Shown here one piece after another: positions 1 through 64,000 of a DNA stretch of 64,000 bases. The stretch's first letter is position 1. Each line of letters begins with the position of its first letter. The stretch is taken from positions 1,715,501-1,779,500 of the forward strand of contig NZ_CP051630.1 in NCBI RefSeq assembly GCF_012848855.1, in the 5' to 3' direction. The position numbers and the translations under genes are program-made. The notes beneath the pieces are model-generated. The model saw only the letters and a list, made by a program, of their open reading frames with translations, searched no databases and had not been told where the DNA came from. This DNA comes from Pyruvatibacter mobilis (GTDB lineage Bacteria; Pseudomonadota; Alphaproteobacteria; CGMCC-115125).

Positions 1-1
1 G

Positions 2-184
2 CGCGACATGGAAAGCGCGCGGGTGGACCGGATCATCGACACCAACCACGATCTGGCCCGCGAGATCGGCGTGCGCGGCACACCGGCCTTCGTGATCGGT
101 GACAGCCTTATCCCGGGGGCAGCGTCCATCGAGGAGATCGAGGCGCGTATCCAGGCGGTGCGGGACGCTGCCAAGGCGGGCTGA
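2..184 (+). CDS. DsbA-family thioredoxin-fold protein, C-terminal fragment
   Basis: The window opens inside this gene; only the last 60 codons and the TGA are present. The reading frame carries GVRGTPAFVIGD, which matches the cis-proline loop (GTPxF) of DsbA and DsbG-like thiol oxidoreductases, followed by the short amphipathic helix that normally ends the fold. The CxxC active site would lie upstream of the window, so I cannot tell an oxidase from an isomerase. The family usually acts on disulfides in the periplasm. It ends 23 bp before the convergent thiG stop, and I see no hairpin terminator between them. Confidence 0.7.
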   Translation, partial: RDMESARVDRIIDTNHDLAREIGVRGTPAFVIGDSLIPGAASIEEIEARIQAVRDAAKAG

Positions 185-207
185 ACCGCCCTTGCCTTCT
201 TTTCAGG

Positions 208-1023
208 TCAGATGAGACCGGCCAGCGGCGAGCTGGGGTCGGCGTAGCGCTTTTTCGGCATACGGCCTGCCAGATAGGCGTCGCGGCCGGCTTCGACGGC
301 ATGCTTCATGGCGCGGGCCATGCGCACGGGGTCGCGCGCTTCGGCGATGGCGGTGTTCATCAGCACACCGTCGCAGCCGAGTTCCATGGCGATGGCCGCG
401 TCTGAGGCCGTGCCGACGCCCGCATCGACGATGACGGGCACGTTGGCGTTTTCCTTGATGATGCGGATGCCGACCGGGTTCTGGATGCCCAGCCCGGAGC
501 CGATGGGCGCGCCCAGGGGCATGATGGCGCAGCAGCCGATCTGCTCCAGCTCGCGGGCCATGATCGGGTCATCACTGCAATAGACCATGATCTCGAAGCC
601 CTCGGAGATGAGCAGCTCTGCCGCGCGCAGGGTCTCGCGCATGTCCGGGTAGAGCGTCTTCTGGTCACCCAGCACTTCGAGCTTCACCAGCTTCCAGCCG
701 CCCGCCTCGCGCGCCAGACGCAGGGTGCGGACCGCGTCTTCGGCGGTGAAGCAGCCGGCGGTATTGGGCAGATAGGTGAATTCCTCCGGGTCCAGAAAAT
801 CCGTGAGCTTCGGCTGGCTGGGGTCGGTGAGGTTCACCCGGCGCACGGCGACGGTGACGATCTCGGCACCGGATGCGCGCGCGGCTTCGGCGTTGAGGGC
901 GTAGCTCTCATATTTGCCGGTGCCGATGATGAGGCGCGATTTGTATTCCTTGCCGGCCACCACCAGCGGCGCATCGGCGGGCGTGGCGATGCTTGCGGAA
1001 GGGCTGGGGGCGGCGTCGGACAT
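208..1023 (-). CDS. thiG: Thiazole synthase ThiG
   Basis: Makes the thiazole phosphate moiety of thiamine from deoxyxylulose phosphate, dehydroglycine and the sulfur carried by ThiS thiocarboxylate. The 271-residue protein is a full-length TIM barrel with the Schiff-base lysine in VKLEVLGD (K114), the GTGKY loop near residue 34, and the phosphate-binding segments [10 protein letters not shown] and [12 protein letters not shown]. The first ~20 residues are an Ala/Ser/Pro-rich extension, so translation might begin slightly downstream. It follows thiS on the same strand with an 85-bp gap, consistent with a thiSG transcript. No thiE, thiO or thiC is nearby. Confidence 0.97.
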
Positions 1024-1108
1024 GGGAATACTCCGTTACGGGCAAGCGGGAGGAAATAGTGTGACGGCAGGGCCGCCGGGGATACGGGGCTGAGGCTTGA
1101 ACAGGCGC

Positions 1109-1354
1109 CTAGCCGCCGCCGACGAACTGCACGATCTCGATGCGGTCGCCCTCATCCAGCACCGTCTCGCCATAAAGCGATTTGGGCACGATCTCGAGAT
1201 TGCGCTCAATAGCCATCTTTTTCGGCTCAAGGCCGAGATGCTGGAGCAGTGCGTCCAGCGTGGCGCCGGACGGCAGGGTGCGCGCCTCGCCATTGACGGT
1301 GACGGTGATGGTGCCGCCGGATGCGGGCGCCTGGGATGTGGTGGCTGTGCTCAT
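1109..1354 (-). CDS. thiS: Sulfur carrier protein ThiS
   Basis: Small ubiquitin-like protein that carries sulfur as a C-terminal thiocarboxylate to ThiG. From the ATG at 1354 it is 81 residues: a Thr/Ala-rich leader of about 14 residues, then ITVTVNGEARTLP and the C-terminal IEIVQFVGGG with the obligatory terminal Gly-Gly. The reading frame stays open further upstream, but family length and the loss of recognisable sequence make 1354 the best start. The last glycine after GG is an extra residue; many homologues also end in GGG or GG. It lies upstream of thiG. Confidence 0.95.
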   Translation of the reverse strand: MSTATTSQAPASGGTITVTVNGEARTLPSGATLDALLQHLGLEPKKMAIERNLEIVPKSLYGETVLDEGDRIEIVQFVGGG

Positions 1355-1420
1355 GGGCGCGATAATGGTGTGGCGTCCGCGGCTTTTCAACGTCTGCCCG
1401 CAATTGGGGAGGCCGGTCAT

Positions 1421-1440
1421 CCGGGATTGGAGCAATCCGG
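1421..1440. promoter_or_regulatory. Inverted repeat upstream of thiS
   Basis: CCGG(G)ATTG and CAATCCGG form an imperfect palindrome around a GAG spacer, 67-86 bp ahead of the thiS start on the minus strand. It lies in the 306-bp gap between the divergent thiS and aroQ genes. It could be an operator or a leader hairpin. I see none of the conserved THI-box pieces, so I do not call it a TPP riboswitch. Confidence 0.25.
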
Positions 1441-1540
1441 TCAACGGCTTTGCAATGTTGCGGCGCCAGAGTGACTGCCACATTTTGCCCGCATCCGCGG
1501 CGCATCACCTGAAACAGGCGGATATGGGGGTGCCCTGCCT

Positions 1541-1568
1541 TTGCGGCTGGGGATTGCTCACGTATAAG
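1541..1568 (+). promoter_or_regulatory. Candidate sigma-70-type promoter for aroQ-accBC
   Basis: TTGCGG (1541-1546) and TATAAG (1563-1568) are separated by 16 bp and end about 92 bp before the aroQ ATG. The hexamers resemble housekeeping promoter elements. It is the best match I see in the thiS-aroQ intergenic region. Confidence 0.4.
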
Positions 1569-1660
1569 AAGTCACACCAAAACGGCGCAAACGGGCCTGT
1601 TTCACAGGCATTTTGCGTCAAAACGCCCGCCGGGACGGAACAGGAAGGCTGCAGGCCGCG

Positions 1661-2125
1661 ATGAGCGCATCGACGACAACGGCTCCGATTTTCATTCTGA
1701 ACGGCCCCAACCTCAATCTGCTGGGGCTGCGGGAGCCGGAGATCTATGGCGCCGATACGCTGGGCGACGTGGAAAAGCGCTGCGCTGCGCGCGCGGCTGA
1801 GCTGGGTCTGGCAATTGATTTCCGCCAGTCGAACCATGAAGGCGAGCTTGTGACCTGGCTGCAGGAAGCGCGTGACGCAGCGTCAGGCGTGATCCTCAAC
1901 GCGGCGGGCTACACGCATACGTCGGTGGCCATAAGAGACGCCGTGCTTGCCTGCGAAAAACCTGTTATCGAAGTCCATCTTTCGAATCCTTTCGCGCGTG
2001 AAGACTTCCGCCATCATTCCTTCATCTCAGATGTCGCGCGCGGCGTGATCTGCGGCCTCGGGGCCAAGGGATATGACCTGGCGCTTGATGCGCTTGCCGA
2101 GATTTGCAGCAGCCCCCGTAGCTGA
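1661..2125 (+). CDS. aroQ: Type II 3-dehydroquinate dehydratase
   Basis: Third step of the shikimate pathway: dehydrates 3-dehydroquinate to 3-dehydroshikimate, as a dodecameric cytosolic enzyme. The 154-residue protein has the class II signature [17 protein letters not shown] with the catalytic tyrosine on the flexible lid, RQSNHEG, the NAAGYTHTS substrate loop and [17 protein letters not shown] with the catalytic histidine region. I placed the start at the ATG at 1661 because the length then equals the family norm; an AGGAAGG stretch sits about 12 bp upstream. The pairing with accB and accC is common in proteobacteria. Confidence 0.97.
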
Positions 2126-2197
2126 GGCCGCTGCCCGACCAACCCTATCCGCATTGGGGCGGCCTGCCCCTTGCGTACCGCCGATACGGAGACCCTG

Positions 2198-2680
2198 ATG
2201 AGCGACTCGAAGAAGGGCGCAAGCCCGGTCAACAAGGACATGATCCGCGAGCTTGCGGACCTTCTCAAGGAGACCGAGCTCAACGAGATCGAGGTCGAGA
2301 CCGAAGAGTTCAAGATCCGCGTGGCCCGCGGCGGCGGAGCCGCCGTCTCCTTCACCGCACCTGCCGCAGCGGCACCTGCGCCCGCAGCAGCGGCCCCGGC
2401 TGCGGCCGAAGCGCCCGCAGCTGCCGGTGGTGATCTGTCGAGCCATCCGGGTGCCGTGACCTCGCCGATGGTGGGCACGGTCTATGTGGCGCCGGAGCCC
2501 GGCGCTGCCGCCTTCGTTCAGGAAGGCGCGAAGGTCAGCCAGGGCGACACGCTGCTGATCGTTGAAGCGATGAAGACCATGAACCCGATCCCGGCGCCGA
2601 AGAGCGGCACCGTGAAGCAGATCCTCGTCCAGGATGCCCAGCCGGTTGAGTTCGGCGAAGTGCTGATCGTCATCGAATAA
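2198..2680 (+). CDS. accB: Biotin carboxyl carrier protein of acetyl-CoA carboxylase
   Basis: Carries CO2 on biotin between biotin carboxylase and carboxyltransferase in the first step of fatty-acid synthesis. From the ATG at 2198 (GGAGA Shine-Dalgarno at 2188-2192) it is 160 residues. An N-terminal helical region ([19 protein letters not shown]) is followed by an Ala/Pro-rich linker (about 49-77) and a biotinyl domain with EAMKTMN, where K126 is biotinylated. The length is normal. It precedes accC by 53 bp in the same operon. Confidence 0.97.
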
Positions 2681-2733
2681 GCCGCCCTGCCCTTTGGCAG
2701 AGACGGCACACACGAAATCCAGGAACGGGCCGG

Positions 2734-4074
2734 ATGTTTGAAAAAGTTCTGATTGCCAATCGCGGGGAAATTGCCCTGCGCGTGCAGCGGGCCTGCAAGG
2801 AGCTGGGGATCGCCACGGTGGCGGTGCACTCCACGGCGGATGCCGACGCCATGCATGTGCGGCTGGCGGATGAAAGCGTGTGCATCGGGCCGCCGGCTGC
2901 GGCCGACAGCTACCTGAACGTTCCCGCGATCATTTCCGCTGCCGAGATCACCGGCGCGGACGCGATCCATCCCGGCTACGGCTTTCTGTCGGAAAACGCC
3001 AATTTCGTTTCCATCGTGGAAGAGCACGGCATCACCTTCATTGGTCCGAAGGCTGAGCATATCCGCGTGATGGGCGACAAGATCGCCGCCAAGCAGACGG
3101 TGAAGAAGCTGGGCATTCCCGTGGTGCCCGGTTCGGACGGGGCGATCACCGATGCCTCTGCGGCTGCCAAGGTTGCCGACGAGATCGGCTATCCGGTGCT
3201 GATCAAGGCCGCTGCCGGCGGCGGCGGGCGCGGCATGAAGGTGGCGCGCACGCGCGGCGAGCTGGACCACGCGGTGTCCACAGCGCGATCTGAATCCAAG
3301 GCAGCCTTCGGCGATGACGCGCTTTACATGGAGCGCTATCTGGGCGAGCCGCGGCACATCGAAATCCAGGTGCTGGGCGACAGCCACGGCAATGCGGTGC
3401 ATCTGGGTGAGCGCGACTGCTCGCTACAGCGGCGCCACCAGAAGGTGCTGGAGGAATCCCCCTCCCCCGTCATCACTCAGGAAGAGCGCGACCGCATCGG
3501 CGAGACCTGCGCGACCGCGATCCGCGACCTTGGCTATCTTGGCGCGGGCACCATCGAGTTCCTGTACGAGAACGGCGAGTTCTTCTTCATCGAGATGAAC
3601 ACCCGCCTCCAGGTGGAGCATCCGGTGACCGAGATGGTGACCGGGGTTGATCTCGTGCGCGAGCAGATCCGCATCGCCGCCGGTCAGCCGATCAGCTTCA
3701 AGCAGGAAGACCTGACGATGACGGGTCATGCCATCGAGTGCCGCATCAATGCGGAGCACCCGGAGACCTTCACCCCGTCGCCGGGCACGATCACCGACTT
3801 CCACCCGCCCGGCGGGCTGGGGGTGCGCATCGATTCCGCGGCCTATTCCGGCTACAAGATCCCGCCCTATTACGACAGCATGATCGGCAAGCTGATCGTT
3901 TATGGTGATGACCGGCAGGAATGCCTGATGCGGCTCAAGCGGTCGCTGAGGGAGTTTGTCGTCGGCGGCGTCAACACGACGATCCCGCTGTTCGGCAAGC
4001 TGCTGGAAGAAGAAGATATCCAGACAGGCAATTACAACATCCACTGGCTGGAAGAGTTCCTGGGTCTCAAATAG
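2734..4074 (+). CDS. accC: Biotin carboxylase subunit of acetyl-CoA carboxylase
   Basis: ATP-dependent carboxylation of the biotin on AccB with bicarbonate. At 446 residues it is full length. The N-terminal biotin carboxylase fold begins [15 protein letters not shown]. The ATP-grasp glycine loop is [14 protein letters not shown], the carboxylation region is [16 protein letters not shown], and the C-terminal domain contains ECRINAEHP. It forms the accBC pair usual in proteobacteria and is followed after 14 bp by aat, so the transcript probably continues. Confidence 0.98.
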
Positions 4075-4088
4075 CCTTGGCATCGCCC

Positions 4089-4751
4089 ATGGTGGATGAC
4101 AGCCACGACATCACGGCGGATATCCTGCTGCGGGCTTATGCCTATGGGGTGTTTCCCATGGGCGAGTCGCGGGACGACCCGTCGCTGTACTGGGTGGACC
4201 CGCTGGAGCGCGGCATCCTGCCGCTCGACGGCTTTCACGTGCCGCGCAAACTGAAGCGGACGATCCGGCAGCAGCCTTTTGACGTGACGGTGGACACGGC
4301 CTTCCGCGCCACCATGGTGGCCTGCGCGACACCGGCGCCGGGGCGCGAGGGCACGTGGATCAATGACCGGATCGTCGATCTTTATTGCGAATTGTTCGAG
4401 CGCGGCTATGCGCATTCGGTTGAATGCTGGCTGGAGGGCCGTCTTGTGGGCGGGCTTTACGGCGTGTCGCTGGGGGCTGCGTTCTTCGGGGAGAGCATGT
4501 TCTCGCGGGCGACCGATGCCAGCAAGGTGGCGCTGACCTATCTCGTGGCGCGGCTGAAGGCAGGCGGCTTCAGGCTGCTGGACACGCAGTTCGTCACCGA
4601 CCACCTGTCACAGTTCGGCGCGACGGAAATTCCGCGTGCGGACTACAAGGAGATGCTGGCAGCGGCGATTGAGCAACCGTCGGACTTCTTCGCGCTGCCG
4701 CTGGATGCTCAGCCTTCGGACGTGCTGCAGTCGGTGAGCCAGACGTCGTAG
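4089..4751 (+). CDS. aat: Leucyl/phenylalanyl-tRNA--protein transferase
   Basis: Adds Leu or Phe from charged tRNA to proteins with N-terminal Lys or Arg, marking them for ClpAP degradation (N-end rule). The 220-residue protein contains [19 protein letters not shown] and [17 protein letters not shown], the conserved Aat blocks that form the aminoacyl-tRNA site and GNAT-like fold. I start at the ATG at 4089; a GTG follows immediately and could also serve. Its last 43 bp overlap the tail of the oppositely oriented DUF2155 gene. The order accC-aat-DUF2155 is common in alphaproteobacteria. Confidence 0.97.
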
Positions 4752-5152
4752 ACGGGATGCTCGAGGGCGTTGAGGCCCGGCGAGGATGCCAGCATCCAGC
4801 CGGAGAAGATCGGCTCCGGCTCTTCTTCCAGATTTTCGTTCACCGGGTATTCGCGGATCTCGAGGAAGGCGATGGTCTTGGGCGGGTCTTCAGGCCGTGC
4901 CTTCTCGCAGGCGCGCACGATGATGCCAAGCGTGCCGAAGCGCAGCGGCGCATCAAGGCCGACGCGCATGGGATGGGTGCGGGCGGTGATCTTGTTGAGG
5001 CCCATGAGATGGGCCGTGTCAGGCACGGGCGGGGCGGCCTGTTCCGCCGGCGCGGGGGCTTCGCCTTCAGCTGCGTCTTGCGCCTGAACCGGCAGCAGGC
5101 TTACCGCCAGCAGGCCGGCTGTCAGGGCGCTGCGCTTGAGAAGACGATGCAT
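4709..5152 (-). CDS. DUF2155 domain-containing exported protein
   Basis: Function unknown. The 147-residue product starts with a signal peptide ([19 protein letters not shown], cut before QDAAEG), then a Pro/Ala/Glu-rich linker and a compact domain with [32 protein letters not shown] and [23 protein letters not shown]. The last block is typical of DUF2155. Two cysteines (in RACEK and LTDCS) could form a disulfide. The ATG at 5152 has GGCAGGGG upstream; a GTG at 5167 would overlap the mlaD stop by 4 bp. The 3' end overlaps aat tail to tail. It probably shares a transcript with mlaD and the NDUFA12 gene. Confidence 0.85.
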
Positions 5153-5163
5153 GGGCCCCTGCC

Positions 5164-5622
5164 TCACTCGCCTGAATCGCTGCCGCCGGCGCTGAACACC
5201 GCCTGGCTGACGAGGCCGATCAGGTCAATCGAGCCCTGGGCGAACATGATCTCGTCACCCTCTTCCAGCATGGTTTCGCTGCCGCCGGGGGTGAGCGCGA
5301 TGTAGGAACCACCGAGGAGACCTTCGGACGTGATCTTGGCGGAGGTGTCTTCCGGCAGCGGCACGTCATTGCTCACCGAGATGGTGACGCGGGCCGCATA
5401 GGTGGCCGCGTCGAGGGCCTGATTGGTGACCGTGCCTACCTTGATGCCGGACAGGCGCACATCGGCACCGGGGGCCAGACCGTCCACGCGGTCGAAATCG
5501 ATGGTGAGATCATAGCCCGTGCCGCCGCCCGTATCGGTGGCGGTGTAGGCAAAGAACAGGAACACGCCGGCGATCACGATCACCGCAGCGCCGGTCAGGG
5601 TCTCAACGACAGATGATTGCAT
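5164..5622 (-). CDS. mlaD: Outer-membrane lipid asymmetry protein MlaD (MCE domain)
   Basis: Substrate-binding MCE subunit of the Mla phospholipid transporter, anchored in the inner membrane. The 152-residue protein has one N-terminal transmembrane helix (AAVIVIAGVFLFFAYTA) and an MCE domain with FDRVDGLAPGADVRLSGIKVG and ITSEGLLGGSYIALTPG. The C-terminal segment (SIDLIGLVSQAVFS) is the hydrophobic pore helix region of MlaD. A TAGGA/GAGGAAG sequence precedes the ATG at 5622. The permease and ATPase partners, mlaE and mlaF, lie nearly 50 kb away at 54.4-56 kb rather than in one operon. Confidence 0.92.
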   Translation of the reverse strand: MQSSVVETLTGAAVIVIAGVFLFFAYTATDTGGGTGYDLTIDFDRVDGLAPGADVRLSGIKVGTVTNQALDAATYAARVTISVSNDVPLPEDTSAKITSEGLLGGSYIALTPGGSETMLEEGDEIMFAQGSIDLIGLVSQAVFSAGGSDSGE

Positions 5623-5704
5623 CCTAGCTTCCTCGATAGCCTGGCAGGCCGTTCCAGTCCGACCGGACCCTTGCCCTTGTTTGAATGGTGGTTGCGTCAG
5701 GCGC

Positions 5705-6088
5705 TTACTCGGGCTTCCAGGCCTCGTAATCGCCTGCAGTGCTGGCGCGCGGGGTGCCGGTGACGAGCGAACCGGCCGGGCGGTAGGCATGTTCGGAGCC
5801 GGTCAGGTTCGGCATGTGCGGCTTTTCCCAGGCGCGCGGCTTGTAGGCGGCGCTGGCCGGCGGGGTGTCCACGGTCTTATGCATCCAGCCATGCCATTCC
5901 GGCGGAATGCGAGAGGCTTCAGCAAGGCCGTTATAGATGACCCAGCGGTGCTGCGGGTCCTTGCGGCTCTGGTAATACTTGTTGCCCTGGCTGTCCTCGC
6001 CGACGAGTTCGCCGCGGCTCCAGGTGAGCAGGCGGGTGCCATAGGTCTGGCCGTTCCACCAGGTGAAAATCTGTCTGAACCACATCAT
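5705..6088 (-). CDS. NADH:ubiquinone oxidoreductase accessory subunit, NDUFA12 (B17.2) family
   Basis: Homologue of the mitochondrial complex I accessory subunit B17.2, found in complex I of alphaproteobacteria. The 127-residue protein begins MMWFRQIFTWWNGQTYGTR and has the family core LVGEDSQGNKYYQSR, HRWVIYNG, ASRIPPEWHGWMH and KPRAWEKPHMPNLTGSEHAY. The frame stays open upstream, but similarity starts at the double Met, so I place the start at 6088. It lies upstream of mlaD and DUF2155 on the same strand, an arrangement seen in other alphaproteobacteria. Confidence 0.92.
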   Translation of the reverse strand: MMWFRQIFTWWNGQTYGTRLLTWSRGELVGEDSQGNKYYQSRKDPQHRWVIYNGLAEASRIPPEWHGWMHKTVDTPPASAAYKPRAWEKPHMPNLTGSEHAYRPAGSLVTGTPRASTAGDYEAWKPE

Positions 6089-6300
6089 CGGACTTGCCGC
6101 TCGACCTCTTGATACGTGCCGGGAGGGGGCGCTTTCTCCGTCGGGAGAGTCACCGCCAAAAGTTGCCGCAATATGGCATTGCGCGCCGGGGAGCGTCCAC
6201 CCTTTGAATGGGCCGACAGATCGCGTGGCCGCAGGGAATCCCAAGGCCAATAGCGGGCCAACAAGGAGACTAGCAGGGGAGCTGAGGGCGCACACTTTCC

Positions 6301-6843
6301 CTAGACTTCCCAGATGGTTCCGCCCTGCCCGGGACGGGCGCGGCGGGAGGGGCCGTTGGGCGGCGGCGGGGCGATGCCGCCGGGGTCCTTCAGCACATAG
6401 TGATCGCCCTCGAGCAGATAGACCCGCTTGTCAGCCCGCACCCACTGGATGCGCTTGAGCAGATTGGCGGGCACCACGGGCTTGGCGACGAAATGGTTGG
6501 CCCCGGCCTCCATGGCCGCCTTGACCAGTTCCGGATTGGTATGGGCGGTGAGCATGATTGTGGGGGTGCAGGCGCCGGGCGTGTCGCGCAGGCGCAGGGT
6601 GCGGAGGAACTGGATGCCGTCCATCGGCTGCATGTTCCAGTCGCAGATGATGAGGTCGGGCTCAATGGTGTGGAGAAGCTCGAGGCCGCTGGGGGCATCG
6701 CCCACCATGATCACCTCATCGCCGCCGACGCCGAACGCCATCAGCAGGCTCTTGAGGAGCCGGCGTGCATTGGCGCTGTCATCGATGACCAGAATGCGCA
6801 TTCCGCTGAGAATGGCTGCTTTCCGGTGTTGTTCCGACGGCAT
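6301..6843 (-). CDS. Single-domain response regulator (CheY-like) with short C-terminal tail
   Basis: Receiver domain with MRILVIDDSANARRLL (acidic pair D21/D22), the phospho-acceptor D68 in LIICDWNMQPMDG, the switch Thr/Ser position in IMLTAH and K121 in FVAKPV. No DNA-binding domain follows. About 45 residues of tail include a Pro-rich stretch and a basic segment ending GTIWEV. Numbering assumes the ATG at 6843; an ATG at 6801 directly before the receiver domain is an alternative. Tails of this kind occur in orphan alphaproteobacterial receivers. No histidine kinase is adjacent, so its partner and output are unknown. It diverges from the pseudo-RNR gene. Confidence 0.88.
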   Translation of the reverse strand: MPSEQHRKAAILSGMRILVIDDSANARRLLKSLLMAFGVGGDEVIMVGDAPSGLELLHTIEPDLIICDWNMQPMDGIQFLRTLRLRDTPGACTPTIMLTAHTNPELVKAAMEAGANHFVAKPVVPANLLKRIQWVRADKRVYLLEGDHYVLKDPGGIAPPPPNGPSRRARPGQGGTIWEV

Positions 6844-6989
6844 CGTGCCCGTTTCCCCACGCTGGGCCGGAGATCCGTCCCGCCATCGCGGCGACGGAGA
6901 ATCGGCCGGCCGCGCCAGCCCCCACATGGGCCGTGCGACGCTTCGCCAGTCTGGCCCGAATCGCCTTATGATTGCTTAATCGCGGACCG

Positions 6990-7012
6990 AATTGGCGGAT
7001 TTCCGGCCAATT
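6990..7012. promoter_or_regulatory. Perfect inverted repeat between the response regulator and pseudo-RNR
   Basis: AATTGGC and GCCAATT flank a 9-bp spacer, a perfect 7-bp dyad with arms centred about 16 bp apart. It lies in the 340-bp divergent intergenic region, 37 bp upstream of the candidate -35 box for the pseudo-RNR gene. This size and spacing suit a dimeric regulator. Two GTTAAC hexamers (7062-7067 and 7081-7086) lie further down the same region. Confidence 0.35.
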
Positions 7013-7048
7013 TCCCCGTTCCGGCAGGACGAAAAGCATAGAGAACGC

Positions 7049-7078
7049 TTGACCGGCCGCCGTTAACTACCCCATATT
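7049..7078 (+). promoter_or_regulatory. Candidate promoter of the pseudo-RNR gene
   Basis: TTGACC (7049-7054) and CATATT (7073-7078), separated by 18 bp, match five and four positions of the sigma-70 consensus. The stretch is AT-rich compared with its surroundings. It would leave a leader of roughly 100 bases before the ATG at 7184, which is preceded by a G-rich ribosome binding site. Confidence 0.45.
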
Positions 7079-7183
7079 TTGTTAACTATTTTTGCATGCG
7101 CACAAGATGTAGCCCTGCGTGCGGCGTCGATTCAGCCGTGACGGGGCGTTCAGATCATCAATGGTCCGGTTTGGGGGGCGACC

Positions 7184-10018
7184 ATGCAGATCCAGCGCTA
7201 TTTCTCAGCAGACAGGTCCGCCGCCGCGCGGCCGGGCTTCTTCCGGCGCGTGCGGGTGACGCTGGCGGCCGAAAATGGGGCTGCGACCGGGTTCGAGGTC
7301 ACGGCACCGGCGGACTGGGAGCTGGGGGCCGTAGAAGCCTTTGCCCGGCATGGGCTGCTGCCCTCCGGCGTGCCCCATGCCCGCCAGAGGCTGGCGGAGG
7401 CAGGTGTGCCGCCGGAGCTGCAGGCCTGCACTCCGCTTGAGGTGCCGAGCCGGGAGACGACCGGCGCGGAGACCGATATCCGCAGCGCAGTGAGCCGGGT
7501 GGCCGGCGCGCTGGCGCGGGCGGGGATGGAGACGCGGCTGTTCCGCCGCGCCGAGGACGCGCTTGCTTTCCGGGATGAGCTAGAAGCCTGCCTGCTGTCG
7601 CGGCGGATTACCCTGGCCCCTGCCCTGTGGCAGGGCATCGGCGCACACTGGGCCTACGGGGCGCCGCCCGCATCTGCTGCTGCGCCTGACGGTGACAGGC
7701 GCACGGAGGCCGATGACCTGACGGCGCGCCTGCGGGCATCGCGCGGGCGCGACCGGGATGCGGCGGCACTGGCGCTCGGCCGGGCTTTGCTGGATGAGCT
7801 CTCGGAGGACATGGCATCCGCCCTTGAAGACGATGCGTCCACCAGGGCCTTGCGCATGGTGTTGCGCCGGGCGGAGGAGCTGGGCCTGCCGGCGACCGCT
7901 GCGCGGCGGCTGATGGATGAGCACGCGGCGGGCGTTGAGCCGCTTGCAGCCGGGGACGCGCATCTGGATTTCGATTCCGATATCTGGGATCTGCTAGGCA
8001 CCCCGCAGGACAGCGACGCCCCTGCCCGGCTGACAGGCGACACGCCGATGGATGAGCTGGTGGCTGCCAGCTATCTGGGCCGGGCGCCGGAGCTGGTGCT
8101 GGTGCTGACGGATGCGGATGTATCTGCAGACGGGGCGCATGTGCCGTGCGGTCACGTGGACGTTCTGAAATTCGATGCGCCGTCGCGGGGCGGCAGCCTG
8201 GATGTGGACGGGCTGTGCCATGCGGTGCATGTGCTGGCGGTGGCGCTGGACCTGGCCCATGAGGTGATGGCGTGCGGCGGGGATGATGCTCCGTGCCGCA
8301 CCGGCCGCCCGATTGCCGTTGCGCCGATGAACCTGGCAAGCCTCGTGATGAGCCGGGGCATGGCCTATGGGTCGGACGAAGGCCGGGCGCTGGCGGCGAC
8401 GGTGTCCGCGCTGGTGACCGCCGCAACGGCAGCCACGAGCACGCTGCTGGCTGAACAGCAGAAGCCGTGCGACGCACAGCACCTGACGGATGATCTTGCG
8501 GCCATGCAGCGGGCGCTGCTGGGCCATGCGCCGGATGGCGGCGCCATGCTGCCGATGCCGCTGTTCCCCTATACGGCGGAGCAGGCACGGGTGCTGGACC
8601 GGGCCCGCCTGCTGATGGGCAAGGCGCTGGACCGCGCGGCGGTGACGGGCCTGCGCAATGGCGCGCTGACCGCCCTGCCCGCCGACGAGGATGCCGCGCG
8701 GATGATGTCGGCGGAATCAGCCGGCATCGCTCCCATGGCGCGGCTGGTGCATTTCCGCCGCCTGACGCCGGATCTCGACCCGGACGCCATCTACAAGACG
8801 ATTTCCCCTTCGGTGCCCGCCGCGCTGCGGGCGCTGCATCATGACGATGCGAGCATCGAAGCGCTGCTGGACCACGTGGTAGGCCGCGGCACGCTGGAGG
8901 GCGCGCCGGGCGTCAATTACGACCTGCTGCGCGAGCGCGGCTTCACCGACGACGACATGGACGTGACGGAGGCAGCCCTTGCCACCGCCGCCACCATCCG
9001 CGCGGTGTTCACGCCCTATGTGCTGGGGTGGGACGACGCCATTCTGGGCAGCACGGACATTCTCTCGCGGCTGGGTTTTTCGGACTGGGACGTGGAGCAC
9101 GCCAATTTCTATTGCTGCGGCGCGCAGACGCTGGAAGGCGCGCGCGACCTGCCGGTGGAACAGCTCGAGGTATTCGACTGCGCAGCCCCGCTGGGGCAGA
9201 TCGGCACCCGGCAGGTGGCGGCGCGCGACCGGCTGCTGATGGCACAGGCGGTGCAGTCGTTTGTGACCGGGCCGGTGGCGCTGGATGTGACACTGCCGCC
9301 GGACAGCGACGCGGACGAGATCGCGGCGCTTTACGGCGAGGCGCTGACGCTGGGCCTGCGGCGGCTGCGGCTCAACCGGGACGCGGCCAGCCTGTGCGAC
9401 CCGCTGGATTATGACGATCTGCTGGATAGCGGCGACGTGCCCGCCGGGGACATCGAAGCGGCAGTGCAGGTGCGAGCTGTTGAAAGCGACATGGCGTTTG
9501 ATCCGCAGGCGGATGGCATGCCCTCCGCGGGTGATATGCCGCCACTGCTGGCGACGCTGGTGTCGGTGGGGCTTGCCAATGGTGTGCCGCTTTCAGCCTA
9601 TGAGAAGGCACTGGCGGAGATCGGTGTCGATATGGATGACGCCGGCATGCGCGCCGCAATCCGCGAGATGGCATCAGGTTTCCTGGCCCGGCCGCGGACA
9701 GGCGGTGTGGCGGAGAGCTATGACCCGCTGACACAGGACGGTGCGCAGCACGGCCATGCGGGGCAGCAGCCTGCACGCAGCACGCCCGGTGGGGCGCGCC
9801 TGCCAGCGACGACTGCTGATATGGCGACTGATACAGATAATTCGAACGAGGACGGGACAATCGCGGGTCCGGCCTCGGGCATTCTTGATACCGGCGCTGT
9901 GAAGGGCGCCTACGACATTGTGGTGTCACCGGCTGACGGGCCGGTGCCGCCCTCCCCCTCTTTCGGCGACCCGGCCTACTCGCCCCCCAGCGTTTCCGGC
10001 CGGGACCGGGAGGAATAG
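7184..10018 (+). CDS. Degenerate class II (B12-type) ribonucleotide reductase-like protein, probably catalytically inactive
   Basis: The 944-residue protein is collinear with alphaproteobacterial NrdJ, judged from remembered motifs. Retained blocks include HWAYG (155-159), MAYGSDEGR (393-401), a LRNG segment (490-493), GAPGVN (573-578), YCCGAQTLEGA (643-653), VFDCAAPLGQIGTR (663-676), SFVTG (692-696) and a C-terminal VGLANGVPL block (794-802). The core is missing. The glycine-rich segment after HWAYG is replaced by an acidic helical stretch (about 160-300). Aligning C322 with the second Cys of the active-site loop puts T309, A311 and V313 where NrdJ has the essential Asn, thiyl-radical Cys and Glu. 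The phosphate loop APTGTIG reads LPADEDA (498-504). The last ~110 residues look disordered. The frame is uninterrupted, so it seems maintained. A terminator follows at 10097. Confidence 0.85.
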   Translation: MQIQRYFSADRSAAARPGFFRRVRVTLAAENGAATGFEVTAPADWELGAVEAFARHGLLPSGVPHARQRLAEAGVPPELQACTPLEVPSRETTGAETDIRSAVSRVAGALARAGMETRLFRRAEDALAFRDELEACLLSRRITLAPALWQGIGAHWAYGAPPASAAAPDGDRRTEADDLTARLRASRGRDRDAAALALGRALLDELSEDMASALEDDASTRALRMVLRRAEELGLPATAARRLMDEHAAGVEPLAAGDAHLDFDSDIWDLLGTPQDSDAPARLTGDTPMDELVAASYLGRAPELVLVLTDADVSADGAHVPCGHVDVLKFDAPSRGGSLDVDGLCHAVHVLAVALDLAHEVMACGGDDAPCRTGRPIAVAPMNLASLVMSRGMAYGSDEGRALAATVSALVTAATAATSTLLAEQQKPCDAQHLTDDLAAMQRALLGHAPDGGAMLPMPLFPYTAEQARVLDRARLLMGKALDRAAVTGLRNGALTALPADEDAARMMSAESAGIAPMARLVHFRRLTPDLDPDAIYKTISPSVPAALRALHHDDASIEALLDHVVGRGTLEGAPGVNYDLLRERGFTDDDMDVTEAALATAATIRAVFTPYVLGWDDAILGSTDILSRLGFSDWDVEHANFYCCGAQTLEGARDLPVEQLEVFDCAAPLGQIGTRQVAARDRLLMAQAVQSFVTGPVALDVTLPPDSDADEIAALYGEALTLGLRRLRLNRDAASLCDPLDYDDLLDSGDVPAGDIEAAVQVRAVESDMAFDPQADGMPSAGDMPPLLATLVSVGLANGVPLSAYEKALAEIGVDMDDAGMRAAIREMASGFLARPRTGGVAESYDPLTQDGAQHGHAGQQPARSTPGGARLPATTADMATDTDNSNEDGTIAGPASGILDTGAVKGAYDIVVSPADGPVPPSPSFGDPAYSPPSVSGRDREE

Positions 10019-10096
10019 CCCACCTACAAGAAGGCGCGGAAACCAAGCCCCCCAAGCGCGGTTTCCCACAAACAATTACCCCCAAGATGAACTAAA

Positions 10097-10124
10097 GGGC
10101 TCCTCTTTCGAGGAGCCCTTTTCT
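10097..10124 (+). terminator. Rho-independent terminator after pseudo-RNR, probably bidirectional
   Basis: GGGCTCCTC and GAGGAGCCC form a perfect 9-bp stem around a TTTC loop, followed by TTTTCTT on the plus strand. On the minus strand the stem is followed by TTTAG, so it may also help end the aspS transcript, whose stop is at 10164. Confidence 0.88.
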
Positions 10125-10163
10125 CTTGGCGCTGATTGCCTGTGGGGATGATCCGGAAACGGA

Positions 10164-11948
10164 TCAGTCCTTGGGCACAACCGTGCGGATGTGAAGTTCG
10201 CGGAGCTGGTGGGCGTTGGCCTCGGCGGGGGCGCCCATCATCAGGTCCTGGGCCTGCTGGTTCATCGGGAACATGGTGACTTCGCGCAGGTTTTCTTCGT
10301 CGGCGAGCAGCATGACGATGCGGTCCACGCCCGGGGCGATGCCGCCATGGGGCGGGGCGCCATAGCGGAAGGCGTTCAGCATGCCGCCGAACTTCTCTTC
10401 CACCACTTCCGGCCCGTAGCCCGCAATCTCGAACGCCTTCATCATGATTTCGGGCTTGTGATTACGGATGGCGCCGGAGGACAGCTCGATGCCGTTGCAG
10501 ACGATGTCATACTGGTAGCCGTTGATCTCCAGCGGGTCCTTCGTCTCAAGCGCTTCCAGCCCGCCCTGGGGCATGGAGAAGGGGTTGTGCGAGAAGTCGA
10601 TCTTCTGTTCGGTTTCGTCCCACTCATACATGGGGAAGTCGACGATCCAGCAGAACTCGAACTTGTTGTCGTCAATCAGGTTCAGCTCGCGGCCGATCTG
10701 CTGGCGGGCCTGGCCTGCAAAGTCGACAAACTTTGAGGGGATGCCGCAGGTGAAGAACACCGCGTCGCCCGCCTTGAGGTCGAGCTGCTGGCGCAGGGCC
10801 TCGGTGCGCTCCGGGCCGATATTCTTGGCAAGGGGGCCTGCGCCTACGAGCTCGCCTTCTTCCTCGCGGAAGAAGATGTAGCCAAGGCCGGGCTGGCCTT
10901 CCTTCTGGGCCCAGGAATTCATCCGGTCACAGAAGGCACGGCTGCCGCCGCCCGGTGCCGGGATGGCCCAGACGCGGACCTTGTCGTCAGCGGCAATCTG
11001 CCCGGCAAACACCTTGAAGCCGGAATCGCGGAAGGTGTCGGTGGCGTCCGACATCTCGATCGGGTTGCGCAGGTCCGGCTTGTCGGAGCCATATTTACGC
11101 ATGGCTTCGGCGAAGGGAATGCGCGGGAATTTCTCGGTCACGCTCTTGCCGTTGCCGAACGCGACGAAGACATCGCGCAGGATGGGTTCGACGGCCTGGA
11201 AAATGTCTTCCTGCTCGACGAAGCTCATCTCGATGTCGAGCTGATAGAACTCGCCCGGCGAGCGGTCAGCGCGGGCGTCTTCGTCGCGGAAGCAGGGGGC
11301 GATCTGGAAATAGCGGTCGAAGCCCGCGACCATGATGAGCTGCTTGAACTGCTGCGGGGCCTGCGGCAGGGCGTAGAACTGGCCCGGATGCAGGCGGCTG
11401 GGCACCAGGAAGTCGCGCGCACCTTCCGGCGAGGAAGCGGTCAGGATCGGCGTCTGGAATTCCATGAAGCCCGCTTCGGTCATCCGGCGGCGCAGGTCTG
11501 CAATGATGCGCGAACGCAGGACGATGTTCTCGTGCAGGCGCTCGCGGCGCAGATCGAGGAAGCGGTAGCGCAGGCGGGTTTCTTCCGGGTAGTCGAGATC
11601 ACCGAAGACCGGCAGAGGCAGTTCCTGCGCTTCGGACTGGATCTCGATGGACTTGATGCGGACTTCAACCGCGCCGGTGGGCAGCTTGTCGTTCACCGTC
11701 TCGTCCGACCGGGCCACAACTTCACCGTCGATGGTCACCACCCATTCCGCGCGCAGGGTATCAACGGCGGCAAAGGCCGGGCTGTCGGGGTCGGCCACGC
11801 ACTGGGTGAGGCCGTAATGGTCGCGCAAATCCACGAACAGCAGGCCGCCATGGTCGCGCACGCGGTTGACCCAGCCGGAGAGGCGCACGGTCTTGCCGAC
11901 GTCCTCCGCACGAAGTTGGCCGCAGGTATGGGAGCGATAACGGGTCAT
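10164..11948 (-). CDS. aspS: Aspartate--tRNA ligase
   Basis: Charges tRNA-Asp, and in many alphaproteobacteria also tRNA-Asn when an amidotransferase pathway is present; the sequence alone does not settle which. The 594-residue protein is of bacterial type: an N-terminal OB-fold anticodon domain ([19 protein letters not shown]), class II motif 2 ([16 protein letters not shown]), a long bacterial GAD insertion domain and motif 3 ([13 protein letters not shown]) near the C terminus. Start and length are normal for the family. It is divergent from rnd. Confidence 0.98.
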
Positions 11949-12140
11949 GGCGGTAAAAAGCCTTGGGTCTTTGGGGTCTTACGGGATAGCGCGGGGCCGA
12001 TGGCCGCGGGCGCGCGGGAGTTGCGGCGGAGAAGCGCATGGGCGGGCCCGTCTTGTCAAGATTCCGCCCCCCAATCAAGGAGATGGGCGGTATCAGGACA
12101 TGCAAGGACTAGCGACAAAGGGCGCGGCTTCGGCTATAGC

Positions 12141-13319
12141 ATGCGCAAGATGGATATTATCACGACGACCGAGGCCCTCGAGGCCGCCTGCACCGGCCTT
12201 TCGACCGAAACCTATGTGACCGTGGATACGGAGTTTCTGCGGGACTCGACCTATTGGCCGATCCTGTGCCTGATCCAGGTTGCCGCGCCGAAGGGGGATG
12301 CGCTGCTCATCGACCCGATGGCGGAGGGGATCGACCTTTCCTCCTTCTACGCGCTGATGGCGAACCGGTCGGTCATCAAGGTGTTTCATGCCGCCCGCCA
12401 GGACATCGAGATCTTCTGGCATGAGGCGAAGACCCTGCCCGACCCGCTGTTCGACACGCAGGTGGCGGCGATGGTGTGCGGCTTCGGCGATTCGATCGGC
12501 TATGAGAACATCGTCAAACGGGTGACGGGCGCCCAGGTGGACAAGTCCTCGCGCTTTACCGACTGGAGCCGGCGGCCGCTGACCGACAAGCAGCTGCGCT
12601 ATGCGGCGGCGGACGTGACCCATCTGCGGCAGGTCTATGAACATCTGGCGCGGCGGATCACCAAGTCCGGCCGGGCGGAATGGGTGGCCGAGGAAATGGC
12701 CATCCTGCAGGACCCGGACACTTATGAAGTGAAGCCGGAAGACGCCTGGAAACGGCTGAAGCTGCGCAACCGCACACGCAAGGCCGTGGCGGTGCTACAG
12801 GAGGCGGCTGCCTGGCGCGAGCAGGAAGCGCAGATCCGCAATATTCCGCGCGGGCGCATCCTGAAGGACGATGCGATCCAGGAAATCGCCACCCAGGCGC
12901 CGACGACGGCGGACGCGCTGGGCAATCTGCGCGCGGTGCCGCGGGGCTTTGCCCAGAGCCGGGGGGCCAAGAGCCTGCTGGAAGCAGTGACGCGCGGGCT
13001 CAACCGTCCCTCCTCCGAGGTGATGATGCCGGAAGCGCCGGAACAGCTGCCCCAGGGCATCGGCCCGACGGTGGAATTGCTGAAGGTGCTGCTGAAATAC
13101 AAATGCGAAGCGCATGACGTGGCGCAGAAGCTGATCTGCAACGTGGCCGACCTCGAACGCATCGCGGCGGACGACAATGCGGATGTGTCAGCCCTGCGCG
13201 GCTGGCGGCGCGAGATTTTCGGCGAGGACGCGCTGGCGCTGAAAAACGGCCAGCTATGCCTGGCGATCGAGAACCAGGTCATCAAACCGGTGAAGATGCC
13301 GCAGCGGGCTGCCGAATAG
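12141..13319 (+). CDS. rnd: Ribonuclease D
   Basis: 3'-to-5' exoribonuclease that trims tRNA precursors and other small RNAs. The 392-residue protein has the DEDDy active site: D29 and E31 in VDTEFLRD, D88 in ARQDIEIF, and Y154 with D158 in [13 protein letters not shown]-type helical domains follow (for example [18 protein letters not shown]). The open frame runs far upstream into aspS antisense; the ATG at 12141 gives the family N terminus, and an ATG at 12150 is equally possible. It converges with ppx 22 bp downstream. Confidence 0.96.
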
Positions 13320-13341
13320 GCGTCCCCGGCGAAAATTCCTC

Positions 13342-14862
13342 TCAGGCGTCTGAAATGCGGATGTCCGGCTCGGTGCCCAGCGCGCGGGCCAGATTGTTGA
13401 GCCGCTTGGCAACCGATTCCCCCAACAGATCCTTGCGGGCCGAGGGCACGATGAGCGTCAGCTTGTCGGCCTCCGGCTGAAGGCGGAAGCCCGTGACGAG
13501 GCGTGGAGCCCCGGCGGAGATGATGTGCCCCAGGCGCAGGGCGAGGCCGAGGGCTTCGGCGCGGCGGGCGCGGTCTTCATCCAGCAGCGACAGCGCGCCG
13601 TCATGGTCGCCATTGGTGCCCTTGCGGTAGCGGTTGGCAACGGCGATCGCCAGATAGACACGGCCGGGATGGTCGATGCCGGCCACAGGCGCGCGCAGGA
13701 TTTCGGTCAGCACGTGCTGGGAGCGATAGTCGGGATGGATGCGCCAGGCCATGTCGCTCAAGTGGCAGGCGGCATGGTACAGGCGGCGCTCGCCCGCATC
13801 CGCCGCCATGAGCTGGCCTGACTGGAACAGGGGCGCTGTGAAGCGCACAAGCTCCTCCCCATGTTCGGCGAAACGGCCCAGCCGCTCCCCTACCCCGGTG
13901 GCCCAGGCGAGCAGCGGGTCGGCCCGGCGGTCCTGCTCGGCGAGGCGGGCATAAAGCAGACCTTCGCGCACGCCATAGGCGGAGATGACGAGGCGCGCGG
14001 CACCCGTGACTTCCAGCACCTTTTCCATGACGAGAGCCGCGAAGGGCAAGGTGTCCAGGCGCTTGCGGGAAACATCGGGGATGCGCTCAAGGGATTTGGG
14101 GCTCTGGCCGGCGATCAGGCGGGACACGTCAATCGCCTCGCGCTTGCGCACGGTGTAGGCCTGCAGCACGCGCAGGGGGTATTCCTCGGCATACATGTGC
14201 AGCTTGGCGAGGTTCCGCCAGTTGCCGCCCACCGCGTAGAAATTCTCGCACGGGCGGCCGGTGGTCCAGTCCGCCTGCGCGAAAGCCTCGGCCACGATCT
14301 CGCGGGCGCGGGCAATGTTGTTGCCGGACATGTCGATCAGCCGCAGGGGGCCGACCGGCAGGGTGATGCCCTCGCCGTAGCGGCCATTGGCGACATCCAC
14401 CAGTTCGAGGCTGCCGCCGCCGAGATCCCCCACCACGCCGTCCGCATCCGGAAAGCCGGCGATCACGCCTTCAGCGGCAAAGCGCGCTTCGTCATGGCCG
14501 GAGAGGATGGAGATTGGGCCGCCGCACAGATGCTCGGCGCGCTCGATGAAATAGTCACCATTGGAGGCTTCGCGCACGGCAGCGGTGGCGACAGCCTGAA
14601 GATCGCTGATGCCAAGCGCGCTGGTGAGGCCGCGGAAGCGGGCGAGCGCGGTAAGCGCACGGTCCACCGCCTCGGTATCCAGCTCGCCGGTGCTGGCGAC
14701 GCTGCGGCCGAGGCCGCACAGGACCTTTTCGTTGAAGATCGGCTGCAGGGTGCGGCCACGGTCGGCATAGACCACCAGGCGCACGGAGTTGGAGCCGATG
14801 TCGATGATGCCGACCCCTTTGCTGAGGTCGGAGGTGTGCCGCAATTGAAGTGCCGTGGGCAT
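13342..14862 (-). CDS. ppx: Exopolyphosphatase / guanosine pentaphosphate phosphohydrolase family protein
   Basis: Removes terminal phosphates from inorganic polyphosphate, or hydrolyses pppGpp. The 506-residue protein has the ASKHA phosphate loop IDIGSNSVRLVVY (about 20-32), the second phosphate loop GDLGGGSLELVDV and a C-terminal helical HD-like region (YHAACHLSDMAWRIHPDYR). It lies 88 bp downstream of ppk on the same strand, so the enzymes that make and degrade polyphosphate are adjacent, as in many proteobacteria. Ppx and GppA cannot be separated by eye. Confidence 0.93.
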   Translation of the reverse strand: MPTALQLRHTSDLSKGVGIIDIGSNSVRLVVYADRGRTLQPIFNEKVLCGLGRSVASTGELDTEAVDRALTALARFRGLTSALGISDLQAVATAAVREASNGDYFIERAEHLCGGPISILSGHDEARFAAEGVIAGFPDADGVVGDLGGGSLELVDVANGRYGEGITLPVGPLRLIDMSGNNIARAREIVAEAFAQADWTTGRPCENFYAVGGNWRNLAKLHMYAEEYPLRVLQAYTVRKREAIDVSRLIAGQSPKSLERIPDVSRKRLDTLPFAALVMEKVLEVTGAARLVISAYGVREGLLYARLAEQDRRADPLLAWATGVGERLGRFAEHGEELVRFTAPLFQSGQLMAADAGERRLYHAACHLSDMAWRIHPDYRSQHVLTEILRAPVAGIDHPGRVYLAIAVANRYRKGTNGDHDGALSLLDEDRARRAEALGLALRLGHIISAGAPRLVTGFRLQPEADKLTLIVPSARKDLLGESVAKRLNNLARALGTEPDIRISDA

Positions 14863-14950
14863 ACGCGCTTCCCACTCAGGTGACAGGCTGACCCGGTGCG
14901 GCCGATTACGCCGGTACGCACGCCGAGTCAGCTGTCAGTCATACACCAAA

Positions 14951-17164
14951 TCAATCGGTGGCAGTACGGAAACGGAATTGCTTGGGCAGGCTTTCTTCCA
15001 GCGCCTTGCCGCGGCCTGAGAGGCTGGGGTTGGTCATGAAGTACTGATGCGCGTTGAAGGGCTTGGCGTCGGGGCCGAGCTCGGTGCGCATATAGGAGCC
15101 GTCGGGCATCAGGTCCCAGCTCTGCTCGTTGTCCTCGAGATTGGCGACCATGATCTGGTCGAGGATCTGTTCGTGCACGGTGGCATTTTCGACCGGCACC
15201 AGCGTCTCGACACGGCGGTAGAGGTTTCGCGGCATCCAGTCGGCGGAGGAGATGTAGATTTTGGCGCCGGGGTTGGGCAGCGCGTGGCCGTTGCCGAAGC
15301 AGACGATGCGCGAATGCTCGAGGAAGCGGCCGACGATGCTCTTGACGGCGATGTTCTCGGACAGGCCGGGCACGCCGGGGCGCAGGCAGCAGATGCCGCG
15401 GATCACCAGTTCCACCTTCACGCCGGCCTGGCTGGCGCGGTAGAGCGCGTCGATGACGGAAGCGTCCACCAGCGAATTCATTTTCGCCCAGACGGCGCCC
15501 TGGCGGCCCTGCTGCACGTGCTCGATTTCCTTTTCGATGTAATCGATCAGCAGGTTGCGCAGGGTCATCGGCGACAGGGCGAGCTTTTCAAGGTCCGCCG
15601 GTTCGGCATAGCCGGTGATGTAGTTGAAGGCGCGCGCAGCATCACGGCCAAGCACCGGATCGACCGTGAAGAGCGACAGGTCGGTGTAGATCTTGGCGGT
15701 GATGGGGTGATAGTTGCCGGTGCCGAAATGGCAATAGGTGCGCAGCTCCCCGCCCTCGCGCCTGACAACCATGGACATCTTGGCGTGGGTCTTGAACTCG
15801 ATGAAGCCATAGACGACCTGCACCCCGGCGCGCTCGAGATCACGCGCCAGCTTGATGTTGGCAGCTTCATCAAAGCGCGCCTTGAGCTCCACCAGCGCGG
15901 TCACCGACTTGCCCGCCTCGGCTGCTTCGATCAGGGCACGGACGATGGGGCTGTCAACGGAGGTGCGGTAGAGCGTCTGCTTGATGGCCACCACGTCCGG
16001 GTCGTTGGCCGCCTGGCGGACGAACTGCACCACCACGTCGAAGCTCTCATAGGGGTGGTGGACGAGGATGTCCTTTTCACGGATGGCGGCAAAGCAATCG
16101 CCGCCATGGTCGCGGATACGCTCGGGGAAGCGGGCGTTGTAGGGGGTGAATTTGAGGTCCGGGCGGTCATCGACGATGAGCTGGGACGTTGAGGCGAGGC
16201 CGACGAGGCCATCCACCAGGATCACGTCGCGGGGGCTCACTTCGAGTTCGGAGATGACCAGCTTGCGCAGCTTCTCCGGCATGTCCTTGGCGATCTTGAG
16301 GCGCACCACGCTGCCGCGGCGGCGGCGCTTTAGGGCGCTTTCAAACAGCCGCACCAGGTCTTCGGCCTCTTCCTCGATTTCGAGGTCGCTGTCGCGGATG
16401 ATGCGGAAGACGCCGGAGCCCTTGACCTCGTAGCCGGGGAACAGGCGGCTGGTGAACAGGCCGATGGCGTTTTCAAGCGTGATGAAGCGGATGATTTCGC
16501 CGCCGTCGGCCTGGGCGTTGGGCAGGCGGACGAAGCGCTTCACCTGGCTGGGGATCGGCAGCAAAGCGGACATGGGCTGGCCGTCCGACATGCGGCGCAG
16601 ATCAAGCGCCATGCAGATGCCGAGATTGGGAATGAAGGGGAACGGGTGCGCCGGGTCGATGGCGAGCGGCGTGAGCACCGGGAACACATCTTCGAGGAAG
16701 AAGGTTTCCAGCCAGTCCATGTCGGAGGGCGTGAGGGCTGCGGGCTTCACCACCTCAATGCCTTCGCCGGTGAGAAGCTCGCGCAGCTTGCGCCAGGTGA
16801 CCTGCTGGTCGCGCATGAGGATGCCGGCGGCGGCATTGACCTGCTCAAGCTGCTGGGCCGGGGTCAGCCCTTCCTGGCTGAGCGTATCGACGCCCGCCTG
16901 GACCTGACCGTGCAGGCCCGCCACGCGGACCATGTAGAACTCGTCGAGATTGGAGGCCGAGATCGACAGGAAGCGCAGGCGCTCCAGCAGCGGGTGGCTG
17001 GTATTGTCGGCTTCCTCCAGCACGCGGCCGTTGAAAGACAGCCAGGACAGCTCGCGGTTGATGAAGCGGTCGTTCGATTCAAGCGTGATTCCGGCGAACT
17101 GGCCGGCAATGTCGTCCAGGGTCGTAGCCTTGGTCTGGACCGTATTCTCGGCTTCTAGCGTCAT
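14951..17164 (-). CDS. ppk1: Polyphosphate kinase 1
   Basis: Reversibly polymerises the gamma-phosphate of ATP into polyphosphate. About 737 residues from the ATG at 17164; in-frame ATGs at 17188 and 17209 would add 8 or 15 residues. Recognisable parts are the N-terminal block [20 protein letters not shown], the head domain FPFIPNLG, and the two phospholipase-D-like catalytic domains with [15 protein letters not shown] (the histidine of the autophosphorylation site) and [11 protein letters not shown]. It is followed by ppx. Confidence 0.96.
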
Positions 17165-17316
17165 GGATACACCTGTTCCGGAAATCATGGCGCCCTTAAG
17201 CGGCGGCATCCATCGGAGACACCATCGGGCAGCGCGAACATCAAGTTAGCGCAGGCATCGCACCAAGTTATGACGGATGCGTGACAGCTTCCAGCGCGGC
17301 GGGGAAAACGGGTCTG

Positions 17317-17997
17317 TCAGCCCGCGTCGGCGGGAGCGTTCAGCACATCGCGAATCACGCTCATATTGAGGCGTTTGCCGTGGCTGAGGGCATGCATGTC
17401 GATGCGCTGCACCACGTCGCGGGCGGCGTGCGCCGAGCGGTCGATGCGGTTGGAAATATATTCCAGCATTGTGGGCGTGGCGTGGACCCCGCGGTCAGCG
17501 AAATGCTTGGCGATGAGCTGGAGCAGAAGCATCTCGTCCGGCGCGTGCAGCTGCACTGTGGGGGCAGCGTTGAGTCGGGACATGAGGTCAGGCAGGGGGA
17601 AGTGCAGGGCTGCGGGGCTTTCAGCGCTGGTGAGCAGCAGAAAGGCACCGGTCTCCCGCGCGAAATTGAGCAGGTGGAACAGCGCCTCCGGGTCACGTAG
17701 CTGGTGCAGGTTTTCCACCACCAGCGCCTTGGTGGCCAGAAGCTCGGGCACATCTTCCTTGCGCAGGGCCTGTGCCTCGCAGGGCAAGGCGCGGGCCTTG
17801 CTGCGCCACACATCAGCCAGATGCGACTTGCCGCTGCCCGCGGGGCCCACCAGCACGGCGACGGGCTGGGGCCAGTCCGGCCAGCGGTCGATCCAGGTTA
17901 CAGCGACGGCATTGCTGTCGCTCACCAGAAAGTCCTCGCGTCCCTGGGCGGCGCGATGGGCAAGCGGCAGGGGCAGCTGGGGGCCGGGTGCGCTCAC
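17317..17997 (-). CDS. hdaA: DnaA-related regulator HdaA (RIDA)
   Basis: Short AAA+ protein of 226 residues that matches the DnaA ATPase core without the DNA-binding domain. Its N terminus carries QLPLPL (residues 7-12), the sliding-clamp binding motif expected of Hda proteins, and a Walker A GPAGSGKS (51-58). The Walker B position reads LVVENL rather than a DD/DE pair, a degeneration that suits a regulator. By analogy it would join the beta clamp and stimulate ATP hydrolysis by DnaA after initiation. It overlaps the upstream permease gene by 4 bp, so the two are co-translated. Confidence 0.9.
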   Translation of the reverse strand: MSAPGPQLPLPLAHRAAQGREDFLVSDSNAVAVTWIDRWPDWPQPVAVLVGPAGSGKSHLADVWRSKARALPCEAQALRKEDVPELLATKALVVENLHQLRDPEALFHLLNFARETGAFLLLTSAESPAALHFPLPDLMSRLNAAPTVQLHAPDEMLLLQLIAKHFADRGVHATPTMLEYISNRIDRSAHAARDVVQRIDMHALSHGKRLNMSVIRDVLNAPADAG

Positions 17998-19136
17998 GCC
18001 TCCCCTCCCTTCGCAGGTTCTTCGTCTTTTCCGGGATCATCCGTGGGCGGTGCATCCGCCGCGGGACTGAGATATCTGCCGCTGCCGCGATACAGATCGC
18101 TCTTGAGATATTCCGACACGCCGAAGCGGGCGAGGACGCCGATGACGGCGGCGAGCGGCAGAGCCAGCAGCACACCGACAAAGCCGAACATGGTGCCGAA
18201 GGCGAACAGGGCGAAGATGACCCAGACCGGGTGCAGCTTGACCCGTGAGCCGACAAGCCAGGGGGTGAGGATGTTGCCTTCGATCGCCTGCCCGATCCAG
18301 AAAACCAGCGCGACGGCGCCGATCATCACCGGGTCCGGCCAGAACTGGACGAGGGCGAGACCGACCGACAGGACAAGGCCCGTGGCCGCCCCCAGATAGG
18401 GAATGAAGCTGACGATGCCGGCAATGACGCCGACCACAAGGCCGAATTCGAGGCCCACCAGCGACAGGCCGGTGGCATAGAAGGTGCCGAGCACGAGGCA
18501 GACCGTGACCTGGCCGCGGACAAAGCCCGACAGCATCTCGTTCATCTCGCGGGCGAGGCCGCGAATGGTGTCGGCGTGGTCGCGCGGCAGCCAGCTATCG
18601 ACCTGGGCCACCATGCGGTCCCAGTCCAACAGCAGGTAGAAGGCGACGACCGGCGTGACGAAGACCAGCGACAGGAAGCCGACGAAAGCGAGACTGCCGG
18701 AGATGGCGCGCTCAAAGACGCCGCCGACCCAGCCCACCGCCGTCTTGGCGAGGTCCCCGAAGGCGGCTTCGAAATCGGTATCAAGGGTCGAGATGAACTG
18801 GGCCAGGCGGCCATCCATCACGCGGTCGACGAGCGCCTGGAGCTGCTCGAGATAGCCGGGCACCCGGTTGGCGAAGGCGATGAACTGGTCCTGCAGCACG
18901 GGCAGCAGCAGCACGATGCCGAGGATGAGCAGCAGCACGGCGATGATGGAGATGACGGTGGTGGCGGCCATGCGGCTGAAACCCGCTGCTTCCAGCCTGT
19001 CGGCCACCGGGTCGAGGAAATAGGCGATGGCCATGCCGGCCACGAAGGGCAGCATGATGCCGCTGAGGAAATGCAGGGTGAGGCCGAAGGCCAGCGCCAC
19101 CGCTGCCCAGATTGCCGCCTGTCTGCCAACGCTCAT
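17994..19136 (-). CDS. AI-2E/PerM family transporter
   Basis: Multi-pass inner-membrane protein of 380 residues. Hydrophobic segments near both ends flank a central soluble helical region rich in amphipathic sequence (LEQLQALVDRVMDGRLAQF). The family block PYLGAATGLVLSVGLALVQF and the late GTMFGFVGVLLALPLAAVIGVL are typical. Family members export varied substrates and the name implies no proven role in autoinducer transport. The C-terminal tail is charged and Pro-rich. It sits between the CDP-alcohol transferase and hdaA, an arrangement I recall in other alphaproteobacteria. Confidence 0.9.
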   Translation of the reverse strand: MSVGRQAAIWAAVALAFGLTLHFLSGIMLPFVAGMAIAYFLDPVADRLEAAGFSRMAATTVISIIAVLLLILGIVLLLPVLQDQFIAFANRVPGYLEQLQALVDRVMDGRLAQFISTLDTDFEAAFGDLAKTAVGWVGGVFERAISGSLAFVGFLSLVFVTPVVAFYLLLDWDRMVAQVDSWLPRDHADTIRGLAREMNEMLSGFVRGQVTVCLVLGTFYATGLSLVGLEFGLVVGVIAGIVSFIPYLGAATGLVLSVGLALVQFWPDPVMIGAVALVFWIGQAIEGNILTPWLVGSRVKLHPVWVIFALFAFGTMFGFVGVLLALPLAAVIGVLARFGVSEYLKSDLYRGSGRYLSPAADAPPTDDPGKDEEPAKGGEA

Positions 19137-19211
19137 CTGTTCTGCCCCGTTTCGGGTTGGTTGATCCTGCCGGTGCGTCAGCGGTATGACGCGCCAATCC
19201 GCCTTTGCGCG

Positions 19212-19796
19212 TCAGTTGTCTGACGCGGTGTGCTGCTTTTCCGCCTCATCGGTTTCCCAAGCGCTGACATCCCGCACCCAGTCCACCAGATAGCTGGCGC
19301 CGGACACGACCGTTGTCATGCCGGTGAGATAGGTGCCGAGCACCAGCGCCGAGGCAAGCGAGGCTTCCAGCCCGAAGCCAAGCACGGCCAGCACGCCCGC
19401 CGCATAGGCTATCTGCACAGTGGTGTTGATCTTGCTCACCATCAAGGGGCGCATGGTGATGGAAAAGCCGATCAGCCATGAAATCAGCACCGCGCCGACA
19501 ATGAGCACATCGCGGCTGACCACCAGGATCACCAGCCAGTTGGGGATGAGATCCTGCATGCCGAGTGACACGAAGATGGAGACAAGCAACGCCTTGTCGG
19601 CCACCGGGTCGAGCCAGGCACCCAGGGTGGTCTTGACGTTGAAGCGGCGTGCGATGAAGCCGTCCACCCCGTCGGACACACCGGCGGCGACGAAGACCCA
19701 GAAGGCTGCCTCGAATTCCTGATGGCCGATCAGATAGATAATGACCGGGACGAGGATCAGCCGCCCGAGCGTTATCAGGTTGGGGACAAAACTCAC
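19212..19796 (-). CDS. CDP-alcohol phosphatidyltransferase (cardiolipin/PG-phosphate synthase type)
   Basis: Inner-membrane enzyme of 194 residues that swaps CMP on a CDP-diacylglycerol for an alcohol. The full motif D-x2-DG-x2-AR-x8-G-x3-D-x3-D is present: D42, D45, G46, A49, R50, G59, D63 and D67. About five hydrophobic helices follow. The likely product is phosphatidylglycerol phosphate (pgsA) or cardiolipin; the motif does not distinguish them. It is 10 bp downstream of the DUF2066 gene. Confidence 0.9.
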   Translation of the reverse strand: MSFVPNLITLGRLILVPVIIYLIGHQEFEAAFWVFVAAGVSDGVDGFIARRFNVKTTLGAWLDPVADKALLVSIFVSLGMQDLIPNWLVILVVSRDVLIVGAVLISWLIGFSITMRPLMVSKINTTVQIAYAAGVLAVLGFGLEASLASALVLGTYLTGMTTVVSGASYLVDWVRDVSAWETDEAEKQHTASDN

Positions 19797-19806
19797 GATG
19801 CAGCGC

Positions 19807-21147
19807 TCACGGTGCGGGGCTGCCCGCGTTCTGGCGGGTCAGACGGTCGGCGATGGCCTCGTCTTCGGGCAGGCCGGATGCACCGGCCTGCGGCTGCGTG
19901 GATGTGGGGGCTGATGCGGGTGCCGGCTCAAGGGTGGCAGGGTCCGCCAGCGAGGGGGCCGGTGCCGGGGCGGCGCTGGGGGCAAGGGCCATGGTCCAGT
20001 AGCCGCCTTCGTCAATCAGACGCACCTGGCGCTGGGACAGGTTGGCGGCCAGCGCCTCGATGGGGCCGGCAACGCGGATCTTCAGTTCAGCGCCCCGGGC
20101 CGACAGGGCGACCACGTCATAGCTCTGCACAATGGAGACCGACTCAAGCCGCTTGCGGATGGCAGCCCATTCGCCGAGGGAGGCGAACTCCACCGAGGCC
20201 GGGAAGGTCTGTTCCAGACCGAAGGCCACGGCGTTCTGCGTCTTCCAGTTGGCGATCATGGAATTGCGGATTTCCTGCGCCGCCGTCGCGGAGGCGTCCT
20301 CCACCGTGGCGCCCTGGAAGCTGCGGGTGGTTTCTTCCGTACCCCGCGGGGTGACCCGGTAGAGTGTGACATCGAAGGATGCACCCTCGTCCGCCTTCGC
20401 ATGGGCGACGAGCACTTGATCCACACCATAACGGCCGGCGATGGCTTCCACCGCCGCCCAGTCAGCGCCGATGGCAGTGCCTGCGTCGATGGCGGCGAAG
20501 TCTTCGAGGTCGCCGAGGGCGAGCCGGATGGGCACCAGTGAATTGGACAGGCCGATTGATTCCCATGCCGCGCGCCAGGGGTTGGGCTCATCGAACAGGA
20601 CGCGGACGCCGGGGGTGTCGAGCACGGGCAGCAGCAGCACGGGGGCCGCCTGGCTTTCGGTGAAGCGGACACCTGATTGCCGCAGGAAGCTGCGGACACG
20701 GCCCGGATCAAGGCGGGCGGTCACTTCGCCGAGATAGCGGGTGCCGGAGGTGCGCTCATTGGCGACACCGATGCCGGTGACCATGGCATCAGCGGTGACC
20801 GCATCCACTTCCGGCAGGCGCGGCCAGTCCGCATAGAGCGTGAACCGGCGCAGCACTTCATCGGCGGCCTTTATACGGCCCTGGACCAAAGCGGCTTCGC
20901 GGGCCTGAGAGGCGTCAGTGCCGGTGGCGTCGATGGGGATGCCGGTGACGGTGTAGATGTCGCTGGAGGACTGGGCCGCGGCGGGCGCGGGTGCGCCGAG
21001 GCCGGTGGCGAGCGCCACGGCGACGGTGAGCGCGAGGGTAGCAGCGCGCAGCAGCGCAGCCCCGCGCCGTGCTGCGGACCCAGTTGCGGACAGTGCCGCT
21101 GATCCCGTCACGCGCCGGTGCATTCCTGTTTCAAGCAAACCCGTCAT
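19807..21147 (-). CDS. DUF2066 domain-containing exported protein
   Basis: Function unknown. About 446 residues with a signal peptide (ALLRAATLALTVAVALATGL, cleaved near PAAAQ). The mature part has the DUF2066 pattern: an N-terminal block YTVTGIPIDATGTDASQAREAALVQG, which resembles repeats that assemble on secreted beta/alpha domains, then VLLLPVLDTPGVRVLFDEPNPWRAAW and later LRIRVAGPIEALAANLSQRQVRL-like sequence. The C-terminal 70 residues are Ala/Pro-rich and disordered. Starts at 21123, 21147 and 21156 are all possible. It heads the run DUF2066, CDP-alcohol transferase, PerM, hdaA. Confidence 0.83.
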   Translation of the reverse strand: MTGLLETGMHRRVTGSAALSATGSAARRGAALLRAATLALTVAVALATGLGAPAPAAAQSSSDIYTVTGIPIDATGTDASQAREAALVQGRIKAADEVLRRFTLYADWPRLPEVDAVTADAMVTGIGVANERTSGTRYLGEVTARLDPGRVRSFLRQSGVRFTESQAAPVLLLPVLDTPGVRVLFDEPNPWRAAWESIGLSNSLVPIRLALGDLEDFAAIDAGTAIGADWAAVEAIAGRYGVDQVLVAHAKADEGASFDVTLYRVTPRGTEETTRSFQGATVEDASATAAQEIRNSMIANWKTQNAVAFGLEQTFPASVEFASLGEWAAIRKRLESVSIVQSYDVVALSARGAELKIRVAGPIEALAANLSQRQVRLIDEGGYWTMALAPSAAPAPAPSLADPATLEPAPASAPTSTQPQAGASGLPEDEAIADRLTRQNAGSPAP

Positions 21148-21487
21148 CTCCCGCATCCGAAGCCCCCAAACTCTGTCACTCGCCACATATCCGTGACCGT
21201 CCTATGACGGCGCGGCGGCGGGACTATATCACCCCGCCGCAGGCCGTGCGGCAAAAGCGCCCTGCCCCTGCCTGCTGACCGTGCCTAACTCTCTGCCGGG
21301 CCAGCATTTCCGCCCCGGCAGCCCTGCCTTGCACCGCCATGCACTTGCATTCGGGAGGGCTTTGGGCTCGTTTAGGCGCTCGCTGGCCCCGAGGCAAGCC
21401 GAGGAGGCTGATCCGGGGACCATGTGGCCCGGCAAATTGGGCGAAAAGCTGACTTAACGACCACCGATCTGCGCGAAGAGGCATTTG
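21148..21487. other. Divergent intergenic region DUF2066-purM
   Basis: About 340 bp between two divergent genes. It contains a hairpin with arms CTGCCGGG (21293-21300) and CCCGGCAG (21314-21321) but no T-run, so it looks like a leader or operator element rather than a terminator. I see no coding potential and no clear promoter hexamers. Confidence 0.5.
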
Positions 21488-22531
21488 ATGGCGGCACCCG
21501 CTTCACCGGACAAATCCAACGGCATCACCTATGCGGATGCGGGCGTGGACATCGATGCGGGCAATGCCCTGGTGAAGCTGATCGCGCCCATGGCCAAGGC
21601 GACACGCCGGGCGGGCGCGGACAGCGATCTCGGCGGCTTCGGCGGGCTGTTTGACCTGAAGGCCGCGGGCTTCACCGACCCCATCCTGGTGGCGGCCAAT
21701 GACGGGGTGGGCACCAAGCTGCGGCTGGCGATCGACACGGGCATTCTGGACACTGTCGGCATCGACCTTGTGGCCATGTGCGTGAACGACCTCATCGTGC
21801 AGGGGGCCGAGCCGCTGTTCTTCCTCGATTACTTCGCCACGGGGCACCTCGACGTGGCAGCCGCGGCGCAGGTTGTCTCCGGCATCGCGGAGGGCTGTTC
21901 GCAGTCGGGCTGCGCGCTGATCGGCGGGGAAACCGCCGAGATGCCGGGCATGTATCAGGGCGATGATTTCGATCTCGCGGGCTTTGCCGTGGGCGCGGCC
22001 GAGCGGGGGACGCTGCTGCCGCGGCAGGATATCGCTGCCGGTGACATCATCCTGGGGTTTGCGTCCTCGGGCCTTCACTCGAACGGCTTTTCGCTGGTGC
22101 GCAAGCTGATTGCCGATGCGGGCGCCAAGCTGGATGCGCCTGCGCCGTTTGACACCAACGCTGCGACGCTGGGCGAGGCGCTGCTGACGCCGACGCGGCT
22201 TTATGTGACGCCGCTGCTGGAGCCGATCCGCGACGGGCGCATCAAGGCGCTGGCGCATATCACGGGCGGCGGCTTCTCTGAGAACATTCCCCGCGTGCTG
22301 CCGAAGACGCTGGCCGCCGACATTGACTATACGAGTTGGGAGCTGCCGCCGGTGTTCCGCTGGCTGCAGGGGCTGGGCGGCATGACGGATGCGGAACTGC
22401 ACCGCACGTTTAATTGCGGCATCGGCATGGTGGCCGTGGTGTCACCGGGGGATGACGCGGACGCCGTGACGGCGCATCTGTCGGGCCTGGGGATCGACAC
22501 GCGGGCCATCGGGACGATCCAAGACGCATGA
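21488..22531 (+). CDS. purM: Phosphoribosylformylglycinamidine cyclo-ligase
   Basis: Closes the imidazole ring in purine synthesis (FGAM to AIR, using ATP). The 347-residue protein has the AIR synthase core with [47 protein letters not shown] and a C-terminal [16 protein letters not shown]. The ATG at 21488 is preceded by AAGAGG; a TTG just before it is less likely. The stop overlaps the purN start by 4 bp (ATGA), indicating coupled translation. Confidence 0.97.
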
Positions 22532-23163
22532 AGATCGCCATCCTGATTTCAGGCCGCGGCAGCAACATGCAGCGGCTGATCGATGCCGTTGCGGCACCGG
22601 ATTTCCCGGCCGAGATCGTGTGCGTGATTTCCAACCGGCCGAAGGCCAAGGGTCTTGCGATCGCCGCCGAGGCGGGCATTCCCACGAAGATCATCGACCA
22701 CACAGTGTTCGACAGCCGGGCCGCATTTGATGCGGCGCTAGGGGACGCGCTGGAGGCCGCGGGCGCCGAGCTTGTCTGCTATGCGGGCTTCATGCGCATC
22801 CTGACCGATGAGTTCGCCGCCAAATGGGAAGGCCGGATGGTGAATATCCACCCGTCCCTCCTGCCCGCCTTCAAGGGGCTGAATGTGCAGCAGCAGGCGC
22901 TGGATGCGGGCGTGACCATTTCCGGCTGCACGGTGCATTACATAACCCCGGCGCTGGACAGTGGGCCGATCATCGCCCAGGCGGCGGTGCCGGTGCTGCC
23001 GGGGGATGACGCGGACACGCTGTCAGCACGCATCCTGAAAGCCGAGCACCAGCTCTATCCACAAGCGGTGCGGATGATCGTCACCGGCGAGGTGCGCTTT
23101 GAGGACGGTCGGGTAGTGACGGCAGAAGGCGCGACGCCACAGCGGTTTCTGTTTCAGGGCTGA
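22528..23163 (+). CDS. purN: Phosphoribosylglycinamide formyltransferase
   Basis: Transfers the formyl group of 10-formyl-tetrahydrofolate to GAR, the third step of purine synthesis. The 211-residue protein begins with [11 protein letters not shown] and keeps [11 protein letters not shown], the [14 protein letters not shown] block with the catalytic histidine, and [17 protein letters not shown] with the catalytic aspartate. The length is normal. It is coupled to purM through an ATGA overlap. Confidence 0.97.
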
Positions 23164-23195
23164 CGATTGCGGGCATCGGCAGGGAGGCCGTGCAT

Positions 23196-24050
23196 ATGAA
23201 ATCAGTGGCCGTCATCGGTGCTACCAGCCAGATTTCCAAGTTTATCCTGCCCCGTCTTGCAGAGAACGGGCATCGGGTACTTCCGATTGCGCGCAGTGCC
23301 TCAACCGCCCATGGCTTCGCAACCTACGCCTCGACACCCGGCACGGACGGACGCCGCCTGCCACCTTCGCCTGTTGATACCCTGATTTCGACGGCCCCCA
23401 TCACAATCACCGACGACCTTTGCCGACTCGTAGACACGTTGCGCCCCGGTCACGTGATTGTCGTGAGCAGCATGAGCCGGATCAGCAAGGAAAATGCCCC
23501 AAATGCGGCTGACCGTGCATTCGCAGCCGAGCTCGCGCGCTGCGAGGACATTGTCCAGAACAAAGCCGCGGCGGCAGGAGCAGCCTGGACGATCTTGCGG
23601 CCCACTATGATCTATGGCGCTGGACAGGACAGAAACGTCTCTTTCATCGCCGATGTCATTAAACGGGTGGGATTTTTTCCAATCGTTGCTGGCGCCCATG
23701 GCCTCCGCCAGCCGGTTCACGCAGAAGACCTGGCTGCGGCCTGCGTGGCAGCAATCAGCCAACCGGGGGCGTTGAACAGGGCTTTTGAGATCGGAGGCGG
23801 ATCGGTCCTCACCTATGCGGAATTCGTGCGGTCGATTTTCCACAGTCTGGACCGCTCCCCCCGGCTCTTGCCGCTGCCACTTGGCGTGTTTCAGGCCGCT
23901 GTCATGCTGGGCCGCCTTGTGCCGTCACTTGCCTTTGTCACACCGGGAATGGTTGCCCGTATGTCCGACGACCTGATCGCTGACAACACAGACCTTGGGG
24001 TCATTCTCGAGGTTCATCCTCGCCTTTTCGCGCCTGACGGGTCTAACTGA
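23196..24050 (+). CDS. NAD(P)-binding epimerase-like protein (extended/atypical SDR)
   Basis: A Rossmann-fold protein of 284 residues, opening with VAVIGATSQISKFIL, a variant of the GATGxxG nucleotide loop in which the second and third glycines are replaced by Ser. Other SDR-like features are VIVVSSMSRIS, WTILRPTMIYGAG with the YG of atypical SDRs, and QPVHAEDLAAACVAAI. The usual YxxxK catalytic pair is not evident. AGGGAGG at 23181-23187 supports the ATG at 23196. Codon use is visibly richer in A/T at third positions than in purMN or ndk, suggesting later acquisition. Function is not assignable; a nucleoside-sugar or quinone-linked role is possible. Confidence 0.8.
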   Translation: MKSVAVIGATSQISKFILPRLAENGHRVLPIARSASTAHGFATYASTPGTDGRRLPPSPVDTLISTAPITITDDLCRLVDTLRPGHVIVVSSMSRISKENAPNAADRAFAAELARCEDIVQNKAAAAGAAWTILRPTMIYGAGQDRNVSFIADVIKRVGFFPIVAGAHGLRQPVHAEDLAAACVAAISQPGALNRAFEIGGGSVLTYAEFVRSIFHSLDRSPRLLPLPLGVFQAAVMLGRLVPSLAFVTPGMVARMSDDLIADNTDLGVILEVHPRLFAPDGSN

Positions 24051-24107
24051 AGAGCCGGTTGAGCCTCTCCTCCGATAAGGTCAGGGCACAGACTCGCGCA
24101 CAAAAAA

Positions 24108-24134
24108 GGCGGATGCCAGAGCATCCGCCTTTTT
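24108..24134. terminator. Bidirectional rho-independent terminator
   Basis: GGCGGATGC (24108-24116) pairs perfectly with GCATCCGCC (24121-24129) around a CAGA loop. Six A residues precede the stem and five T residues follow it, so it can end both the epimerase-like transcript and the convergent ndk transcript. Confidence 0.92.
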
Positions 24135-24155
24135 CGATCAGTTTTGCGAGAGGCT

Positions 24156-24578
24156 TCAGCCGACGATTTCGTCGTCGGAGAAGAAGAACTTGATCTCTTC
24201 GGCTGCGGTTTCCGGGGCGTCGGAGCCGTGCACGGAATTGGCTTCGATGCTCTCGGCGAAATCGGCGCGGATGGTGCCGGGGGCGGCGTCGGCCGGGTTG
24301 GTGGCACCCATAACTTCGCGGTTCTTGGCGATGGCGTTTTCGCCTTCCAGCACCTGCACGATGACCGGGCCGGAGGTCATGAAGGACACCAGTTCACCGA
24401 AGAAGGGGCGCTCCTTATGGACCGCGTAGAAGCCTTCGGCCTGCTCCTTGGTCATGTGGATGCGCTTGGAAGCGATGACGCGCAGGCCGGCGGATTCCAG
24501 ACGGTCGATGACCTTGCCGGTGATGTTGCGCTTGGTGGCGTCGGGCTTGACGATGGAGAAGGTGCGCTCGAGGGCCAT
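24156..24578 (-). CDS. ndk: Nucleoside diphosphate kinase
   Basis: Equilibrates nucleoside triphosphates through a phosphohistidine intermediate. The 140-residue protein has the full fold: [14 protein letters not shown], the Kpn-loop region [35 protein letters not shown] and the active-site [12 protein letters not shown] with H117. Length and sequence are standard. It converges with the epimerase-like gene through the shared terminator at 24108-24134. The 261 bp upstream, to the divergent ABC-F gene, holds no other gene that I can see. Confidence 0.98.
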
Positions 24579-24839
24579 GGTGTGTGCCTTTCCTATGGAG
24601 CTTGGCAGGTCGCGCTGCCGCCTGTGCCGCGGGAGGAGAGACCATGCAATGCGCCTATGCGCGAGAGCATGGTGGACATCTGACGGGAGACGCTTAGAAA
24701 TGCGGTTTCAAGAGGGCCTTGGATAAGGCTCAGGTGAAGTCGCGCGCGTTATAGCCGCGCTGCCAGCTTCCCTGCAAGCACCCCCAGGCTGCGCCCTGCC
24801 CTTAACCTTTCCACGCCGGATCAGGCAAAGCCGCACGCC

Positions 24840-26801
24840 ATGCTGCAAATCAACGATATTACCTACCGGATCGGTGACCGGGTGCTGCTGCAGGGTGCCA
24901 CCGCAGGCGTGCCCGAGGGCAAGCATGTGGGCGTGGTGGGCCGCAACGGGGTCGGCAAGTCGACCCTGTTCAGTCTGATCCGCAACGAGATCCCGTCTGA
25001 GACGGGCTCGATCTCGGTGCCGAAGAACTGGCGTATCGGCGGGGTGGAGCAGGAAGCGCCGGCGACGGATATCAGCCTCTTGGAAACCGTGCTGGCGGCT
25101 GACACGGAGCGGCTGGCGCTTCTGACGGAGGCGGAGACCGCCACCGATCCGCACCGGATTGCGGACATTCATACGCGGCTGGCGGACATTGATGCGCACA
25201 GCGCCCCGGCGCGGGCGGCGAGCATCCTGGCGGGTCTCGGTTTCGATGAGGCGGACCAAGCGCGGCCGACAAAGGATTTTTCCGGCGGCTGGCGCATGCG
25301 CGTGGCGCTGGCGGCCCTGCTGTTTACCCAGCCGGACCTGCTGCTGCTCGATGAGCCGACCAACTATCTCGACCTCGAAGGCACGATCTGGCTGGTGGAC
25401 TTCCTGCGTAAATATCCGCGCACGCTGCTGATCGTCAGCCATGACCGCGACCTGCTGGACCAGGTGGCGACGGGCATCCTGCATCTGGAGCACCAGCGGC
25501 TGTCTTTCTACTCGGGCAATTTCGCTCGCTTCCAGAAGCTGAAGGCGGAGCAGGCGGAACACGACATTGCCCTGCGCAAGAAGCTGGATGCCAAGCGCAA
25601 GCATATGAGCGCCTTCGTGGAGCGCTTCCGCGCCAAGGCGTCGAAGGCGCGGCAGGCGCAGAGCCGGATGAAGGCGCTGTCGAAGCTGGAACTGCCGACG
25701 GTGCTGGCGGACGAGCAATCGGCGCCGATCAGTCTTCAGGGTCCGGAGGACCTGCTGCCGCCGCCGATCATCACCATGGAAGATGCATCCGTCGGCTATG
25801 ACGAAAAAGCCATCCTGTCGCGGATGACCCTGCGCATCGACCAGGACGACCGGATTGCGCTGCTGGGCGCCAACGGCAACGGCAAATCCACCTTCGCCAA
25901 GCTCATTACCGCGCGGCTGAAGCAGATGGACGGCAAGGTGCGGCGCTCGCCGAAGCTGCGCATCGGCTATTTCGCGCAGCACCAGGTGGACGAGCTGCCG
26001 GAGGGGCTGACGCCATATCAGACCATGCGGCAGCGGATGGAGAAGTTCGGTGAAGTGACGGATGCGCAGGTGCGTACCCGCGTCGGCGCCATCGGCTTTT
26101 CCGGCAAGCGGGCGGACGTCAAGGTGCGCGACCTGTCGGGCGGCGAGAAGGCGCGGCTGCTGCTGGCGCTTGCCACCTTCGACAAGCCGCACATGCTGGT
26201 GCTCGACGAACCGACCAACCATCTGGACATGCAGGGGCGCGACCAGCTGGTGGATGCGATCAACAATTATCCGGGCGCGGTCATCCTGATCAGCCATGAC
26301 CAGCACCTGATCGATTCCTGCGCCGACCGGCTGTGGCTGGTGCATGGGGGCCGGGTCGAGGCCTTTGACGGGGACATGGATGATTACCGCCGCCTGCTGC
26401 TGAGCCAGCGCGGCCGCCCCGGCGCGCAAAGCGACGACCGCCCGGCTGTGAAAGCCTCTGCCCCCGACCGTGCCCCTGCCCCGACCGCCGAGGACGAGGC
26501 GCGCGGCAAGGCGGCGCGCAAGGAAGCGGCCAAGGCACGGGCCTCCATCGCGCCGCTGAAAAAGAAGGCGGATGCCGCGGAGATGAAAATCATCGAGATC
26601 GAGGAAAAGATCACCAAGCTGGATGCTGTGCTGGCCGATGGCAGCCTGTTCGAGCGCGATCCCGCCAAGGCCGACCTCATCGCCCGCGCGCGCGGCGAAC
26701 TCGGCACCCAGCTCGAAAAGGCCGAAGCCGCCTGGGAAGCCTGTCATGTGGCCTATGAGGACGCGGTTGAGAAAGCGGGCCTTGCAGCGGAAGACGCCTA
26801 G
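24840..26801 (+). CDS. ABC-F family ATPase (translation factor-like)
   Basis: Soluble protein of 653 residues with two ABC domains and no membrane segment, as in Uup/EttA-type ribosome-binding ATPases. Domain 1 has Walker A GRNGVGKST (34-42), signature FSGGWRMR and Walker B LLLLDEPTNYLD. A charged linker with a helical P-site tRNA-interaction motif follows (KLDAKRKHMSAFVERFRAKASKARQ). Domain 2 has GANGNGKST, LSGGEKARL and MLVLDEPTNHLD. A long Ala/Lys/Glu-rich C-terminal coiled coil follows (about 545-653), resembling Uup. The last 4 bp overlap the convergent holC stop. Confidence 0.93.
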   Translation: MLQINDITYRIGDRVLLQGATAGVPEGKHVGVVGRNGVGKSTLFSLIRNEIPSETGSISVPKNWRIGGVEQEAPATDISLLETVLAADTERLALLTEAETATDPHRIADIHTRLADIDAHSAPARAASILAGLGFDEADQARPTKDFSGGWRMRVALAALLFTQPDLLLLDEPTNYLDLEGTIWLVDFLRKYPRTLLIVSHDRDLLDQVATGILHLEHQRLSFYSGNFARFQKLKAEQAEHDIALRKKLDAKRKHMSAFVERFRAKASKARQAQSRMKALSKLELPTVLADEQSAPISLQGPEDLLPPPIITMEDASVGYDEKAILSRMTLRIDQDDRIALLGANGNGKSTFAKLITARLKQMDGKVRRSPKLRIGYFAQHQVDELPEGLTPYQTMRQRMEKFGEVTDAQVRTRVGAIGFSGKRADVKVRDLSGGEKARLLLALATFDKPHMLVLDEPTNHLDMQGRDQLVDAINNYPGAVILISHDQHLIDSCADRLWLVHGGRVEAFDGDMDDYRRLLLSQRGRPGAQSDDRPAVKASAPDRAPAPTAEDEARGKAARKEAAKARASIAPLKKKADAAEMKIIEIEEKITKLDAVLADGSLFERDPAKADLIARARGELGTQLEKAEAAWEACHVAYEDAVEKAGLAAEDA

Positions 26802-27247
26802 GCCTTTTTCTCCCAGCGGCCCTGCTCGCTTTGCTGCCAGTAGGTGGCGTCGTGGCCGTCGGCCTTGACGGTTTTCCAGTGCTCGCGGGCGCGGGCGACG
26901 GCTGCGGGGTCGGCTCCGTCAAACATCAGGACGCAGCGCTGGTAGGTTTCAACGCCGGTGATATCCGCGCCATCCACCGCAAAGAGGACATTGGCACCGG
27001 ACGGATTGTCCGTGCCGGTGGTCAGGAGGACGGGCTGGATGTCTTCATAGCCCTCGCCTTCCGCGCCATGGGGCAGGAAGGCGTCGTCGCGGTAGGTCCA
27101 CAGATGGGCATCGAGCGCTTTCACACGTTCCGGCGAGCCCGCGCGGACCACTGCCGTCCAGCCACGCTCGAGCGTCTTTTCAAGAAGCTGCGGCAGCACG
27201 GCTTCCAGCGTTGAGCGCTCGAGGTGGTAGAACAGCAGTTCGGCCAT
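26798..27247 (-). CDS. holC: DNA polymerase III chi subunit
   Basis: Clamp-loader accessory subunit that bridges the polymerase III holoenzyme and SSB. The 149-residue protein matches the family in its opening (AELLFYHLERSTLEAVLPQLLEK), HLWTYRDDAFLPHG and PVLLTTGTDNPSGANVLFAVDG. It starts 6 bp after the pepA stop, the pepA-holC order seen widely in proteobacteria. The 3' end overlaps the convergent ABC-F gene by 4 bp. Confidence 0.93.
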   Translation of the reverse strand: MAELLFYHLERSTLEAVLPQLLEKTLERGWTAVVRAGSPERVKALDAHLWTYRDDAFLPHGAEGEGYEDIQPVLLTTGTDNPSGANVLFAVDGADITGVETYQRCVLMFDGADPAAVARAREHWKTVKADGHDATYWQQSEQGRWEKKA

Positions 27248-27253
27248 CAGGGC

Positions 27254-28747
27254 TTACTCGAAATTGTCCGCAACCAGACGGTTGAGCAGGCGCACGCCCC
27301 AGCCGGTGCCCCAGGACGGAGACGTGGGCTTGGCGCCGGACTGCCAGGCGGTGCCGGCGATATCCAGATGCGCCCAGGGCACGCCATTGGTGAAGCGGTT
27401 GAGGAACTGGGCGGCGGTGATGGAGCCCGCATTGCGGCCGCCGATATTGCGCATGTCGGCGAATTTCGACTTGATCAGCTTGTCATAGGCATCGCCCATC
27501 GGCAGACGCCAGACGGTTTCGCCGGAGGCCTTGCCGGCTTCGGCGAGCTGTTCGGACAGCTTGTCGTTGTCGGAGAAGAGGCCCGCATGTTCCTCCCCCA
27601 ACGCCACGAGGATGGCACCGGTGAGGGTGGCCAAATCGATCATGATGCGCGGCTTGAAGCGGTCCTGGGTGTACCAGAGGGCATCGGCCAGCACGAGGCG
27701 GCCTTCGGCATCGGTGTTCTGGATTTCGATGGTCTGGCCGGACATGGAGGTGACAATGTCGCCGGGGCGCTGGGCGCCTGCATCGGGCATGTTCTCGACA
27801 AGGCCGAGGACGCCCACGGCGTTGACCTTGGCCTTGCGGGCCGCGAGCGCCAGCATGGTGCCGGTGACAGCGGCGGCACCGCCCATGTCGCCCTTCATGT
27901 CTTCCATGCCGGCGCCGGGCTTGAGCGAGATGCCGCCGGTATCAAACGTCACGCCCTTGCCGACAAAGGCGACGGGCTTGGCGTTCTGCGCGCCGCCTTC
28001 CCAGCGCATGACGACGAGCTGGCTTTCGCGCACGGAGCCCTGCCCCACGCCTAGCAGAGAGCCCATGCCGAGCTTTTCCATCTGCTTTTCGCCAAGCACT
28101 TCCACCTTGAGGCCGTGGGAGGTGAGCGCCTTGCACTTCTTGGCGAAGCTCTCCGGGTACAGAATGTTCGGCGGTTCGTTGACGAGGTCGCGGGCGAGAT
28201 AGACACCCTGGGCGATGGCGGACTGGATCTCCCAGGCCTTTTTGGCGCGGGCCTGAGCCTTCGTCATCACCGAGACCTTGGTGAGGGTCGGCTTCTGATC
28301 CGGCTTCTGCTTGGTGAAGTAGCCATCGAAGCGATAGGCAGCGAGCTGCGCGCCCATGGCGAGATGGGCGGCGATGTCAGCGTCGGACAGGTCAGCATCG
28401 GCGATGGGATCTGCGGCGATGGAGGCCTGCTTGACGCGCGCCGCATTGAGGCGGGCGACCATGGTGCCGGCGGCGGTCTCGAGACCGGCCTGCTTGACCG
28501 AGCGGGCCGCGCCGAGACCGACCATGTAAAGACGGCTGACGCCGACGCCCTCCGGTGCCACCACATCCAGCACCTGCCCGGCCTTGCCCTTGAAGTCGGC
28601 GGCCTTCATGGCGCGCTTCAGGCCACCGGACATGGCCTTGTCCACGGCTTCGGCGGTGGGCAGGAGCGAGGTGCCCTCCACGGCCGGCAGGATAAGGGCA
28701 CCGGTCTTGGGCAGGGTGGCGGTGGCGATCGTCACATTCATCGGCAT
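27254..28747 (-). CDS. pepA: Leucyl aminopeptidase (M17)
   Basis: Cytosolic dimetal aminopeptidase. The 497-residue protein carries the M17 metal and substrate residues: K264 in [11 protein letters not shown]269, D287 in MKGDMGGA, and the signature NTDAEGRL (344-351) with D346 and E348. It has an N-terminal macro-like domain ([11 protein letters not shown] onward). Length and order are standard. It lies directly upstream of holC. Confidence 0.97.
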
Positions 28748-29157
28748 GGTTCTCTGGGTTTCCTGTCAGATGTGCGGTTTGGGGCGAGCGGTTGGGGACA
28801 TGTGGGACCCGGCTGCCGGGCCGTGCCCCGCCGGTGCCGCTCAAAAAGACGCTTTTTGCCGCTTAACATGGCCCAAAGGTCTTCGCCAAACCACCAAAAT
28901 AGGTTAATCCCCTGCTGATGCGGGGTTGGGGGCCCCTTGGGAAATGGTATCCACGCGTTAACCATTGCGCGGGTGTTTTTTCCTAGAATGGGATTTCGAA
29001 ATCCGGGAGAGCAGCCGGTGCGCCTGACGGCGCTGCCGCGCGGACCTCTTCCCAAGCCTGCCTGCCCGCCCCTTGCGCGTGCCCGGCAGCGTCAACAGGA
29101 ACCGGACCAGAGCGGCCCATGGCGAGTGACACCGGAACACGGGACGGCGAGGCGCGG
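28748..29157. other. Divergent intergenic region pepA-lptF
   Basis: About 410 bp between divergent genes. It includes a perfect 7-bp inverted repeat, CAAAAAG and CTTTTTG around ACG (28842-28858), in an otherwise GC-rich stretch, and an AT-rich block with a TAGAAT hexamer (28983-28988) that could be a -10 box for lptF, although no -35 fits well. If lptF starts at 29119 instead, the gap is 371 bp. I see no gene in it. Confidence 0.4.
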
Positions 29158-30333
29158 ATGAGCCGTGCCAGCGCGGCCGGCTCCCAGGTGTTCAAGATTG
29201 ACGCCTATATCGCCCGGCTGGTGACGGGGCCGTTTTTCGTTTTCATGCTCATCCTGACCGGCGTGGTGTGGCTGACCCAGTCGCTGGAACTGCTCAATGA
29301 CGTGATCGAGCAGGGGCAGAATGTGGGTGTGTTCCTCTATCTGTCGGTGCTGGTGATCCCTTCGATCCTGGTGATCGTGCTGCCGATCGGCCTGTTCTTC
29401 GCGGTGGTCTATTGCCTCTACCGTTTGCGCACCGACAGCGAGCTGGTGGTGATGTATGCGGCGGGGATGAGTCGCTGGCAGGTGGCGCGGGCGATCTTCG
29501 GGTGCGCGGCCGGGGTGATGCTGCTGGCCTATCTCGTGAACATGCTGCTGCTGCCGATGGCGATGCGCGACATGCGCGACCTGCTGCTGCAGATGCGGAC
29601 GGAATTTGCGTCGTCGCTTTTGCAGGCCGGCGAATTCACCACCCCGGCGCCGGGGCTGACGGTGTTCGTGGAAGTGCGCAAGCCCGGCGGGGACCTCGAG
29701 GGCCTGCTGGTGCATGACAACCGCGACAAGGACAAGCCGGTGAGCTACATCGCCGACCGCGGCCAGCTGATCGACACGCCGGAAGGCCCGCGGCTGGTGA
29801 TGCTGAACGGCAATATCCAGCGCCGCGACGCCAAGAAGAAGACCGACTTCCTGTATTTCGACAAATACACCTTCGATCTCAGCCAATTCGAGAACCCGGC
29901 GGAGGAGCGCTACTTCAAGGCCTATGAGCGCTACCTGCCGGAGCTTCTGTGGCCGGACCGGACGCTGGCCTATGACAATCAATATGCCAACGAGCTGATT
30001 GCAGAGGGCCATGCGCGCATCACCTCGCCGCTTTACGCCCTCATCTTCGCAGCGATTGCCATGGCGGGGCTCTTGCCAAACGAGTTCAGCCGCCGGGGCT
30101 ATGGCCAGCGCATCGTGCTCACCATCGCGCTGGGGCTGGGGGTGCGCCTGCTGGATCTTGCCGCCGTGGGCTGGGCAACGCGGACGCCGATGCTGATCTC
30201 GGTGCAATATCTGATCCCGCTTGTGGCCTTTGCCATTGCGTGCGCGATCATCGGCGGGTGGAAGCCCGTTGCGATGCTGAAGCGCGTGGCGGGGAACACC
30301 CAGACGGCACCGCTCTCCGGGGGGACACGCTGA
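29158..30333 (+). CDS. lptF: LPS export ABC transporter permease LptF
   Basis: Inner-membrane permease of the LptB2FG complex that extracts lipopolysaccharide. About 391 residues from the ATG at 29158, which has GGCGAGG upstream; an ATG at 29119 would add 13 residues. Transmembrane helices (FFVFMLILTGVVWLTQSLELL and SILVIVLPIGLFFAVVYCLY) flank a periplasmic beta-jellyroll, with further helices at the C terminus. The block RTDSELVVMYAAGMSRWQVAR is typical of LptF/LptG coupling helices. Its stop overlaps the lptG start by 1 base (TGATG). Confidence 0.95.
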   Translation: MSRASAAGSQVFKIDAYIARLVTGPFFVFMLILTGVVWLTQSLELLNDVIEQGQNVGVFLYLSVLVIPSILVIVLPIGLFFAVVYCLYRLRTDSELVVMYAAGMSRWQVARAIFGCAAGVMLLAYLVNMLLLPMAMRDMRDLLLQMRTEFASSLLQAGEFTTPAPGLTVFVEVRKPGGDLEGLLVHDNRDKDKPVSYIADRGQLIDTPEGPRLVMLNGNIQRRDAKKKTDFLYFDKYTFDLSQFENPAEERYFKAYERYLPELLWPDRTLAYDNQYANELIAEGHARITSPLYALIFAAIAMAGLLPNEFSRRGYGQRIVLTIALGLGVRLLDLAAVGWATRTPMLISVQYLIPLVAFAIACAIIGGWKPVAMLKRVAGNTQTAPLSGGTR

Positions 30334-31424
30334 TGCGGCTGCCCTGGACGATGTATCTTTATTTCGGGCGGCGGGCGCTGCTGGCGATTGCGGCGTCGTT
30401 CATCATCTGCATGGCGCTGGCCTTCGTGATCGACTTCGTGGAGCTTCTGCGGCGCACGGGCTCGCGTGAGGTACCGTTCACCACGGTCCTGTCCATGGGG
30501 CTGCTGCGGCTGCCGAGCATCTCGGAAAAGATGATGCCCTTCGCGGTGCTGTTCGGCTCCATGTGGGCGTTCCTGCAATTGTCGCGGACCAATGAATTCG
30601 TCGTGGCGCGGGCCTCCGGCGTGTCCGCGTGGCAGTTCCTCGCCCCGTCCATCATCCTGGCGCTGCTGATCGGCGGGGGTGCGGTGACGGTCTACAACCC
30701 GCTGGCCGCGGCCATGGTGTCGCGCTTTGAAGCGCTGGAATCGAAGTTCATCCGCGGGCGGGCCAGCCTGCTGGCGGTGTCCGAATCAGGGCTGTGGCTG
30801 CGCCAGGCGGATGATCTGGGGCAGTCGGTGATCCATGCGCTGGGGGTGACGAACCAGGGCGTGGAGCTGCGGGACGTCATTATCTTCCTCTACAGCACGG
30901 AGCAGGAGTTCAAGGGCCGGATCGATGCTGACCAGGCGGTGCTGAAGGAGGGCGAGTGGTCGCTGACCAATGCCCAGGTGACGGTGCCCGGCCAGCTGCG
31001 CGAGCTTCATCCGACCTATTCCCTGCCGACGACGCTGACCTTCGAGCGGGTGCAGGAGAGCTTTGCCTCCCCGGATACGCTGTCTTTCTGGGAGCTGCCG
31101 GACTTCATCCGCACGGCACAGGAGGCCGGGTTCTCGGCACTGCGCTATCAGCTTCACTGGCACCAGCTGGCGTCGCGGCCCTTCCTGATGGCGGCGATGG
31201 TGCTGATCGCGGCGTGCTTCAGCCTGCGGCTGACCCGGCTGGGGGGTATCGGTCAACTCATCGTGGCCGGCATCGTGAGCGGCTTCTTTTTGTACTTTTT
31301 CACGGATGTGACGCTTGCACTTGGCGCCCGGGGGGTTATGCCTGTGGTTCTGGCGGCGTGGTCACCGGCCTTTATCAGTGCCATGCTCGGCGGGGCGTTG
31401 ATCTTTCATCAGGAGGACGGCTAG
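30333..31424 (+). CDS. lptG: LPS export ABC transporter permease LptG
   Basis: Partner of LptF in the LPS extraction complex. The 363-residue protein begins with RLPWTMYLYFGRRALLAIAA and has the same topology as LptF: helices, a central beta domain, and C-terminal helices (MAAMVLIAACFSLRLTR and VSGFFLYFFTDVTLALG). The coupling block is RTNEFVVARASGVSAWQFLAP. It is translationally coupled to lptF and abuts lptD, whose GTG follows the TAG without a gap. Confidence 0.95.
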   Translation: MRLPWTMYLYFGRRALLAIAASFIICMALAFVIDFVELLRRTGSREVPFTTVLSMGLLRLPSISEKMMPFAVLFGSMWAFLQLSRTNEFVVARASGVSAWQFLAPSIILALLIGGGAVTVYNPLAAAMVSRFEALESKFIRGRASLLAVSESGLWLRQADDLGQSVIHALGVTNQGVELRDVIIFLYSTEQEFKGRIDADQAVLKEGEWSLTNAQVTVPGQLRELHPTYSLPTTLTFERVQESFASPDTLSFWELPDFIRTAQEAGFSALRYQLHWHQLASRPFLMAAMVLIAACFSLRLTRLGGIGQLIVAGIVSGFFLYFFTDVTLALGARGVMPVVLAAWSPAFISAMLGGALIFHQEDG

Positions 31425-33734
31425 GTGCCGACGGGGGACACGGGGGTCTCTTTCCATTCGCCTTGGAGCCTTGGCGCTCCCCTGACCACGGGCCCGCGCG
31501 GGATTTCTTCCGCAGCGGCCCTTGTGGCTGCGGGGTCGCTGGTGCTCGGCCTCACGCTGTCCGTTGTGGGAGCCACCCTGCCCGCCCCGGCCCTTGCCCA
31601 GAGTGCCGGATCTCAGAGCGAAGCCCTCGACGGCAATGTGCTGATCGAGGCGGACGAGATGGTGCACGACCGGCAGGCGGATGTGGTGACTGCCACCGGC
31701 AATGTGGAAGTGACCTCCGACAGCCGGGTGCTGCTGGCCGACTCAATCGTCTATGACCGCACAACCAAGACAGTGACGGCGAACGGCAATGTGAGCCTGC
31801 TGCAGCCCGACGGCCAGGTGCTGTTCGCTGATTCCATGCTGCTGTCGGATGACTTCGCTGACGGTGTGGCGGAGACGGTGCGGCTGCTGCTGGAAGAAAA
31901 TGCGCGCGTGGCAGCCAATTCAGGCACCCGCAGCGCTGCCAACCGGACGGAGCTGAACAAGGCCGTCTATACGGTTTGCGATGTCTGTGAAGAGGACCCG
32001 AATGCGCCGCCGCTGTGGCAGATCCGGTCCTTCAAGGTCATCCACGACAAGGAAAAGCAGCGCGTTGAATATGAGGACGCGTTTATCGAGTTCTTCGGCG
32101 TGCCGGTGTTCTACACGCCCTATTTCAGCCATCCGGACCCGAGCGTGAAGCGGCTGACGGGCTTTCTGACGCCGACGATTGCGGTGTCGGAGGATTTCGG
32201 CACCTCGGTGCGCACGCCGTTTTTCTGGAACATCGCGCCGAACGCGGATTTTACCTTCCGGCCGCGCTGGCAGACCCAGGTGGGGCACGTCTATGCGGGC
32301 GAGTTCCGGCACAATGTGGGCTTCGGCGAATACATGATCGAGGCATCGGCCACATGGCCGGACGAGGACCAGCGCTCCGGCAATATCGTCGAGCCGTTCC
32401 GCGGGCATGTGTTTGCCAATGGCGAGTTCGATATCACCAAAAAGACGGCGGCGGGCTTCGATGTGCAGCTGGCCACCGATGAGACCTATCTGCGCCGCTA
32501 TGACATCTTCAACGAGAACGACCTGATCTCGAATGTCTATGTGGAGACCATCGACGGGCGGAATTACGCCCGCGCTGAAGCGTTCTATTTCCAGGGCCTG
32601 CTGACGACGGACGACCAGGCGAGCATTCCCTATATCGCGCCGCTGATCGACGCGGAATATTACTTCGATGACCTCATCGCCGGCGGGCAGGTGAAGGCGG
32701 GCTTCAACTCCCTCAACCTGCAGCGGGTGGAGGGCACGAGCTTCCAGCGCTTCTCCGGCGATGTCGGCTGGGACCTGCGGCGCATCGCGTCGTCCGGCGA
32801 GGTGTTTGGCGCATTTGCCGAGGTGCGCGGGGATGTCTTCATCGTGGATGAGGACGTGACCAACGGGATCGGCGAGAACAAGACCTCGACGGAAACACGG
32901 CTGCTGCCGACGGTGGGGCTTGAATATCGCTGGCCGTGGATTTCAACCAGCGAGAACGCCTCCCACGTGATCGAGCCGATCGTGCAGGCGATCTATTCGC
33001 CCAGCAATTCGAACCCGCGTGACATCCCGAACGACGACAGCACGTCCATCGACTTTGACACGACGCATCTGTTCGACCGCAACCGTTATCCGGGCCTTGA
33101 CCGCTTCGAGGACGGCGCGCGGGTGAATTACGGGCTGCAATATTCCTATGTGGGCGATGACGGGGCGGAAGGCAGCGTGCTGCTGGGCCAGTCCTACCGG
33201 CTTGAGGACAGCGCCGCCTTCCCGGTGGGCAGCGGGTTGCAGTCGAGCGAATCCGACATTGTGGGCCGTGTGCAGATCAATCCCGGCGGCTATCTCAACG
33301 CGATCAGCCGGTTCCGCATCGACCCGTCCGACGGCTCCCTGCTGCGCAACGAGGTATCGCTGCGCTCCAACTTCAATGTCTTCGAGGACCGGCCTTTCGC
33401 GCTTTATGCGGATTATGTGTTCCTGGATGAATCCATCAACACGGCAACCAACCGCGAGGGCGAGGAAGTCAATGGCGGCTTCTCCTACAATTTCACCGAT
33501 AATTGGTGGCTGCACGGCAATGCGCGGCGCGATCTACGGCGCGGGGCCATGGTGTCGGACGCGCTGGGCGTGACCTATCAGGATGAATGCTTCCTGTTCA
33601 CGCTGGCCTTCGAGCAGAGCTTCATCCGTGATCGCGACATCGAACCGACCAACTCGCTGGCCTTCCGCATCCAGCTCGTGACACTGGGTGAGTTCGCCGG
33701 CACAACGAATGTGTCGAGCCCGGAGCCCAACTAG
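31425..33734 (+). CDS. lptD: LPS assembly outer-membrane protein LptD
   Basis: Beta-barrel that inserts LPS into the outer leaflet, together with LptE. The 769-residue protein has an N-terminal signal region (about 25-55), an OstA/LptA-like beta-jellyroll (VLIEADEMVHDRQADVVTATG, ADSIVYDRTTKTVTANGNV), and then a large barrel domain. The sequence has an NKAVYTVCDVC motif with two Cys close together, and no later Cys pair that is obviously equivalent to the four-Cys arrangement of E. coli. AGGAGG at 31411-31416, 8 bp before the GTG, supports this start directly after the lptG stop. Confidence 0.95.
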   Translation: MPTGDTGVSFHSPWSLGAPLTTGPRGISSAAALVAAGSLVLGLTLSVVGATLPAPALAQSAGSQSEALDGNVLIEADEMVHDRQADVVTATGNVEVTSDSRVLLADSIVYDRTTKTVTANGNVSLLQPDGQVLFADSMLLSDDFADGVAETVRLLLEENARVAANSGTRSAANRTELNKAVYTVCDVCEEDPNAPPLWQIRSFKVIHDKEKQRVEYEDAFIEFFGVPVFYTPYFSHPDPSVKRLTGFLTPTIAVSEDFGTSVRTPFFWNIAPNADFTFRPRWQTQVGHVYAGEFRHNVGFGEYMIEASATWPDEDQRSGNIVEPFRGHVFANGEFDITKKTAAGFDVQLATDETYLRRYDIFNENDLISNVYVETIDGRNYARAEAFYFQGLLTTDDQASIPYIAPLIDAEYYFDDLIAGGQVKAGFNSLNLQRVEGTSFQRFSGDVGWDLRRIASSGEVFGAFAEVRGDVFIVDEDVTNGIGENKTSTETRLLPTVGLEYRWPWISTSENASHVIEPIVQAIYSPSNSNPRDIPNDDSTSIDFDTTHLFDRNRYPGLDRFEDGARVNYGLQYSYVGDDGAEGSVLLGQSYRLEDSAAFPVGSGLQSSESDIVGRVQINPGGYLNAISRFRIDPSDGSLLRNEVSLRSNFNVFEDRPFALYADYVFLDESINTATNREGEEVNGGFSYNFTDNWWLHGNARRDLRRGAMVSDALGVTYQDECFLFTLAFEQSFIRDRDIEPTNSLAFRIQLVTLGEFAGTTNVSSPEPN

Positions 33735-33934
33735 ACCCTCGTCCACTTCCCGGCCCACCTTCTGCTTCCGTTGTATTGCAGGAATGCTGCCGCTTTTATC
33801 GGGCGGGCAGGTGCGATATTGTCCGGCTTGCGGCTGGGGGTGTTGTTGAACCTGCGTGATGCGGGGGTGCGGCGGACGGCCCACCTTTGAATTCACGTGA
33901 CGGCTTGCTGCACGATCCCTTGGAATTGTTGTCT

Positions 33935-35254
33935 ATGACCATGAAGAAGATTTCCGACCCGCGCCGGCAGCCCGGCCGATTTGTGCGTTCCCGCGCCATG
34001 GCCTGCGGGCTGATGCTGACAGCGGCAGCGGCCCTCGCCGCCGTGCCTGCCGCAGCGCAGATGGTTCAGCGCATCGCCGCGGTGGTGAATGACAGCGTGA
34101 TCTCTGCCTATGACCTGGAGCAGCGGCTGGGGCTGGTGGTTGCCACCGCCGGTGTGCCGCCGACGCCCGAGAATCTCGAGCGCATCCGGCCGCAGATCCT
34201 GCGGGCGCTGGTGGATGAGCGGCTGCAGATCCAGGAAGCGTCGGAAAACAATATCGAGATCAATGAAGAGCAGGTGAACCAGGCGATCGAGCGGCTGGGC
34301 CAGCGCAACGGCATGTCGATGCCGCAGATCGAAGCCTTCCTGCGGTCGGTGAATGTGAACATCGATACGCTGCGCAACCAGGTCTATGCGGAGCTTGCCT
34401 GGAACGAGCTGGTGCAGAACCGCTTCGGTGCCCGCGTGAGCGTGACGGACACGGAAATCGACACCGTGCTCCAGCGCATCATCGACCAGTCCGAGCAGGC
34501 GTCCTACCTGGTGTCGGAAGTGCTGATCCCGGTGGAGACGCCGGATGACGAGGCCCGCGCGCGCGACGCAGCAGGCCAGCTTGTGGCGCAGCTGCGCCAG
34601 GGCGGCGACATCCGCGCCATCGCCAACCAGTTCAGCCAGGCACCGACGGCGGCCAATGGCGGTGACGCCGGCTGGATCATTGACGGGCAGTTGTCGGACG
34701 CGCTCAACACTGCCCTGCGCCGGATGCAGGTGGGCGATACCTCCGACCCGATCCGCACCATTTCCGGCTATCACATTCTGCAACTGCGCGACCGCCGCCT
34801 GAGCAGTGACCAGCAGGACCCGATGGACGCGGTCATCACCATCGAGGCAGTGAACATTCCCTATTCCGAAGACATGCCGCGCGAGCGGCTGGCGCGGACC
34901 GGCCAGGCCGTGCAGGAAGCGCTGACGCGCCCCATCGCCTGCGGCCAGGTGGAAGCGCTGGGCCAGCGCATTGACCCGGAAAGCCGGTTCAGCCGGATGG
35001 AAGACCGGTCGATGCGCTCCTTCCCCGTGCCGGCGCGCCCGGCGCTGCTGGAGATGAAGCCCGGCGAATGGGGCCAGCCCCAGCGCACGCCGGAAGGGCT
35101 TGAAATCGTGGTGCTGTGCGACCGCAAGTTCGTGGAGCGCCAGCTGCCGGACCGTGACGACATCGAGAACCAGCTCTTCAACCAGGAGCTTGCGATGATG
35201 TCGCGGCGCTATCTGCGTGACCTGCGGCGCAATGCCGTGGTGGAAATGCGCTGA
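33935..35254 (+). CDS. surA: SurA-like periplasmic peptidyl-prolyl isomerase/chaperone
   Basis: Periplasmic chaperone for outer-membrane barrels. About 439 residues: a signal peptide (ACGLMLTAAAALAAVPAAAQ), an N-terminal SurA domain opening VQRIAAVVNDSVISAYDLEQRL, a parvulin PPIase domain (SYLVSEVLIPVETPDDEAR through GDAGWIIDGQLSDAL and ISGYHILQLRDRR), and a C-terminal region. Only one parvulin domain is obvious, where E. coli SurA has two, so the assignment is by context and N-terminal similarity. The ATG at 33935 is my choice; one at 33941 is also possible. It follows lptD after 200 bp with no clear terminator between. Confidence 0.85.
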   Translation: MTMKKISDPRRQPGRFVRSRAMACGLMLTAAAALAAVPAAAQMVQRIAAVVNDSVISAYDLEQRLGLVVATAGVPPTPENLERIRPQILRALVDERLQIQEASENNIEINEEQVNQAIERLGQRNGMSMPQIEAFLRSVNVNIDTLRNQVYAELAWNELVQNRFGARVSVTDTEIDTVLQRIIDQSEQASYLVSEVLIPVETPDDEARARDAAGQLVAQLRQGGDIRAIANQFSQAPTAANGGDAGWIIDGQLSDALNTALRRMQVGDTSDPIRTISGYHILQLRDRRLSSDQQDPMDAVITIEAVNIPYSEDMPRERLARTGQAVQEALTRPIACGQVEALGQRIDPESRFSRMEDRSMRSFPVPARPALLEMKPGEWGQPQRTPEGLEIVVLCDRKFVERQLPDRDDIENQLFNQELAMMSRRYLRDLRRNAVVEMR

Positions 35255-35277
35255 GCCGGCCGGACGGGACAGATCCT

Positions 35278-36294
35278 TTGACCGAGCTGCCGCTTGCGGT
35301 GACCATGGGTGAACCTGCCGGGATCGGCGGGGAAATCCTGCTGAAGGCATGGCAGGCCCGGGTGAGCGAGAGCCTGCCGCCCTTCGTGGTGATCGATGAC
35401 CCGGCGCGGCTTCATGCCGTGGCAGAGGCGCTGGGCGTTGATGTGCCGATCAGGCAGGTCAGCACCGGGGCGGAAGCGGCGACGGCCTTTGCCACCGCCC
35501 TGCCCGTGGCGGCCCTTGATGAACCGCTGGACCCGCCCGTGACACCGGGCACGCCGAACGTGGCGCATGGGGAGGCTGTTATCGGCTCCATCGAGAACGC
35601 CGTTCAATGGGTGTTCGAAGGCCAGGCGCGGGCCGTTGTGACCAACCCGATCCAGAAACAGAGCCTTTATGAGGCGGGGTTCCGCTATCCGGGGCATACG
35701 GAATATCTGGCGGCGCTGACGGGGGCCGCCGGCGGGCCGGTGATGATGCTGGCCTCGCCCCAGCTCAAGGTCATTCCGGTGACCATCCACGTGCCGGTTG
35801 CGCAAGTGCCGGAATTGCTGACGACGCAGGCGATCATCCATGCGGGCCGGGTGGCGGCGGAGGCGCTGCGGCGCGACTTCAACATCCGCCAGCCGCGGCT
35901 GGCCATTGCCGGGCTGAACCCGCATGCGGGGGAAGGCGGCACCATCGGGACGGAAGAACAGACCATCATCCAGCCCGCCATCGACACGCTGCGGGCGGAC
36001 GGCATCCAGGTGCGGGGGCCCCTGCCCGGCGACACGCTGTTTCACGAGGCCGCGCGGCGGACCTATGACGTGGTGCTGTGCATGTTCCATGACCAGGCAC
36101 TGATCCCCATCAAGACGCTGGATTTCGACCGCGGCGTGAACATGACCCTGGGCCTGCCCATCGTGCGCAGTTCGCCCGACCACGGCACGGCGCTGGACAT
36201 TGCGGGCCAGGGCATTGCCAATCCGACGAGCCTGATTGAAGCGATGAAGCTTGCGGCCATCTGCGCGGACAACCGCATGGCGGCAGACCAATGA
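35278..36294 (+). CDS. pdxA: 4-hydroxythreonine-4-phosphate dehydrogenase
   Basis: NAD-dependent step of vitamin B6 synthesis. The 338-residue protein uses a TTG start at 35278, which restores the family opening [17 protein letters not shown]; the nearest ATG falls inside that block. Other motifs are the metal and substrate region [28 protein letters not shown] and [14 protein letters not shown]. The stop overlaps rsmA by 4 bp (ATGA), so the surA-pdxA-rsmA order matches that in E. coli. Confidence 0.96.
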
Positions 36295-37151
36295 GTGCGG
36301 CCGAGGGAAGCGAAGACGGGCTGCCGCCGCTGCGCGAGGTGATTGCGGCGCACGGGCTGGCGGCGAAAAAATCCCTCGGCCAGCATTTCCTGCTCGATCT
36401 CAATCTGACCCGGCGGATCGCGCGGGCGGCGGGCGACATCGGCTCGCAGGACGTGATCGAGATCGGTCCCGGCCCCGGCGGGCTGACGCGGGCGCTCTTG
36501 ATGGAAGGCGCCAGGCGGATAATTGCGGTCGAGCGCGATGACCGCGCCGCTGCGGCGCTGGCGGAAGTGCAGGCGGCCTATCCGGGCAAACTCGAGCTTG
36601 TGCAGGCGGATGCGCTGGAGGTGGACGAGGCCGATCACATCAGCGGCCCGGCGCGCATCGTGGCGAACCTGCCCTACAACATTTCAACCGCCCTGCTGCT
36701 CAAATGGCTGAGCATCGAGCCATGGCCCGCATGGCTCATGTCGATGACGCTGATGTTCCAGAAGGAAGTGGCGGAGCGGATCGTCGCCGCGCCGGGCTCC
36801 AAGGCCTATGGGCGGCTGTCGGTGATCTCGCAATGGCGGTGCGAGGCCTTCATTGCCTTCGATGTGGGGGCGCGGGCCTTCACGCCGCCGCCCAAGGTGG
36901 TGTCGAGCATCGTGCACATGACGCCGCGGGCGATGACGGGGGACGACCCGACGCTCCGATCCGTCGAGCGGGTGACGGCGGCAGCGTTCGGCCAGCGGCG
37001 CAAGATGCTGCGCGCCTCGCTGAAGCAGGTTTTCGCGGACCCGGAAGGCGCCTGCGCCAGTGCCGGCATCGCCCCGACGGAGCGGGCGGAGCGGCTGGAT
37101 GTGCCGGCCTTCCTTGCGCTGGCACGGCTGCTGGACGCCGGGGCGGGCTAG
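36291..37151 (+). CDS. rsmA: 16S rRNA dimethyladenosine transferase RsmA/KsgA
   Basis: Dimethylates two adjacent adenosines near the 3' end of 16S rRNA late in 30S assembly. The 286-residue protein has [12 protein letters not shown], the SAM-binding [24 protein letters not shown] and the catalytic NLPYN in [11 protein letters not shown]. The C-terminal basic domain includes [14 protein letters not shown]. Length and context (directly after pdxA) are standard. Confidence 0.97.
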
Positions 37152-37292
37152 CCTGCGTCGTGGTGCCGCTTGCATGTTGTAGCGCGGCGCAGCGGGTGGC
37201 AAAGTAACGCCCAACAACGACTGACATATTGTCGGCATCGCTCTCCGGCCTCCCCTGACAGCCGGAGACGCCTACAGGGAAGGATCCGTTCC

Positions 37293-38426
37293 ATGGCAAC
37301 GCTCAACTATCTTAACACCACCCATATCGATTTCGGCTCGCGCAACATGGTGGCCGACACCATGAAGCAGCTTGGCATTACGCGGCCGATGATCGTGACC
37401 GACAAGGGCATCGTGGCCGCGGGCATTCTCGACAATGTGCGCGAGGCGATGGGCAACGAGTTCTCGCCGGAGATCTTCGACGACACGCCGGAAAACCCGA
37501 CCGAGGAAGCGACGCTGGCGGCACTCGCCAAATACAAGGATGCGGGCTGCGACGGCATCATCAGCCTGGGCGGCGGCTCCTCCATGGACCTTGCCAAGGG
37601 CCTGGCGCTGCTGGCCACCCATGAGGGTGACCTGACCAAGTTCGCGGCAATTGAGGGTGGCGGCGCGCTGATCGGCGACGTGGCCCCGCATATCGCCATG
37701 CCGACGACGGCGGGCACGGGCTCGGAAGTGTCGGTGGGCTCGGTGATCATCACCAAGGACGGCCGCAAGCTGATTTTCGCCAGCCCCAACCTGCTGCCGA
37801 AAGTGGCGCTGTGCGACCCGGACCTGACCATGGGCCTGCCCGCGCGGCTGACGGCGGCCACGGGCATGGACGCCGTGACCCACTGCATCGAAGCGGTGAT
37901 CTCGCCGATGGACAATCCGCCCGCCGAAGCCGTTGGGCTCGATGGCCTGCGCCGCGCGGTGCAGCTCGGCCACCTGGAGAAGGCGGTTGCTGACGGCCAG
38001 GACAAGGACGCGCGCTACAACATGATGATGGCGGCGTCTGAAGGTGCCATGGCGTTCGTGAAGGGGCTGGGCGCGGTGCATTCCATGAGCCATGCCTGTG
38101 GCCGTATCAAGGAGCTGCGCCTGCATCACGGCACGCTCAACGCCGTCATCCTGCCGGCGGTGCTGCGCTATAACGCCGATTTCGTGGGCGACAAATATGA
38201 CCGCATCCGCGACGCCATGGGCCTTGCGGCCGGTGCGGACCTTGCCGAAGCCATCGAAGCGCTGAACCAGCGGCTGGGCCTGCCGGCCAATCTCGGCGAG
38301 ATGGGCATCTCCATGGACACGCCGGGCATTGTCGAGAATGCGACGACGGATGTGTGCACCTTCACCAATCCGCGGCCGCTGGAAGCCAAGGACTACGAAA
38401 CCCTGTTCGAAATGGCGATCGGCTGA
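37293..38426 (+). CDS. Iron-containing alcohol dehydrogenase
   Basis: Group III NAD(P)-dependent alcohol dehydrogenase of 377 residues. The nucleotide loop is GGGSSMDLAKG (93-103), then PTTAGTGSEV. The metal ligands of the family are all present: D193 and H197 in GMDAVTHCIEA, H267 in AVHSMSHACG, and H278 or H279 in RLHHGTLNAV. AGGGAAGGAT precedes the ATG at 37293. A zinc-type alcohol dehydrogenase follows after 65 bp, suggesting one transcript for alcohol/aldehyde turnover. A GACA/TGTC dyad lies 61 bp upstream of the ATG (37222-37232), possibly an operator. Substrate unknown. Confidence 0.92.
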   Translation: MATLNYLNTTHIDFGSRNMVADTMKQLGITRPMIVTDKGIVAAGILDNVREAMGNEFSPEIFDDTPENPTEEATLAALAKYKDAGCDGIISLGGGSSMDLAKGLALLATHEGDLTKFAAIEGGGALIGDVAPHIAMPTTAGTGSEVSVGSVIITKDGRKLIFASPNLLPKVALCDPDLTMGLPARLTAATGMDAVTHCIEAVISPMDNPPAEAVGLDGLRRAVQLGHLEKAVADGQDKDARYNMMMAASEGAMAFVKGLGAVHSMSHACGRIKELRLHHGTLNAVILPAVLRYNADFVGDKYDRIRDAMGLAAGADLAEAIEALNQRLGLPANLGEMGISMDTPGIVENATTDVCTFTNPRPLEAKDYETLFEMAIG

Positions 38427-38491
38427 GGCCGGACGCTGTCGACGGGCCCCGGAAAATCCCCCAAGTTCAATTTCAAGGAGCGAGTATTCCC

Positions 38492-39541
38492 GTGAAAAGC
38501 CAGGCGATTGTTACCTACGGCGAAGCGCTGGAAGAAACCACCACCGACACGCCGGCCCCCCAGGGCAAGGAAGTGCTGGTGAAGGTGTCCCATTGCGGTG
38601 TCTGCCATTCCGACGTGCACCTGCATGACGGCTATTTCGATATGGGCGGCGGCAACAAGCTGGACGTGCGCGGCGGCCGCCAGCTTCCGTTCACGCTCGG
38701 CCACGAGATCGAAGGCGTGGTGGAAGCCGTGGGCCCGGATGTGGACGGCATCAAGCCGGGCGACCATTACGTGGTCTATCCGTGGATCGGCTGCGGCGAG
38801 TGTGCCATCTGCGAGCGCGGCGACGAGCATCTGTGCCTGCGCCCGCGCGCTCTCGGCATCAATGTGGCCGGCGGTTACGCCACCCATGTGATGGTGCCGG
38901 ACCAGAAATACCTGCTCGACCGCACCGGTGTGCCGGACGGTCTTGCGGCCACCTATATGTGCTCGGGCCTGACGGCCTATTCGGCGCTCAAGAAGCTGGG
39001 CAATCCGGGGCCGGAGGACAAGGTGGTGATCGTCGGCTGCGGCGGCGTGGGCATGATGGGCATCCAGTTTGCCCGCGCGCTGCTGCCGTCCGCGCCGCTG
39101 GCTGCGGATGTGGATGAAGGCAAGCTGCAGGCAGCCAAGGGTGCCGGGGCCGACGCCGTCTACAACCCCAAGGACGAGAACGCGATCAAGCAGCTGATGG
39201 CTGACACGGGCGGTGGCGCCTATGCGGCGATCGACTTCGTGGGCTCGGAAGCGTCGATGGCCTTCGCCACGTCGGTTGTCCGCAAGGGCGGCCAGGTGGT
39301 GGTCGTCGGCCTGTTCGGTGGCGGCTTCTCGATGCCGATCCCGATGTTCCCCATGCGCGCGATCACCATCGGCGGCTCCTATGTGGGCTCGCCGCAGGAG
39401 GCCGCGGACATGATGGAGCTGGTGCGGGCCGGCAAGGTGGACCCGATCCCGGTCGAGGAACGACCGCTGGACGCGGCCAGCAAGTCGCTCGATGACCTGC
39501 GCACCGGCTCGGTGCTGGGCCGCGTGGTGCTGGCGCCGTAA
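38492..39541 (+). CDS. Zinc-dependent alcohol dehydrogenase
   Basis: Medium-chain dehydrogenase of 349 residues. Catalytic zinc ligands are C35 (SHCGVCHSD) and H71/E72 (TLGHEIEGVV); the structural zinc cysteines are C101, C104, C107 and C115. The cofactor loop is VIVGCGGVGMMG and the end PLDAASKSLDDLRTGSVLGRVVL is typical. A GTG start at 38492, with AAGGAG at 38475-38480, gives the family N terminus. An insert after residue 45 (FDMGGGNKLDVRGGR) matches a subgroup of bacterial ADHs. It ends at a terminator at 39571. Confidence 0.93.
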   Translation: MKSQAIVTYGEALEETTTDTPAPQGKEVLVKVSHCGVCHSDVHLHDGYFDMGGGNKLDVRGGRQLPFTLGHEIEGVVEAVGPDVDGIKPGDHYVVYPWIGCGECAICERGDEHLCLRPRALGINVAGGYATHVMVPDQKYLLDRTGVPDGLAATYMCSGLTAYSALKKLGNPGPEDKVVIVGCGGVGMMGIQFARALLPSAPLAADVDEGKLQAAKGAGADAVYNPKDENAIKQLMADTGGGAYAAIDFVGSEASMAFATSVVRKGGQVVVVGLFGGGFSMPIPMFPMRAITIGGSYVGSPQEAADMMELVRAGKVDPIPVEERPLDAASKSLDDLRTGSVLGRVVLAP

Positions 39542-39570
39542 CGCGCTCCGCCTGCTGACGGGTTTGAATT

Positions 39571-39602
39571 GGGGAGGAGCCTTTGCGGGCTTCTCCCCTT
39601 TT
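39571..39602 (+). terminator. Rho-independent terminator after the alcohol dehydrogenase pair
   Basis: GGGGAGGAGCC pairs with GGCTTCTCCCC across a TTTGCG loop with a single G-T wobble, followed by TTTT. Confidence 0.85.
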
Positions 39603-39651
39603 CGTTGCGGGGTGCGGGCGGTCTGACATCGCCAGCGCTATCACCCCACCC

Positions 39652-39691
39652 CGGCGGCTGCGCCGCCGACCCTCCCCATCTGAGGGGAGGG
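39652..39691. repeat. Two adjacent GC-rich palindromes
   Basis: CGGCGGC/GCCGCCG (39652-39658 and 39662-39668) and CCCTCCCC/GGGGAGGG (39670-39677 and 39684-39691) are perfect hairpins in the ADH-gmk gap. Similar paired GC hairpins are known as interspersed elements in alphaproteobacterial genomes; I recognise the type, not the exact family. Confidence 0.55.
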
Positions 39692-39718
39692 TGACATTGG
39701 GGAGCGGTGCGGGGAGAC

Positions 39719-39781
39719 CCTCCGGTCAAGCCGGAGGGATAGCGGGAAAAACAACCGCTTATCCTCCGGCTTGACCGGAGG
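39719..39781. repeat. Inverted pair of the 19-bp CCTCCGG-type palindrome
   Basis: CCTCCGGTCAAGCCGGAGG (39719-39737) and its exact reverse complement CCTCCGGCTTGACCGGAGG (39763-39781) form a head-to-head pair, each itself a stem with a 5-base centre. The same 19-mer occurs once more at 60590-60608. The pair could fold as one larger cruciform. It looks like a REP/BIME-type dispersed element. Confidence 0.7.
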
Positions 39782-39833
39782 ATCTCTCCCGGCAGGGCTC
39801 CGCGCGTGGCGAGGCGATGGCGCAGCTGTGTGG

Positions 39834-40472
39834 CTAGAGGCCTTCGCGGAGGCCTTTGACGAAGCCGCCGAGGCCTGTCTGGCGGGGGCGTTTGAGGCGT
39901 TCGGCGTCGAGGATGGCGCGAATCTGGGTGCGGCTCTTGTCGAGGTCCTGGTTGACGATGATGTAGTCGTATTCAGCCCAGTGGCTCATTTCATCCGCAG
40001 CCTTGGCCATGCGTTTGGCGACGATTTCGGCGCTGTCCTGGGCGCGGGTGTGCAGGCGGCGTTCCAGCTCCTGGGTCGAGGGCGGCAGGATGAAGATGCT
40101 GACCACGTCCTCGCGGGCGTTTTCCTTCAGCTGCTGGGTGCCCTGCCAGTCGATGTCGAACAGCACGTCCTTGCCGCCCGACAGGGCCTCTTCCACCGGC
40201 CCGCGCGGGGTGCCGTAGTAATTGTCGAACACCTTGGCGTGCTCGAGGAATTCACCGCGGTTCACCATCAAGCCGAAATCTTCAACGCTGACGAAGTAAT
40301 AGTCCTTGCCGTCCACCTCGCCGGGGCGCGGGTTGCGGGTGGTGGCGGAGACCGACATGACGATCTCCTCGTCCGTATCCAGAAGGCCGCGGGACAGGGT
40401 CGTCTTGCCGGCACCGGACGGCGAGGACATGACGAACATCAGGCCGCGGCGTTTGATGGAAATCTCATTCAA
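39834..40472 (-). CDS. gmk: Guanylate kinase
   Basis: Phosphorylates GMP to GDP. The family opening RRGLMFVMSSPSGAGKTT (P-loop SSPSGAGKT) is reached from a TTG start at 40470-40472, giving 212 residues; the first in-frame ATG (40439) would sit only two residues before the hydrophobic strand. GMP-binding blocks ATTRNPRPGEVDGKDYYFV and FDIDWQGTQQL are normal. The TTG overlaps the end of yicC by 8 bp, the expected yicC-gmk order. The start is inferred. Confidence 0.95.
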   Translation of the reverse strand: MNEISIKRRGLMFVMSSPSGAGKTTLSRGLLDTDEEIVMSVSATTRNPRPGEVDGKDYYFVSVEDFGLMVNRGEFLEHAKVFDNYYGTPRGPVEEALSGGKDVLFDIDWQGTQQLKENAREDVVSIFILPPSTQELERRLHTRAQDSAEIVAKRMAKAADEMSHWAEYDYIIVNQDLDKSRTQIRAILDAERLKRPRQTGLGGFVKGLREGL

Positions 40473-41352
40473 CGTTCTGCACCTGCTCGCGGAGCTGTTC
40501 GATGGCGGCCTTGAGATCGAGGCCGATGCGGGTGAGCTCGGTGTCCGACGACTTGGAGCACAGGGTGTTGGCCTCGCGGTTGAACTCCTGGGCCAGGAAA
40601 TCGAGCTTGCGGCCCACCGCCTCGCCCTTGGCCAGAAGCTCGCGGGCCTGGGTGATGTGGGCCTTGAGGCGGTCCAGCTCCTCGCGCACATCGGCCTTGC
40701 CGGCCAGGAGCGCGACTTCCTGCACGATGCGCTCTTCAGGCATGTCGGCGCGGTTGGCGAGAAGCTCCTTCACCTGCTCTTCGAGGCGGGCGCGGAGATT
40801 TTCGGGCGCGGTGGCGGCAATGTCGCCTGCACGGGTGACGAGGGTTTCAATTTCAAGCAGCACGCTTTCAAGGATGGTGAAGAGCTTGGCGCCCTCCTCC
40901 GCCCGCGCGGCGACGAGACTGTCGAGTGCCTCCATGAAGCTGGCGGTCACCGCCGTGAGGCGGGCTTCGGCCTCCTCGTCGGTTTCAGAGGTGTCGGCGG
41001 TTTCAACGACGCCGCGCATGCCGAGCACAGTGTCGAGGCTCGGGGGCTCGACGCCCATGTCGTCGGCCAGCCGGTCCAGCTCGCTCATCAGGTGGGTGGC
41101 GAGCTCGGAATTGATGTGGATGTCGGCGCCTGCGCGGTCGCGGTCCACATTGATGAAGATCTGGACGGCACCGCGCTTGAGCCGGGCCTGCAGCGCCTTG
41201 CGGAGATCCTGCTCAATGGCCTCGAAGCCCTGAGGCATGCGCATGCGCACATCCAGCCCGCGGGCATTCACGGTCTTCAGTTCCCAGTGCCAGCGCCAAT
41301 CATCATGAGATCCGTCGGCGCGGCCGAATCCCGTCATGCTCTTGAGGGTCAT
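40465..41352 (-). CDS. yicC: YicC family endoribonuclease
   Basis: YicC proteins act as endoribonucleases and influence sRNA turnover in E. coli. The 295-residue protein begins with the family block KSMTGFGRADGSHDDW and LKTVNARGLDVRMRMPQGFE and ends with the DUF1732 segment GRKLDFLAQEFNREANTLCSKS. Its last bases overlap gmk, as in many proteobacteria. The mltG gene is upstream on the same strand. Confidence 0.95.
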   Translation of the reverse strand: MTLKSMTGFGRADGSHDDWRWHWELKTVNARGLDVRMRMPQGFEAIEQDLRKALQARLKRGAVQIFINVDRDRAGADIHINSELATHLMSELDRLADDMGVEPPSLDTVLGMRGVVETADTSETDEEAEARLTAVTASFMEALDSLVAARAEEGAKLFTILESVLLEIETLVTRAGDIAATAPENLRARLEEQVKELLANRADMPEERIVQEVALLAGKADVREELDRLKAHITQARELLAKGEAVGRKLDFLAQEFNREANTLCSKSSDTELTRIGLDLKAAIEQLREQVQNVE

Positions 41353-41402
41353 GGTTCATTCTACCGGATTCTGAGCGCGGGCAAGGCTCCTGGCAGACGC
41401 CC

Positions 41403-42452
41403 CTAGCGGAGGCCGCGCTCGCGCTGGATGCGGCGCCACTTGCGCACATTGCGCTCGTGCTCGCGGTTGGTTCTGGCGAAGGCGTGGCCGCCGGTGCCGT
41501 CGGCGACGAAGAACAGATACTCGGTCTCCGCCGGGTTGAGGACGGCTTCGATGGCAGCGGCACCCGGGTTGCAGATCGGCGTCGGCGGCAGGCCGTCCAC
41601 CTGGTAGGTGTTCCACGGGGTGGCGCGGTCGATCTCCGAGCGGCGGATGCGGCGGCCGAGCGGCCCCTGCCCCTTGGTGATGCCGTAGATGATGGTGGGG
41701 TCGGACTGCAGGCGCATGCCGCGCTCGAGCCGGTTGATGAAAACGCTGGCGGCCTTGTCACGCTCATCGCCCTTGCCGGTTTCCTTCTCGACGATGGAAG
41801 CGAGCACCAGGGCTTCGGCAATCGTGGTGAAGGGCAGACCCTCGGCGCGTTCGTCCCACAGATCATCAATCAGCTTCGCTTGGGCGCGCTGCATGCGGTC
41901 GATCACCTCCTGGCGGGAGGTGCCGCGGGTGACGAGATAGGTCTCCGGCAGCAGCGTGCCTTCGGCGGGCACGATGGGGACCGTGCCGGTGAGCACCGGC
42001 TGGAGCTTCAGATGCTCGACCACTTCCCACGAGGTCATGCCCTCGAACAGGGTGATGGGATGGAGGATGGGCTTGCCGTCCACCAGGATGCGCATGATCT
42101 GGCGCATGCTGGCGTGGCGGGGGATTTCATATTCGCCGGCCTTGAGGCTCGACGCCTCACCGAAAGCCTGGACGCCGAGGCGGAACATCAGCGCGTCGGC
42201 GACCAGCCCCTCGCGCTCAAGCTGGCGGGCGATCCGGCCGAGGCCGGAGCCTTCTTCAATAAGAACGGTCGTCCGCTCCGGGATGGCGCTGGGGCCGGTG
42301 AAGCCGCGCCAAGCGAGCCAGGCGGGTGTGCCGACGATGACAGCCAGAATGACCAGCGCCGTCAGCAGCCAGAGCACCCGGCGCGCCGCGCGGCGCTTGC
42401 GCCCCTGCACCGGGGCCGCAGGCGTGTCGTCAGTTGGCGGCGTCTGGTCCAT
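41403..42452 (-). CDS. mltG: Endolytic murein transglycosylase MltG
   Basis: Inner-membrane lytic transglycosylase thought to release nascent glycan strands. The 349-residue protein has a cytoplasmic basic N terminus, one transmembrane helix (VLWLLTALVILAVIVGTPAWLAW, about 26-48), a LysM-like region, and the YceG domain with the catalytic glutamate E222 in ASIVEKETG. FEGMTSWEV and the ending NPGAAAIEAVLNPA are conserved. Located between yicC and fabF on the same strand; mltG next to fabF-acpP is a common arrangement. Confidence 0.95.
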   Translation of the reverse strand: MDQTPPTDDTPAAPVQGRKRRAARRVLWLLTALVILAVIVGTPAWLAWRGFTGPSAIPERTTVLIEEGSGLGRIARQLEREGLVADALMFRLGVQAFGEASSLKAGEYEIPRHASMRQIMRILVDGKPILHPITLFEGMTSWEVVEHLKLQPVLTGTVPIVPAEGTLLPETYLVTRGTSRQEVIDRMQRAQAKLIDDLWDERAEGLPFTTIAEALVLASIVEKETGKGDERDKAASVFINRLERGMRLQSDPTIIYGITKGQGPLGRRIRRSEIDRATPWNTYQVDGLPPTPICNPGAAAIEAVLNPAETEYLFFVADGTGGHAFARTNREHERNVRKWRRIQRERGLR

Positions 42453-42506
42453 GGGGCAATCCTCACGCGGCGGATGGGCCAGGAGACGGGTCGGGTCAGC
42501 CCCTGT

Positions 42507-43787
42507 TTATGCCTCGACCGCCTTAAAGACCAGTGAAGCATTGGTGCCGCCGAAGCCGAAGGAATTGGAGAGCGCCACGTTGACCTCCTTCTCCTTCTTG
42601 ACGTTGGGCACGAGGTCGATCGCGGTCTCCACCGACGGGTTGTCGAGATTGATGGTCGGCGGCACCACGTTGTCGCGGATCGCCAGCATGGAGAAGATGC
42701 TCTCGATGGCACCGGCGGCGCCGAGCAGGTGGCCCACCGCGGATTTGGTGGAGGACATGGAGACGTCCGGCTGCTCATTGCCGAACAGGCGTTCGACCGC
42801 CCGCAGCTCGATCTCGTCGCCCAGCGGGGTCGAGGTGCCGTGGGCGTTCACATAATCGATGTCTTCCGGCTGGATGCCGGCGCGCTCGATGGCCATGCGC
42901 ATGGCCCGGTAGCCGCCGTCGCCATCCTCCGCCGGGGCGGTGATGTGATAGGCGTCACCCGACAGACCATAGCCGACAACCTCGGCATAGATCTTCGCGC
43001 CGCGGGCCTTGGCGTGTTCGTATTCCTCAACCACGACAACGCCGGCGCCCTCGCCCATGAGGAAGCCGTCACGGTCCTTGTCATACGGGCGCGAGGCTTT
43101 TTCAGGGGTGTCGTTGAAGCCGGTGGTGAGCGCGCGGCAGGCGCAGAAGCCGCCAATGCCCAGCGGCGAGATGGCCGCTTCGGCACCGCCTGCGAGCATC
43201 ACGTCCGCGTCGCCCATGGCGATCATGCGGGCGGCGTCACCGATGGCGTGAGCGCCGGTCGAGCACGCGGTGACGACGGAATGGTTCGGCCCCTTGAGAC
43301 CCCAGCGGATGGACGCATAGCCCGAGGTGAGGTTGATGAGGCGGCCGGGAATGAAGAAGGGCGACAGGCGGCGCAGGCCCTTATTGTGGAGGGTCAGCGC
43401 GCCTTCCTCGATGCCGGGCAGGCCGCCGATGCCGGAGCCGATGATGGTGCCGGTGCGGCACTGGTCTTCATAGGTCTCGGGGTGCCAGCCGGCATCGTCG
43501 AGCGCCTGGGCTGAGGCTGCGAGCGAATAGATGATGAAGTCATCCATGCGCTTCTGTTCCTTGGGGTCCACCCAGTCATCGGGGTTGAAGGTGCCGTCGG
43601 AGCCGTCGCCGCGCTTTACTTCACAGGCGATGCGGCAGGGATAGCCGTCCGCATCGAACCTGGTGATGGGGCCGGCGCCGGACTGGCCTTCCAGCAGGCG
43701 CTGCCAGGTGGTGTCCACACCGGTGCCAAGCGGGGTCACAAGACCCAGACCCGTGACCACTGCGCGTCTCAGCTCAATCATCGGCAT
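42507..43787 (-). CDS. fabF: Beta-ketoacyl-ACP synthase II
   Basis: Elongation condensing enzyme of type II fatty-acid synthesis. The 426-residue protein has the thiolase-fold triad: C175 in VTACSTGAHAIG, then the histidines in NAHGTSTPLGD and KSAVGHLLGAAG. The start at 43787 follows GGGAGAG; an in-frame ATG two codons later is the alternative. It is downstream of acpP on the same strand, and the gap (43788-43937) has no terminator. Confidence 0.97.
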   Translation of the reverse strand: MPMIELRRAVVTGLGLVTPLGTGVDTTWQRLLEGQSGAGPITRFDADGYPCRIACEVKRGDGSDGTFNPDDWVDPKEQKRMDDFIIYSLAASAQALDDAGWHPETYEDQCRTGTIIGSGIGGLPGIEEGALTLHNKGLRRLSPFFIPGRLINLTSGYASIRWGLKGPNHSVVTACSTGAHAIGDAARMIAMGDADVMLAGGAEAAISPLGIGGFCACRALTTGFNDTPEKASRPYDKDRDGFLMGEGAGVVVVEEYEHAKARGAKIYAEVVGYGLSGDAYHITAPAEDGDGGYRAMRMAIERAGIQPEDIDYVNAHGTSTPLGDEIELRAVERLFGNEQPDVSMSSTKSAVGHLLGAAGAIESIFSMLAIRDNVVPPTINLDNPSVETAIDLVPNVKKEKEVNVALSNSFGFGGTNASLVFKAVEA

Positions 43788-43937
43788 CGAACTCTCCCAG
43801 ATGCGTTACTCGCCCGGACGGCCCTGCGCCCGATCTTCTTTCGATTCTTCGTCCAGATAGTAATACGGACGGATATGCGCCCTGCACACCCGTCCGCAAA
43901 ACTGTTTTGTATTATTCAAGGCATGTGCCGGGGCAGC

Positions 43938-44177
43938 TTAGCTGCTGGCGTTTTCCTTGATGAACTTGATGGCATCGCCGACCGTCAGGATGGTCTCGGC
44001 GGCATCATCGGGGATCTCGACTTCGAATTCTTCCTCGAAGGCCATGACCAGCTCGACGGTGTCCAGGCTGTCTGCGCCCAGATCATCGATGAAGCTGGCA
44101 TTTTCCGTGACCTTTTCAGGTTCGACGCCAAGGTGCTCGACGACGATCTTCTTCACGCTCTCTGCGATGTCACTCAT
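43938..44177 (-). CDS. acpP: Acyl carrier protein
   Basis: Carries growing acyl chains on phosphopantetheine. The 79-residue acidic helical protein has [13 protein letters not shown], with S37 as the attachment site. Sequence and length are standard. The frame is open further upstream, but the ATG at 44177 gives the family N terminus [16 protein letters not shown]. It lies between fabG and fabF; a possible promoter is present about 200 bp upstream. Confidence 0.98.
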
Positions 44178-44374
44178 GCTTTTTTCTCTCAGCTCGTAGT
44201 GTGCAATCAGCCGGATAACCGGTCTTGATCTGGGGCTCAACGTCCCGCCTCGCGCAACTCACCCGGATGTCACCATCCTGACTTCAATGCGGCAAGGGCG
44301 GAAAGGACAAATTTGCAGTGTTACCGGTAGCCAGCGCCTGCTCATGTCCCGAAAAGCGGTCGCTTGGTAACACA

Positions 44375-44401
44375 ATCATATTCCTTTGACCAGATTGTCA
44401 G
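44375..44401 (-). promoter_or_regulatory. Candidate acpP promoter
   Basis: On the minus strand, CTGACA (44401-44396) and TATGAT (44380-44375) lie about 200 bp upstream of acpP. The 15-bp spacing is shorter than optimal, so this is tentative. The 296-bp acpP-fabG gap (44178-44473) shows no other gene-like sequence. Confidence 0.3.
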
Positions 44402-44473
44402 CCCGAGGGCAATCCTTCTGAAAAACTCAAGTATTCCGGGCTTTTAGAAGCATCCCTCCGGGTAACAATGCGG

Positions 44474-45211
44474 TCAAATCATGGCCATGCCGCCGTTCAC
44501 ATGCAGGGTTTGGCCAGTGACGTAGGCTGCTTCCTCGCTGGCGAGGTAGAGCGCTGCGGCTGCGATCTCCTCAGACGTGCCGAGACGGCCCGCCGGGATG
44601 CGCGTTGAAATGGTCTCTTTCTGGCCATCATCCAGCACATCGGTCATCGCGGTCTTGATGAAGCCGGGGGCCACGCAATTGACGGTGATGTTGCGGCTGG
44701 CGACTTCCTGGGCGATCGACTTGGTCATGCCGATCATGCCGGCCTTGGCGGCGGCGTAGTTGGCCTGGCCGGGATTGCCCATGACACCGACCACCGAGGT
44801 GATGCCGATGATGCGGCCCCAGCGGCGCTTCATCATGCCGCGCATGACGCCGCGCGACAGGCGGAAGGCAGCGGTGAGGTTGACGGCAAGGACCTGGTCC
44901 CACTCGTCGTCTTTCATCCGCATAAAGATGTTGTCGCGGGTGATGCCGGCATTGTTGACGAGAATGTCGAGCTGGCCCATGGCCTCCTCGGCCTGCTTGG
45001 GCAGGGCGTCCACCGCGTCGAGATCGCTGAGATTACAGGGCAGCACATGGGTGCGTTCGCCCAGCTCGCCAGCCACGTCGGCCAGCACGTTTTCACGGGT
45101 GCCGGACAGGGCGACGGTTGCGCCCTGCGCATGAAGGGCCTTGGCGATGGCGCCGCCGATGCCGCCGGTGGCGCCGGTGACAAGCGCGGTCTTGCCGGTG
45201 AGGTCAAACAT
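44474..45211 (-). CDS. fabG: 3-oxoacyl-ACP reductase
   Basis: NADPH-dependent reductase in fatty-acid elongation, a classical SDR of 245 residues. It has VTGATGGIGGAIA (cofactor), NNAGI, and the catalytic S139, Y152 and K156 (IGITSVVG, NYAAAKAG), plus the family end VTGQTLHVNGGMAMI. It lies between fabD and acpP; all are on the minus strand in the order fabD-fabG-acpP-fabF. Confidence 0.97.
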   Translation of the reverse strand: MFDLTGKTALVTGATGGIGGAIAKALHAQGATVALSGTRENVLADVAGELGERTHVLPCNLSDLDAVDALPKQAEEAMGQLDILVNNAGITRDNIFMRMKDDEWDQVLAVNLTAAFRLSRGVMRGMMKRRWGRIIGITSVVGVMGNPGQANYAAAKAGMIGMTKSIAQEVASRNITVNCVAPGFIKTAMTDVLDDGQKETISTRIPAGRLGTSEEIAAAALYLASEEAAYVTGQTLHVNGGMAMI

Positions 45212-45284
45212 GGGGAGCTCCCTGCTGCTGTGTCTCAGTTGATCTTGTGCGGTGTACGGATCGTTTGCGGATCACATGTAGATG

Positions 45285-46247
45285 CTAGAGGCCGGTGTCG
45301 ATCAGGCCGCGCACGGCCTCGGCGGAATTGATGGTCTGGCCCTTGATGGATTTGTCGATCCACTTGGTGAGGCCGGTGAGCACCTTGCCGGAGCCGCATT
45401 CGACCAACTCCTCGACCCCCTGATCGCGCATATAGATGACGCTTTCACGCCAGCGGACGCGGCCGGTCACCTGCTCGACGAGCAGTGTGCGGATGATGTC
45501 GGGATCGGTGACGGCTTCGGCCCGCACATTGGCGACGACGGGCACGACGGGTGCGTTGATGGCGGTGTCCTTCAAGGCACCTGCCATCTCGTCGGCGGCG
45601 GGCTGCATGAGGGCTGAATGGAACGGCGCTGAGACCGCCAGCGGCATGGCGCGCTTGGCGCCCATTTCCTTGGCGATCTCGCAGGCCCGGTCGACGCCCG
45701 CCTTGGAGCCGGAGATGACCACCTGGCCGTTGGCATTGTCGTTGGCGACGCCGACGGGCTCGCCGGTTTCAGAGGCTGCCTGTTCGGCGGCGTCATTCAC
45801 CTTGTCGTTTTCAAGGCCGAGGGTGGCGGCCATGGCGCCCGCCCCCACCGGCACGGCGCGCTGCATGGCCTCGCCGCGCAGGCGCAGGAGGCGCGCGGCG
45901 GTGGCGATGTCGAAGGCGCCGGCGGCACAGAGGGCGGCATATTCACCGAGTGAGTGACCGGCGACGAATTTGGCGTGCTTTGCGAGGTCGAGGCCTGCTT
46001 CGGCTTCCAGCACACGCACCACCGCCATCGAGACGGCCATCAGCGCGGGCTGGGTGTTCATGGTGAGGGTCAGGTCTTCTTCCGGACCGTTCCACATAAT
46101 GTCGGTGAGCTTGAGACCAAGCGCCTGATCCACTTCATCGAAGACGGCCTTGGCCTGCGGGAAGGCATCGGCGAGGTCCTTGCCCATGCCGACGCTCTGG
46201 GCGCCCTGGCCGGGGAATGTGAAAGCACGGATCGGGGTATCGCTCAC
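45285..46247 (-). CDS. fabD: Malonyl-CoA--ACP transacylase
   Basis: Loads malonyl groups onto ACP. With a GTG start at 46247 (preceded by AGAGGTG) the protein has 320 residues: FTFPGQGAQSVGM, the nucleophile S99 in GHSLGE, and the histidine in SAPFHSALM. An upstream in-frame ATG at 46316 would add 23 residues with no family similarity, so I use the GTG. First gene of the fab run. Confidence 0.95.
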   Translation of the reverse strand: MSDTPIRAFTFPGQGAQSVGMGKDLADAFPQAKAVFDEVDQALGLKLTDIMWNGPEEDLTLTMNTQPALMAVSMAVVRVLEAEAGLDLAKHAKFVAGHSLGEYAALCAAGAFDIATAARLLRLRGEAMQRAVPVGAGAMAATLGLENDKVNDAAEQAASETGEPVGVANDNANGQVVISGSKAGVDRACEIAKEMGAKRAMPLAVSAPFHSALMQPAADEMAGALKDTAINAPVVPVVANVRAEAVTDPDIIRTLLVEQVTGRVRWRESVIYMRDQGVEELVECGSGKVLTGLTKWIDKSIKGQTINSAEAVRGLIDTGL

Positions 46248-46410
46248 TTGTGTCACCTCTGCCTGCTGTCCTGCTGCCCACCGGGGCAGCCGGGTCCGGT
46301 GTTGTCGACTCGCCACGCTTGGGGGCGTTCATGCGGAAAGACACTGGCCGCAGGCGTTGAGTCAAGACATCGGACACCATTGCCCCTTGCATTTGCGGGC
46401 ATCCGGACCG

Positions 46411-46442
46411 ACTTTGAAGCGGTCAAAGTTGGAGACTTTATG
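46411..46442. promoter_or_regulatory. Three evenly spaced ACTTT/AAAGT half-sites overlapping a candidate promoter
   Basis: ACTTTGA (46411-46417), its complement TCAAAGT (46423-46429) and ACTTT (46435-46439) are separated by 5 bp each, so adjacent dyads share a half-site and repeat every 12 bp. A plus-strand promoter-like pair, TTGAAG (46414-46419) and TTTATG (46437-46442) with a 17-bp spacer, overlaps it. The array lies in the 415-bp gap between divergent fabD and yjhX-like genes, about 165 bp from fabD and 220 bp from the other. It looks like an operator. Confidence 0.4.
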
Positions 46443-46662
46443 TCTAGTGAGATTGTGCTCGGCTAACGGGCGCTGATTTGGGTGGCCCTCCCTCGACCGA
46501 GGCGTGCGGCCCCTGCCCCATCAGACCCCGTTGCAACGAACCCGCACCGGCTGCGGGCGCGTGATCGTGCGCGCCTTCGCGCGTGCGGTGGGCGGATGGC
46601 GTGACGCGTCCGCCGACCTGCCGGCCGGTGCCTTCAGACTTAGTTTGACGGCACATCTCACA

Positions 46663-46935
46663 ATGAACCTCTCCCGCGACGAGCAGCGCGTGCTGCACGC
46701 CCTGGCGCAGGGCGGCTATATCCGCCATTTCAGGGCCATCTCGCCTTCCGGCCGACGCCAGAAGATCACCCATATCGAATGCATGACCCGCGACGGCTGG
46801 CTGTTGAGCCACTGCACCCTGCCGATTTTCGACAAGCTGCGCCGGAAACGGCTCATTTTCTCGGAAAACGGCTCGCCCTACCGCATCTCCCGCAAGGGCC
46901 TGACCCATGTGCGGGCGCGGCTGGACAACAGGTGA
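46663..46935 (+). CDS. YjhX family protein (UPF0386, putative toxin)
   Basis: A 90-residue basic protein. The family pattern is clear: [50 protein letters not shown] and RARLDNR. YjhX of E. coli is proposed as a toxin paired with YjhQ, an acetyltransferase, but this copy has no acetyltransferase beside it, and related alphaproteobacteria often carry it alone. The ATG at 46663 is set by similarity; the open frame extends further upstream. It is followed by a terminator at 47002. Confidence 0.9.
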
Positions 46936-47001
46936 TGATCGATTTCAAGCCCACCGGGGCGGCCACCGCTGCCCCGGTAGCGCGCATGACGGATGCAAAG
47001 T

Positions 47002-47032
47002 GCGCCTAAGCCCTTGCGCTTGGGCGCGTTTT
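47002..47032 (+). terminator. Rho-independent terminator after the YjhX-like gene
   Basis: GCGCCTAAGC pairs with GCTTGGGCGC (one wobble) around CCTTGC, followed by GTTTT. It separates this gene from the rpsF operon. Confidence 0.8.
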
Positions 47033-47220
47033 CTCGTATCTCCCCGCTTCGCTCAAGGTCCGGAGCCGGGAGCTGAAGGGACGGCGCTTTAGCGCTTACG
47101 TGAAATCGTACAACGGTCCTGGTGTTCCCGCCCGGTTCGTCTAACGGAGAACCTCCCTTTTCCGGACGAAGAACGGGGCTTCGCGCCCGGACCGGCTGAC
47201 TTCAAGGGAGCCCATTTCCA
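47033..47220 (+). other. rpsF leader region
   Basis: About 190 bp ahead of rpsF with several GC-rich hairpin-forming stretches, for example CGGGGC/GCGCCCG around TTC near 47173-47190. Many bacteria regulate this operon through an S6:S18-binding leader RNA that contains a bulged CCG. This segment could hold a version of it, but I cannot fold it reliably by eye. Confidence 0.3.
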
Positions 47221-47718
47221 ATGGCGCTTTACGAACACGTGTTTATTGCGCGGCAGGATGTGTCCGCGCAGCAGGTCGAGACTCTGACCGAAGAGTTCAA
47301 GACCGTGCTTGAGAGCAATGGTGGCTCGGTTGCCAAGGCCGAGTACTGGGGCATCAAGACGCTTGCCTACAAGATCAAGAAGAACCGCAAGGGCCACTAC
47401 ACCCTGCTGAACATCGACGCCCCGCACGCCGCGGTTGCCGAGATGGAACGCCAGATGGGCCTGCATGACGACATCCTGCGCTTCATCACCCTGCGGGTGG
47501 ATGAGCACGAGGAAGGCCCGTCGGCCATGATGCAGGCGCGCGGCCGTGACGACCGCCGCGGCGGTCGTGGCGGTGATCGTGGTGGCCGGGGTGGTGATCG
47601 TGGTGGCCGTGGTGATCGCGGTGACCGTGGTGGCGACCGTGGCGATCGCGGTGGTGACCGCAGCGCCCCTGAGGCCCGCAAAGAGGCAGAAGCCAAGAAA
47701 GAAGGAGCAGACGCATGA
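47221..47718 (+). CDS. rpsF: 30S ribosomal protein S6 with Gly/Arg/Asp-rich C-terminal tail
   Basis: Residues 1-97 are a normal S6 domain ([45 protein letters not shown]) that pairs with S18 on the platform of the 30S subunit. The remaining ~68 residues are an extension: from 108 to 147 it is built from short RGG, RGD and GDR units, then an Ala/Glu/Lys-rich end. Such tails vary between alphaproteobacteria; this one is long and strongly repetitive. The stop overlaps rpsR by 4 bp (ATGA). Confidence 0.97.
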
Positions 47719-47963
47719 AGGTAATTCCTTCCGACGCAGCCCGCCGGCCGTTCTTCCGCCGCCGCAAGACCTGCCCGTTCTCCGGCGCCAACGCTCCGAA
47801 GATCGACTACAAGGACACCCGTCTCCTGCAGCGCTACGTTTCCGAGCGCGGCAAGATCGTGCCGAGCCGCATCACGGCCGTGTCCGCCAAGAAGCAGCGT
47901 GAGCTGGCCCGCGCCATCAAGCGCGCCCGCTTCATGGCGCTGCTGCCTTACGTGGTCGACTAA
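47715..47963 (+). CDS. rpsR: 30S ribosomal protein S18
   Basis: Partner of S6 on the 30S platform. The 82-residue protein has [60 protein letters not shown]-type family sequence in correct order. Length is normal. The ATG overlaps the rpsF stop, and a strong terminator follows at 47980. Confidence 0.98.
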
Positions 47964-47979
47964 GACACACGACGTTTGA

Positions 47980-48015
47980 GGGCCCGCCGGATCATTTACC
48001 GCGCGGGCCCTTTTT
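47980..48015 (+). terminator. Rho-independent terminator after rpsR
   Basis: GGGCCCGC pairs with GCGGGCCC across a 15-base loop, followed by five T residues. Partial readthrough into the DUF2232 gene and rplI is possible, since those two lack an obvious promoter of their own. Confidence 0.85.
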
Positions 48016-48046
48016 CCGTTCACTGGCTGAGACCGCTACCTTGCGC

Positions 48047-49108
48047 ATGGGAAACATCCCACCCTGGGTCATCGGCGTGCTGGCGGGCCTTGCCAGCAGC
48101 ACGCTCTATGCGGCTGCGTCCGGCGGCGCGACGCCGGCGATCGTTCTTCTCTACCTGTCGCCGCTCCCCATTTTCATCGCAGGCCTCGGCTGGGGCTCCC
48201 TGATGGCGCTGATCGCCGGGGGCACGGGCCTGGTCCTCACCTCCCTGTTCAACGGCATTTCAAGCGGCGTGGTCTATCTCGCCGTGGAAGTGGCAGCCCC
48301 CCTGTGGCTGATGCGGCTGGCGCTGACTTCGCGGGCCGTGGGCGGCCGCGGTGCCTCGGCGGCTGCGCGGGCGGCACGGGCGCGGGAAGCGCATCACCGG
48401 GCGGTGGCTGCCGGTGAGATCGACGGGCCGCCGGACGACCTGCCCGAGCCCGAGGTGACCTGGTATCCGCCGGGCCTGCTGGTGGTGTGGACGACGGCGA
48501 TTGCCGCCTCGCTGCTGCTGATCTCGATCCTGTCGATGACGGTGACCGAGAACGGCCTGCGCGGAGCGATCATGCAGATGATCAATACGGGCATTGTTGA
48601 TACGGGCGAGCTTGGGCGGGTGCTGGACGCACGCGGCTTCGACATCAGCCCGCGGGCGTTCCTGGCGGGGATCGCCAGTTTCGTGCCGGCCATGGCGGCG
48701 AGCCTGTGGCTGATCATGACGCTGGCCAACATGATGGTGGCGCAGCTCATCCTGGTGCGGCTGGGGCGCGCTGCGCGGCCGACGCCGTCGATCGCGGAAT
48801 TGCGCTATCCGAAGCTGTTTCTGGCGATCTTCCCGGCCTCACTGCTGTTTGCCTTCCTGCCGGGGGAAGCGGGCTTTGCGGGGGCGTCGCTGGCGGCCGT
48901 CCTGTTCATTCCCTATTTCCTGTTGGGACTGGCCACAATTCATGCTATCTCGCGCCGCTGGCAGGCACGGTCTGCCGCGCTCACCGGGTTCTATACGGCC
49001 CTCGTCCTGCTGTCGCCGCTGGTTGCGGTGCTGGTGGGATGCCTGGGACTGGCGGATGCCTGGATGGGATTGCGGGAGCGCTACGCTCCCGACCTGGAAG
49101 CGGCCTGA
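48047..49108 (+). CDS. DUF2232 family membrane protein
   Basis: Polytopic inner-membrane protein of 353 residues with about eight hydrophobic segments. The first block (WVIGVLAGLASSTLYAAA, then YLSPLPIFIAGLGWG) matches the DUF2232 N terminus. A charged Ala/Arg-rich loop (about 105-135) separates it from the second half. The gene regularly sits between rpsR and rplI in alphaproteobacteria. I start at the ATG at 48047; a TTG at 48041 would extend it by two residues. Function unknown; an energy-coupling or S-component-like transport role has been suggested for relatives of the fold, which I cannot verify. Confidence 0.82.
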   Translation: MGNIPPWVIGVLAGLASSTLYAAASGGATPAIVLLYLSPLPIFIAGLGWGSLMALIAGGTGLVLTSLFNGISSGVVYLAVEVAAPLWLMRLALTSRAVGGRGASAAARAARAREAHHRAVAAGEIDGPPDDLPEPEVTWYPPGLLVVWTTAIAASLLLISILSMTVTENGLRGAIMQMINTGIVDTGELGRVLDARGFDISPRAFLAGIASFVPAMAASLWLIMTLANMMVAQLILVRLGRAARPTPSIAELRYPKLFLAIFPASLLFAFLPGEAGFAGASLAAVLFIPYFLLGLATIHAISRRWQARSAALTGFYTALVLLSPLVAVLVGCLGLADAWMGLRERYAPDLEAA

Positions 49109-49218
49109 GGCTGCTTCCAGAAACTCTGCCGCTAACCACCCTGCGCGGTGGGACAGGCGCGACGATCTGGCCGCATCGGGCGGCAGGCGGCGCTTGCTGG
49201 AAGAAGGACTAGTTTCCA

Positions 49219-49848
49219 ATGGACGTTATTCTGCTTGAACGGGTCGAGAAGCTCGGCCAGATGGGCGACGTGGTTGACGTGAAGCCGGGCTACGCCCGCA
49301 ACTTCCTGCTGCCGCGCGGCAAGGCGCTGCGTGCCAACAAGGAAAACCGCAAGCGCTTCGAAGCCGAGCGCGCCCAGCTCGAGGCCCGCAACCTTGAACT
49401 GCGCAAGGAAGCCGAAGCGGTTGAGACCAAGCTCAACGGCGAAAGCGTGATCGTGATCCGCTCTGCTTCGGAAACCGGCCAGCTCTACGGCTCCGTGGCC
49501 ACCCGCGACGTGGCTTCCGCCCTGACCGAGGCCGGGTTCACCGTGGCCCGCCAGCAGGTGGAGCTGCAGCGCCCGATCAAGATCCTGGGCCTGCACGACG
49601 TGCTGATCCGTCTGCATCCGGAAGTCTCTGCGACCGTCACCGTCAACGTGGCGCGGACGCAGGAAGAAGCCGAGCGCCAGGCGCGCGGTGAGGACGTGAC
49701 CGTCGACCGCACCGACGAGGAAGAGGAAGCAGCGCTCCTCGCCGAGGAAGTGTTCGAGGATGCCGAAGCCGCCGCCGCTCTCGAAGAGGGTGACGCTGCC
49801 GAGGCCGGTGACGATGACGCCGCCGCCGAGGAAGAGACCCAGGCCTGA
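49219..49848 (+). CDS. rplI: 50S ribosomal protein L9 with acidic C-terminal tail
   Basis: Binds 23S rRNA near the L1 stalk. The 209-residue protein has the N-terminal RNA-binding domain [32 protein letters not shown], the connecting helix ([23 protein letters not shown]-type) and the C-terminal domain with [10 protein letters not shown]. Beyond about residue 150 it has a tail of roughly 55 residues that is almost entirely Glu, Asp and Ala. Long acidic L9 tails are known in alphaproteobacteria. A terminator follows at 49895. Confidence 0.97.
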
Positions 49849-49894
49849 CGCCAGGGCATTTTCCGGGGCGCCAGCCCTTAGGACGACACGACAA

Positions 49895-49925
49895 CGCCGC
49901 TGCCCATGCCGGGCGGCGGCGTTTT
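49895..49925 (+). terminator. Rho-independent terminator after rplI
   Basis: CGCCGCTGCCC pairs with GGGCGGCGGCG (11 bp, one wobble) across ATGCC, followed by TTTT. Confidence 0.85.
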
Positions 49926-49942
49926 CATTTGCGGTGCAACAA

Positions 49943-49968
49943 ATATCGGGCTCCAAGAGGCCTGATAT
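49943..49968. promoter_or_regulatory. Imperfect dyad upstream of cfa
   Basis: ATATC (49943-49947) and GATAT (49964-49968) are the outer arms of a dyad that extends inward with two wobble pairs. It lies in the 304-bp gap between the rplI terminator and cfa, about 260 bp before the start. I see no convincing promoter hexamers nearby, so the role is open. Confidence 0.25.
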
Positions 49969-50229
49969 GTTGCGATATGTCGTATAAGCCGATTTTTCCT
50001 GCAGCTGCGAAGGCGGGTTTTCCCCGGTTTTTCCGCGCCAGCGTCACGCTCGATATCCCCGCCCTTATCCCCGCAGCGCCCGCCCCCCAGATGCTCGATC
50101 GGATGCCCCCTTGCGCCTGCCGCCCGGGGGCATAGACTTTTGGGTGGCCGCTGCCCGGATCCTGCGGGCCCGGGCCGGCTGCCATGCTGATGGGCTGGGC
50201 AGACAATTGGGCATGCATGAGGTGCTGAG

Positions 50230-51483
50230 ATGTTCCTCCGGTGGTTGCTCGACTATGTGGTGAAGACCGGCCGGCTCACGGTGGTCGAAGCCAATGGGAA
50301 GACCTGGACAGTGGGCGATGGCGGCCCGCCCGGGGTGACACTCACCCTGCGGGACGCGAAGATCGGTCGCGCCATCGCCTTCAACCCGCATCTCAAATTC
50401 GGCGAAGCCTATATGGACGGCCGCCTCGACATCACCGAGGGCGATGTCTGGGACCTGATGGACCTGCTGGGCCGCAATGTGGGCACCGGTTACGGCACGC
50501 CGCTGGCGGCTGCCATCGCCCGGGCCCGGCGGCTCTACCGGCGGGTGCTGCAGCACAACCCGATCGGCCGGGCCAAAGACAATGTGGCCCATCACTACGA
50601 TCTGGACGGCGGGCTCTATGACCTGTTCCTGGACCCGGACCGGCAATATTCGTGTGCCTATTTCGAAACCCCGGACACAAGCCTTGACGAGGCGCAGCTG
50701 GCCAAAAAGCGCCACATCGCCGCCAAGCTCAGGCTGGAGCCGGGCAACCGGGTGCTTGATATCGGGTCTGGCTGGGGCGGGCTCGGGCTCTATCTGGCGC
50801 AGATGGAAGAGGTGGACGTGACCGGCGTCACCCTGTCCGAGGAGCAGCACACCCTGTCGAGCGCCCGCGCCCTGCATCAGGGTCTCGACAGCCGGGTGCG
50901 GTTCCGGCTGGAGGACTACCGGCATCTGGACCCGGCGTTTGACCGCATCGTCTCGGTTGGCATGTTCGAGCATGTGGGGGTGGGTCACTATCAGGAGTAT
51001 TTTGACCAGGTGGCCCGGCTGCTCGACGAGGACGGGGTGGCGCTGATCCATTCCATCGGCCGCATCGACGGGCCGGGCACGACCAATCCGTGGATCGCCA
51101 AATACATCTTTCCCGGCGGCTACATTCCGGCCCTGAGCGAGGTCCTGCCGGCCATCGAAAAGGCGGGCCTGTTCGTCACCGACATCGAGATCCTGCGCCT
51201 GCATTATGCGGAGACCCTGCGCCACTGGCGGGAGCGCTTCACCGCCAACCGCGACCGGGCAAAGGAGATCTATGACGAGCGCTTCTGCCGCATGTGGGAG
51301 TTCTACCTGGCGGCCTCCGAAAGCTCGTTCCGGCATATGGGATTCATGGTGTTCCAGGTGCAGCTGACCCGCAAGGTGGATGCCCTGCCGATGACCCGCA
51401 GCTACATGACAGAGGCCGAAACCACCCTGCACCGGCGCGAGGAAACGCTTCAGTCCACAGGCCGCAGCAAGCTGCGGGCGTGA
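50230..51483 (+). CDS. cfa: Cyclopropane-fatty-acyl-phospholipid synthase family methyltransferase
   Basis: Adds a methylene group from SAM across double bonds of membrane lipid acyl chains, usually under stationary or acid stress. The 417-residue protein has the N-terminal helical domain (FNPHLKFGEAYMDGRLDITEG), then HHYDLDGGLYDLFLDPDRQYSCAYF, SAM-binding VLDIGSGWGGLGLYL and the catalytic-domain blocks GVTLSEEQ, FDRIVSVGMFEHVG and FPGGYIPALSEV. It begins a plus-strand run leading to dnaB. Confidence 0.93.
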   Translation: MFLRWLLDYVVKTGRLTVVEANGKTWTVGDGGPPGVTLTLRDAKIGRAIAFNPHLKFGEAYMDGRLDITEGDVWDLMDLLGRNVGTGYGTPLAAAIARARRLYRRVLQHNPIGRAKDNVAHHYDLDGGLYDLFLDPDRQYSCAYFETPDTSLDEAQLAKKRHIAAKLRLEPGNRVLDIGSGWGGLGLYLAQMEEVDVTGVTLSEEQHTLSSARALHQGLDSRVRFRLEDYRHLDPAFDRIVSVGMFEHVGVGHYQEYFDQVARLLDEDGVALIHSIGRIDGPGTTNPWIAKYIFPGGYIPALSEVLPAIEKAGLFVTDIEILRLHYAETLRHWRERFTANRDRAKEIYDERFCRMWEFYLAASESSFRHMGFMVFQVQLTRKVDALPMTRSYMTEAETTLHRREETLQSTGRSKLRA

Positions 51484-51542
51484 GTCGCGCCGTGCCTGAA
51501 GTGTTTGATTCTGTGAGTCATTGGAATCGGTTAGACTGAATC
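51482..51542. promoter_or_regulatory. Cluster of five GANTC (CcrM-type) sites upstream of dnaB
   Basis: GAGTC (51482-51486), GATTC (51507-51511), GAGTC (51515-51519), GAATC (51524-51528) and GAATC (51538-51542) fall within 61 bp, mostly in the cfa-dnaB gap. GANTC is the target of the cell-cycle methyltransferase CcrM in many alphaproteobacteria, and such sites are normally sparse in GC-rich DNA. The cluster is directly readable; its function is inferred. Confidence 0.6.
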
Positions 51543-51549
51543 GCGCACA

Positions 51550-51570
51550 TCATCCACAGGCTGTGGATAT
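51550..51570. promoter_or_regulatory. Facing pair of DnaA-box-like 9-mers upstream of dnaB
   Basis: TCATCCACA (51550-51558) and TGTGGATAT (51562-51570, reading ATATCCACA on the minus strand) each match TTATCCACA at eight of nine positions. Together they make a perfect 8-bp inverted repeat around one G. They lie about 75-95 bp before the dnaB ATG and just after the GANTC cluster. Confidence 0.45.
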
Positions 51571-51646
51571 GATTTTTGTGTACAGCGCCGGGCTTGCCCC
51601 AATTGACGCCTGACGGCTGGTCGCAGCTGCGTTACATACTGTGGTC

Positions 51647-53155
51647 ATGGATCCCGCACCGACTCCCTTCCCTGCTCCCGACGACACGCCTGATCCCGAT
51701 TTCGAGGGCATCAAGTATCGCGAGATGCCGCACTCAATCGAGGCGGAGCAGGCACTCTTGGGGGCGATCCTCGTCAACAACGAGGCCTATGACAAAGTCT
51801 CCGAGTTCCTGTCGGCGGATCATTTCTACGAGCCGCTGCACGCGCGCATCTTCGAGGCGGTGGCGCAGCTCGTGGTGGGCGGTCACCTGGCGACGCCGGT
51901 TACCCTCAAGGCGTTTTTCGAGCGCGACAGCGCACTGGCCGATGTGGGCGGCCCTGCCTATCTGGCGCGGCTGGCAGCCGCTGCCGTGGCGACGCCGCAT
52001 GCGCGCGATTACGGCCGGGCGATCTATGACCTCGCCGTCCGGCGCGAGCTGATCCGGCTGGGCGAGGACATCACCGCCACCGCCGAGGACACCCCCATCG
52101 ACCTGCCGCCGACGCAGCAGATCGAGAACGCCGAAGCCGCGCTCTACAATCTGGCCGAGAAGGGCCGCTATGAAGGCGGCTTCATTCCGTTCAAGAACTC
52201 GCTGACCGGTGCGCTGGACATGGCCGCTGCCGCCTATCAGCGCGAGGGCCAGCTGTCTGGCCTCTCAACCGGCCTGCGCGACCTCGATGCCAAGCTGGGC
52301 GGGTTGCAGTCCTCCGACCTCATCATCCTTGCCGGGCGTCCCTCCATGGGCAAGACGGCGCTGGCCACCAACATCGCCTTCAATGCCGCCAAGGCCTTCC
52401 GCACCGAGATCGACGAGAACGGCCGCGAGAAGGTGGCCGATGGCGGCGTGGTAGCGTTCTTCTCGCTGGAAATGTCGGCCGAGCAGCTGGCGACCCGACT
52501 TCTGGCAGAGCATTCGGGCATCTCGTCGGAGAAGATCCGGCGCGGCGAGATCACGGCGGACGAGTTCGGCCAGCTGCGCGAGGCAACCGAGCTTCTGCAG
52601 TCGATCCCGCTTTACATCGACCATACCGGCGGCATCGCCATCTCCACCCTCGCCGCGCGCGCCCGGCGGCTGAAGCGCCAGGTGGGTCTGCAGCTGATCG
52701 TGGTTGACTATCTCCAGCTCGTCACCTCCAGCGGCAAGAACCAGGACAACCGCGTGCAGGAGGTGACGGCCATCACCACCGGCCTCAAGGCACTGGCGAA
52801 GGAGCTGAATGTGCCGATCATGGCGCTGTCGCAGCTCTCCCGTCAGGTGGAAGCGCGCGACGACAAGCGCCCGCAGCTGTCGGACCTGCGTGAATCCGGC
52901 TCGATCGAGCAGGACGCCGACGTGGTGATGTTCGTCTATCGCGAGGAATATTACCTGCTGCGCTCGGAGCCGTCGGAAGGCACGCCCGAACATCTCAAAT
53001 GGCAGGAAGACTGCACCCGTGCCCATGGCAAGGCCGAGGTGATTGTCGGCAAGCAGCGCCATGGTCCCACCGGCCGCGTGGAGCTGCAGTTCCAGGCCAA
53101 CCTCACCCGCTTCGGTGATCTTGACCATTTCCACCAGTCCTATGATGGTCCGTGA
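51647..53155 (+). CDS. dnaB: Replicative DNA helicase DnaB
   Basis: Hexameric helicase of the replication fork. From the ATG at 51647 (a GTG at 51641 is possible) it has 502 residues: the N-terminal primase-interaction domain (MPHSIEAEQALLGAILVNN), then the RecA-like domain with Walker A GRPSMGKTA (230-238), FFSLEMSAEQLATRLL, the Walker B region LIVVDYLQLV and QLSRQVEARDDKRP. The length is normal and no intein is present. alr follows after 30 bp. Confidence 0.97.
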   Translation: MDPAPTPFPAPDDTPDPDFEGIKYREMPHSIEAEQALLGAILVNNEAYDKVSEFLSADHFYEPLHARIFEAVAQLVVGGHLATPVTLKAFFERDSALADVGGPAYLARLAAAAVATPHARDYGRAIYDLAVRRELIRLGEDITATAEDTPIDLPPTQQIENAEAALYNLAEKGRYEGGFIPFKNSLTGALDMAAAAYQREGQLSGLSTGLRDLDAKLGGLQSSDLIILAGRPSMGKTALATNIAFNAAKAFRTEIDENGREKVADGGVVAFFSLEMSAEQLATRLLAEHSGISSEKIRRGEITADEFGQLREATELLQSIPLYIDHTGGIAISTLAARARRLKRQVGLQLIVVDYLQLVTSSGKNQDNRVQEVTAITTGLKALAKELNVPIMALSQLSRQVEARDDKRPQLSDLRESGSIEQDADVVMFVYREEYYLLRSEPSEGTPEHLKWQEDCTRAHGKAEVIVGKQRHGPTGRVELQFQANLTRFGDLDHFHQSYDGP

Positions 53156-53185
53156 TCTGGCAATTCTGCGGTCCGGCCCCTCATC

Positions 53186-54319
53186 GTGACATCGACGCCC
53201 CCTTCCCTTCCGGCTTCCGGGCTTTCTGCTTCCGGCTCCCTGACCATCGACCTCGGTGCCCTGGCGCGGAACTGGCGCGCGGCGCATGAGGCCAGCGGGA
53301 CAGCGCGGGCCAGTGCTGTCATCAAGGCGGATGGCTACGGGCTTGGGGCGGTCGAAGTGGCGCGCACGCTGGCCAAGGCCGGCTGCCGGGATTTCTTCGT
53401 GGCCCTGCCGTCTGAAGGCATCGCCGTGCGCAGCGTCGCGCCGGACGCGGCCATCTATGTGCTTAACGGGCCGATGGCAGGCCATGTGGATGCCATGGCC
53501 GATGCCGGGCTGATCCCTGTGCTCAACGGGCCGGAGCAACTGGCCCTGTGGGCGCAGGCCGGCGACCGCCATGGCCGCCCCCTGGCTGCTTCCATGATGC
53601 TCGACACCGGCATGAACCGGCTGGGCTTCGACGAGGCAGCGCTCGACGCGCTGGCGCCGGATGCCCTGCAGGGGATCGACCTGCGCCTGGTCTTGAGCCA
53701 CCTGGCCTGTGCGGATGATCCGTCTGCGGACATGAACATCGTGCAGCGGGCGCGGTTCAACCGCATGCGGTCGCGCCTGCCGGATGTGGAAGCCAGCCTG
53801 TGCAATTCGGCGGGCATCTTCCTGGGGCCCGACTATCACTACGAGCTGACCCGGCCGGGCGTGTGCCTTTATGGCGGCAGCCCGTTCATCGCGGAGCCCG
53901 CGCCGTTTCACCATGTTGTGACGGTGGGGGCCGAAGTGGTGCAGCTGCGGCGGGTGCCGGCGGGTGAAACCATCGGCTACGGTGCCACCTTCACTGCAGC
54001 CTCGGACATGCGCACCGCCACCATCGCGGCGGGCTATGCGGACGGCATCTTCCGGGCGGCGGGAAACCGCGGCTTTGCCGCCATCAACGGGGTGCGCGTG
54101 CCCTATGTGGGCCGGGTTTCCATGGACCTCGTGGTGCTCGACGTCACTGCCCTGCCCGACGGCGCGGTCAGGCCCGGCGACCAGGCGGAGGTGCTGGGGC
54201 CGACCATAAGTGTGGATGATCTGGCACAGGCCTCTGGCACCATCGGGTACGAGGTGTTAACCAGCTTGGGCTCACGGTATGAGCGGCGCTATATTGCAGC
54301 CGATTTCAGCCAATTCTGA
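53186..54319 (+). CDS. alr: Alanine racemase
   Basis: PLP enzyme that supplies D-alanine for peptidoglycan. The 377-residue protein has the PLP lysine K47 in VIKADGYGLG, the substrate region LDTGMNRLGF, and GYADGIFR and GRVSMDLVVLDVT in the C-terminal beta domain with the second catalytic tyrosine in ETIGYGATF. It starts with GTG at 53186; the first ~18 residues are a low-complexity Ser/Pro leader. dnaB-alr-radA order is common in alphaproteobacteria. Confidence 0.95.
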   Translation: MTSTPPSLPASGLSASGSLTIDLGALARNWRAAHEASGTARASAVIKADGYGLGAVEVARTLAKAGCRDFFVALPSEGIAVRSVAPDAAIYVLNGPMAGHVDAMADAGLIPVLNGPEQLALWAQAGDRHGRPLAASMMLDTGMNRLGFDEAALDALAPDALQGIDLRLVLSHLACADDPSADMNIVQRARFNRMRSRLPDVEASLCNSAGIFLGPDYHYELTRPGVCLYGGSPFIAEPAPFHHVVTVGAEVVQLRRVPAGETIGYGATFTAASDMRTATIAAGYADGIFRAAGNRGFAAINGVRVPYVGRVSMDLVVLDVTALPDGAVRPGDQAEVLGPTISVDDLAQASGTIGYEVLTSLGSRYERRYIAADFSQF

Positions 54320-54381
54320 GCACCCGCCCCTGCCGGGCCGCCCCACTGCCCGGCGCCCGACCCGACGAGGAGTGACATCCG

Positions 54382-55155
54382 GTGAACCTGTTTGCCCTGG
54401 TTGGGCGTGCCGTTCTGACCTTCCTTGCCGAAGTCGGCGCGCTGTCTCGTTTCACCCTCCGGGCCCTGCGGGCGTGTGTTGCGCCTCCCATCTATTTCCG
54501 GCTCATCGGCGTGCAGATGCTGCGCATCGGCTATTTCTCGCTGCCGGTCGTCGGCCTCACCGCCTTCTTCACCGGCGGCGTGCTGGCGCTGCAAATCTAT
54601 ATCGGCGGCTCCCGCTTCAATGCGGAGGGCTTCGTCGCCAACATCGTGGCCATCGGCATAACCCGCGAGCTGGGTCCGGTGATCGCCGGGCTCATGGTCG
54701 CGGGCCGTGTTTCGGCGGCAATCGCAGCCGAGATCGGCACCATGCGTGTCACCGAGCAGATCGACGCGCTGGTGACGCTCTCCACCAACCCGTTCAAATA
54801 CCTGGTGGCGCCGCGCATCATTGCTGCGGTCGTCTCCATGCCGCTGCTGGTGGTGGTGGCCGACATCATCGGCATCTTCGGCGGCTTCACCGTCGGGACC
54901 CAGAGCCTGGGCTTCAATCCGCTGGTCTATATCGGCAATACGGTTGATTTCATCGAGGTGCAGGATGTCACCTCCGGCCTCATCAAGTCCGCGGTGTTCG
55001 GCTTCATCATCGCGCTGATGGGGTGCTATGCGGGCTATCGCAGCATGGGCGGCGCGCAGGGCGTGGGCCGCGCCACCACCAATGCCGTGGTGGCCGCCTC
55101 GATCCTTATCCTTGCCGCCAACTACCTGATGACGTCGCTGCTCTTCACTTCCTGA
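54382..55155 (+). CDS. mlaE: MlaE-type ABC transporter permease
   Basis: Permease of the Mla retrograde phospholipid transporter. The 257-residue protein shows the MlaE pattern: an interfacial helix, YFSLPVVGLTAFFTGGVLALQ, ITRELGPVIAGLMVAGRV, AEIGTMRVTEQIDAL and a C-terminal VAASILILAANYLMTSLLF. A GTG start follows GAGGAGTGAC. It pairs with mlaF; the MCE subunit gene is at 5.2-5.6 kb. Confidence 0.93.
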   Translation: MNLFALVGRAVLTFLAEVGALSRFTLRALRACVAPPIYFRLIGVQMLRIGYFSLPVVGLTAFFTGGVLALQIYIGGSRFNAEGFVANIVAIGITRELGPVIAGLMVAGRVSAAIAAEIGTMRVTEQIDALVTLSTNPFKYLVAPRIIAAVVSMPLLVVVADIIGIFGGFTVGTQSLGFNPLVYIGNTVDFIEVQDVTSGLIKSAVFGFIIALMGCYAGYRSMGGAQGVGRATTNAVVAASILILAANYLMTSLLFTS

Positions 55156-55183
55156 TTTCCTGTTCGCCAGAGGCAAGACCGAC

Positions 55184-55960
55184 ATGGCCGCATCGCCGAA
55201 AATCCAGCTGACCGACGTGCACAAGAGCTTCGGCCCAAAGACCGTGCTGGACGGCATCAACCTCACCGTCGAGCAGGGCCGCTCCATGGTGGTGATCGGC
55301 GGCTCGGGTACCGGCAAGTCGGTGATGCTCAAATGCATTCTCGGGCTCATCCATCCCACGTCCGGTTCCATCAAGGTCGATGGCGAGGAAGTGACCGGCA
55401 TCTCCGAGCGGGAGCGCGAGCAGGTGCTGAAGAAGTTCGGCATGCTGTTCCAGAGCGCGGCATTGTTCGACAGTCTCAAGGTCTGGGAAAATGTCGCCTT
55501 CGCGCTGGTGCAGGGCGAGAACATGCCGCGCGCCCAGGCCAAGGACATCGCCATCGAGAAGCTGGCCAAGGTCGGCCTGTCGGCGGATGTGGGCGAGCTC
55601 AACCCGTCGGAATTGTCCGGCGGCATGCAGAAGCGCGTGGGCCTCGCCCGCGCCATCGCCCATGACCCTGAGATCGTCTTCTTCGACGAGCCGACCACGG
55701 GCCTCGACCCCATCATGGCGGATGTCATCAACGAGCTGATCGTGGACACAGTGAAGGACATGGGCGCGACGGCGCTTTCCATCACCCATGACATGGCCTC
55801 GGCCCGCAAGATCGCCGATCACATGGCGATGATCTACAAGGGCCAGATCATCTGGACGGGCGATGCGTCCGAGGTGGATAGTTGCGGCAATCCCTATGTG
55901 GACCAGTTCGTCAACGGCCGGGCGGAAGGCCCGATCCAGATGGAGGTGCTGAAGGCGTAA
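55184..55960 (+). CDS. mlaF: MlaF-type ABC transporter ATP-binding protein
   Basis: ATPase of the Mla transporter. The 258-residue protein has Walker A GGSGTGKSV, the Q-loop FGMLFQSAALFDSLKVWENVA, signature LSGGMQKRVGLARAIAHDP and Walker B IVFFDEPTTGLDPI, then the H-loop THDM. Encoded 28 bp after mlaE; radA follows after 30 bp. Confidence 0.95.
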   Translation: MAASPKIQLTDVHKSFGPKTVLDGINLTVEQGRSMVVIGGSGTGKSVMLKCILGLIHPTSGSIKVDGEEVTGISEREREQVLKKFGMLFQSAALFDSLKVWENVAFALVQGENMPRAQAKDIAIEKLAKVGLSADVGELNPSELSGGMQKRVGLARAIAHDPEIVFFDEPTTGLDPIMADVINELIVDTVKDMGATALSITHDMASARKIADHMAMIYKGQIIWTGDASEVDSCGNPYVDQFVNGRAEGPIQMEVLKA

Positions 55961-55990
55961 CGGCGCCCGCCGCCCCGCCCGACGCGTTTG

Positions 55991-57385
55991 ATGGCCAAGC
56001 CCGCCACCCGCTTCGTTTGCCAGAATTGCGGCGCCGTCCATGCCAAATGGGCGGGCAAGTGTGATGGCTGCGGCGAGTGGAACTCGCTCGTCGAGGAAAC
56101 CGCAGGCTCAGGCCCCGCGGGCTCTCCCGCCACAGCCAGGCTGACACGCGGCGCGCGCAAGGTGCTCGACCTTGTGCCGCTTGAGGGCGAGACGGCGGAA
56201 GCCCCGCGCCATATCACCGGCATCGCCGAGTTCGACCGGGTCTGCGGCGGCGGGCTGGTGCCGGGCTCGGCGCTTCTTGTCGGTGGTGATCCGGGCATCG
56301 GCAAATCAACCATCCTGCTGCAGGCGATGGCAGCGCTGGGACGCAGCGGCAAGCGGGCGCTCTACATCTCCGGCGAGGAGGCCATCGCCCAGGTGCGCAT
56401 GCGCGCGCGGCGGCTGGGGCTTGAGAAGTCTCCGGTGGAGCTTGCTGCCGCCACCAGCCTTGCCGACATCGTCGCGACGCTGGAGCAGGCCCCGGCGGCG
56501 GATGCCGTCGTCATCGATTCGATCCAGACCATGTGGTCCGACGCGCTTGAATCAGCCCCCGGCACGGTCTCCCAGGTGCGGGCCTGCGCGCAGGCGCTGG
56601 TGCAGGTCGCCAAGGCCAAGGGCACGGCATTGATCATCGTCGGCCATGTCACCAAGGAAGGGCAGATCGCCGGGCCGCGCGTGGTGGAGCACATGGTGGA
56701 CACGGTGCTCTATTTCGAAGGCGAGCGCGGGCATCAGTTCCGCATCCTGCGCGCGGTGAAGAACCGCTTCGGCCCCACCGACGAGATCGGCGTCTTCGAG
56801 ATGCGCGACACGGGCCTTGCGGAAGTTGCCAACCCGTCCGCCCTGTTCCTCAATGACCGCTCGGAAAGCGCGTCCGGCTCGGTGGTGTTTGCCGGGATTG
56901 AAGGCACGCGGCCAGTGCTGGTTGAAATCCAGGCGCTGGTGGTGCGTACCTCGTTGGGCACGCCGCGCCGCGCCGTCGTCGGCTGGGATGGCGGCCGGCT
57001 GTCCATGGTGCTGGCGGTGCTCGAAGCCCGCTGCGGCACCAGCTTCGGCGGCTTCGATGTCTATCTCAACGTGGCTGGCGGCCTCAGGGTCAACGAGCCT
57101 GCCGCCGACCTTGCCGTGGCCGCCGCCCTGTTATCGTCGCTTGATGATGCCCCGATCGACCCGCAGACCGTCGTCTTCGGCGAGATCAGCCTGTCGGGCG
57201 ACATCCGGGCCGTCACCCAGGCGGAGAACCGGGCCAAGGAAGCCGCCAAGCTCGGCTTCAGGAAGGCCATCGGCCCAAAGGGACTGAAAGCGCTGTCCGG
57301 CGGTCTCACGGTCCGGGAGATCGGCACCATCGGCCAGCTCGTTAACGTCATTTGCCATTCCGACGTGCCCGGCGGCGACGCTTAG
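55991..57385 (+). CDS. radA: DNA repair protein RadA
   Basis: RecA-related ATPase that aids branch migration in recombination. From the ATG at 55991 (a TTG precedes it) the 464-residue protein has an N-terminal zinc finger (C10, C13, C24, C27), Walker A GGDPGIGKST, the RadA motif KNRFG and a C-terminal Lon-protease-like domain (DVYLNVAGGLRVNEPAADLAVAAALLS). Complete. cvpA follows. Confidence 0.96.
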   Translation: MAKPATRFVCQNCGAVHAKWAGKCDGCGEWNSLVEETAGSGPAGSPATARLTRGARKVLDLVPLEGETAEAPRHITGIAEFDRVCGGGLVPGSALLVGGDPGIGKSTILLQAMAALGRSGKRALYISGEEAIAQVRMRARRLGLEKSPVELAAATSLADIVATLEQAPAADAVVIDSIQTMWSDALESAPGTVSQVRACAQALVQVAKAKGTALIIVGHVTKEGQIAGPRVVEHMVDTVLYFEGERGHQFRILRAVKNRFGPTDEIGVFEMRDTGLAEVANPSALFLNDRSESASGSVVFAGIEGTRPVLVEIQALVVRTSLGTPRRAVVGWDGGRLSMVLAVLEARCGTSFGGFDVYLNVAGGLRVNEPAADLAVAAALLSSLDDAPIDPQTVVFGEISLSGDIRAVTQAENRAKEAAKLGFRKAIGPKGLKALSGGLTVREIGTIGQLVNVICHSDVPGGDA

Positions 57386-57451
57386 GGTAAAACCCTGTTC
57401 ACCATGAATGTTGCGTCATCGGCGGGGAAAGCATGACGAAGAGGGGGCAGG

Positions 57452-58123
57452 ATGACCGGGTTTGACGCCATCGTCATCGCGGTGACGCTGATATCCGGCC
57501 TGCTGGCCATGGTGCGCGGCTTCGTGCGCGAAATGCTGTCGATCCTCGCCTGGGTCACGGCCGCGGCTGCTGCCATCATCGCCCTGCCCTATCTGTCGCC
57601 CAAGGCGCGCGAATGGATCGAGCCGACATGGCTGGCGGACGGCTCCGCCGCCTTTCTCGTCTTCGCCGTCGTGCTGGTCCTGGCCTCCTTCCTCAGCTTC
57701 TATCTGGGCGAGCGGGTGCCGGACGGGCATGTGGGGGCGCTTGACCGCACCGGCGGGTTCCTGTTCGGCCTGGCCAGGGGTTTTCTGCTTGTCACCATCG
57801 CCTATATGTTCATCGCCTGGCTCGTGGCGCGGGATGATTTTCCGGCCTGGCTGGACGAATCGCGGCTGTTGCCGCTGGTCTCCGCAACGGCGGAAACCCT
57901 GACAAATCTGGTTGATCCGGGTGAGGAGAACCGTCCCGCCCAGCATGCACGCCCGAAACAGGCTGCACCCGCCGCCACACCGAATGCCGGGTCCACAACC
58001 GGCAGCAAGGCAGACCCGCAAAATGGCAGCGCTGACAGCGACGCCGCCGAAGGGTATAACGCTGAGGAACGCCGCCGCCTCGACCAGCTGATCGAGTCGG
58101 TCGACAATGGGAACGGGCAGTGA
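57452..58123 (+). CDS. cvpA: CvpA family membrane protein
   Basis: Inner-membrane protein of 223 residues linked to colicin V production in E. coli and to envelope stress resistance elsewhere. Four hydrophobic helices (for example ITLISGLLAMVRG-like start, AAFLVFAVVLVLASFLSFYLG and GFLLVTIAYMFIAWLV) precede a hydrophilic Ala/Asp-rich tail of about 75 residues. It sits directly before purF, the conserved cvpA-purF order. Confidence 0.92.
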   Translation: MTGFDAIVIAVTLISGLLAMVRGFVREMLSILAWVTAAAAAIIALPYLSPKAREWIEPTWLADGSAAFLVFAVVLVLASFLSFYLGERVPDGHVGALDRTGGFLFGLARGFLLVTIAYMFIAWLVARDDFPAWLDESRLLPLVSATAETLTNLVDPGEENRPAQHARPKQAAPAATPNAGSTTGSKADPQNGSADSDAAEGYNAEERRRLDQLIESVDNGNGQ

Positions 58124-58234
58124 TCGACGGCCAGCTCATCCGGAGCTGAAGGCGGTCCGGCAGACCGCTCACCCATTCGGTTCTTCCAAGGGATGCCGTC
58201 CCCATCCGGGCATCCCGTGGCGCAAGAGGTTGCC

Positions 58235-59758
58235 TTGACCAAGCAAGACGCATCCAAGTCCGGCTCCCCTACCCCGGCACAGAACGACACCCTCATCGAT
58301 TACGAGACCTGGCGCGAGATCATGGAAGGCGACACGCTGCGCGAAGAGTGCGGCGTGTTCGGCGTTTATGGCCATGAAGACGCCGCCGCGCTGACGGCGC
58401 TGGGCCTGCACGCGCTCCAGCACCGCGGACAGGAAGCAGCCGGCATCGTCTCCTATGACGGCAGCCGCTTCAACGCGGAGCGCCGCATGGGCCTTGTGGG
58501 CGACCACTTCTCGTCCGAGAAGATGATCAACCGCCTGGCGGGCAACGCCGCCATCGGCCACAACCGCTATTCGACCACCGGCGAAACCATGCTGCGCAAT
58601 GTGCAGCCGCTGTTCGCTGATCTGTGGGGCGGCGGGTTTGCCATCGGCCACAACGGCAATCTCACCAATGCGCTGACCCTGCGTGACCAGCTGGTGCGCG
58701 ACGGGGCGATCTTCCAGTCCACCTCGGACACCGAGACCATTCTCCAGCTCGTCGCCCGCTCGGCCAAGCCGCGCATCGTGGAACGTCTGGTGGACGCGCT
58801 GACCCAGGTGGAAGGCGCCTATGGTCTTGTCTGCCTGACGCCGAAGAAGCTGATCGGCGCGCGCGACCCGCAGGGCATCCGCCCGCTGGTGATGGGCGAC
58901 CTCAATGGCTGCCCGGTGCTGGCCTCGGAAACCTGCGCGCTGGACATCATCGGTGCCCATTTCGTGCGCGAGATCGAGCCCGGCGAAATCGTGGTGTGTA
59001 CGGAAGATGGCGTGGAGAGCCACAAGCCCTTCCCGCCGCAGCCCTGCCGGCCGTGCGTGTTCGAGCACATCTATTTCGCCCGTCCGGATTCCATCGTCGG
59101 CGGCAAGAGCGTCTATGCGGTGCGCAAGGAGTTCGGCGCGCAGCTTGCTGCTGAAAGCCATGAGGACGCGGATGTCGTCATCCCGGTGCCTGATTCCGGC
59201 GTGCCGTCCGCCCTTGGCTATGCCGAGAAAGCGGGCCTGCCCTTCGAGCTGGGCCTGATCCGCAATCATTATGTGGGCCGCACCTTCATCGAGCCGACCC
59301 AGCAGATCCGCCAGCTCGGCGTGAAGCTGAAGCACAATCCCAACCGGGCCATGGTGGAAGGCAAGCGCGTGGTGCTGGTGGATGACAGCGTGGTGCGCGG
59401 CACCACCTCCATCAAGATCGTGCAGATGATCCGCGACGCCGGTGCGCGGGAGGTGCATCTGCGCATCGCCAGCCCGCCCATCACCCATTCGGACTTTTAC
59501 GGCATCGACACGCCGGACCAGTCCAAGCTGCTGGCGCACCGCTTCGACCTCGAGGGCATGCGCTCCTACATCGGCGTCGACAGCCTCGCCTTCCTCACCG
59601 TCGAGGGTCTTTACAAGGCGCTCGGCTACGAGGCGCGCGACGATGAGCACCCGCAGCTCACCGACCATTGTTTCACGGGCGATTATCCGACGCCGCTGAC
59701 CGATCGCGATGGCGACCGGGCGGGCGCGCAGCTGTCGCTGCTGGCGGAAATTGCCTGA
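58235..59758 (+). CDS. purF: Amidophosphoribosyltransferase
   Basis: Commits PRPP to purine synthesis using glutamine nitrogen. The glutaminase nucleophile is the Cys in EECGVFGVYG, which becomes residue 1 after propeptide removal; HRGQEAAGI, AIGHNRYSTTG and HNGNLTN follow. The PRPP site is VVLVDDSVVRGTT. I favour a TTG start at 58235 (AAGAGG 5 bp upstream), which leaves a propeptide of about 38 residues; an ATG at 58193 would add 14 more. C-terminal PRTase domain is complete. Confidence 0.95.
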   Translation: MTKQDASKSGSPTPAQNDTLIDYETWREIMEGDTLREECGVFGVYGHEDAAALTALGLHALQHRGQEAAGIVSYDGSRFNAERRMGLVGDHFSSEKMINRLAGNAAIGHNRYSTTGETMLRNVQPLFADLWGGGFAIGHNGNLTNALTLRDQLVRDGAIFQSTSDTETILQLVARSAKPRIVERLVDALTQVEGAYGLVCLTPKKLIGARDPQGIRPLVMGDLNGCPVLASETCALDIIGAHFVREIEPGEIVVCTEDGVESHKPFPPQPCRPCVFEHIYFARPDSIVGGKSVYAVRKEFGAQLAAESHEDADVVIPVPDSGVPSALGYAEKAGLPFELGLIRNHYVGRTFIEPTQQIRQLGVKLKHNPNRAMVEGKRVVLVDDSVVRGTTSIKIVQMIRDAGAREVHLRIASPPITHSDFYGIDTPDQSKLLAHRFDLEGMRSYIGVDSLAFLTVEGLYKALGYEARDDEHPQLTDHCFTGDYPTPLTDRDGDRAGAQLSLLAEIA

Positions 59759-59776
59759 CCCCAAGACCGAGATTTC

Positions 59777-60496
59777 ATGCCTGGTACATTTGACGGAAAG
59801 CTGGTCCTCGTCACCGGCGCCTCGCGCGGCATTGGCTATGCCGTATCCCTCGCCTTCGCCCGCGAGGGCGCCCATGTGATTGCGGTCGCCCGCACCGAGG
59901 GCGCGCTCGAGGAGTTGGACGACGCCATCAAGAAGGAAGGCGGCAACGCCACGCTGGTGCCGCTCGACCTCACCGATTATGAGGGCGTGGACCGGCTGGG
60001 GGCCGCCATCTACGAGCGCTGGGGCAAGCTCGACGTGCTGGTGGGCAATGCGGGCGATCTGGGCGTGCTGTCGCCCATCGGCCATGTGCAGCCCAAGGAC
60101 TGGCACCGGGCAATCGACATCAACGTCAATGCCAACTGGCGGCTGCTGCGGTCGATGGACCCGCTGCTGCGCGCGGCAGACGCGGGCCGGGCCATCTTCG
60201 TGACGTCCGGCGCCGCCACCAAGACGCCCGCCTATTGGGGCCCCTATGCAGTCTCCAAGGCAGCGCTTGATGCGCTGGTGAAGACCTATGCGGCGGAGTG
60301 CGAGACGACCAATGTGCGCGCCAACCTGCTGAGCCCCGGCCCCACCCGCACCGCCATGCGGGCCAAGGCCATGCCGGGCGAAGACCCCGAGACCCTGCCG
60401 CACCCCAACGAGGTGGCAGCGCTGTTCCTGGAAATGGCCGCCCCCACCTACACCGTCAACGGCGAAATTCGCCGCTTCGAGCGCAAGGCGTCCTGA
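59777..60496 (+). CDS. Short-chain dehydrogenase/reductase
   Basis: Classical SDR of 239 residues. Cofactor loop TGASRGIG (14-20 region), DLTD, NAG at 91-93, and the catalytic S144, Y157 and K161 (YAVSK). It lies 18 bp after purF on the same strand. The substrate is not determined by sequence; relatives in proteobacteria include fatty-acid or quinone oxidoreductases. It converges with der; the gap holds dispersed palindromes. Confidence 0.9.
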   Translation: MPGTFDGKLVLVTGASRGIGYAVSLAFAREGAHVIAVARTEGALEELDDAIKKEGGNATLVPLDLTDYEGVDRLGAAIYERWGKLDVLVGNAGDLGVLSPIGHVQPKDWHRAIDINVNANWRLLRSMDPLLRAADAGRAIFVTSGAATKTPAYWGPYAVSKAALDALVKTYAAECETTNVRANLLSPGPTRTAMRAKAMPGEDPETLPHPNEVAALFLEMAAPTYTVNGEIRRFERKAS

Positions 60497-60509
60497 ACTC
60501 CCATATCCG

Positions 60510-60524
60510 TCCGGCCTGACCGGA
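60510..60524. repeat. Degenerate copy of the CCGG-type palindrome
   Basis: TCCGGCCTGACCGGA resembles the 19-bp element at 60590 and 39763 in core and symmetry but has shorter arms. Likely a decayed copy. Confidence 0.4.
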
Positions 60525-60589
60525 AGACCCACTCGCTTATCGGCTTGTCGCGGTATCGGTGGTGCATGTCCGTGCCTGCCGCCAGAGAT

Positions 60590-60608
60590 CCTCCGGCTTG
60601 ACCGGAGG
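60590..60608. repeat. 19-bp dispersed palindrome, third copy
   Basis: CCTCCGGCTTGACCGGAGG is identical to the copy at 39763-39781. It lies in the convergent SDR-der gap and may also act as a transcription stop for the plus strand. Confidence 0.65.
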
Positions 60609-60646
60609 GTCTTAGGCCCCGTGCCCGAGCGGCGGCGGAGAAGGCC

Positions 60647-62119
60647 TCAGCCCTTCTTCGGCTTGCTGGCCGCCTTGCTCTTGATCTTGGCCTTGATCGA
60701 CGTCCCGCGCCGTGTGCGTTTGGCCGCATACGGATTGTCGCCCTTGCGCATCATCAGGCGGATGGGCGTGCCGTCGAGATCAAAGCGCTCGCGCAGGCCA
60801 TTCACCAGATACCGCACATAGCTGTCCGGCAGTTTCTCGGCGCGCTGGGAGAAGACGATGAAGGTCGGCGGCCGTGACTTGGCCTGGGTCATATAGCGCA
60901 GGCGGATGCGGCGCCCCTGCACGGCAGGCGGCTGGTGGCGGCTGACGGCGATTTCCAGCCAGCGGTTGAGCGCTGCCGTCGAAACCCGGCGCGTCCAGCG
61001 CGTATAGGCGCGCAGGGCTGCGGGGATGATCTTGTCGAGCCCCTGCCCGGTCATTGATGAGATCGGCACGATCTCGATGCCCTTCACCTGCGGCAGCAAT
61101 TCATCAATCCGCTGGTCGATCTCCCGACGCGCGGCGGCACGGTCTTCCACCAGGTCCCATTTGCTGATCGCCAGCACCAGCGAGCGGCCCTCATTCACCA
61201 CCAGGTCGGCGATGTGCAGGTCCTGCTTTTCAAAGGGCTGGGTGGCGTCGATCAGCAGCACCACGACTTCGGCGAAATCCACCGCGCGCAGCGTGTCGGC
61301 GACGGACAGCTTTTCGAGCTTCTCGGTCACCCGGGCGCGGCGGCGCAGGCCGGCTGTGTCCCACAGCTTGATGCGTCGCTTGCCGACCTTCCAGTCCACC
61401 GAGATCGAGTCACGGGTGATGCCGGCCTCCGGCCCGGTCAGCATCCGGTCTTCGCCTATAAGCGCATTGATGAGCGTGGACTTGCCGGCATTCGGGCGGC
61501 CCACCACCGCAAGGCGCAGCGGCTTTTCGTCGTCGATCTCTTCATCAACGATGTCGTCGGCATCCTCCGCATCCATATCGATGACGGGTTCTGCCTCCTG
61601 CTCGTCTTCCTCGAAAGCGCCTGCTTCTTCGGCGAAGGGCAGCAGCGCGCCATAAAGGTCAGCCGTGCCCTCGCCGTGTTCGGCGGAAATGCCCAGCGGC
61701 TCACCGAGGCCGAGGCGGAAGGCTTCCATGCGGCCCGCTTCGCCCTGCTTGCCTTCGCACTTATTGGCCGCGAGGATCACCGGCGTCTCGTCCTTGCGCA
61801 GGATACGGGCGATCTCTTCGTCCAGCGGCATGATGCCGGCGCGCGCATCCACCAGGAACAGGCACACATCGGCGGCCGCGATGGCGGCTTCGGTCTGCCG
61901 CCGCATGCGGGCAGGCAGCACGTCGCCGGACGCATCTTCGAAGCCCGCGGTGTCGATTATCTTGAAGTGAATGTCGCCCAGCCTGGCGTCGCCTTCGCGG
62001 CGGTCACGCGTGACGCCGGGGGTGTCGTCCACCAGCGCCAGCTTCTTGCCGACAAGGCGGTTGAACAGGGTCGATTTGCCGACATTGGGACGGCCGACAA
62101 TGGCAAGTGTAAAGCTCAT
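60647..62119 (-). CDS. der: Ribosome biogenesis GTPase Der (EngA)
   Basis: Tandem GTPase needed for 50S maturation. The 490-residue protein has two G domains: GRPNVGKST (9-17), DTAGF and NKCEG in the first, and GRPNAGKST (208-216), [11 protein letters not shown] and SKWDLV in the second, then the KH-like C-terminal domain ([15 protein letters not shown]). Between the G domains lies an acidic linker (about 168-199) made mostly of Glu, Asp and Ala, longer than in E. coli. The C terminus is Lys-rich. bamB is upstream on the same strand. Confidence 0.97.
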
Positions 62120-62170
62120 GAGTTGCGGCTCCTGCCGCGGGCAGTCGGGTGGCCGGCGGCGCGGGCCCGG

Positions 62171-63511
62171 CTAGCGCAGGGCCAGCAGGTCGGCGCCGTC
62201 GGTCAGCACGAATACGGTCTTGTTGGCCACGATTGGCGCAATGAAAGTGCCGCGCGGGATGTCGATCTGGCCCAGGGTCTCGCCGCTATAGGGCGACACC
62301 GCCAGCATCTCGCCGGTGGAAGAAGCAGTTAGCAGACGGTCACCCACCAGCACCGGACCGGCCCAGGCAATCGGGCCTTCGCGGTCTTCCGGGTCCTCGA
62401 AGCGCGGCAGCTGAGACACCCAGCGGATGCGCCCGTCGCGGCGCGACAGGGCCACGAGTTCCGCGTTGGTGGTGACCATGAAGATGAAGTCGCCGGCGAT
62501 CCACGGCGTCTGCACGCCGGAGAGCGAGCGCGTCCACACGCGTTCGCCGGTACGGATGTCGATGGAGACCATGCGGCCCGCATGGCTGACGGCGAACACG
62601 CGGTCACGGTCGATCACCGGGCGGCCGGCAATGTCCGAGATGTTGGCGAGCGCCGTGTTGGAGAGCACGCGGGTCAGCGTGTCGTTCCAGATTTCCTGGC
62701 CGTTCTCGACGCGCAGCGCGAACAGTTCACCGGACGAATAGGGCACGACCAGCGTGTCGCCGGAGACAGCCGGGCTCGGCGAGCCGAGAATGCCGGCTGT
62801 TTCCTGGATGCCCGCATGGGTCCACAGCACCTCGCCGGTGGCCTGGGCCAGGGCGACGGTCTGGTTGTCGAAGGAGATGGCGAAGACGCGGCCGCCCACT
62901 GCTGACGGGGCCGCCCGGTAGGGCGTGCGGCCGTCATGGGTCCAGAGCTGTTCACCGCTTGCGGCATCCAGCGCCACCACGGTGCCGAAACCGGTGGCCG
63001 CGAAGACCGTACCGTCGTCATAGGCGAGCCCGCCGCCGAAGCCTTCTTCGGAATCCGCGTCTTCCGGCGTCAGGTCCACGGCCCACAGGCGCGTGCCGCT
63101 GTCGGCTGCGAAGGCGCGCACGCCGCCCTCGGCATCGAGCACGAAGATACGGCCATCGGCCACCACGGGCGGTGCTGTCAGGCGGCCGTCGTCGCTCGAC
63201 CCCGCCCCGGCGCTTGCCTGCCAGTCTTCGGCGATGGCGTCAGAGGCATCGAGGTGGTGCAGCACGTTGTCGGGAAAGCCGCCGGGCTGGGACCAGCTGT
63301 CGTTGACGTATGGTGCCGGCAGGATGACCTGGAGCGATGCGATGCGCGGGTCGGCCTCCAGCGACTGCTCCAGCGCCAGCACGGAAATGCGTTCGCCGGG
63401 CAGCGGCGGGTCTTCGGACGGGCTGATCCAGTCATTGACCGTGTCGCAGGCGGCAAGGCCCGTGAGCAGGAGCCCCGTCAGCGCCACGCGGGCGAAACCA
63501 TGTACCGTCAT
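62171..63511 (-). CDS. bamB: Outer-membrane assembly lipoprotein BamB
   Basis: Beta-propeller subunit of the BAM complex. The 446-residue protein has a lipoprotein signal with lipobox LAAC (C22), then repeated PQQ-like blades: SGTRLWAVDL, SGEQLWTHDG, TGEVLWTHAG, NGQEIWNDTL, TGERVWTRSL and DGRIRWVSQL. The predicted mature lipoprotein would be anchored in the outer membrane. It overlaps the upstream TPR-like gene by 4 bp and precedes der, the order seen widely in proteobacteria. Confidence 0.95.
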   Translation of the reverse strand: MTVHGFARVALTGLLLTGLAACDTVNDWISPSEDPPLPGERISVLALEQSLEADPRIASLQVILPAPYVNDSWSQPGGFPDNVLHHLDASDAIAEDWQASAGAGSSDDGRLTAPPVVADGRIFVLDAEGGVRAFAADSGTRLWAVDLTPEDADSEEGFGGGLAYDDGTVFAATGFGTVVALDAASGEQLWTHDGRTPYRAAPSAVGGRVFAISFDNQTVALAQATGEVLWTHAGIQETAGILGSPSPAVSGDTLVVPYSSGELFALRVENGQEIWNDTLTRVLSNTALANISDIAGRPVIDRDRVFAVSHAGRMVSIDIRTGERVWTRSLSGVQTPWIAGDFIFMVTTNAELVALSRRDGRIRWVSQLPRFEDPEDREGPIAWAGPVLVGDRLLTASSTGEMLAVSPYSGETLGQIDIPRGTFIAPIVANKTVFVLTDGADLLALR

Positions 63512-63999
63512 TGCGCTTCCCCCCCGGACGCATTTTCTTCCGTGTCCGGTGCTTCTGCGGCACCGGTGTCATCCGCCTCGCCAGCCTCACCTGTTTCCCC
63601 GGCCGGTGTGGCGGGCAGCTGGCGGGCGACGGGGCCGTCCACTTGCAGGCCGCGCAGCATGTCGCGGGCGCGTTCGCGCATCAGCGGCGGCGCCCCGGCG
63701 GCATCGGCCAGCATCTGGAAATTGTTGGCGGCTGCGTCTTCATCACCGGCCTTGAGGGCGGCAAAGCCCAGCAGCTCCAGCGCCGAGAAGCGGAAGGGTT
63801 CGCCCTCCTCCGCCAGCGGCGCGAGCCGGATGTTGAGATCATCGATGCTGGCGGTGTCAGCCAACAGCATGGCGGCGCGCAGGGCTGCGAGGCTGCGCAG
63901 GGTGTCGTCACCGCCTCCGGCGGCAATCGCGTCCAGCCGGGCGACCGCGCCGTCCACGTCGCCGGCTTCAGCCATCAGGCCCGCCGCGCGGATGCCGGC
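63508..63999 (-). CDS. TPR-like periplasmic/membrane protein, C-terminal part (YfgM-type)
   Basis: The window ends inside the gene, so only about 163 C-terminal residues are present; the frame continues through base 64000. Repeats such as LMAEAGDVDGAVARLDAIAA, LRSLAALRAAMLLA, SALELLGFAALKAGDEDAAANNF and MRERARDMLRGL resemble the TPR_21 (YfgM) family, and the position directly upstream of bamB-der agrees. In E. coli YfgM links the Sec translocon and periplasmic chaperones. The Glu/Ala-rich tail (about 40 residues) is low complexity. Confidence 0.82.
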   Translation of the reverse strand, partial: AGIRAAGLMAEAGDVDGAVARLDAIAAGGGDDTLRSLAALRAAMLLADTASIDDLNIRLAPLAEEGEPFRFSALELLGFAALKAGDEDAAANNFQMLADAAGAPPLMRERARDMLRGLQVDGPVARQLPATPAGETGEAGEADDTGAAEAPDTEENASGGEAQ

Positions 64000-64000
64000 C

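Follow-up and report, generated by a model that had tools for sequence, protein, structure and literature searches.

The gene at positions 7184..10018 (+) of the window, by which we mean the whole 64-kb stretch of DNA analyzed here, encodes a 944-aa relative of the class II ribonucleotide reductase NrdJ that, judging from an unbroken frame and a dN/dS under 1 between species, has been conserved as a pseudoenzyme and is not a pseudogene. Ribonucleotide reductase (RNR) is essential wherever DNA is made. The coding sequence, called pseudo-nrdJ below, was defined from the open reading frame, homology searches, and comparison of orthologs. The window lies within a complete 3.33-Mb genome (G000), and three congeners (G001-G003) were examined alongside it.

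Descent from NrdJ and loss of the catalytic elements

The open reading frame, its coordinates, and all motifs quoted in the first-pass annotation were found in the sequence, with HWAYG (155-159), YCCGAQTLEGA, VFDCAAPLGQIGTR, LPADEDA, and C322 all present in the translation. The protein matched the Pfam families PF08471 (class II RNR N-domain, 1.4e-8) and PF02867 (RNR barrel, 2.3e-13). It also matched the NCBIfam NrdJ equivalog PRK07562 (NF005736) at 2.8e-73, yet reached only 247 bits against a cut-off of 1737. The best PDB match by sequence was the NrdJ of Rhodobacter sphaeroides (7b9p, 1.4e-57). The same structure was the top Foldseek match of the AlphaFold models for the window protein (7.5e-33, TM 0.56; mean pLDDT 63, pTM 0.62) and for its G003 ortholog (4.0e-34, TM 0.63; mean pLDDT 65, pTM 0.63); because active NrdJs were among the sequences aligned for both models, the fold match does not count as evidence separate from the sequence match. 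The predicted folds are consistent with the NrdJ homology that had been claimed, and the similarity is far beyond chance: the protein is a true homolog of the long alphaproteobacterial class II NrdJ.

Model quality was good in the N-domain and second half-barrel and poor in aa 164-198, aa 253-319, and the region beyond aa 734. The N-terminal NrdJ domain (aa 1-162; 7184..7669, +) is covered by PF08471 and folded in the model, with pLDDT mostly 75-93. It is followed by a linker of low model confidence (aa 163-321; 7670..8146, +), which by alignment and model takes the place of the first half-barrel, loops 1 and 2, and the finger loop. The second half-barrel with a helical insertion (aa 322-745; 8147..9418, +) was assigned from PF02867, the alignment to 7b9p, and the model. 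The two barrel halves of the enzyme, betaA-E and betaF-J, are joined by the finger loop (PMC9669993), and in these terms the pseudo-NrdJ is without the first half and the finger loop.

To define the losses, the four genus proteins were aligned with 25 active NrdJs, in which 481 columns are near-invariant. Taken together, the genus proteins keep 94 of these columns, while 292 are changed and 95 deleted. The position of NPCSE reads DVSAD, GVAAP, GVAAP, and GEPAA in the four orthologs, and that of the phosphate loop APTGTIG reads PADEDAA (aa 499-505; 8678..8698, +), SNDTVFM, SDDTVLM, and SDDADMA. HACF, which holds the first redox cysteine, and GSGTG are deleted in all four, and the second redox cysteine (TACNLAS) is replaced, leaving no redox cysteine pair. 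The C-terminal zinc finger with its Cys pair is also absent. The deletions cover active-enzyme residues ~200-299 and about 390-420, and the SGQNSNNSVR stretch is gone as well. From established RNR topology, we take the deleted regions to be the dimer helices, the specificity site, and loops 1 and 2; deletion of the dimer helices would make canonical NrdJ heterodimers impossible.

No N-x-C-x-E motif was found in any register of the 944-aa protein, and the only cysteines conserved across the four orthologs are C644, C645, and C666, all within the C-terminal insertion. The earlier claim of an erased radical site is therefore upheld by both the alignment and the motif search, and the actual loss is larger, as it takes in the entire first half of the barrel. 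The exact register proposed for that site (T309/A311/V313) proved unreliable. Its anchor, C322, is not conserved (C, S, S, and T in the four species) and hence is not the second redox cysteine; the loss of the radical site does not depend on this register. A sequencing artifact as the cause of the motif loss was ruled out, as four genomes agree. With its catalytic elements deleted or replaced, the protein, as judged from its sequence, cannot reduce ribonucleotides. A PF02867 profile search of the complete genome G000 and the congeners returned neither a second NrdJ nor a separately encoded half-barrel, ruling out such a protein as the supplier of the catalytic part. The split class II RNR NrdJa/NrdJb (PMC9669993) is similar in that a class II polypeptide is missing part of the enzyme, but there a second chain supplies the missing part, whereas none was found in the pseudo-NrdJ genome.

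The closest known system is the long dimeric class II NrdJ (NF005736/PRK07562; 7b9p), with which the pseudo-NrdJ shares descent, locus, the N-terminal domain, the second half-barrel, the helical insertion (CCGAxTLEG and FDC motifs), and an NrdR-box promoter. It differs in being without the first half-barrel, specificity site, dimer helices, finger loop, redox cysteines, phosphate loop, and zinc finger, and in its length of 944 aa versus about 1200.

Retention at the ancestral locus

Orthologs were found in all four genus genomes (46-82% identity) and had no internal stops; the G002 copy is incomplete because its contig ends within it. One MAG of the genus that carries the ortholog is titled Candidatus Phaeomarinobacter sp. 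For the closest pair, dN was 0.105 and dS 0.67, giving a dN/dS of 0.16 (bootstrap 0.125-0.193) by NG86, the method behind all quoted values; YN00 gave 0.24 for this pair, and synonymous sites are saturated between most pairs. Constraint is uneven along the protein. It is strongest in aa 531-700 (170 codons; 8774..9283, +), which contains the three conserved cysteines and has a dN/dS of 0.04, while the tail (aa 746-850) is closer to neutrality at 0.33. The GC3 of the gene in the window species is of coding type. The neighbors aspS, accC, rnd, and NDUFA12 have dN/dS values of 0.008-0.023, about 7-20 times lower than that of pseudo-nrdJ, which is thus constrained, but much less than its neighbors. 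Frameshifted copies were not seen in the genus, though selection is weaker by that same factor. Together with the intact frame in 4/4 species, the original locus, and the retained NrdR operator, the dN/dS of 0.16 favors the first-pass view of a retained pseudoenzyme over a decaying gene.

The gene is flanked by an NDUFA12-like gene upstream (5705..6112, -), which marks the ancestral nrdJ locus, and by aspS downstream (10164..11948, -), a gene that likewise neighbors the dead nrdJ of families f64 and f146. In five genomes, an active nrdJ comes after this block as well, (accB-accC-)aat-DUF2155-mlaD-NDUFA12, with matching orientation, indicating that pseudo-nrdJ is the ancestral nrdJ in place and not a stray copy. 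In a protein tree, the four genus proteins group as a single, long-stemmed clade (support 1.0, stem 0.96).

The only other RNR found was class I NrdAB: G000 has an NrdA and NrdB pair, and NrdA is also present in the two near-complete congeners (NrdA in 3/4 genomes; NrdB seen in G000). It had been suggested that the protein might regulate or partner an active NrdJ encoded elsewhere. With only class I NrdA and pseudo-nrdJ in G000 and its congeners, this is not supported, and all that is left of the idea is that the protein may modulate the class I enzyme. One B12-binding-domain protein is left in G000 (889-aa frame). The genome of Ca. P. ectocarpi has B12 import genes and indicates probable B12 auxotrophy (PMC4110880), which fits the loss of a B12-dependent reductase.

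Putative regulatory elements at both ends of the gene

The first-pass annotation had pointed to a terminator and a plausible promoter, and both are visible and conserved. The promoter has a -35-like TTGACC (7049..7054, +) and, 18 bp on, a -10-like CATATT (7073-7078, +) that lies inside NrdR box 1; TTGACC and CCATATTTTGTTA are conserved in G001 and G003. Scoring of NrdR boxes used a general consensus for such boxes. Box 1 (ACCCCATATTTTGTTA; 7069..7084, +) and box 2 (GCACAAGATGTAGCCC; 7100..7115, +) are 31 bp apart, and both have the critical C4 and G13. Box 2 is weaker in the window species (10/16 versus 14/16 in the congeners), and the pair scores 22/32 there and 26 in G001 and G003. It is the only pair scoring at least 21 in the 64-kb window, and mononucleotide shuffles gave 0.5 pairs per Mb at a score of at least 22. 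The critical G/C pairs described at positions 9/18 and 40/49 (PMC9110341) imply a 31-bp spacing, as in the window. An NrdR gene is present in the genome. The two boxes, about three helical turns apart over the promoter and with conserved G/C, agree with membership of pseudo-nrdJ in the NrdR regulon, but the promoter could simply be inherited. In the same genome, nrdB is preceded by an NrdR-box pair (L034:6807-6854), and no pair of comparable score was found directly before nrdA. The class I enzyme thus resembles pseudo-nrdJ in the box type of nrdB but is catalytically complete and encoded elsewhere; it would be the beneficiary in the function proposed below, and is not a relative in detail.

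At the other end of the gene, a genus-specific two-hairpin element with C6 loops (9960-10122, +) spans the stop codon into the 3' UTR. It takes up the final 20 codons together with the 3' UTR, with hairpin 1 inside the last codons (9972..10002, +), hairpin 2 in the 3' UTR (10038..10066, +), and the conserved intrinsic terminator AAAGGGCTCCTC-TTT-CGAGGAGCCCTTTT at 10094..10122 (+); the hairpins show a few paired changes. Third-position invariance in the last 18 codons is 0.67, whereas the rest of the gene averages 0.11 and never exceeds 0.33. Over 9-10 nt, the loop of hairpin 1, TCGCCCCCCA, complements the G-rich leader TTTGGGGGGCGACC that immediately precedes the ATG of the same gene (7170..7183, +). 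Of 289 genomes searched with a covariance model, only those of this genus had the element, each in one copy. We regard it as a candidate 3'-UTR sRNA or self-regulatory element, as defined from four sequences with weak folding z-scores. An mmgR-like match at 10071-10133 was not accepted (22.8 bits versus a cut-off of 41), and no cobalamin riboswitch or other Rfam element reached the gathering score at the locus. The C-terminal tail SPPSVSGRxRE was set aside as a protein binding motif because its conservation is at the DNA level.

Dead copies in other families and possible functions

Inspection of genomes with low profile scores revealed that five or more further alphaproteobacterial families (f105, f161, f116, f64, and f146) have a dead nrdJ at the ancestral locus, which rules out a pseudo-NrdJ confined to one genus. 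These NrdJ-like genes lie at loci L090, L091, L092, L093, L095, and L096 (genomes G212, G309, G221, G118, G279, and G185). The proteins are 1001 aa long in f105, 812 aa in f161, 708 and 731 aa in f116, 811 aa in f64, and 812 aa in f146; that of f151, at a different locus, has 918 aa. The catalytic motifs are absent from all dead copies of these six families. Other RNRs are present in all of these genomes except G221, in which none was found. In a tree of neighboring genes, the dead copies fall into four separate groups and the genus of the window is nested among families with active NrdJ (UFBoot 100), with several other nodes weak. Independent inactivation thus appears well supported for the window's genus and likely, though not proven, in the other families.

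Several further arrangements were observed. In f105, genome G212 has, in addition to the dead long NrdJ, a class II NrdJ of the short type in which all motifs are present (L116:817-3177), and proteins of f64 and f146 (L118, L120) look similar to this short form. In another f105 genome, G301, the dead nrdJ is in two pieces ~2.1 Mb apart, both open frames: an N-half at the ancestral locus (L098:7265-8680) and a C-half (L097:8617-10188), with a C-terminal tail matching that of an intact congener. G220 has two near-identical NrdJ-like genes (L094:8496-11249; L087) without catalytic motifs, with a TSCPD domain and a degenerate zinc finger; they were not seen at the usual nrdJ locus.

The reading that we tentatively favor, which may well be right without being firmly established, is that the pseudo-NrdJ belongs to the NrdR regulon and, as a pseudoenzyme, modulates the supply of dNTPs by the class I RNR. 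NrdR would repress the gene when dNTPs are plentiful, and at scarcity the protein would be made together with the class I RNR. The remaining N-domain and second half-barrel would then serve as a non-catalytic binding protein modulating dNTP supply, with NrdA/NrdB or their thiol-redox partners, for instance, as possible contacts. Catalysis was probably lost after a shift away from B12: under B12 auxotrophy, a B12-dependent RNR would be a liability, and a non-catalytic role could be kept. Separate losses in several related families suggest that the dead protein is still useful. A broader version, which we consider doubtful, is that the long NrdJ has a second, non-catalytic job, and that upon B12 abandonment catalysis was repeatedly dropped while the protein was kept under NrdR as a class I regulator, giving rise to a convergent class of pseudo-RNRs.

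It is unlikely, but to be taken seriously, that the scaffold was instead exapted for binding in a process that has nothing to do with dNTPs, with the NrdR promoter as a leftover. The lineages keep different parts, namely the N-domain and second half-barrel in f1, f105, and f116 versus the TSCPD domain in f161, f151, f64, and f146, which speaks against one shared function, and no clear NrdR-box pair precedes the dead copies of f64, f146, and f161. However, all six strict NrdR-box pairs in 186 kb of loci lie directly upstream of dead nrdJ (f1, f105, and f116), and in these three groups the spacing and critical bases are kept despite strongly diverged coding sequences, whereas an idle operator should decay.

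Slow decay, in which the gene drifts after losing its catalytic role and stays open through weak residual constraint and too little time, is improbable. The dN/dS well above that of the neighbors, the near-neutral tail (0.33 for aa 746-850), and the split gene of one f105 genome would agree with it, but the gene is intact and free of internal stops in 4/4 species even though most pairs are saturated at synonymous sites, and it has a dN/dS of 0.04 over 170 codons and coding-type GC3 in the window species. We give still less credence to the locus being kept mainly to host the 3'-end RNA, whose C6-loop hairpins would pair with G-rich ribosome-binding sites, its own included. The third-position invariance, the two hairpins with some paired changes, the complementarity of TCGCCCCCCA to the leader, and the single genus-specific copy per genome point that way; against it are the purifying selection that acts on the protein hundreds of codons before the element, the lack of an Rfam family at gathering score, the weak z-scores from only four sequences, and the failure to find the element in sampled genomes of other families. 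That the protein is still an RNR, through relocated catalytic residues or a separate half-barrel, is almost certainly wrong: no supporting evidence was found, and the idea is largely refuted by the missing N-x-C-x-E, the confinement of the three conserved cysteines to the C-terminal insertion, and the PF02867 search of the genome.

To our knowledge, inactive RNR relatives are known chiefly from cytomegaloviruses. UL45 and M45 of these viruses are described as inactive homologs of the RNR large subunit kept for a non-catalytic, protein-binding role (PMC5469499). They differ from the pseudo-NrdJ in being viral, derived from class I R1, and acting on host RIP1 signaling, and we claim no mechanistic relation. 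No description of a bacterial inactive RNR was found in the open-access literature searched, which by itself does not establish that the finding is new. In annotation, B12-dependent DNA synthesis could be attributed by mistake to genomes carrying such genes. A dead class II enzyme, as in this marine alphaproteobacterial genus, has been kept at its locus under the operator of the RNR repressor, apparently several times independently, which suggests that NrdJ does something besides nucleotide reduction.

Follow-up and report, generated by a model that had tools for sequence, protein, structure and literature searches.

The interval directly ahead of dnaB in Pyruvatibacter mobilis carries a dense cluster of CcrM-type GANTC sites beside a pair of DnaA-box-like sequences. 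Is expression of the replicative helicase gene tied through these sites to the chromosome cycle, or does the interval serve another purpose? We examined this question in a window of 64,000 nucleotides, positions 1715501-1779500 of a genome that consists of one contig of 3,333,914 bases; coordinates of this locus are those of the window. As the preliminary description had it, the stretch precedes dnaB: the downstream gene (51647-53155, plus strand) matched two models of replicative DNA helicase, both over cut-off (NCBIfam NF006606, 757 bits; TIGR00665, 510 bits). Its start is probably the ATG at 51647 and not the GTG at 51641, because ATGGAWCC is kept across the genus alignment. The upstream gene on the same strand (50230-51483) encodes a cyclopropane fatty acid synthase (cfa; NCBIfam NF053839, 648 bits, over cut-off).

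Five GANTC sites, starting at 51482, 51507, 51515, 51524, and 51538, lie within 61 bp (51482-51542, unstranded), the first of them overlapping the TGA stop codon of cfa. Two of the five fit YGAKTCK, the context given as preferred by GcrA in PMC7987155. After a gap of 7 bp follow two DnaA-box-like 9-mers, each one mismatch away from TTATCCACA: TCATCCACA on the plus strand (51550-51558) and, on the minus strand, ATATCCACA (51562-51570), which reads TGTGGATAT on the plus strand. The two boxes lie face to face across the 3-bp spacer GGC, and together with it they form the near-perfect dyad ATCCACAGGCTGTGGAT; the region upstream of dnaB in this genome contains no exact copy of TTATCCACA. The layout first noticed here, five GANTC sites in 61 bp followed within 8 bp by two facing boxes, is thus borne out by motif counting.

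To judge how unusual the cluster is, we compared GANTC density across the genome. The motif is strongly depleted, with 61 occurrences in the window against 255.7 ± 14.4 in shuffled sequences, and with 0.94 sites/kb (369 in 392 kb of sampled genome) versus 1.34/kb for CTNAG. Under a Poisson model, about 0.001 five-site clusters this tight would be expected per genome at 0.95 sites/kb and about 1.1 at the unsuppressed density of 3.9/kb, which means that in an AT-richer spacer density by itself does not settle the matter. GANTC triplets with gaps of at most 25 bp numbered 27, versus 13 for the reversed control pattern, and merged into 18 cluster loci. In the three congeners the corresponding counts were 24 versus 23, 25 versus 24, and 25 versus 14; since two of these three lie close to the control, triplets alone are weak evidence. 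When triplets were chained, clusters of at least five sites occurred at only three places in 3.33 Mb, upstream of ccrM (six sites), ftsB/divIC (five), and dnaB (five). The ftsB/divIC cluster, at 1546.9 kb of the genome, has five GANTC sites in 74 bp directly upstream of the gene and no DnaA box within 120 bp; the five-in-74-bp array is seen at loci L062 (1501-1574) and L175 (1977-2050). We assigned ftsB from a DivIC Pfam match obtained with the congener protein and from the 76% tblastn match of that protein in this genome. Triplets also lie upstream of ftsA, of a PAS/HisKA kinase gene, and of a gene for a coiled-coil protein, weakly matched by the family libraries, which we take to be PodJ-like.

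The preliminary description made its reading depend on the presence of a ccrM gene, and the genome encodes both CcrM and GcrA. The CcrM protein contains a RAMA domain (70 bits) and an N6_N4_Mtase domain (243.6 bits) and matches the NCBIfam CcrM model over its full length at 639 bits, below the cut-off of 830 for that model; GcrA was identified by PF07750 (188.8 bits). The six-site cluster upstream of ccrM (L002, 460-580) is accompanied by the inverted box pair TTATCCACTGGCTGTGGATAT and a TTAA-N6-TTAA motif. Neither of the two congeners aligned there keeps the box pair, and their GANTC sites are retained only in part; for this reason we do not claim shared control of dnaB and ccrM for the genus. 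Upstream of gcrA (L001, 1300-1375) are two exact copies of TTATCCACA in opposite orientation, with no GANTC in 421 bp around the gene start.

Conservation upstream of dnaB distinguishes part of the stretch from its surroundings. An alignment of all four genus genomes delimits a block at 51524-51580 (plus strand) that comprises the two proximal GANTC sites, the box pair, and a TATSATTT tail. Of its 57 columns, 46 are invariant, and the pairwise identity with each of the three congeners is 82 to 84%, whereas identity falls to 29 to 45% immediately upstream (51482-51523), 35 to 37% farther upstream (51307-51480), and 39 to 42% between the block and dnaB (51581-51646). For the distal GANTC sites (51482 and 51507) this alignment shows no conservation of position. 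The dyad pattern ATCCACNNNNNGTGGAT has exactly one match in each of the three congeners, at dnaB in every case, and three matches in this genome (dnaB, the ccrM upstream region, and a GC-rich hairpin at genome position 1080141); its reversed control gave none. In the three congeners, a second copy, made up of GANTC sites and a single box (CTATCCACAGG or TCATCCACAGG), lies 145 bp further upstream of dnaB. An order-level search returned only the four genus genomes; a close relative, the Candidatus Phaeomarinobacter metagenome-assembled genome at locus L068, encodes a DnaB that is 90% identical. The element is kept in all four genus genomes, and the competing prospect of equally dense clusters at unrelated loci with nothing conserved here did not materialize.

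The block might instead end the cfa transcription unit, with the GANTC density incidental. A terminator scan did find a hairpin at 51552-51580 (plus strand) followed by ATGATTTTTG, with 0.4 such matches expected in shuffled sequences. Yet the hairpin is not unusually stable (folding z-score, −0.26), its T-run is not kept in the three congeners although the dyad is, so that of the four genomes this one alone has a structure like an intrinsic terminator, and the conserved block begins upstream of the hairpin and takes in GANTC sites. The missing T-run of the congeners in particular weakens the terminator reading, which we judge very unlikely. The conserved tail contains a candidate −10 element, TATGAT (TATCAT in the congeners), at 51568-51573 on the plus strand, with no good −35 element. 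This TATSAT is the sole −10-like match and overlaps the second box; we infer it from the alignment, since a promoter scan of the stretch found no full σ70 consensus match.

Are the 9-mers DnaA boxes? Their near-perfect dyad symmetry is atypical for double DnaA boxes and each is one position off consensus, as might be expected if another dimeric regulator bound the dyad and the GANTC sites acted separately through GcrA. A discussion of E. coli DnaA in PMC11317965 describes a preference for double boxes, modelled in tandem 2 to 3 bp apart; the pair upstream of dnaB agrees in its 3-bp spacing but not in orientation. Against a different dimeric protein, the second copy in the congeners is a single box, unlike a dimer site, and exact copies of TTATCCACA lie upstream of dnaB in other families. 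We therefore regard binding by such a regulator as unlikely.

The comparison across families drew on 51 other-family genomes with a dnaB match, of which 48 were usable after G033, G050, and G051 (partial or broken matches) were dropped; one of the 48 loci, L032, has only 50 bp upstream. Exact TTATCCACA occurred 13 times in the 250-bp regions upstream of dnaB (11.8 kb) versus once in the remaining 186.9 kb of the loci, and 299 permuted 9-mers in the same upstream regions averaged 0.08 occurrences, with a maximum of 3. An exact box was present at 11 of the 48 loci and a box with at most one mismatch at 22. This comparison over 48 families shows the presence of DnaA boxes upstream of dnaB to be a common trait of the alphaproteobacteria. 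GANTC was hardly enriched over the same 48 families (2.80 versus 2.18/kb), and in the nearest relatives outside the genus, Tepidicaulis (L069) and L070, the 900 bp ahead of dnaB contain no GANTC. A second set comprised 79 named dnaB loci (80 kept of 109, minus L068, which has the same sites as congener G002); these loci are interrelated, rich in Hyphomicrobiales and Brevundimonas, and not independent. In this set, exact boxes numbered 11 upstream of dnaB versus 1 in the rest, with one permuted 9-mer reaching 6, and GANTC reached 7.24/kb upstream versus 1.35/kb elsewhere, a ratio of 5.35, compared with 1.16- to 1.92-fold enrichment for seven other palindromic pentamers. At four of the named loci a GANTC starts exactly 11 bp before TTATCCACA; the corresponding distance at dnaB in the window is 12 bp.

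GANTC clusters and DnaA boxes also co-occur across the genome. Within 120 bp of the 18 GANTC clusters we counted 9 boxes with at most one mismatch versus 0.53 expected from a 443-kb background, and 6 boxes at the five clusters with at least four GANTC sites versus 0.16 expected; none of 200 permuted 9-mers reached either count. The two motifs were also searched for as a composite pattern, GANTC-N0..25-GANTC-N0..18-ATCCACA. Across the four genus genomes it gave 25 matches (overlaps included) versus 1 for the reversed pattern, and in the genome of the window it was confined to dnaB (two overlapping matches) and to 636.3-636.5 kb (two matches). The distance from the outer GANTC to the end of the box is 33 to 35 bp in most genus copies; one G003 match, at 3295247, has a span of 39 bp, G002 matches at a third locus are in some cases shorter or longer, and additional GANTC sites produce further span lengths.

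The 636-kb matches lie in the spacer between an ELM1-family gene (PF06258) and a peroxiredoxin gene and have the form GANTC-N4-GANTC-N11/12-TTATCCACAG. Two to three such GANTC-GANTC-box modules are kept in this spacer in all four genus genomes (L055, 1380-1700, corresponding to 636.2-636.5 kb of the genome of the window; L220; L221; and L222), with one or two exact boxes per genome and, in some, near-exact ones besides. Measured from the peroxiredoxin start, the modules lie 280 to 460 bp upstream in this genome and G001 and about 1.35 to 1.44 kb or further upstream in G003. This array could be a DnaA sink or a regulatory array. At congener peroxiredoxin loci (e.g., L221), a palindrome, TTAGAAGAATTCTAA, which we take to resemble an Irr/Fur-type site, lies about 110 to 170 bp upstream of the peroxiredoxin start. 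The third composite locus, present in the three congeners, combines a GANTC cluster with an exact TTATCCACA near a thioesterase-like gene, assigned by eye (L174, 2001-2058; L180, 2001-2058; and L185, 2315-2372). A GDSL/AlgX-like gene adjoins it in G003, and a similar gene, again identified by eye, is found in G001; the genome of the window has no composite match at this locus.

The peroxiredoxin array raises the possibility that the composite serves to titrate or convert DnaA and stands before dnaB incidentally. Loci such as datA and DARS are clusters of several DnaA boxes in intergenic DNA away from the origin, and the stretch upstream of dnaB likewise has several boxes in an intergenic position off the origin. 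It differs from them in having fewer boxes, in being linked to GANTC sites, and in adjoining a replication gene. A role of this kind would suit the arrays of two to three modules several hundred base pairs upstream of the peroxiredoxin gene, far from its start, and the two copies upstream of dnaB in the congeners; a passage of PMC6090056 refers to datA itself as a titration locus. However, there are few boxes per locus, and boxes that immediately precede dnaB in many families are better explained by promoter control. We consider a datA- or DARS-like function here quite unlikely.

Beyond the genus, 13 of 55 other-family genomes contained the strict composite, with 14 matches in all versus 4 for the reversed pattern. 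In 4 of the 13 genomes, from four families, it lies upstream of uvrC (L249, L253, L254, and L256; TIGR00194 over cut-off in all four), and it was also found upstream of rpoN and of a gene for a RarA-like ATPase. None of the matches in the 55 genomes lies at dnaB, where the complete composite is so far confined to the genus. These occurrences lead us to propose, tentatively and with more doubt than confidence, that a DnaA box and a pair of GANTC sites at almost constant spacing may form a recurrent composite, a methylation-gated DnaA site whose occupancy would depend on replication of the locus and which would have been reused at dnaB, at uvrC, and in the peroxiredoxin array.

The co-occurrence of DnaA boxes and GANTC would also be expected of a replication origin, and the preliminary description had allowed for a local replication element at this site. 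To place dnaB on the chromosome, we followed the polarity of GGGNAGGG, which we take to be KOPS, the motif followed by FtsK. Its forward-to-reverse ratio was 47:1 over the eight samples between 0.17 and 1.38 Mb and 5:44 over those between 1.53 and 1.89 Mb, which include the window, and polarity was weak or mixed from 2.55 to 3.08 Mb, the range that contains dnaA. The terminus is thus probably located between 1.38 and 1.53 Mb. The motif is reverse biased in all four quarters of the window and keeps the same polarity on both sides of dnaB, and dnaA lies at 2.798 Mb, about 1.03 Mb from dnaB (a second, shorter DnaA_C match lies at 1.969 Mb). With polarity constant across the site, we reject a replication origin at dnaB, and any other local replication element there is extremely unlikely. 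The GC skew falls from about +0.05 to about 0 near dnaB (window positions 44000-64000, with the change near 50-52 kb). Taken as a polarity switch at dnaB, this change is misleading, since the KOPS switch lies at 1.38-1.53 Mb. No DnaA-box cluster stood out near dnaA. If the origin is near dnaA, dnaB lies about 0.73 to 0.81 of the way down its replication arm. Near-terminus sites in Caulobacter are described in PMC3973325 as hemimethylated in <10% of cells.

Taken together, these results lead us to regard the stretch as probably the promoter or regulatory region of dnaB under DnaA and CcrM/GcrA control, a reading that we hold with some reserve. It is supported by a block conserved in the genus between unconserved flanks, by the second GANTC/box copy in the three congeners, by the co-occurrence of GANTC clusters with DnaA boxes, by a composite pattern that in this genome matches only at dnaB and at one other intergenic locus, by the enrichment of exact TTATCCACA in the dnaB upstream regions of many families and of GANTC in those of the named loci, by the presence of genes for GcrA and for a CcrM with methylase and RAMA domains, and by the place of Caulobacter dnaB in the DnaA regulon (PMC8203912). 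We count against it the off-consensus, inverted boxes, the unconserved distal GANTC sites, the lack of GANTC in the two nearest outside relatives and its near absence of enrichment over 48 families, and three papers whose main text yielded no mention of dnaB (PMC3973325, PMC4287350, and PMC7987155).

Under this promoter reading, CcrM would methylate the GANTC sites, GcrA together with σ70 RNA polymerase would read their methylation state, and DnaA would bind the box pair. Transcription of dnaB would be predicted to rise around replication initiation, when the locus is fully methylated, and to change on fork passage in late S phase. The candidate −10 element over the second box would favor repression by occlusion; by analogy, a statement on the Caulobacter DnaA regulon in PMC8203912 favors activation. 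The preliminary description had suggested a tie of helicase expression, or of a local replication element, to hemimethylation after fork passage. A tie of helicase expression to the cell cycle gains from the ccrM and gcrA genes, the conservation in the genus, the boxes across the class, and the Caulobacter regulon as summarized in PMC8203912. The hemimethylation component needs modification. If the origin is near dnaA, dnaB stands roughly three quarters along its arm, and the hemimethylated interval of its sites would be short and fall late in S phase, so that the fully methylated form, present during G1 and for most of S phase, would be the more natural state to read.

Parts of this arrangement have precedents. 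A passage of PMC8203912 that cites Hottes et al. (2005) places Caulobacter crescentus dnaB, with predicted DnaA boxes upstream, in the DnaA regulon. There, expression is DnaA dependent; the boxes here differ in forming an inverted, 3-bp-spaced, near-consensus pair joined to a GANTC cluster. In Caulobacter, DnaA is also described as activating gcrA, ftsZ, mipZ, and hdaA (PMC3193534), and ctrA, ftsZ, mipZ, and others are listed among GANTC promoters controlled by CcrM/GcrA (PMC3973325). Agrobacterium gcrA is given as having six GANTC sites in 250 bp and as a case in which dense GANTC represses (PMC11514494). Like these promoters, the dnaB stretch has GANTC sites upstream of a cell cycle gene; they are crowded there, as they are at Agrobacterium gcrA, although the rest of the genome avoids the motif. 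It differs in that its target is the replicative helicase and its GANTC sites abut DnaA boxes, and dnaB does not appear in the main text of PMC3973325 or PMC11514494. Both the regulation of dnaB by DnaA and promoters governed by methylation have thus been published already. In the openly accessible papers searched, we found neither the joint, block-conserved arrangement at dnaB nor the composite of two GANTC sites plus a box, a weak absence.

The arrangement opens to test the question of whether methylation of adjacent GANTC sites alters DnaA binding outside the origin. The element is common to this marine alphaproteobacterium and the three relatives nearest to it. The stretch probably ties helicase supply to the chromosome cycle, as a compact, conserved site at which DnaA-driven initiation, the passage of replication as marked by CcrM, and GcrA-dependent transcription could meet on the replicative helicase gene.
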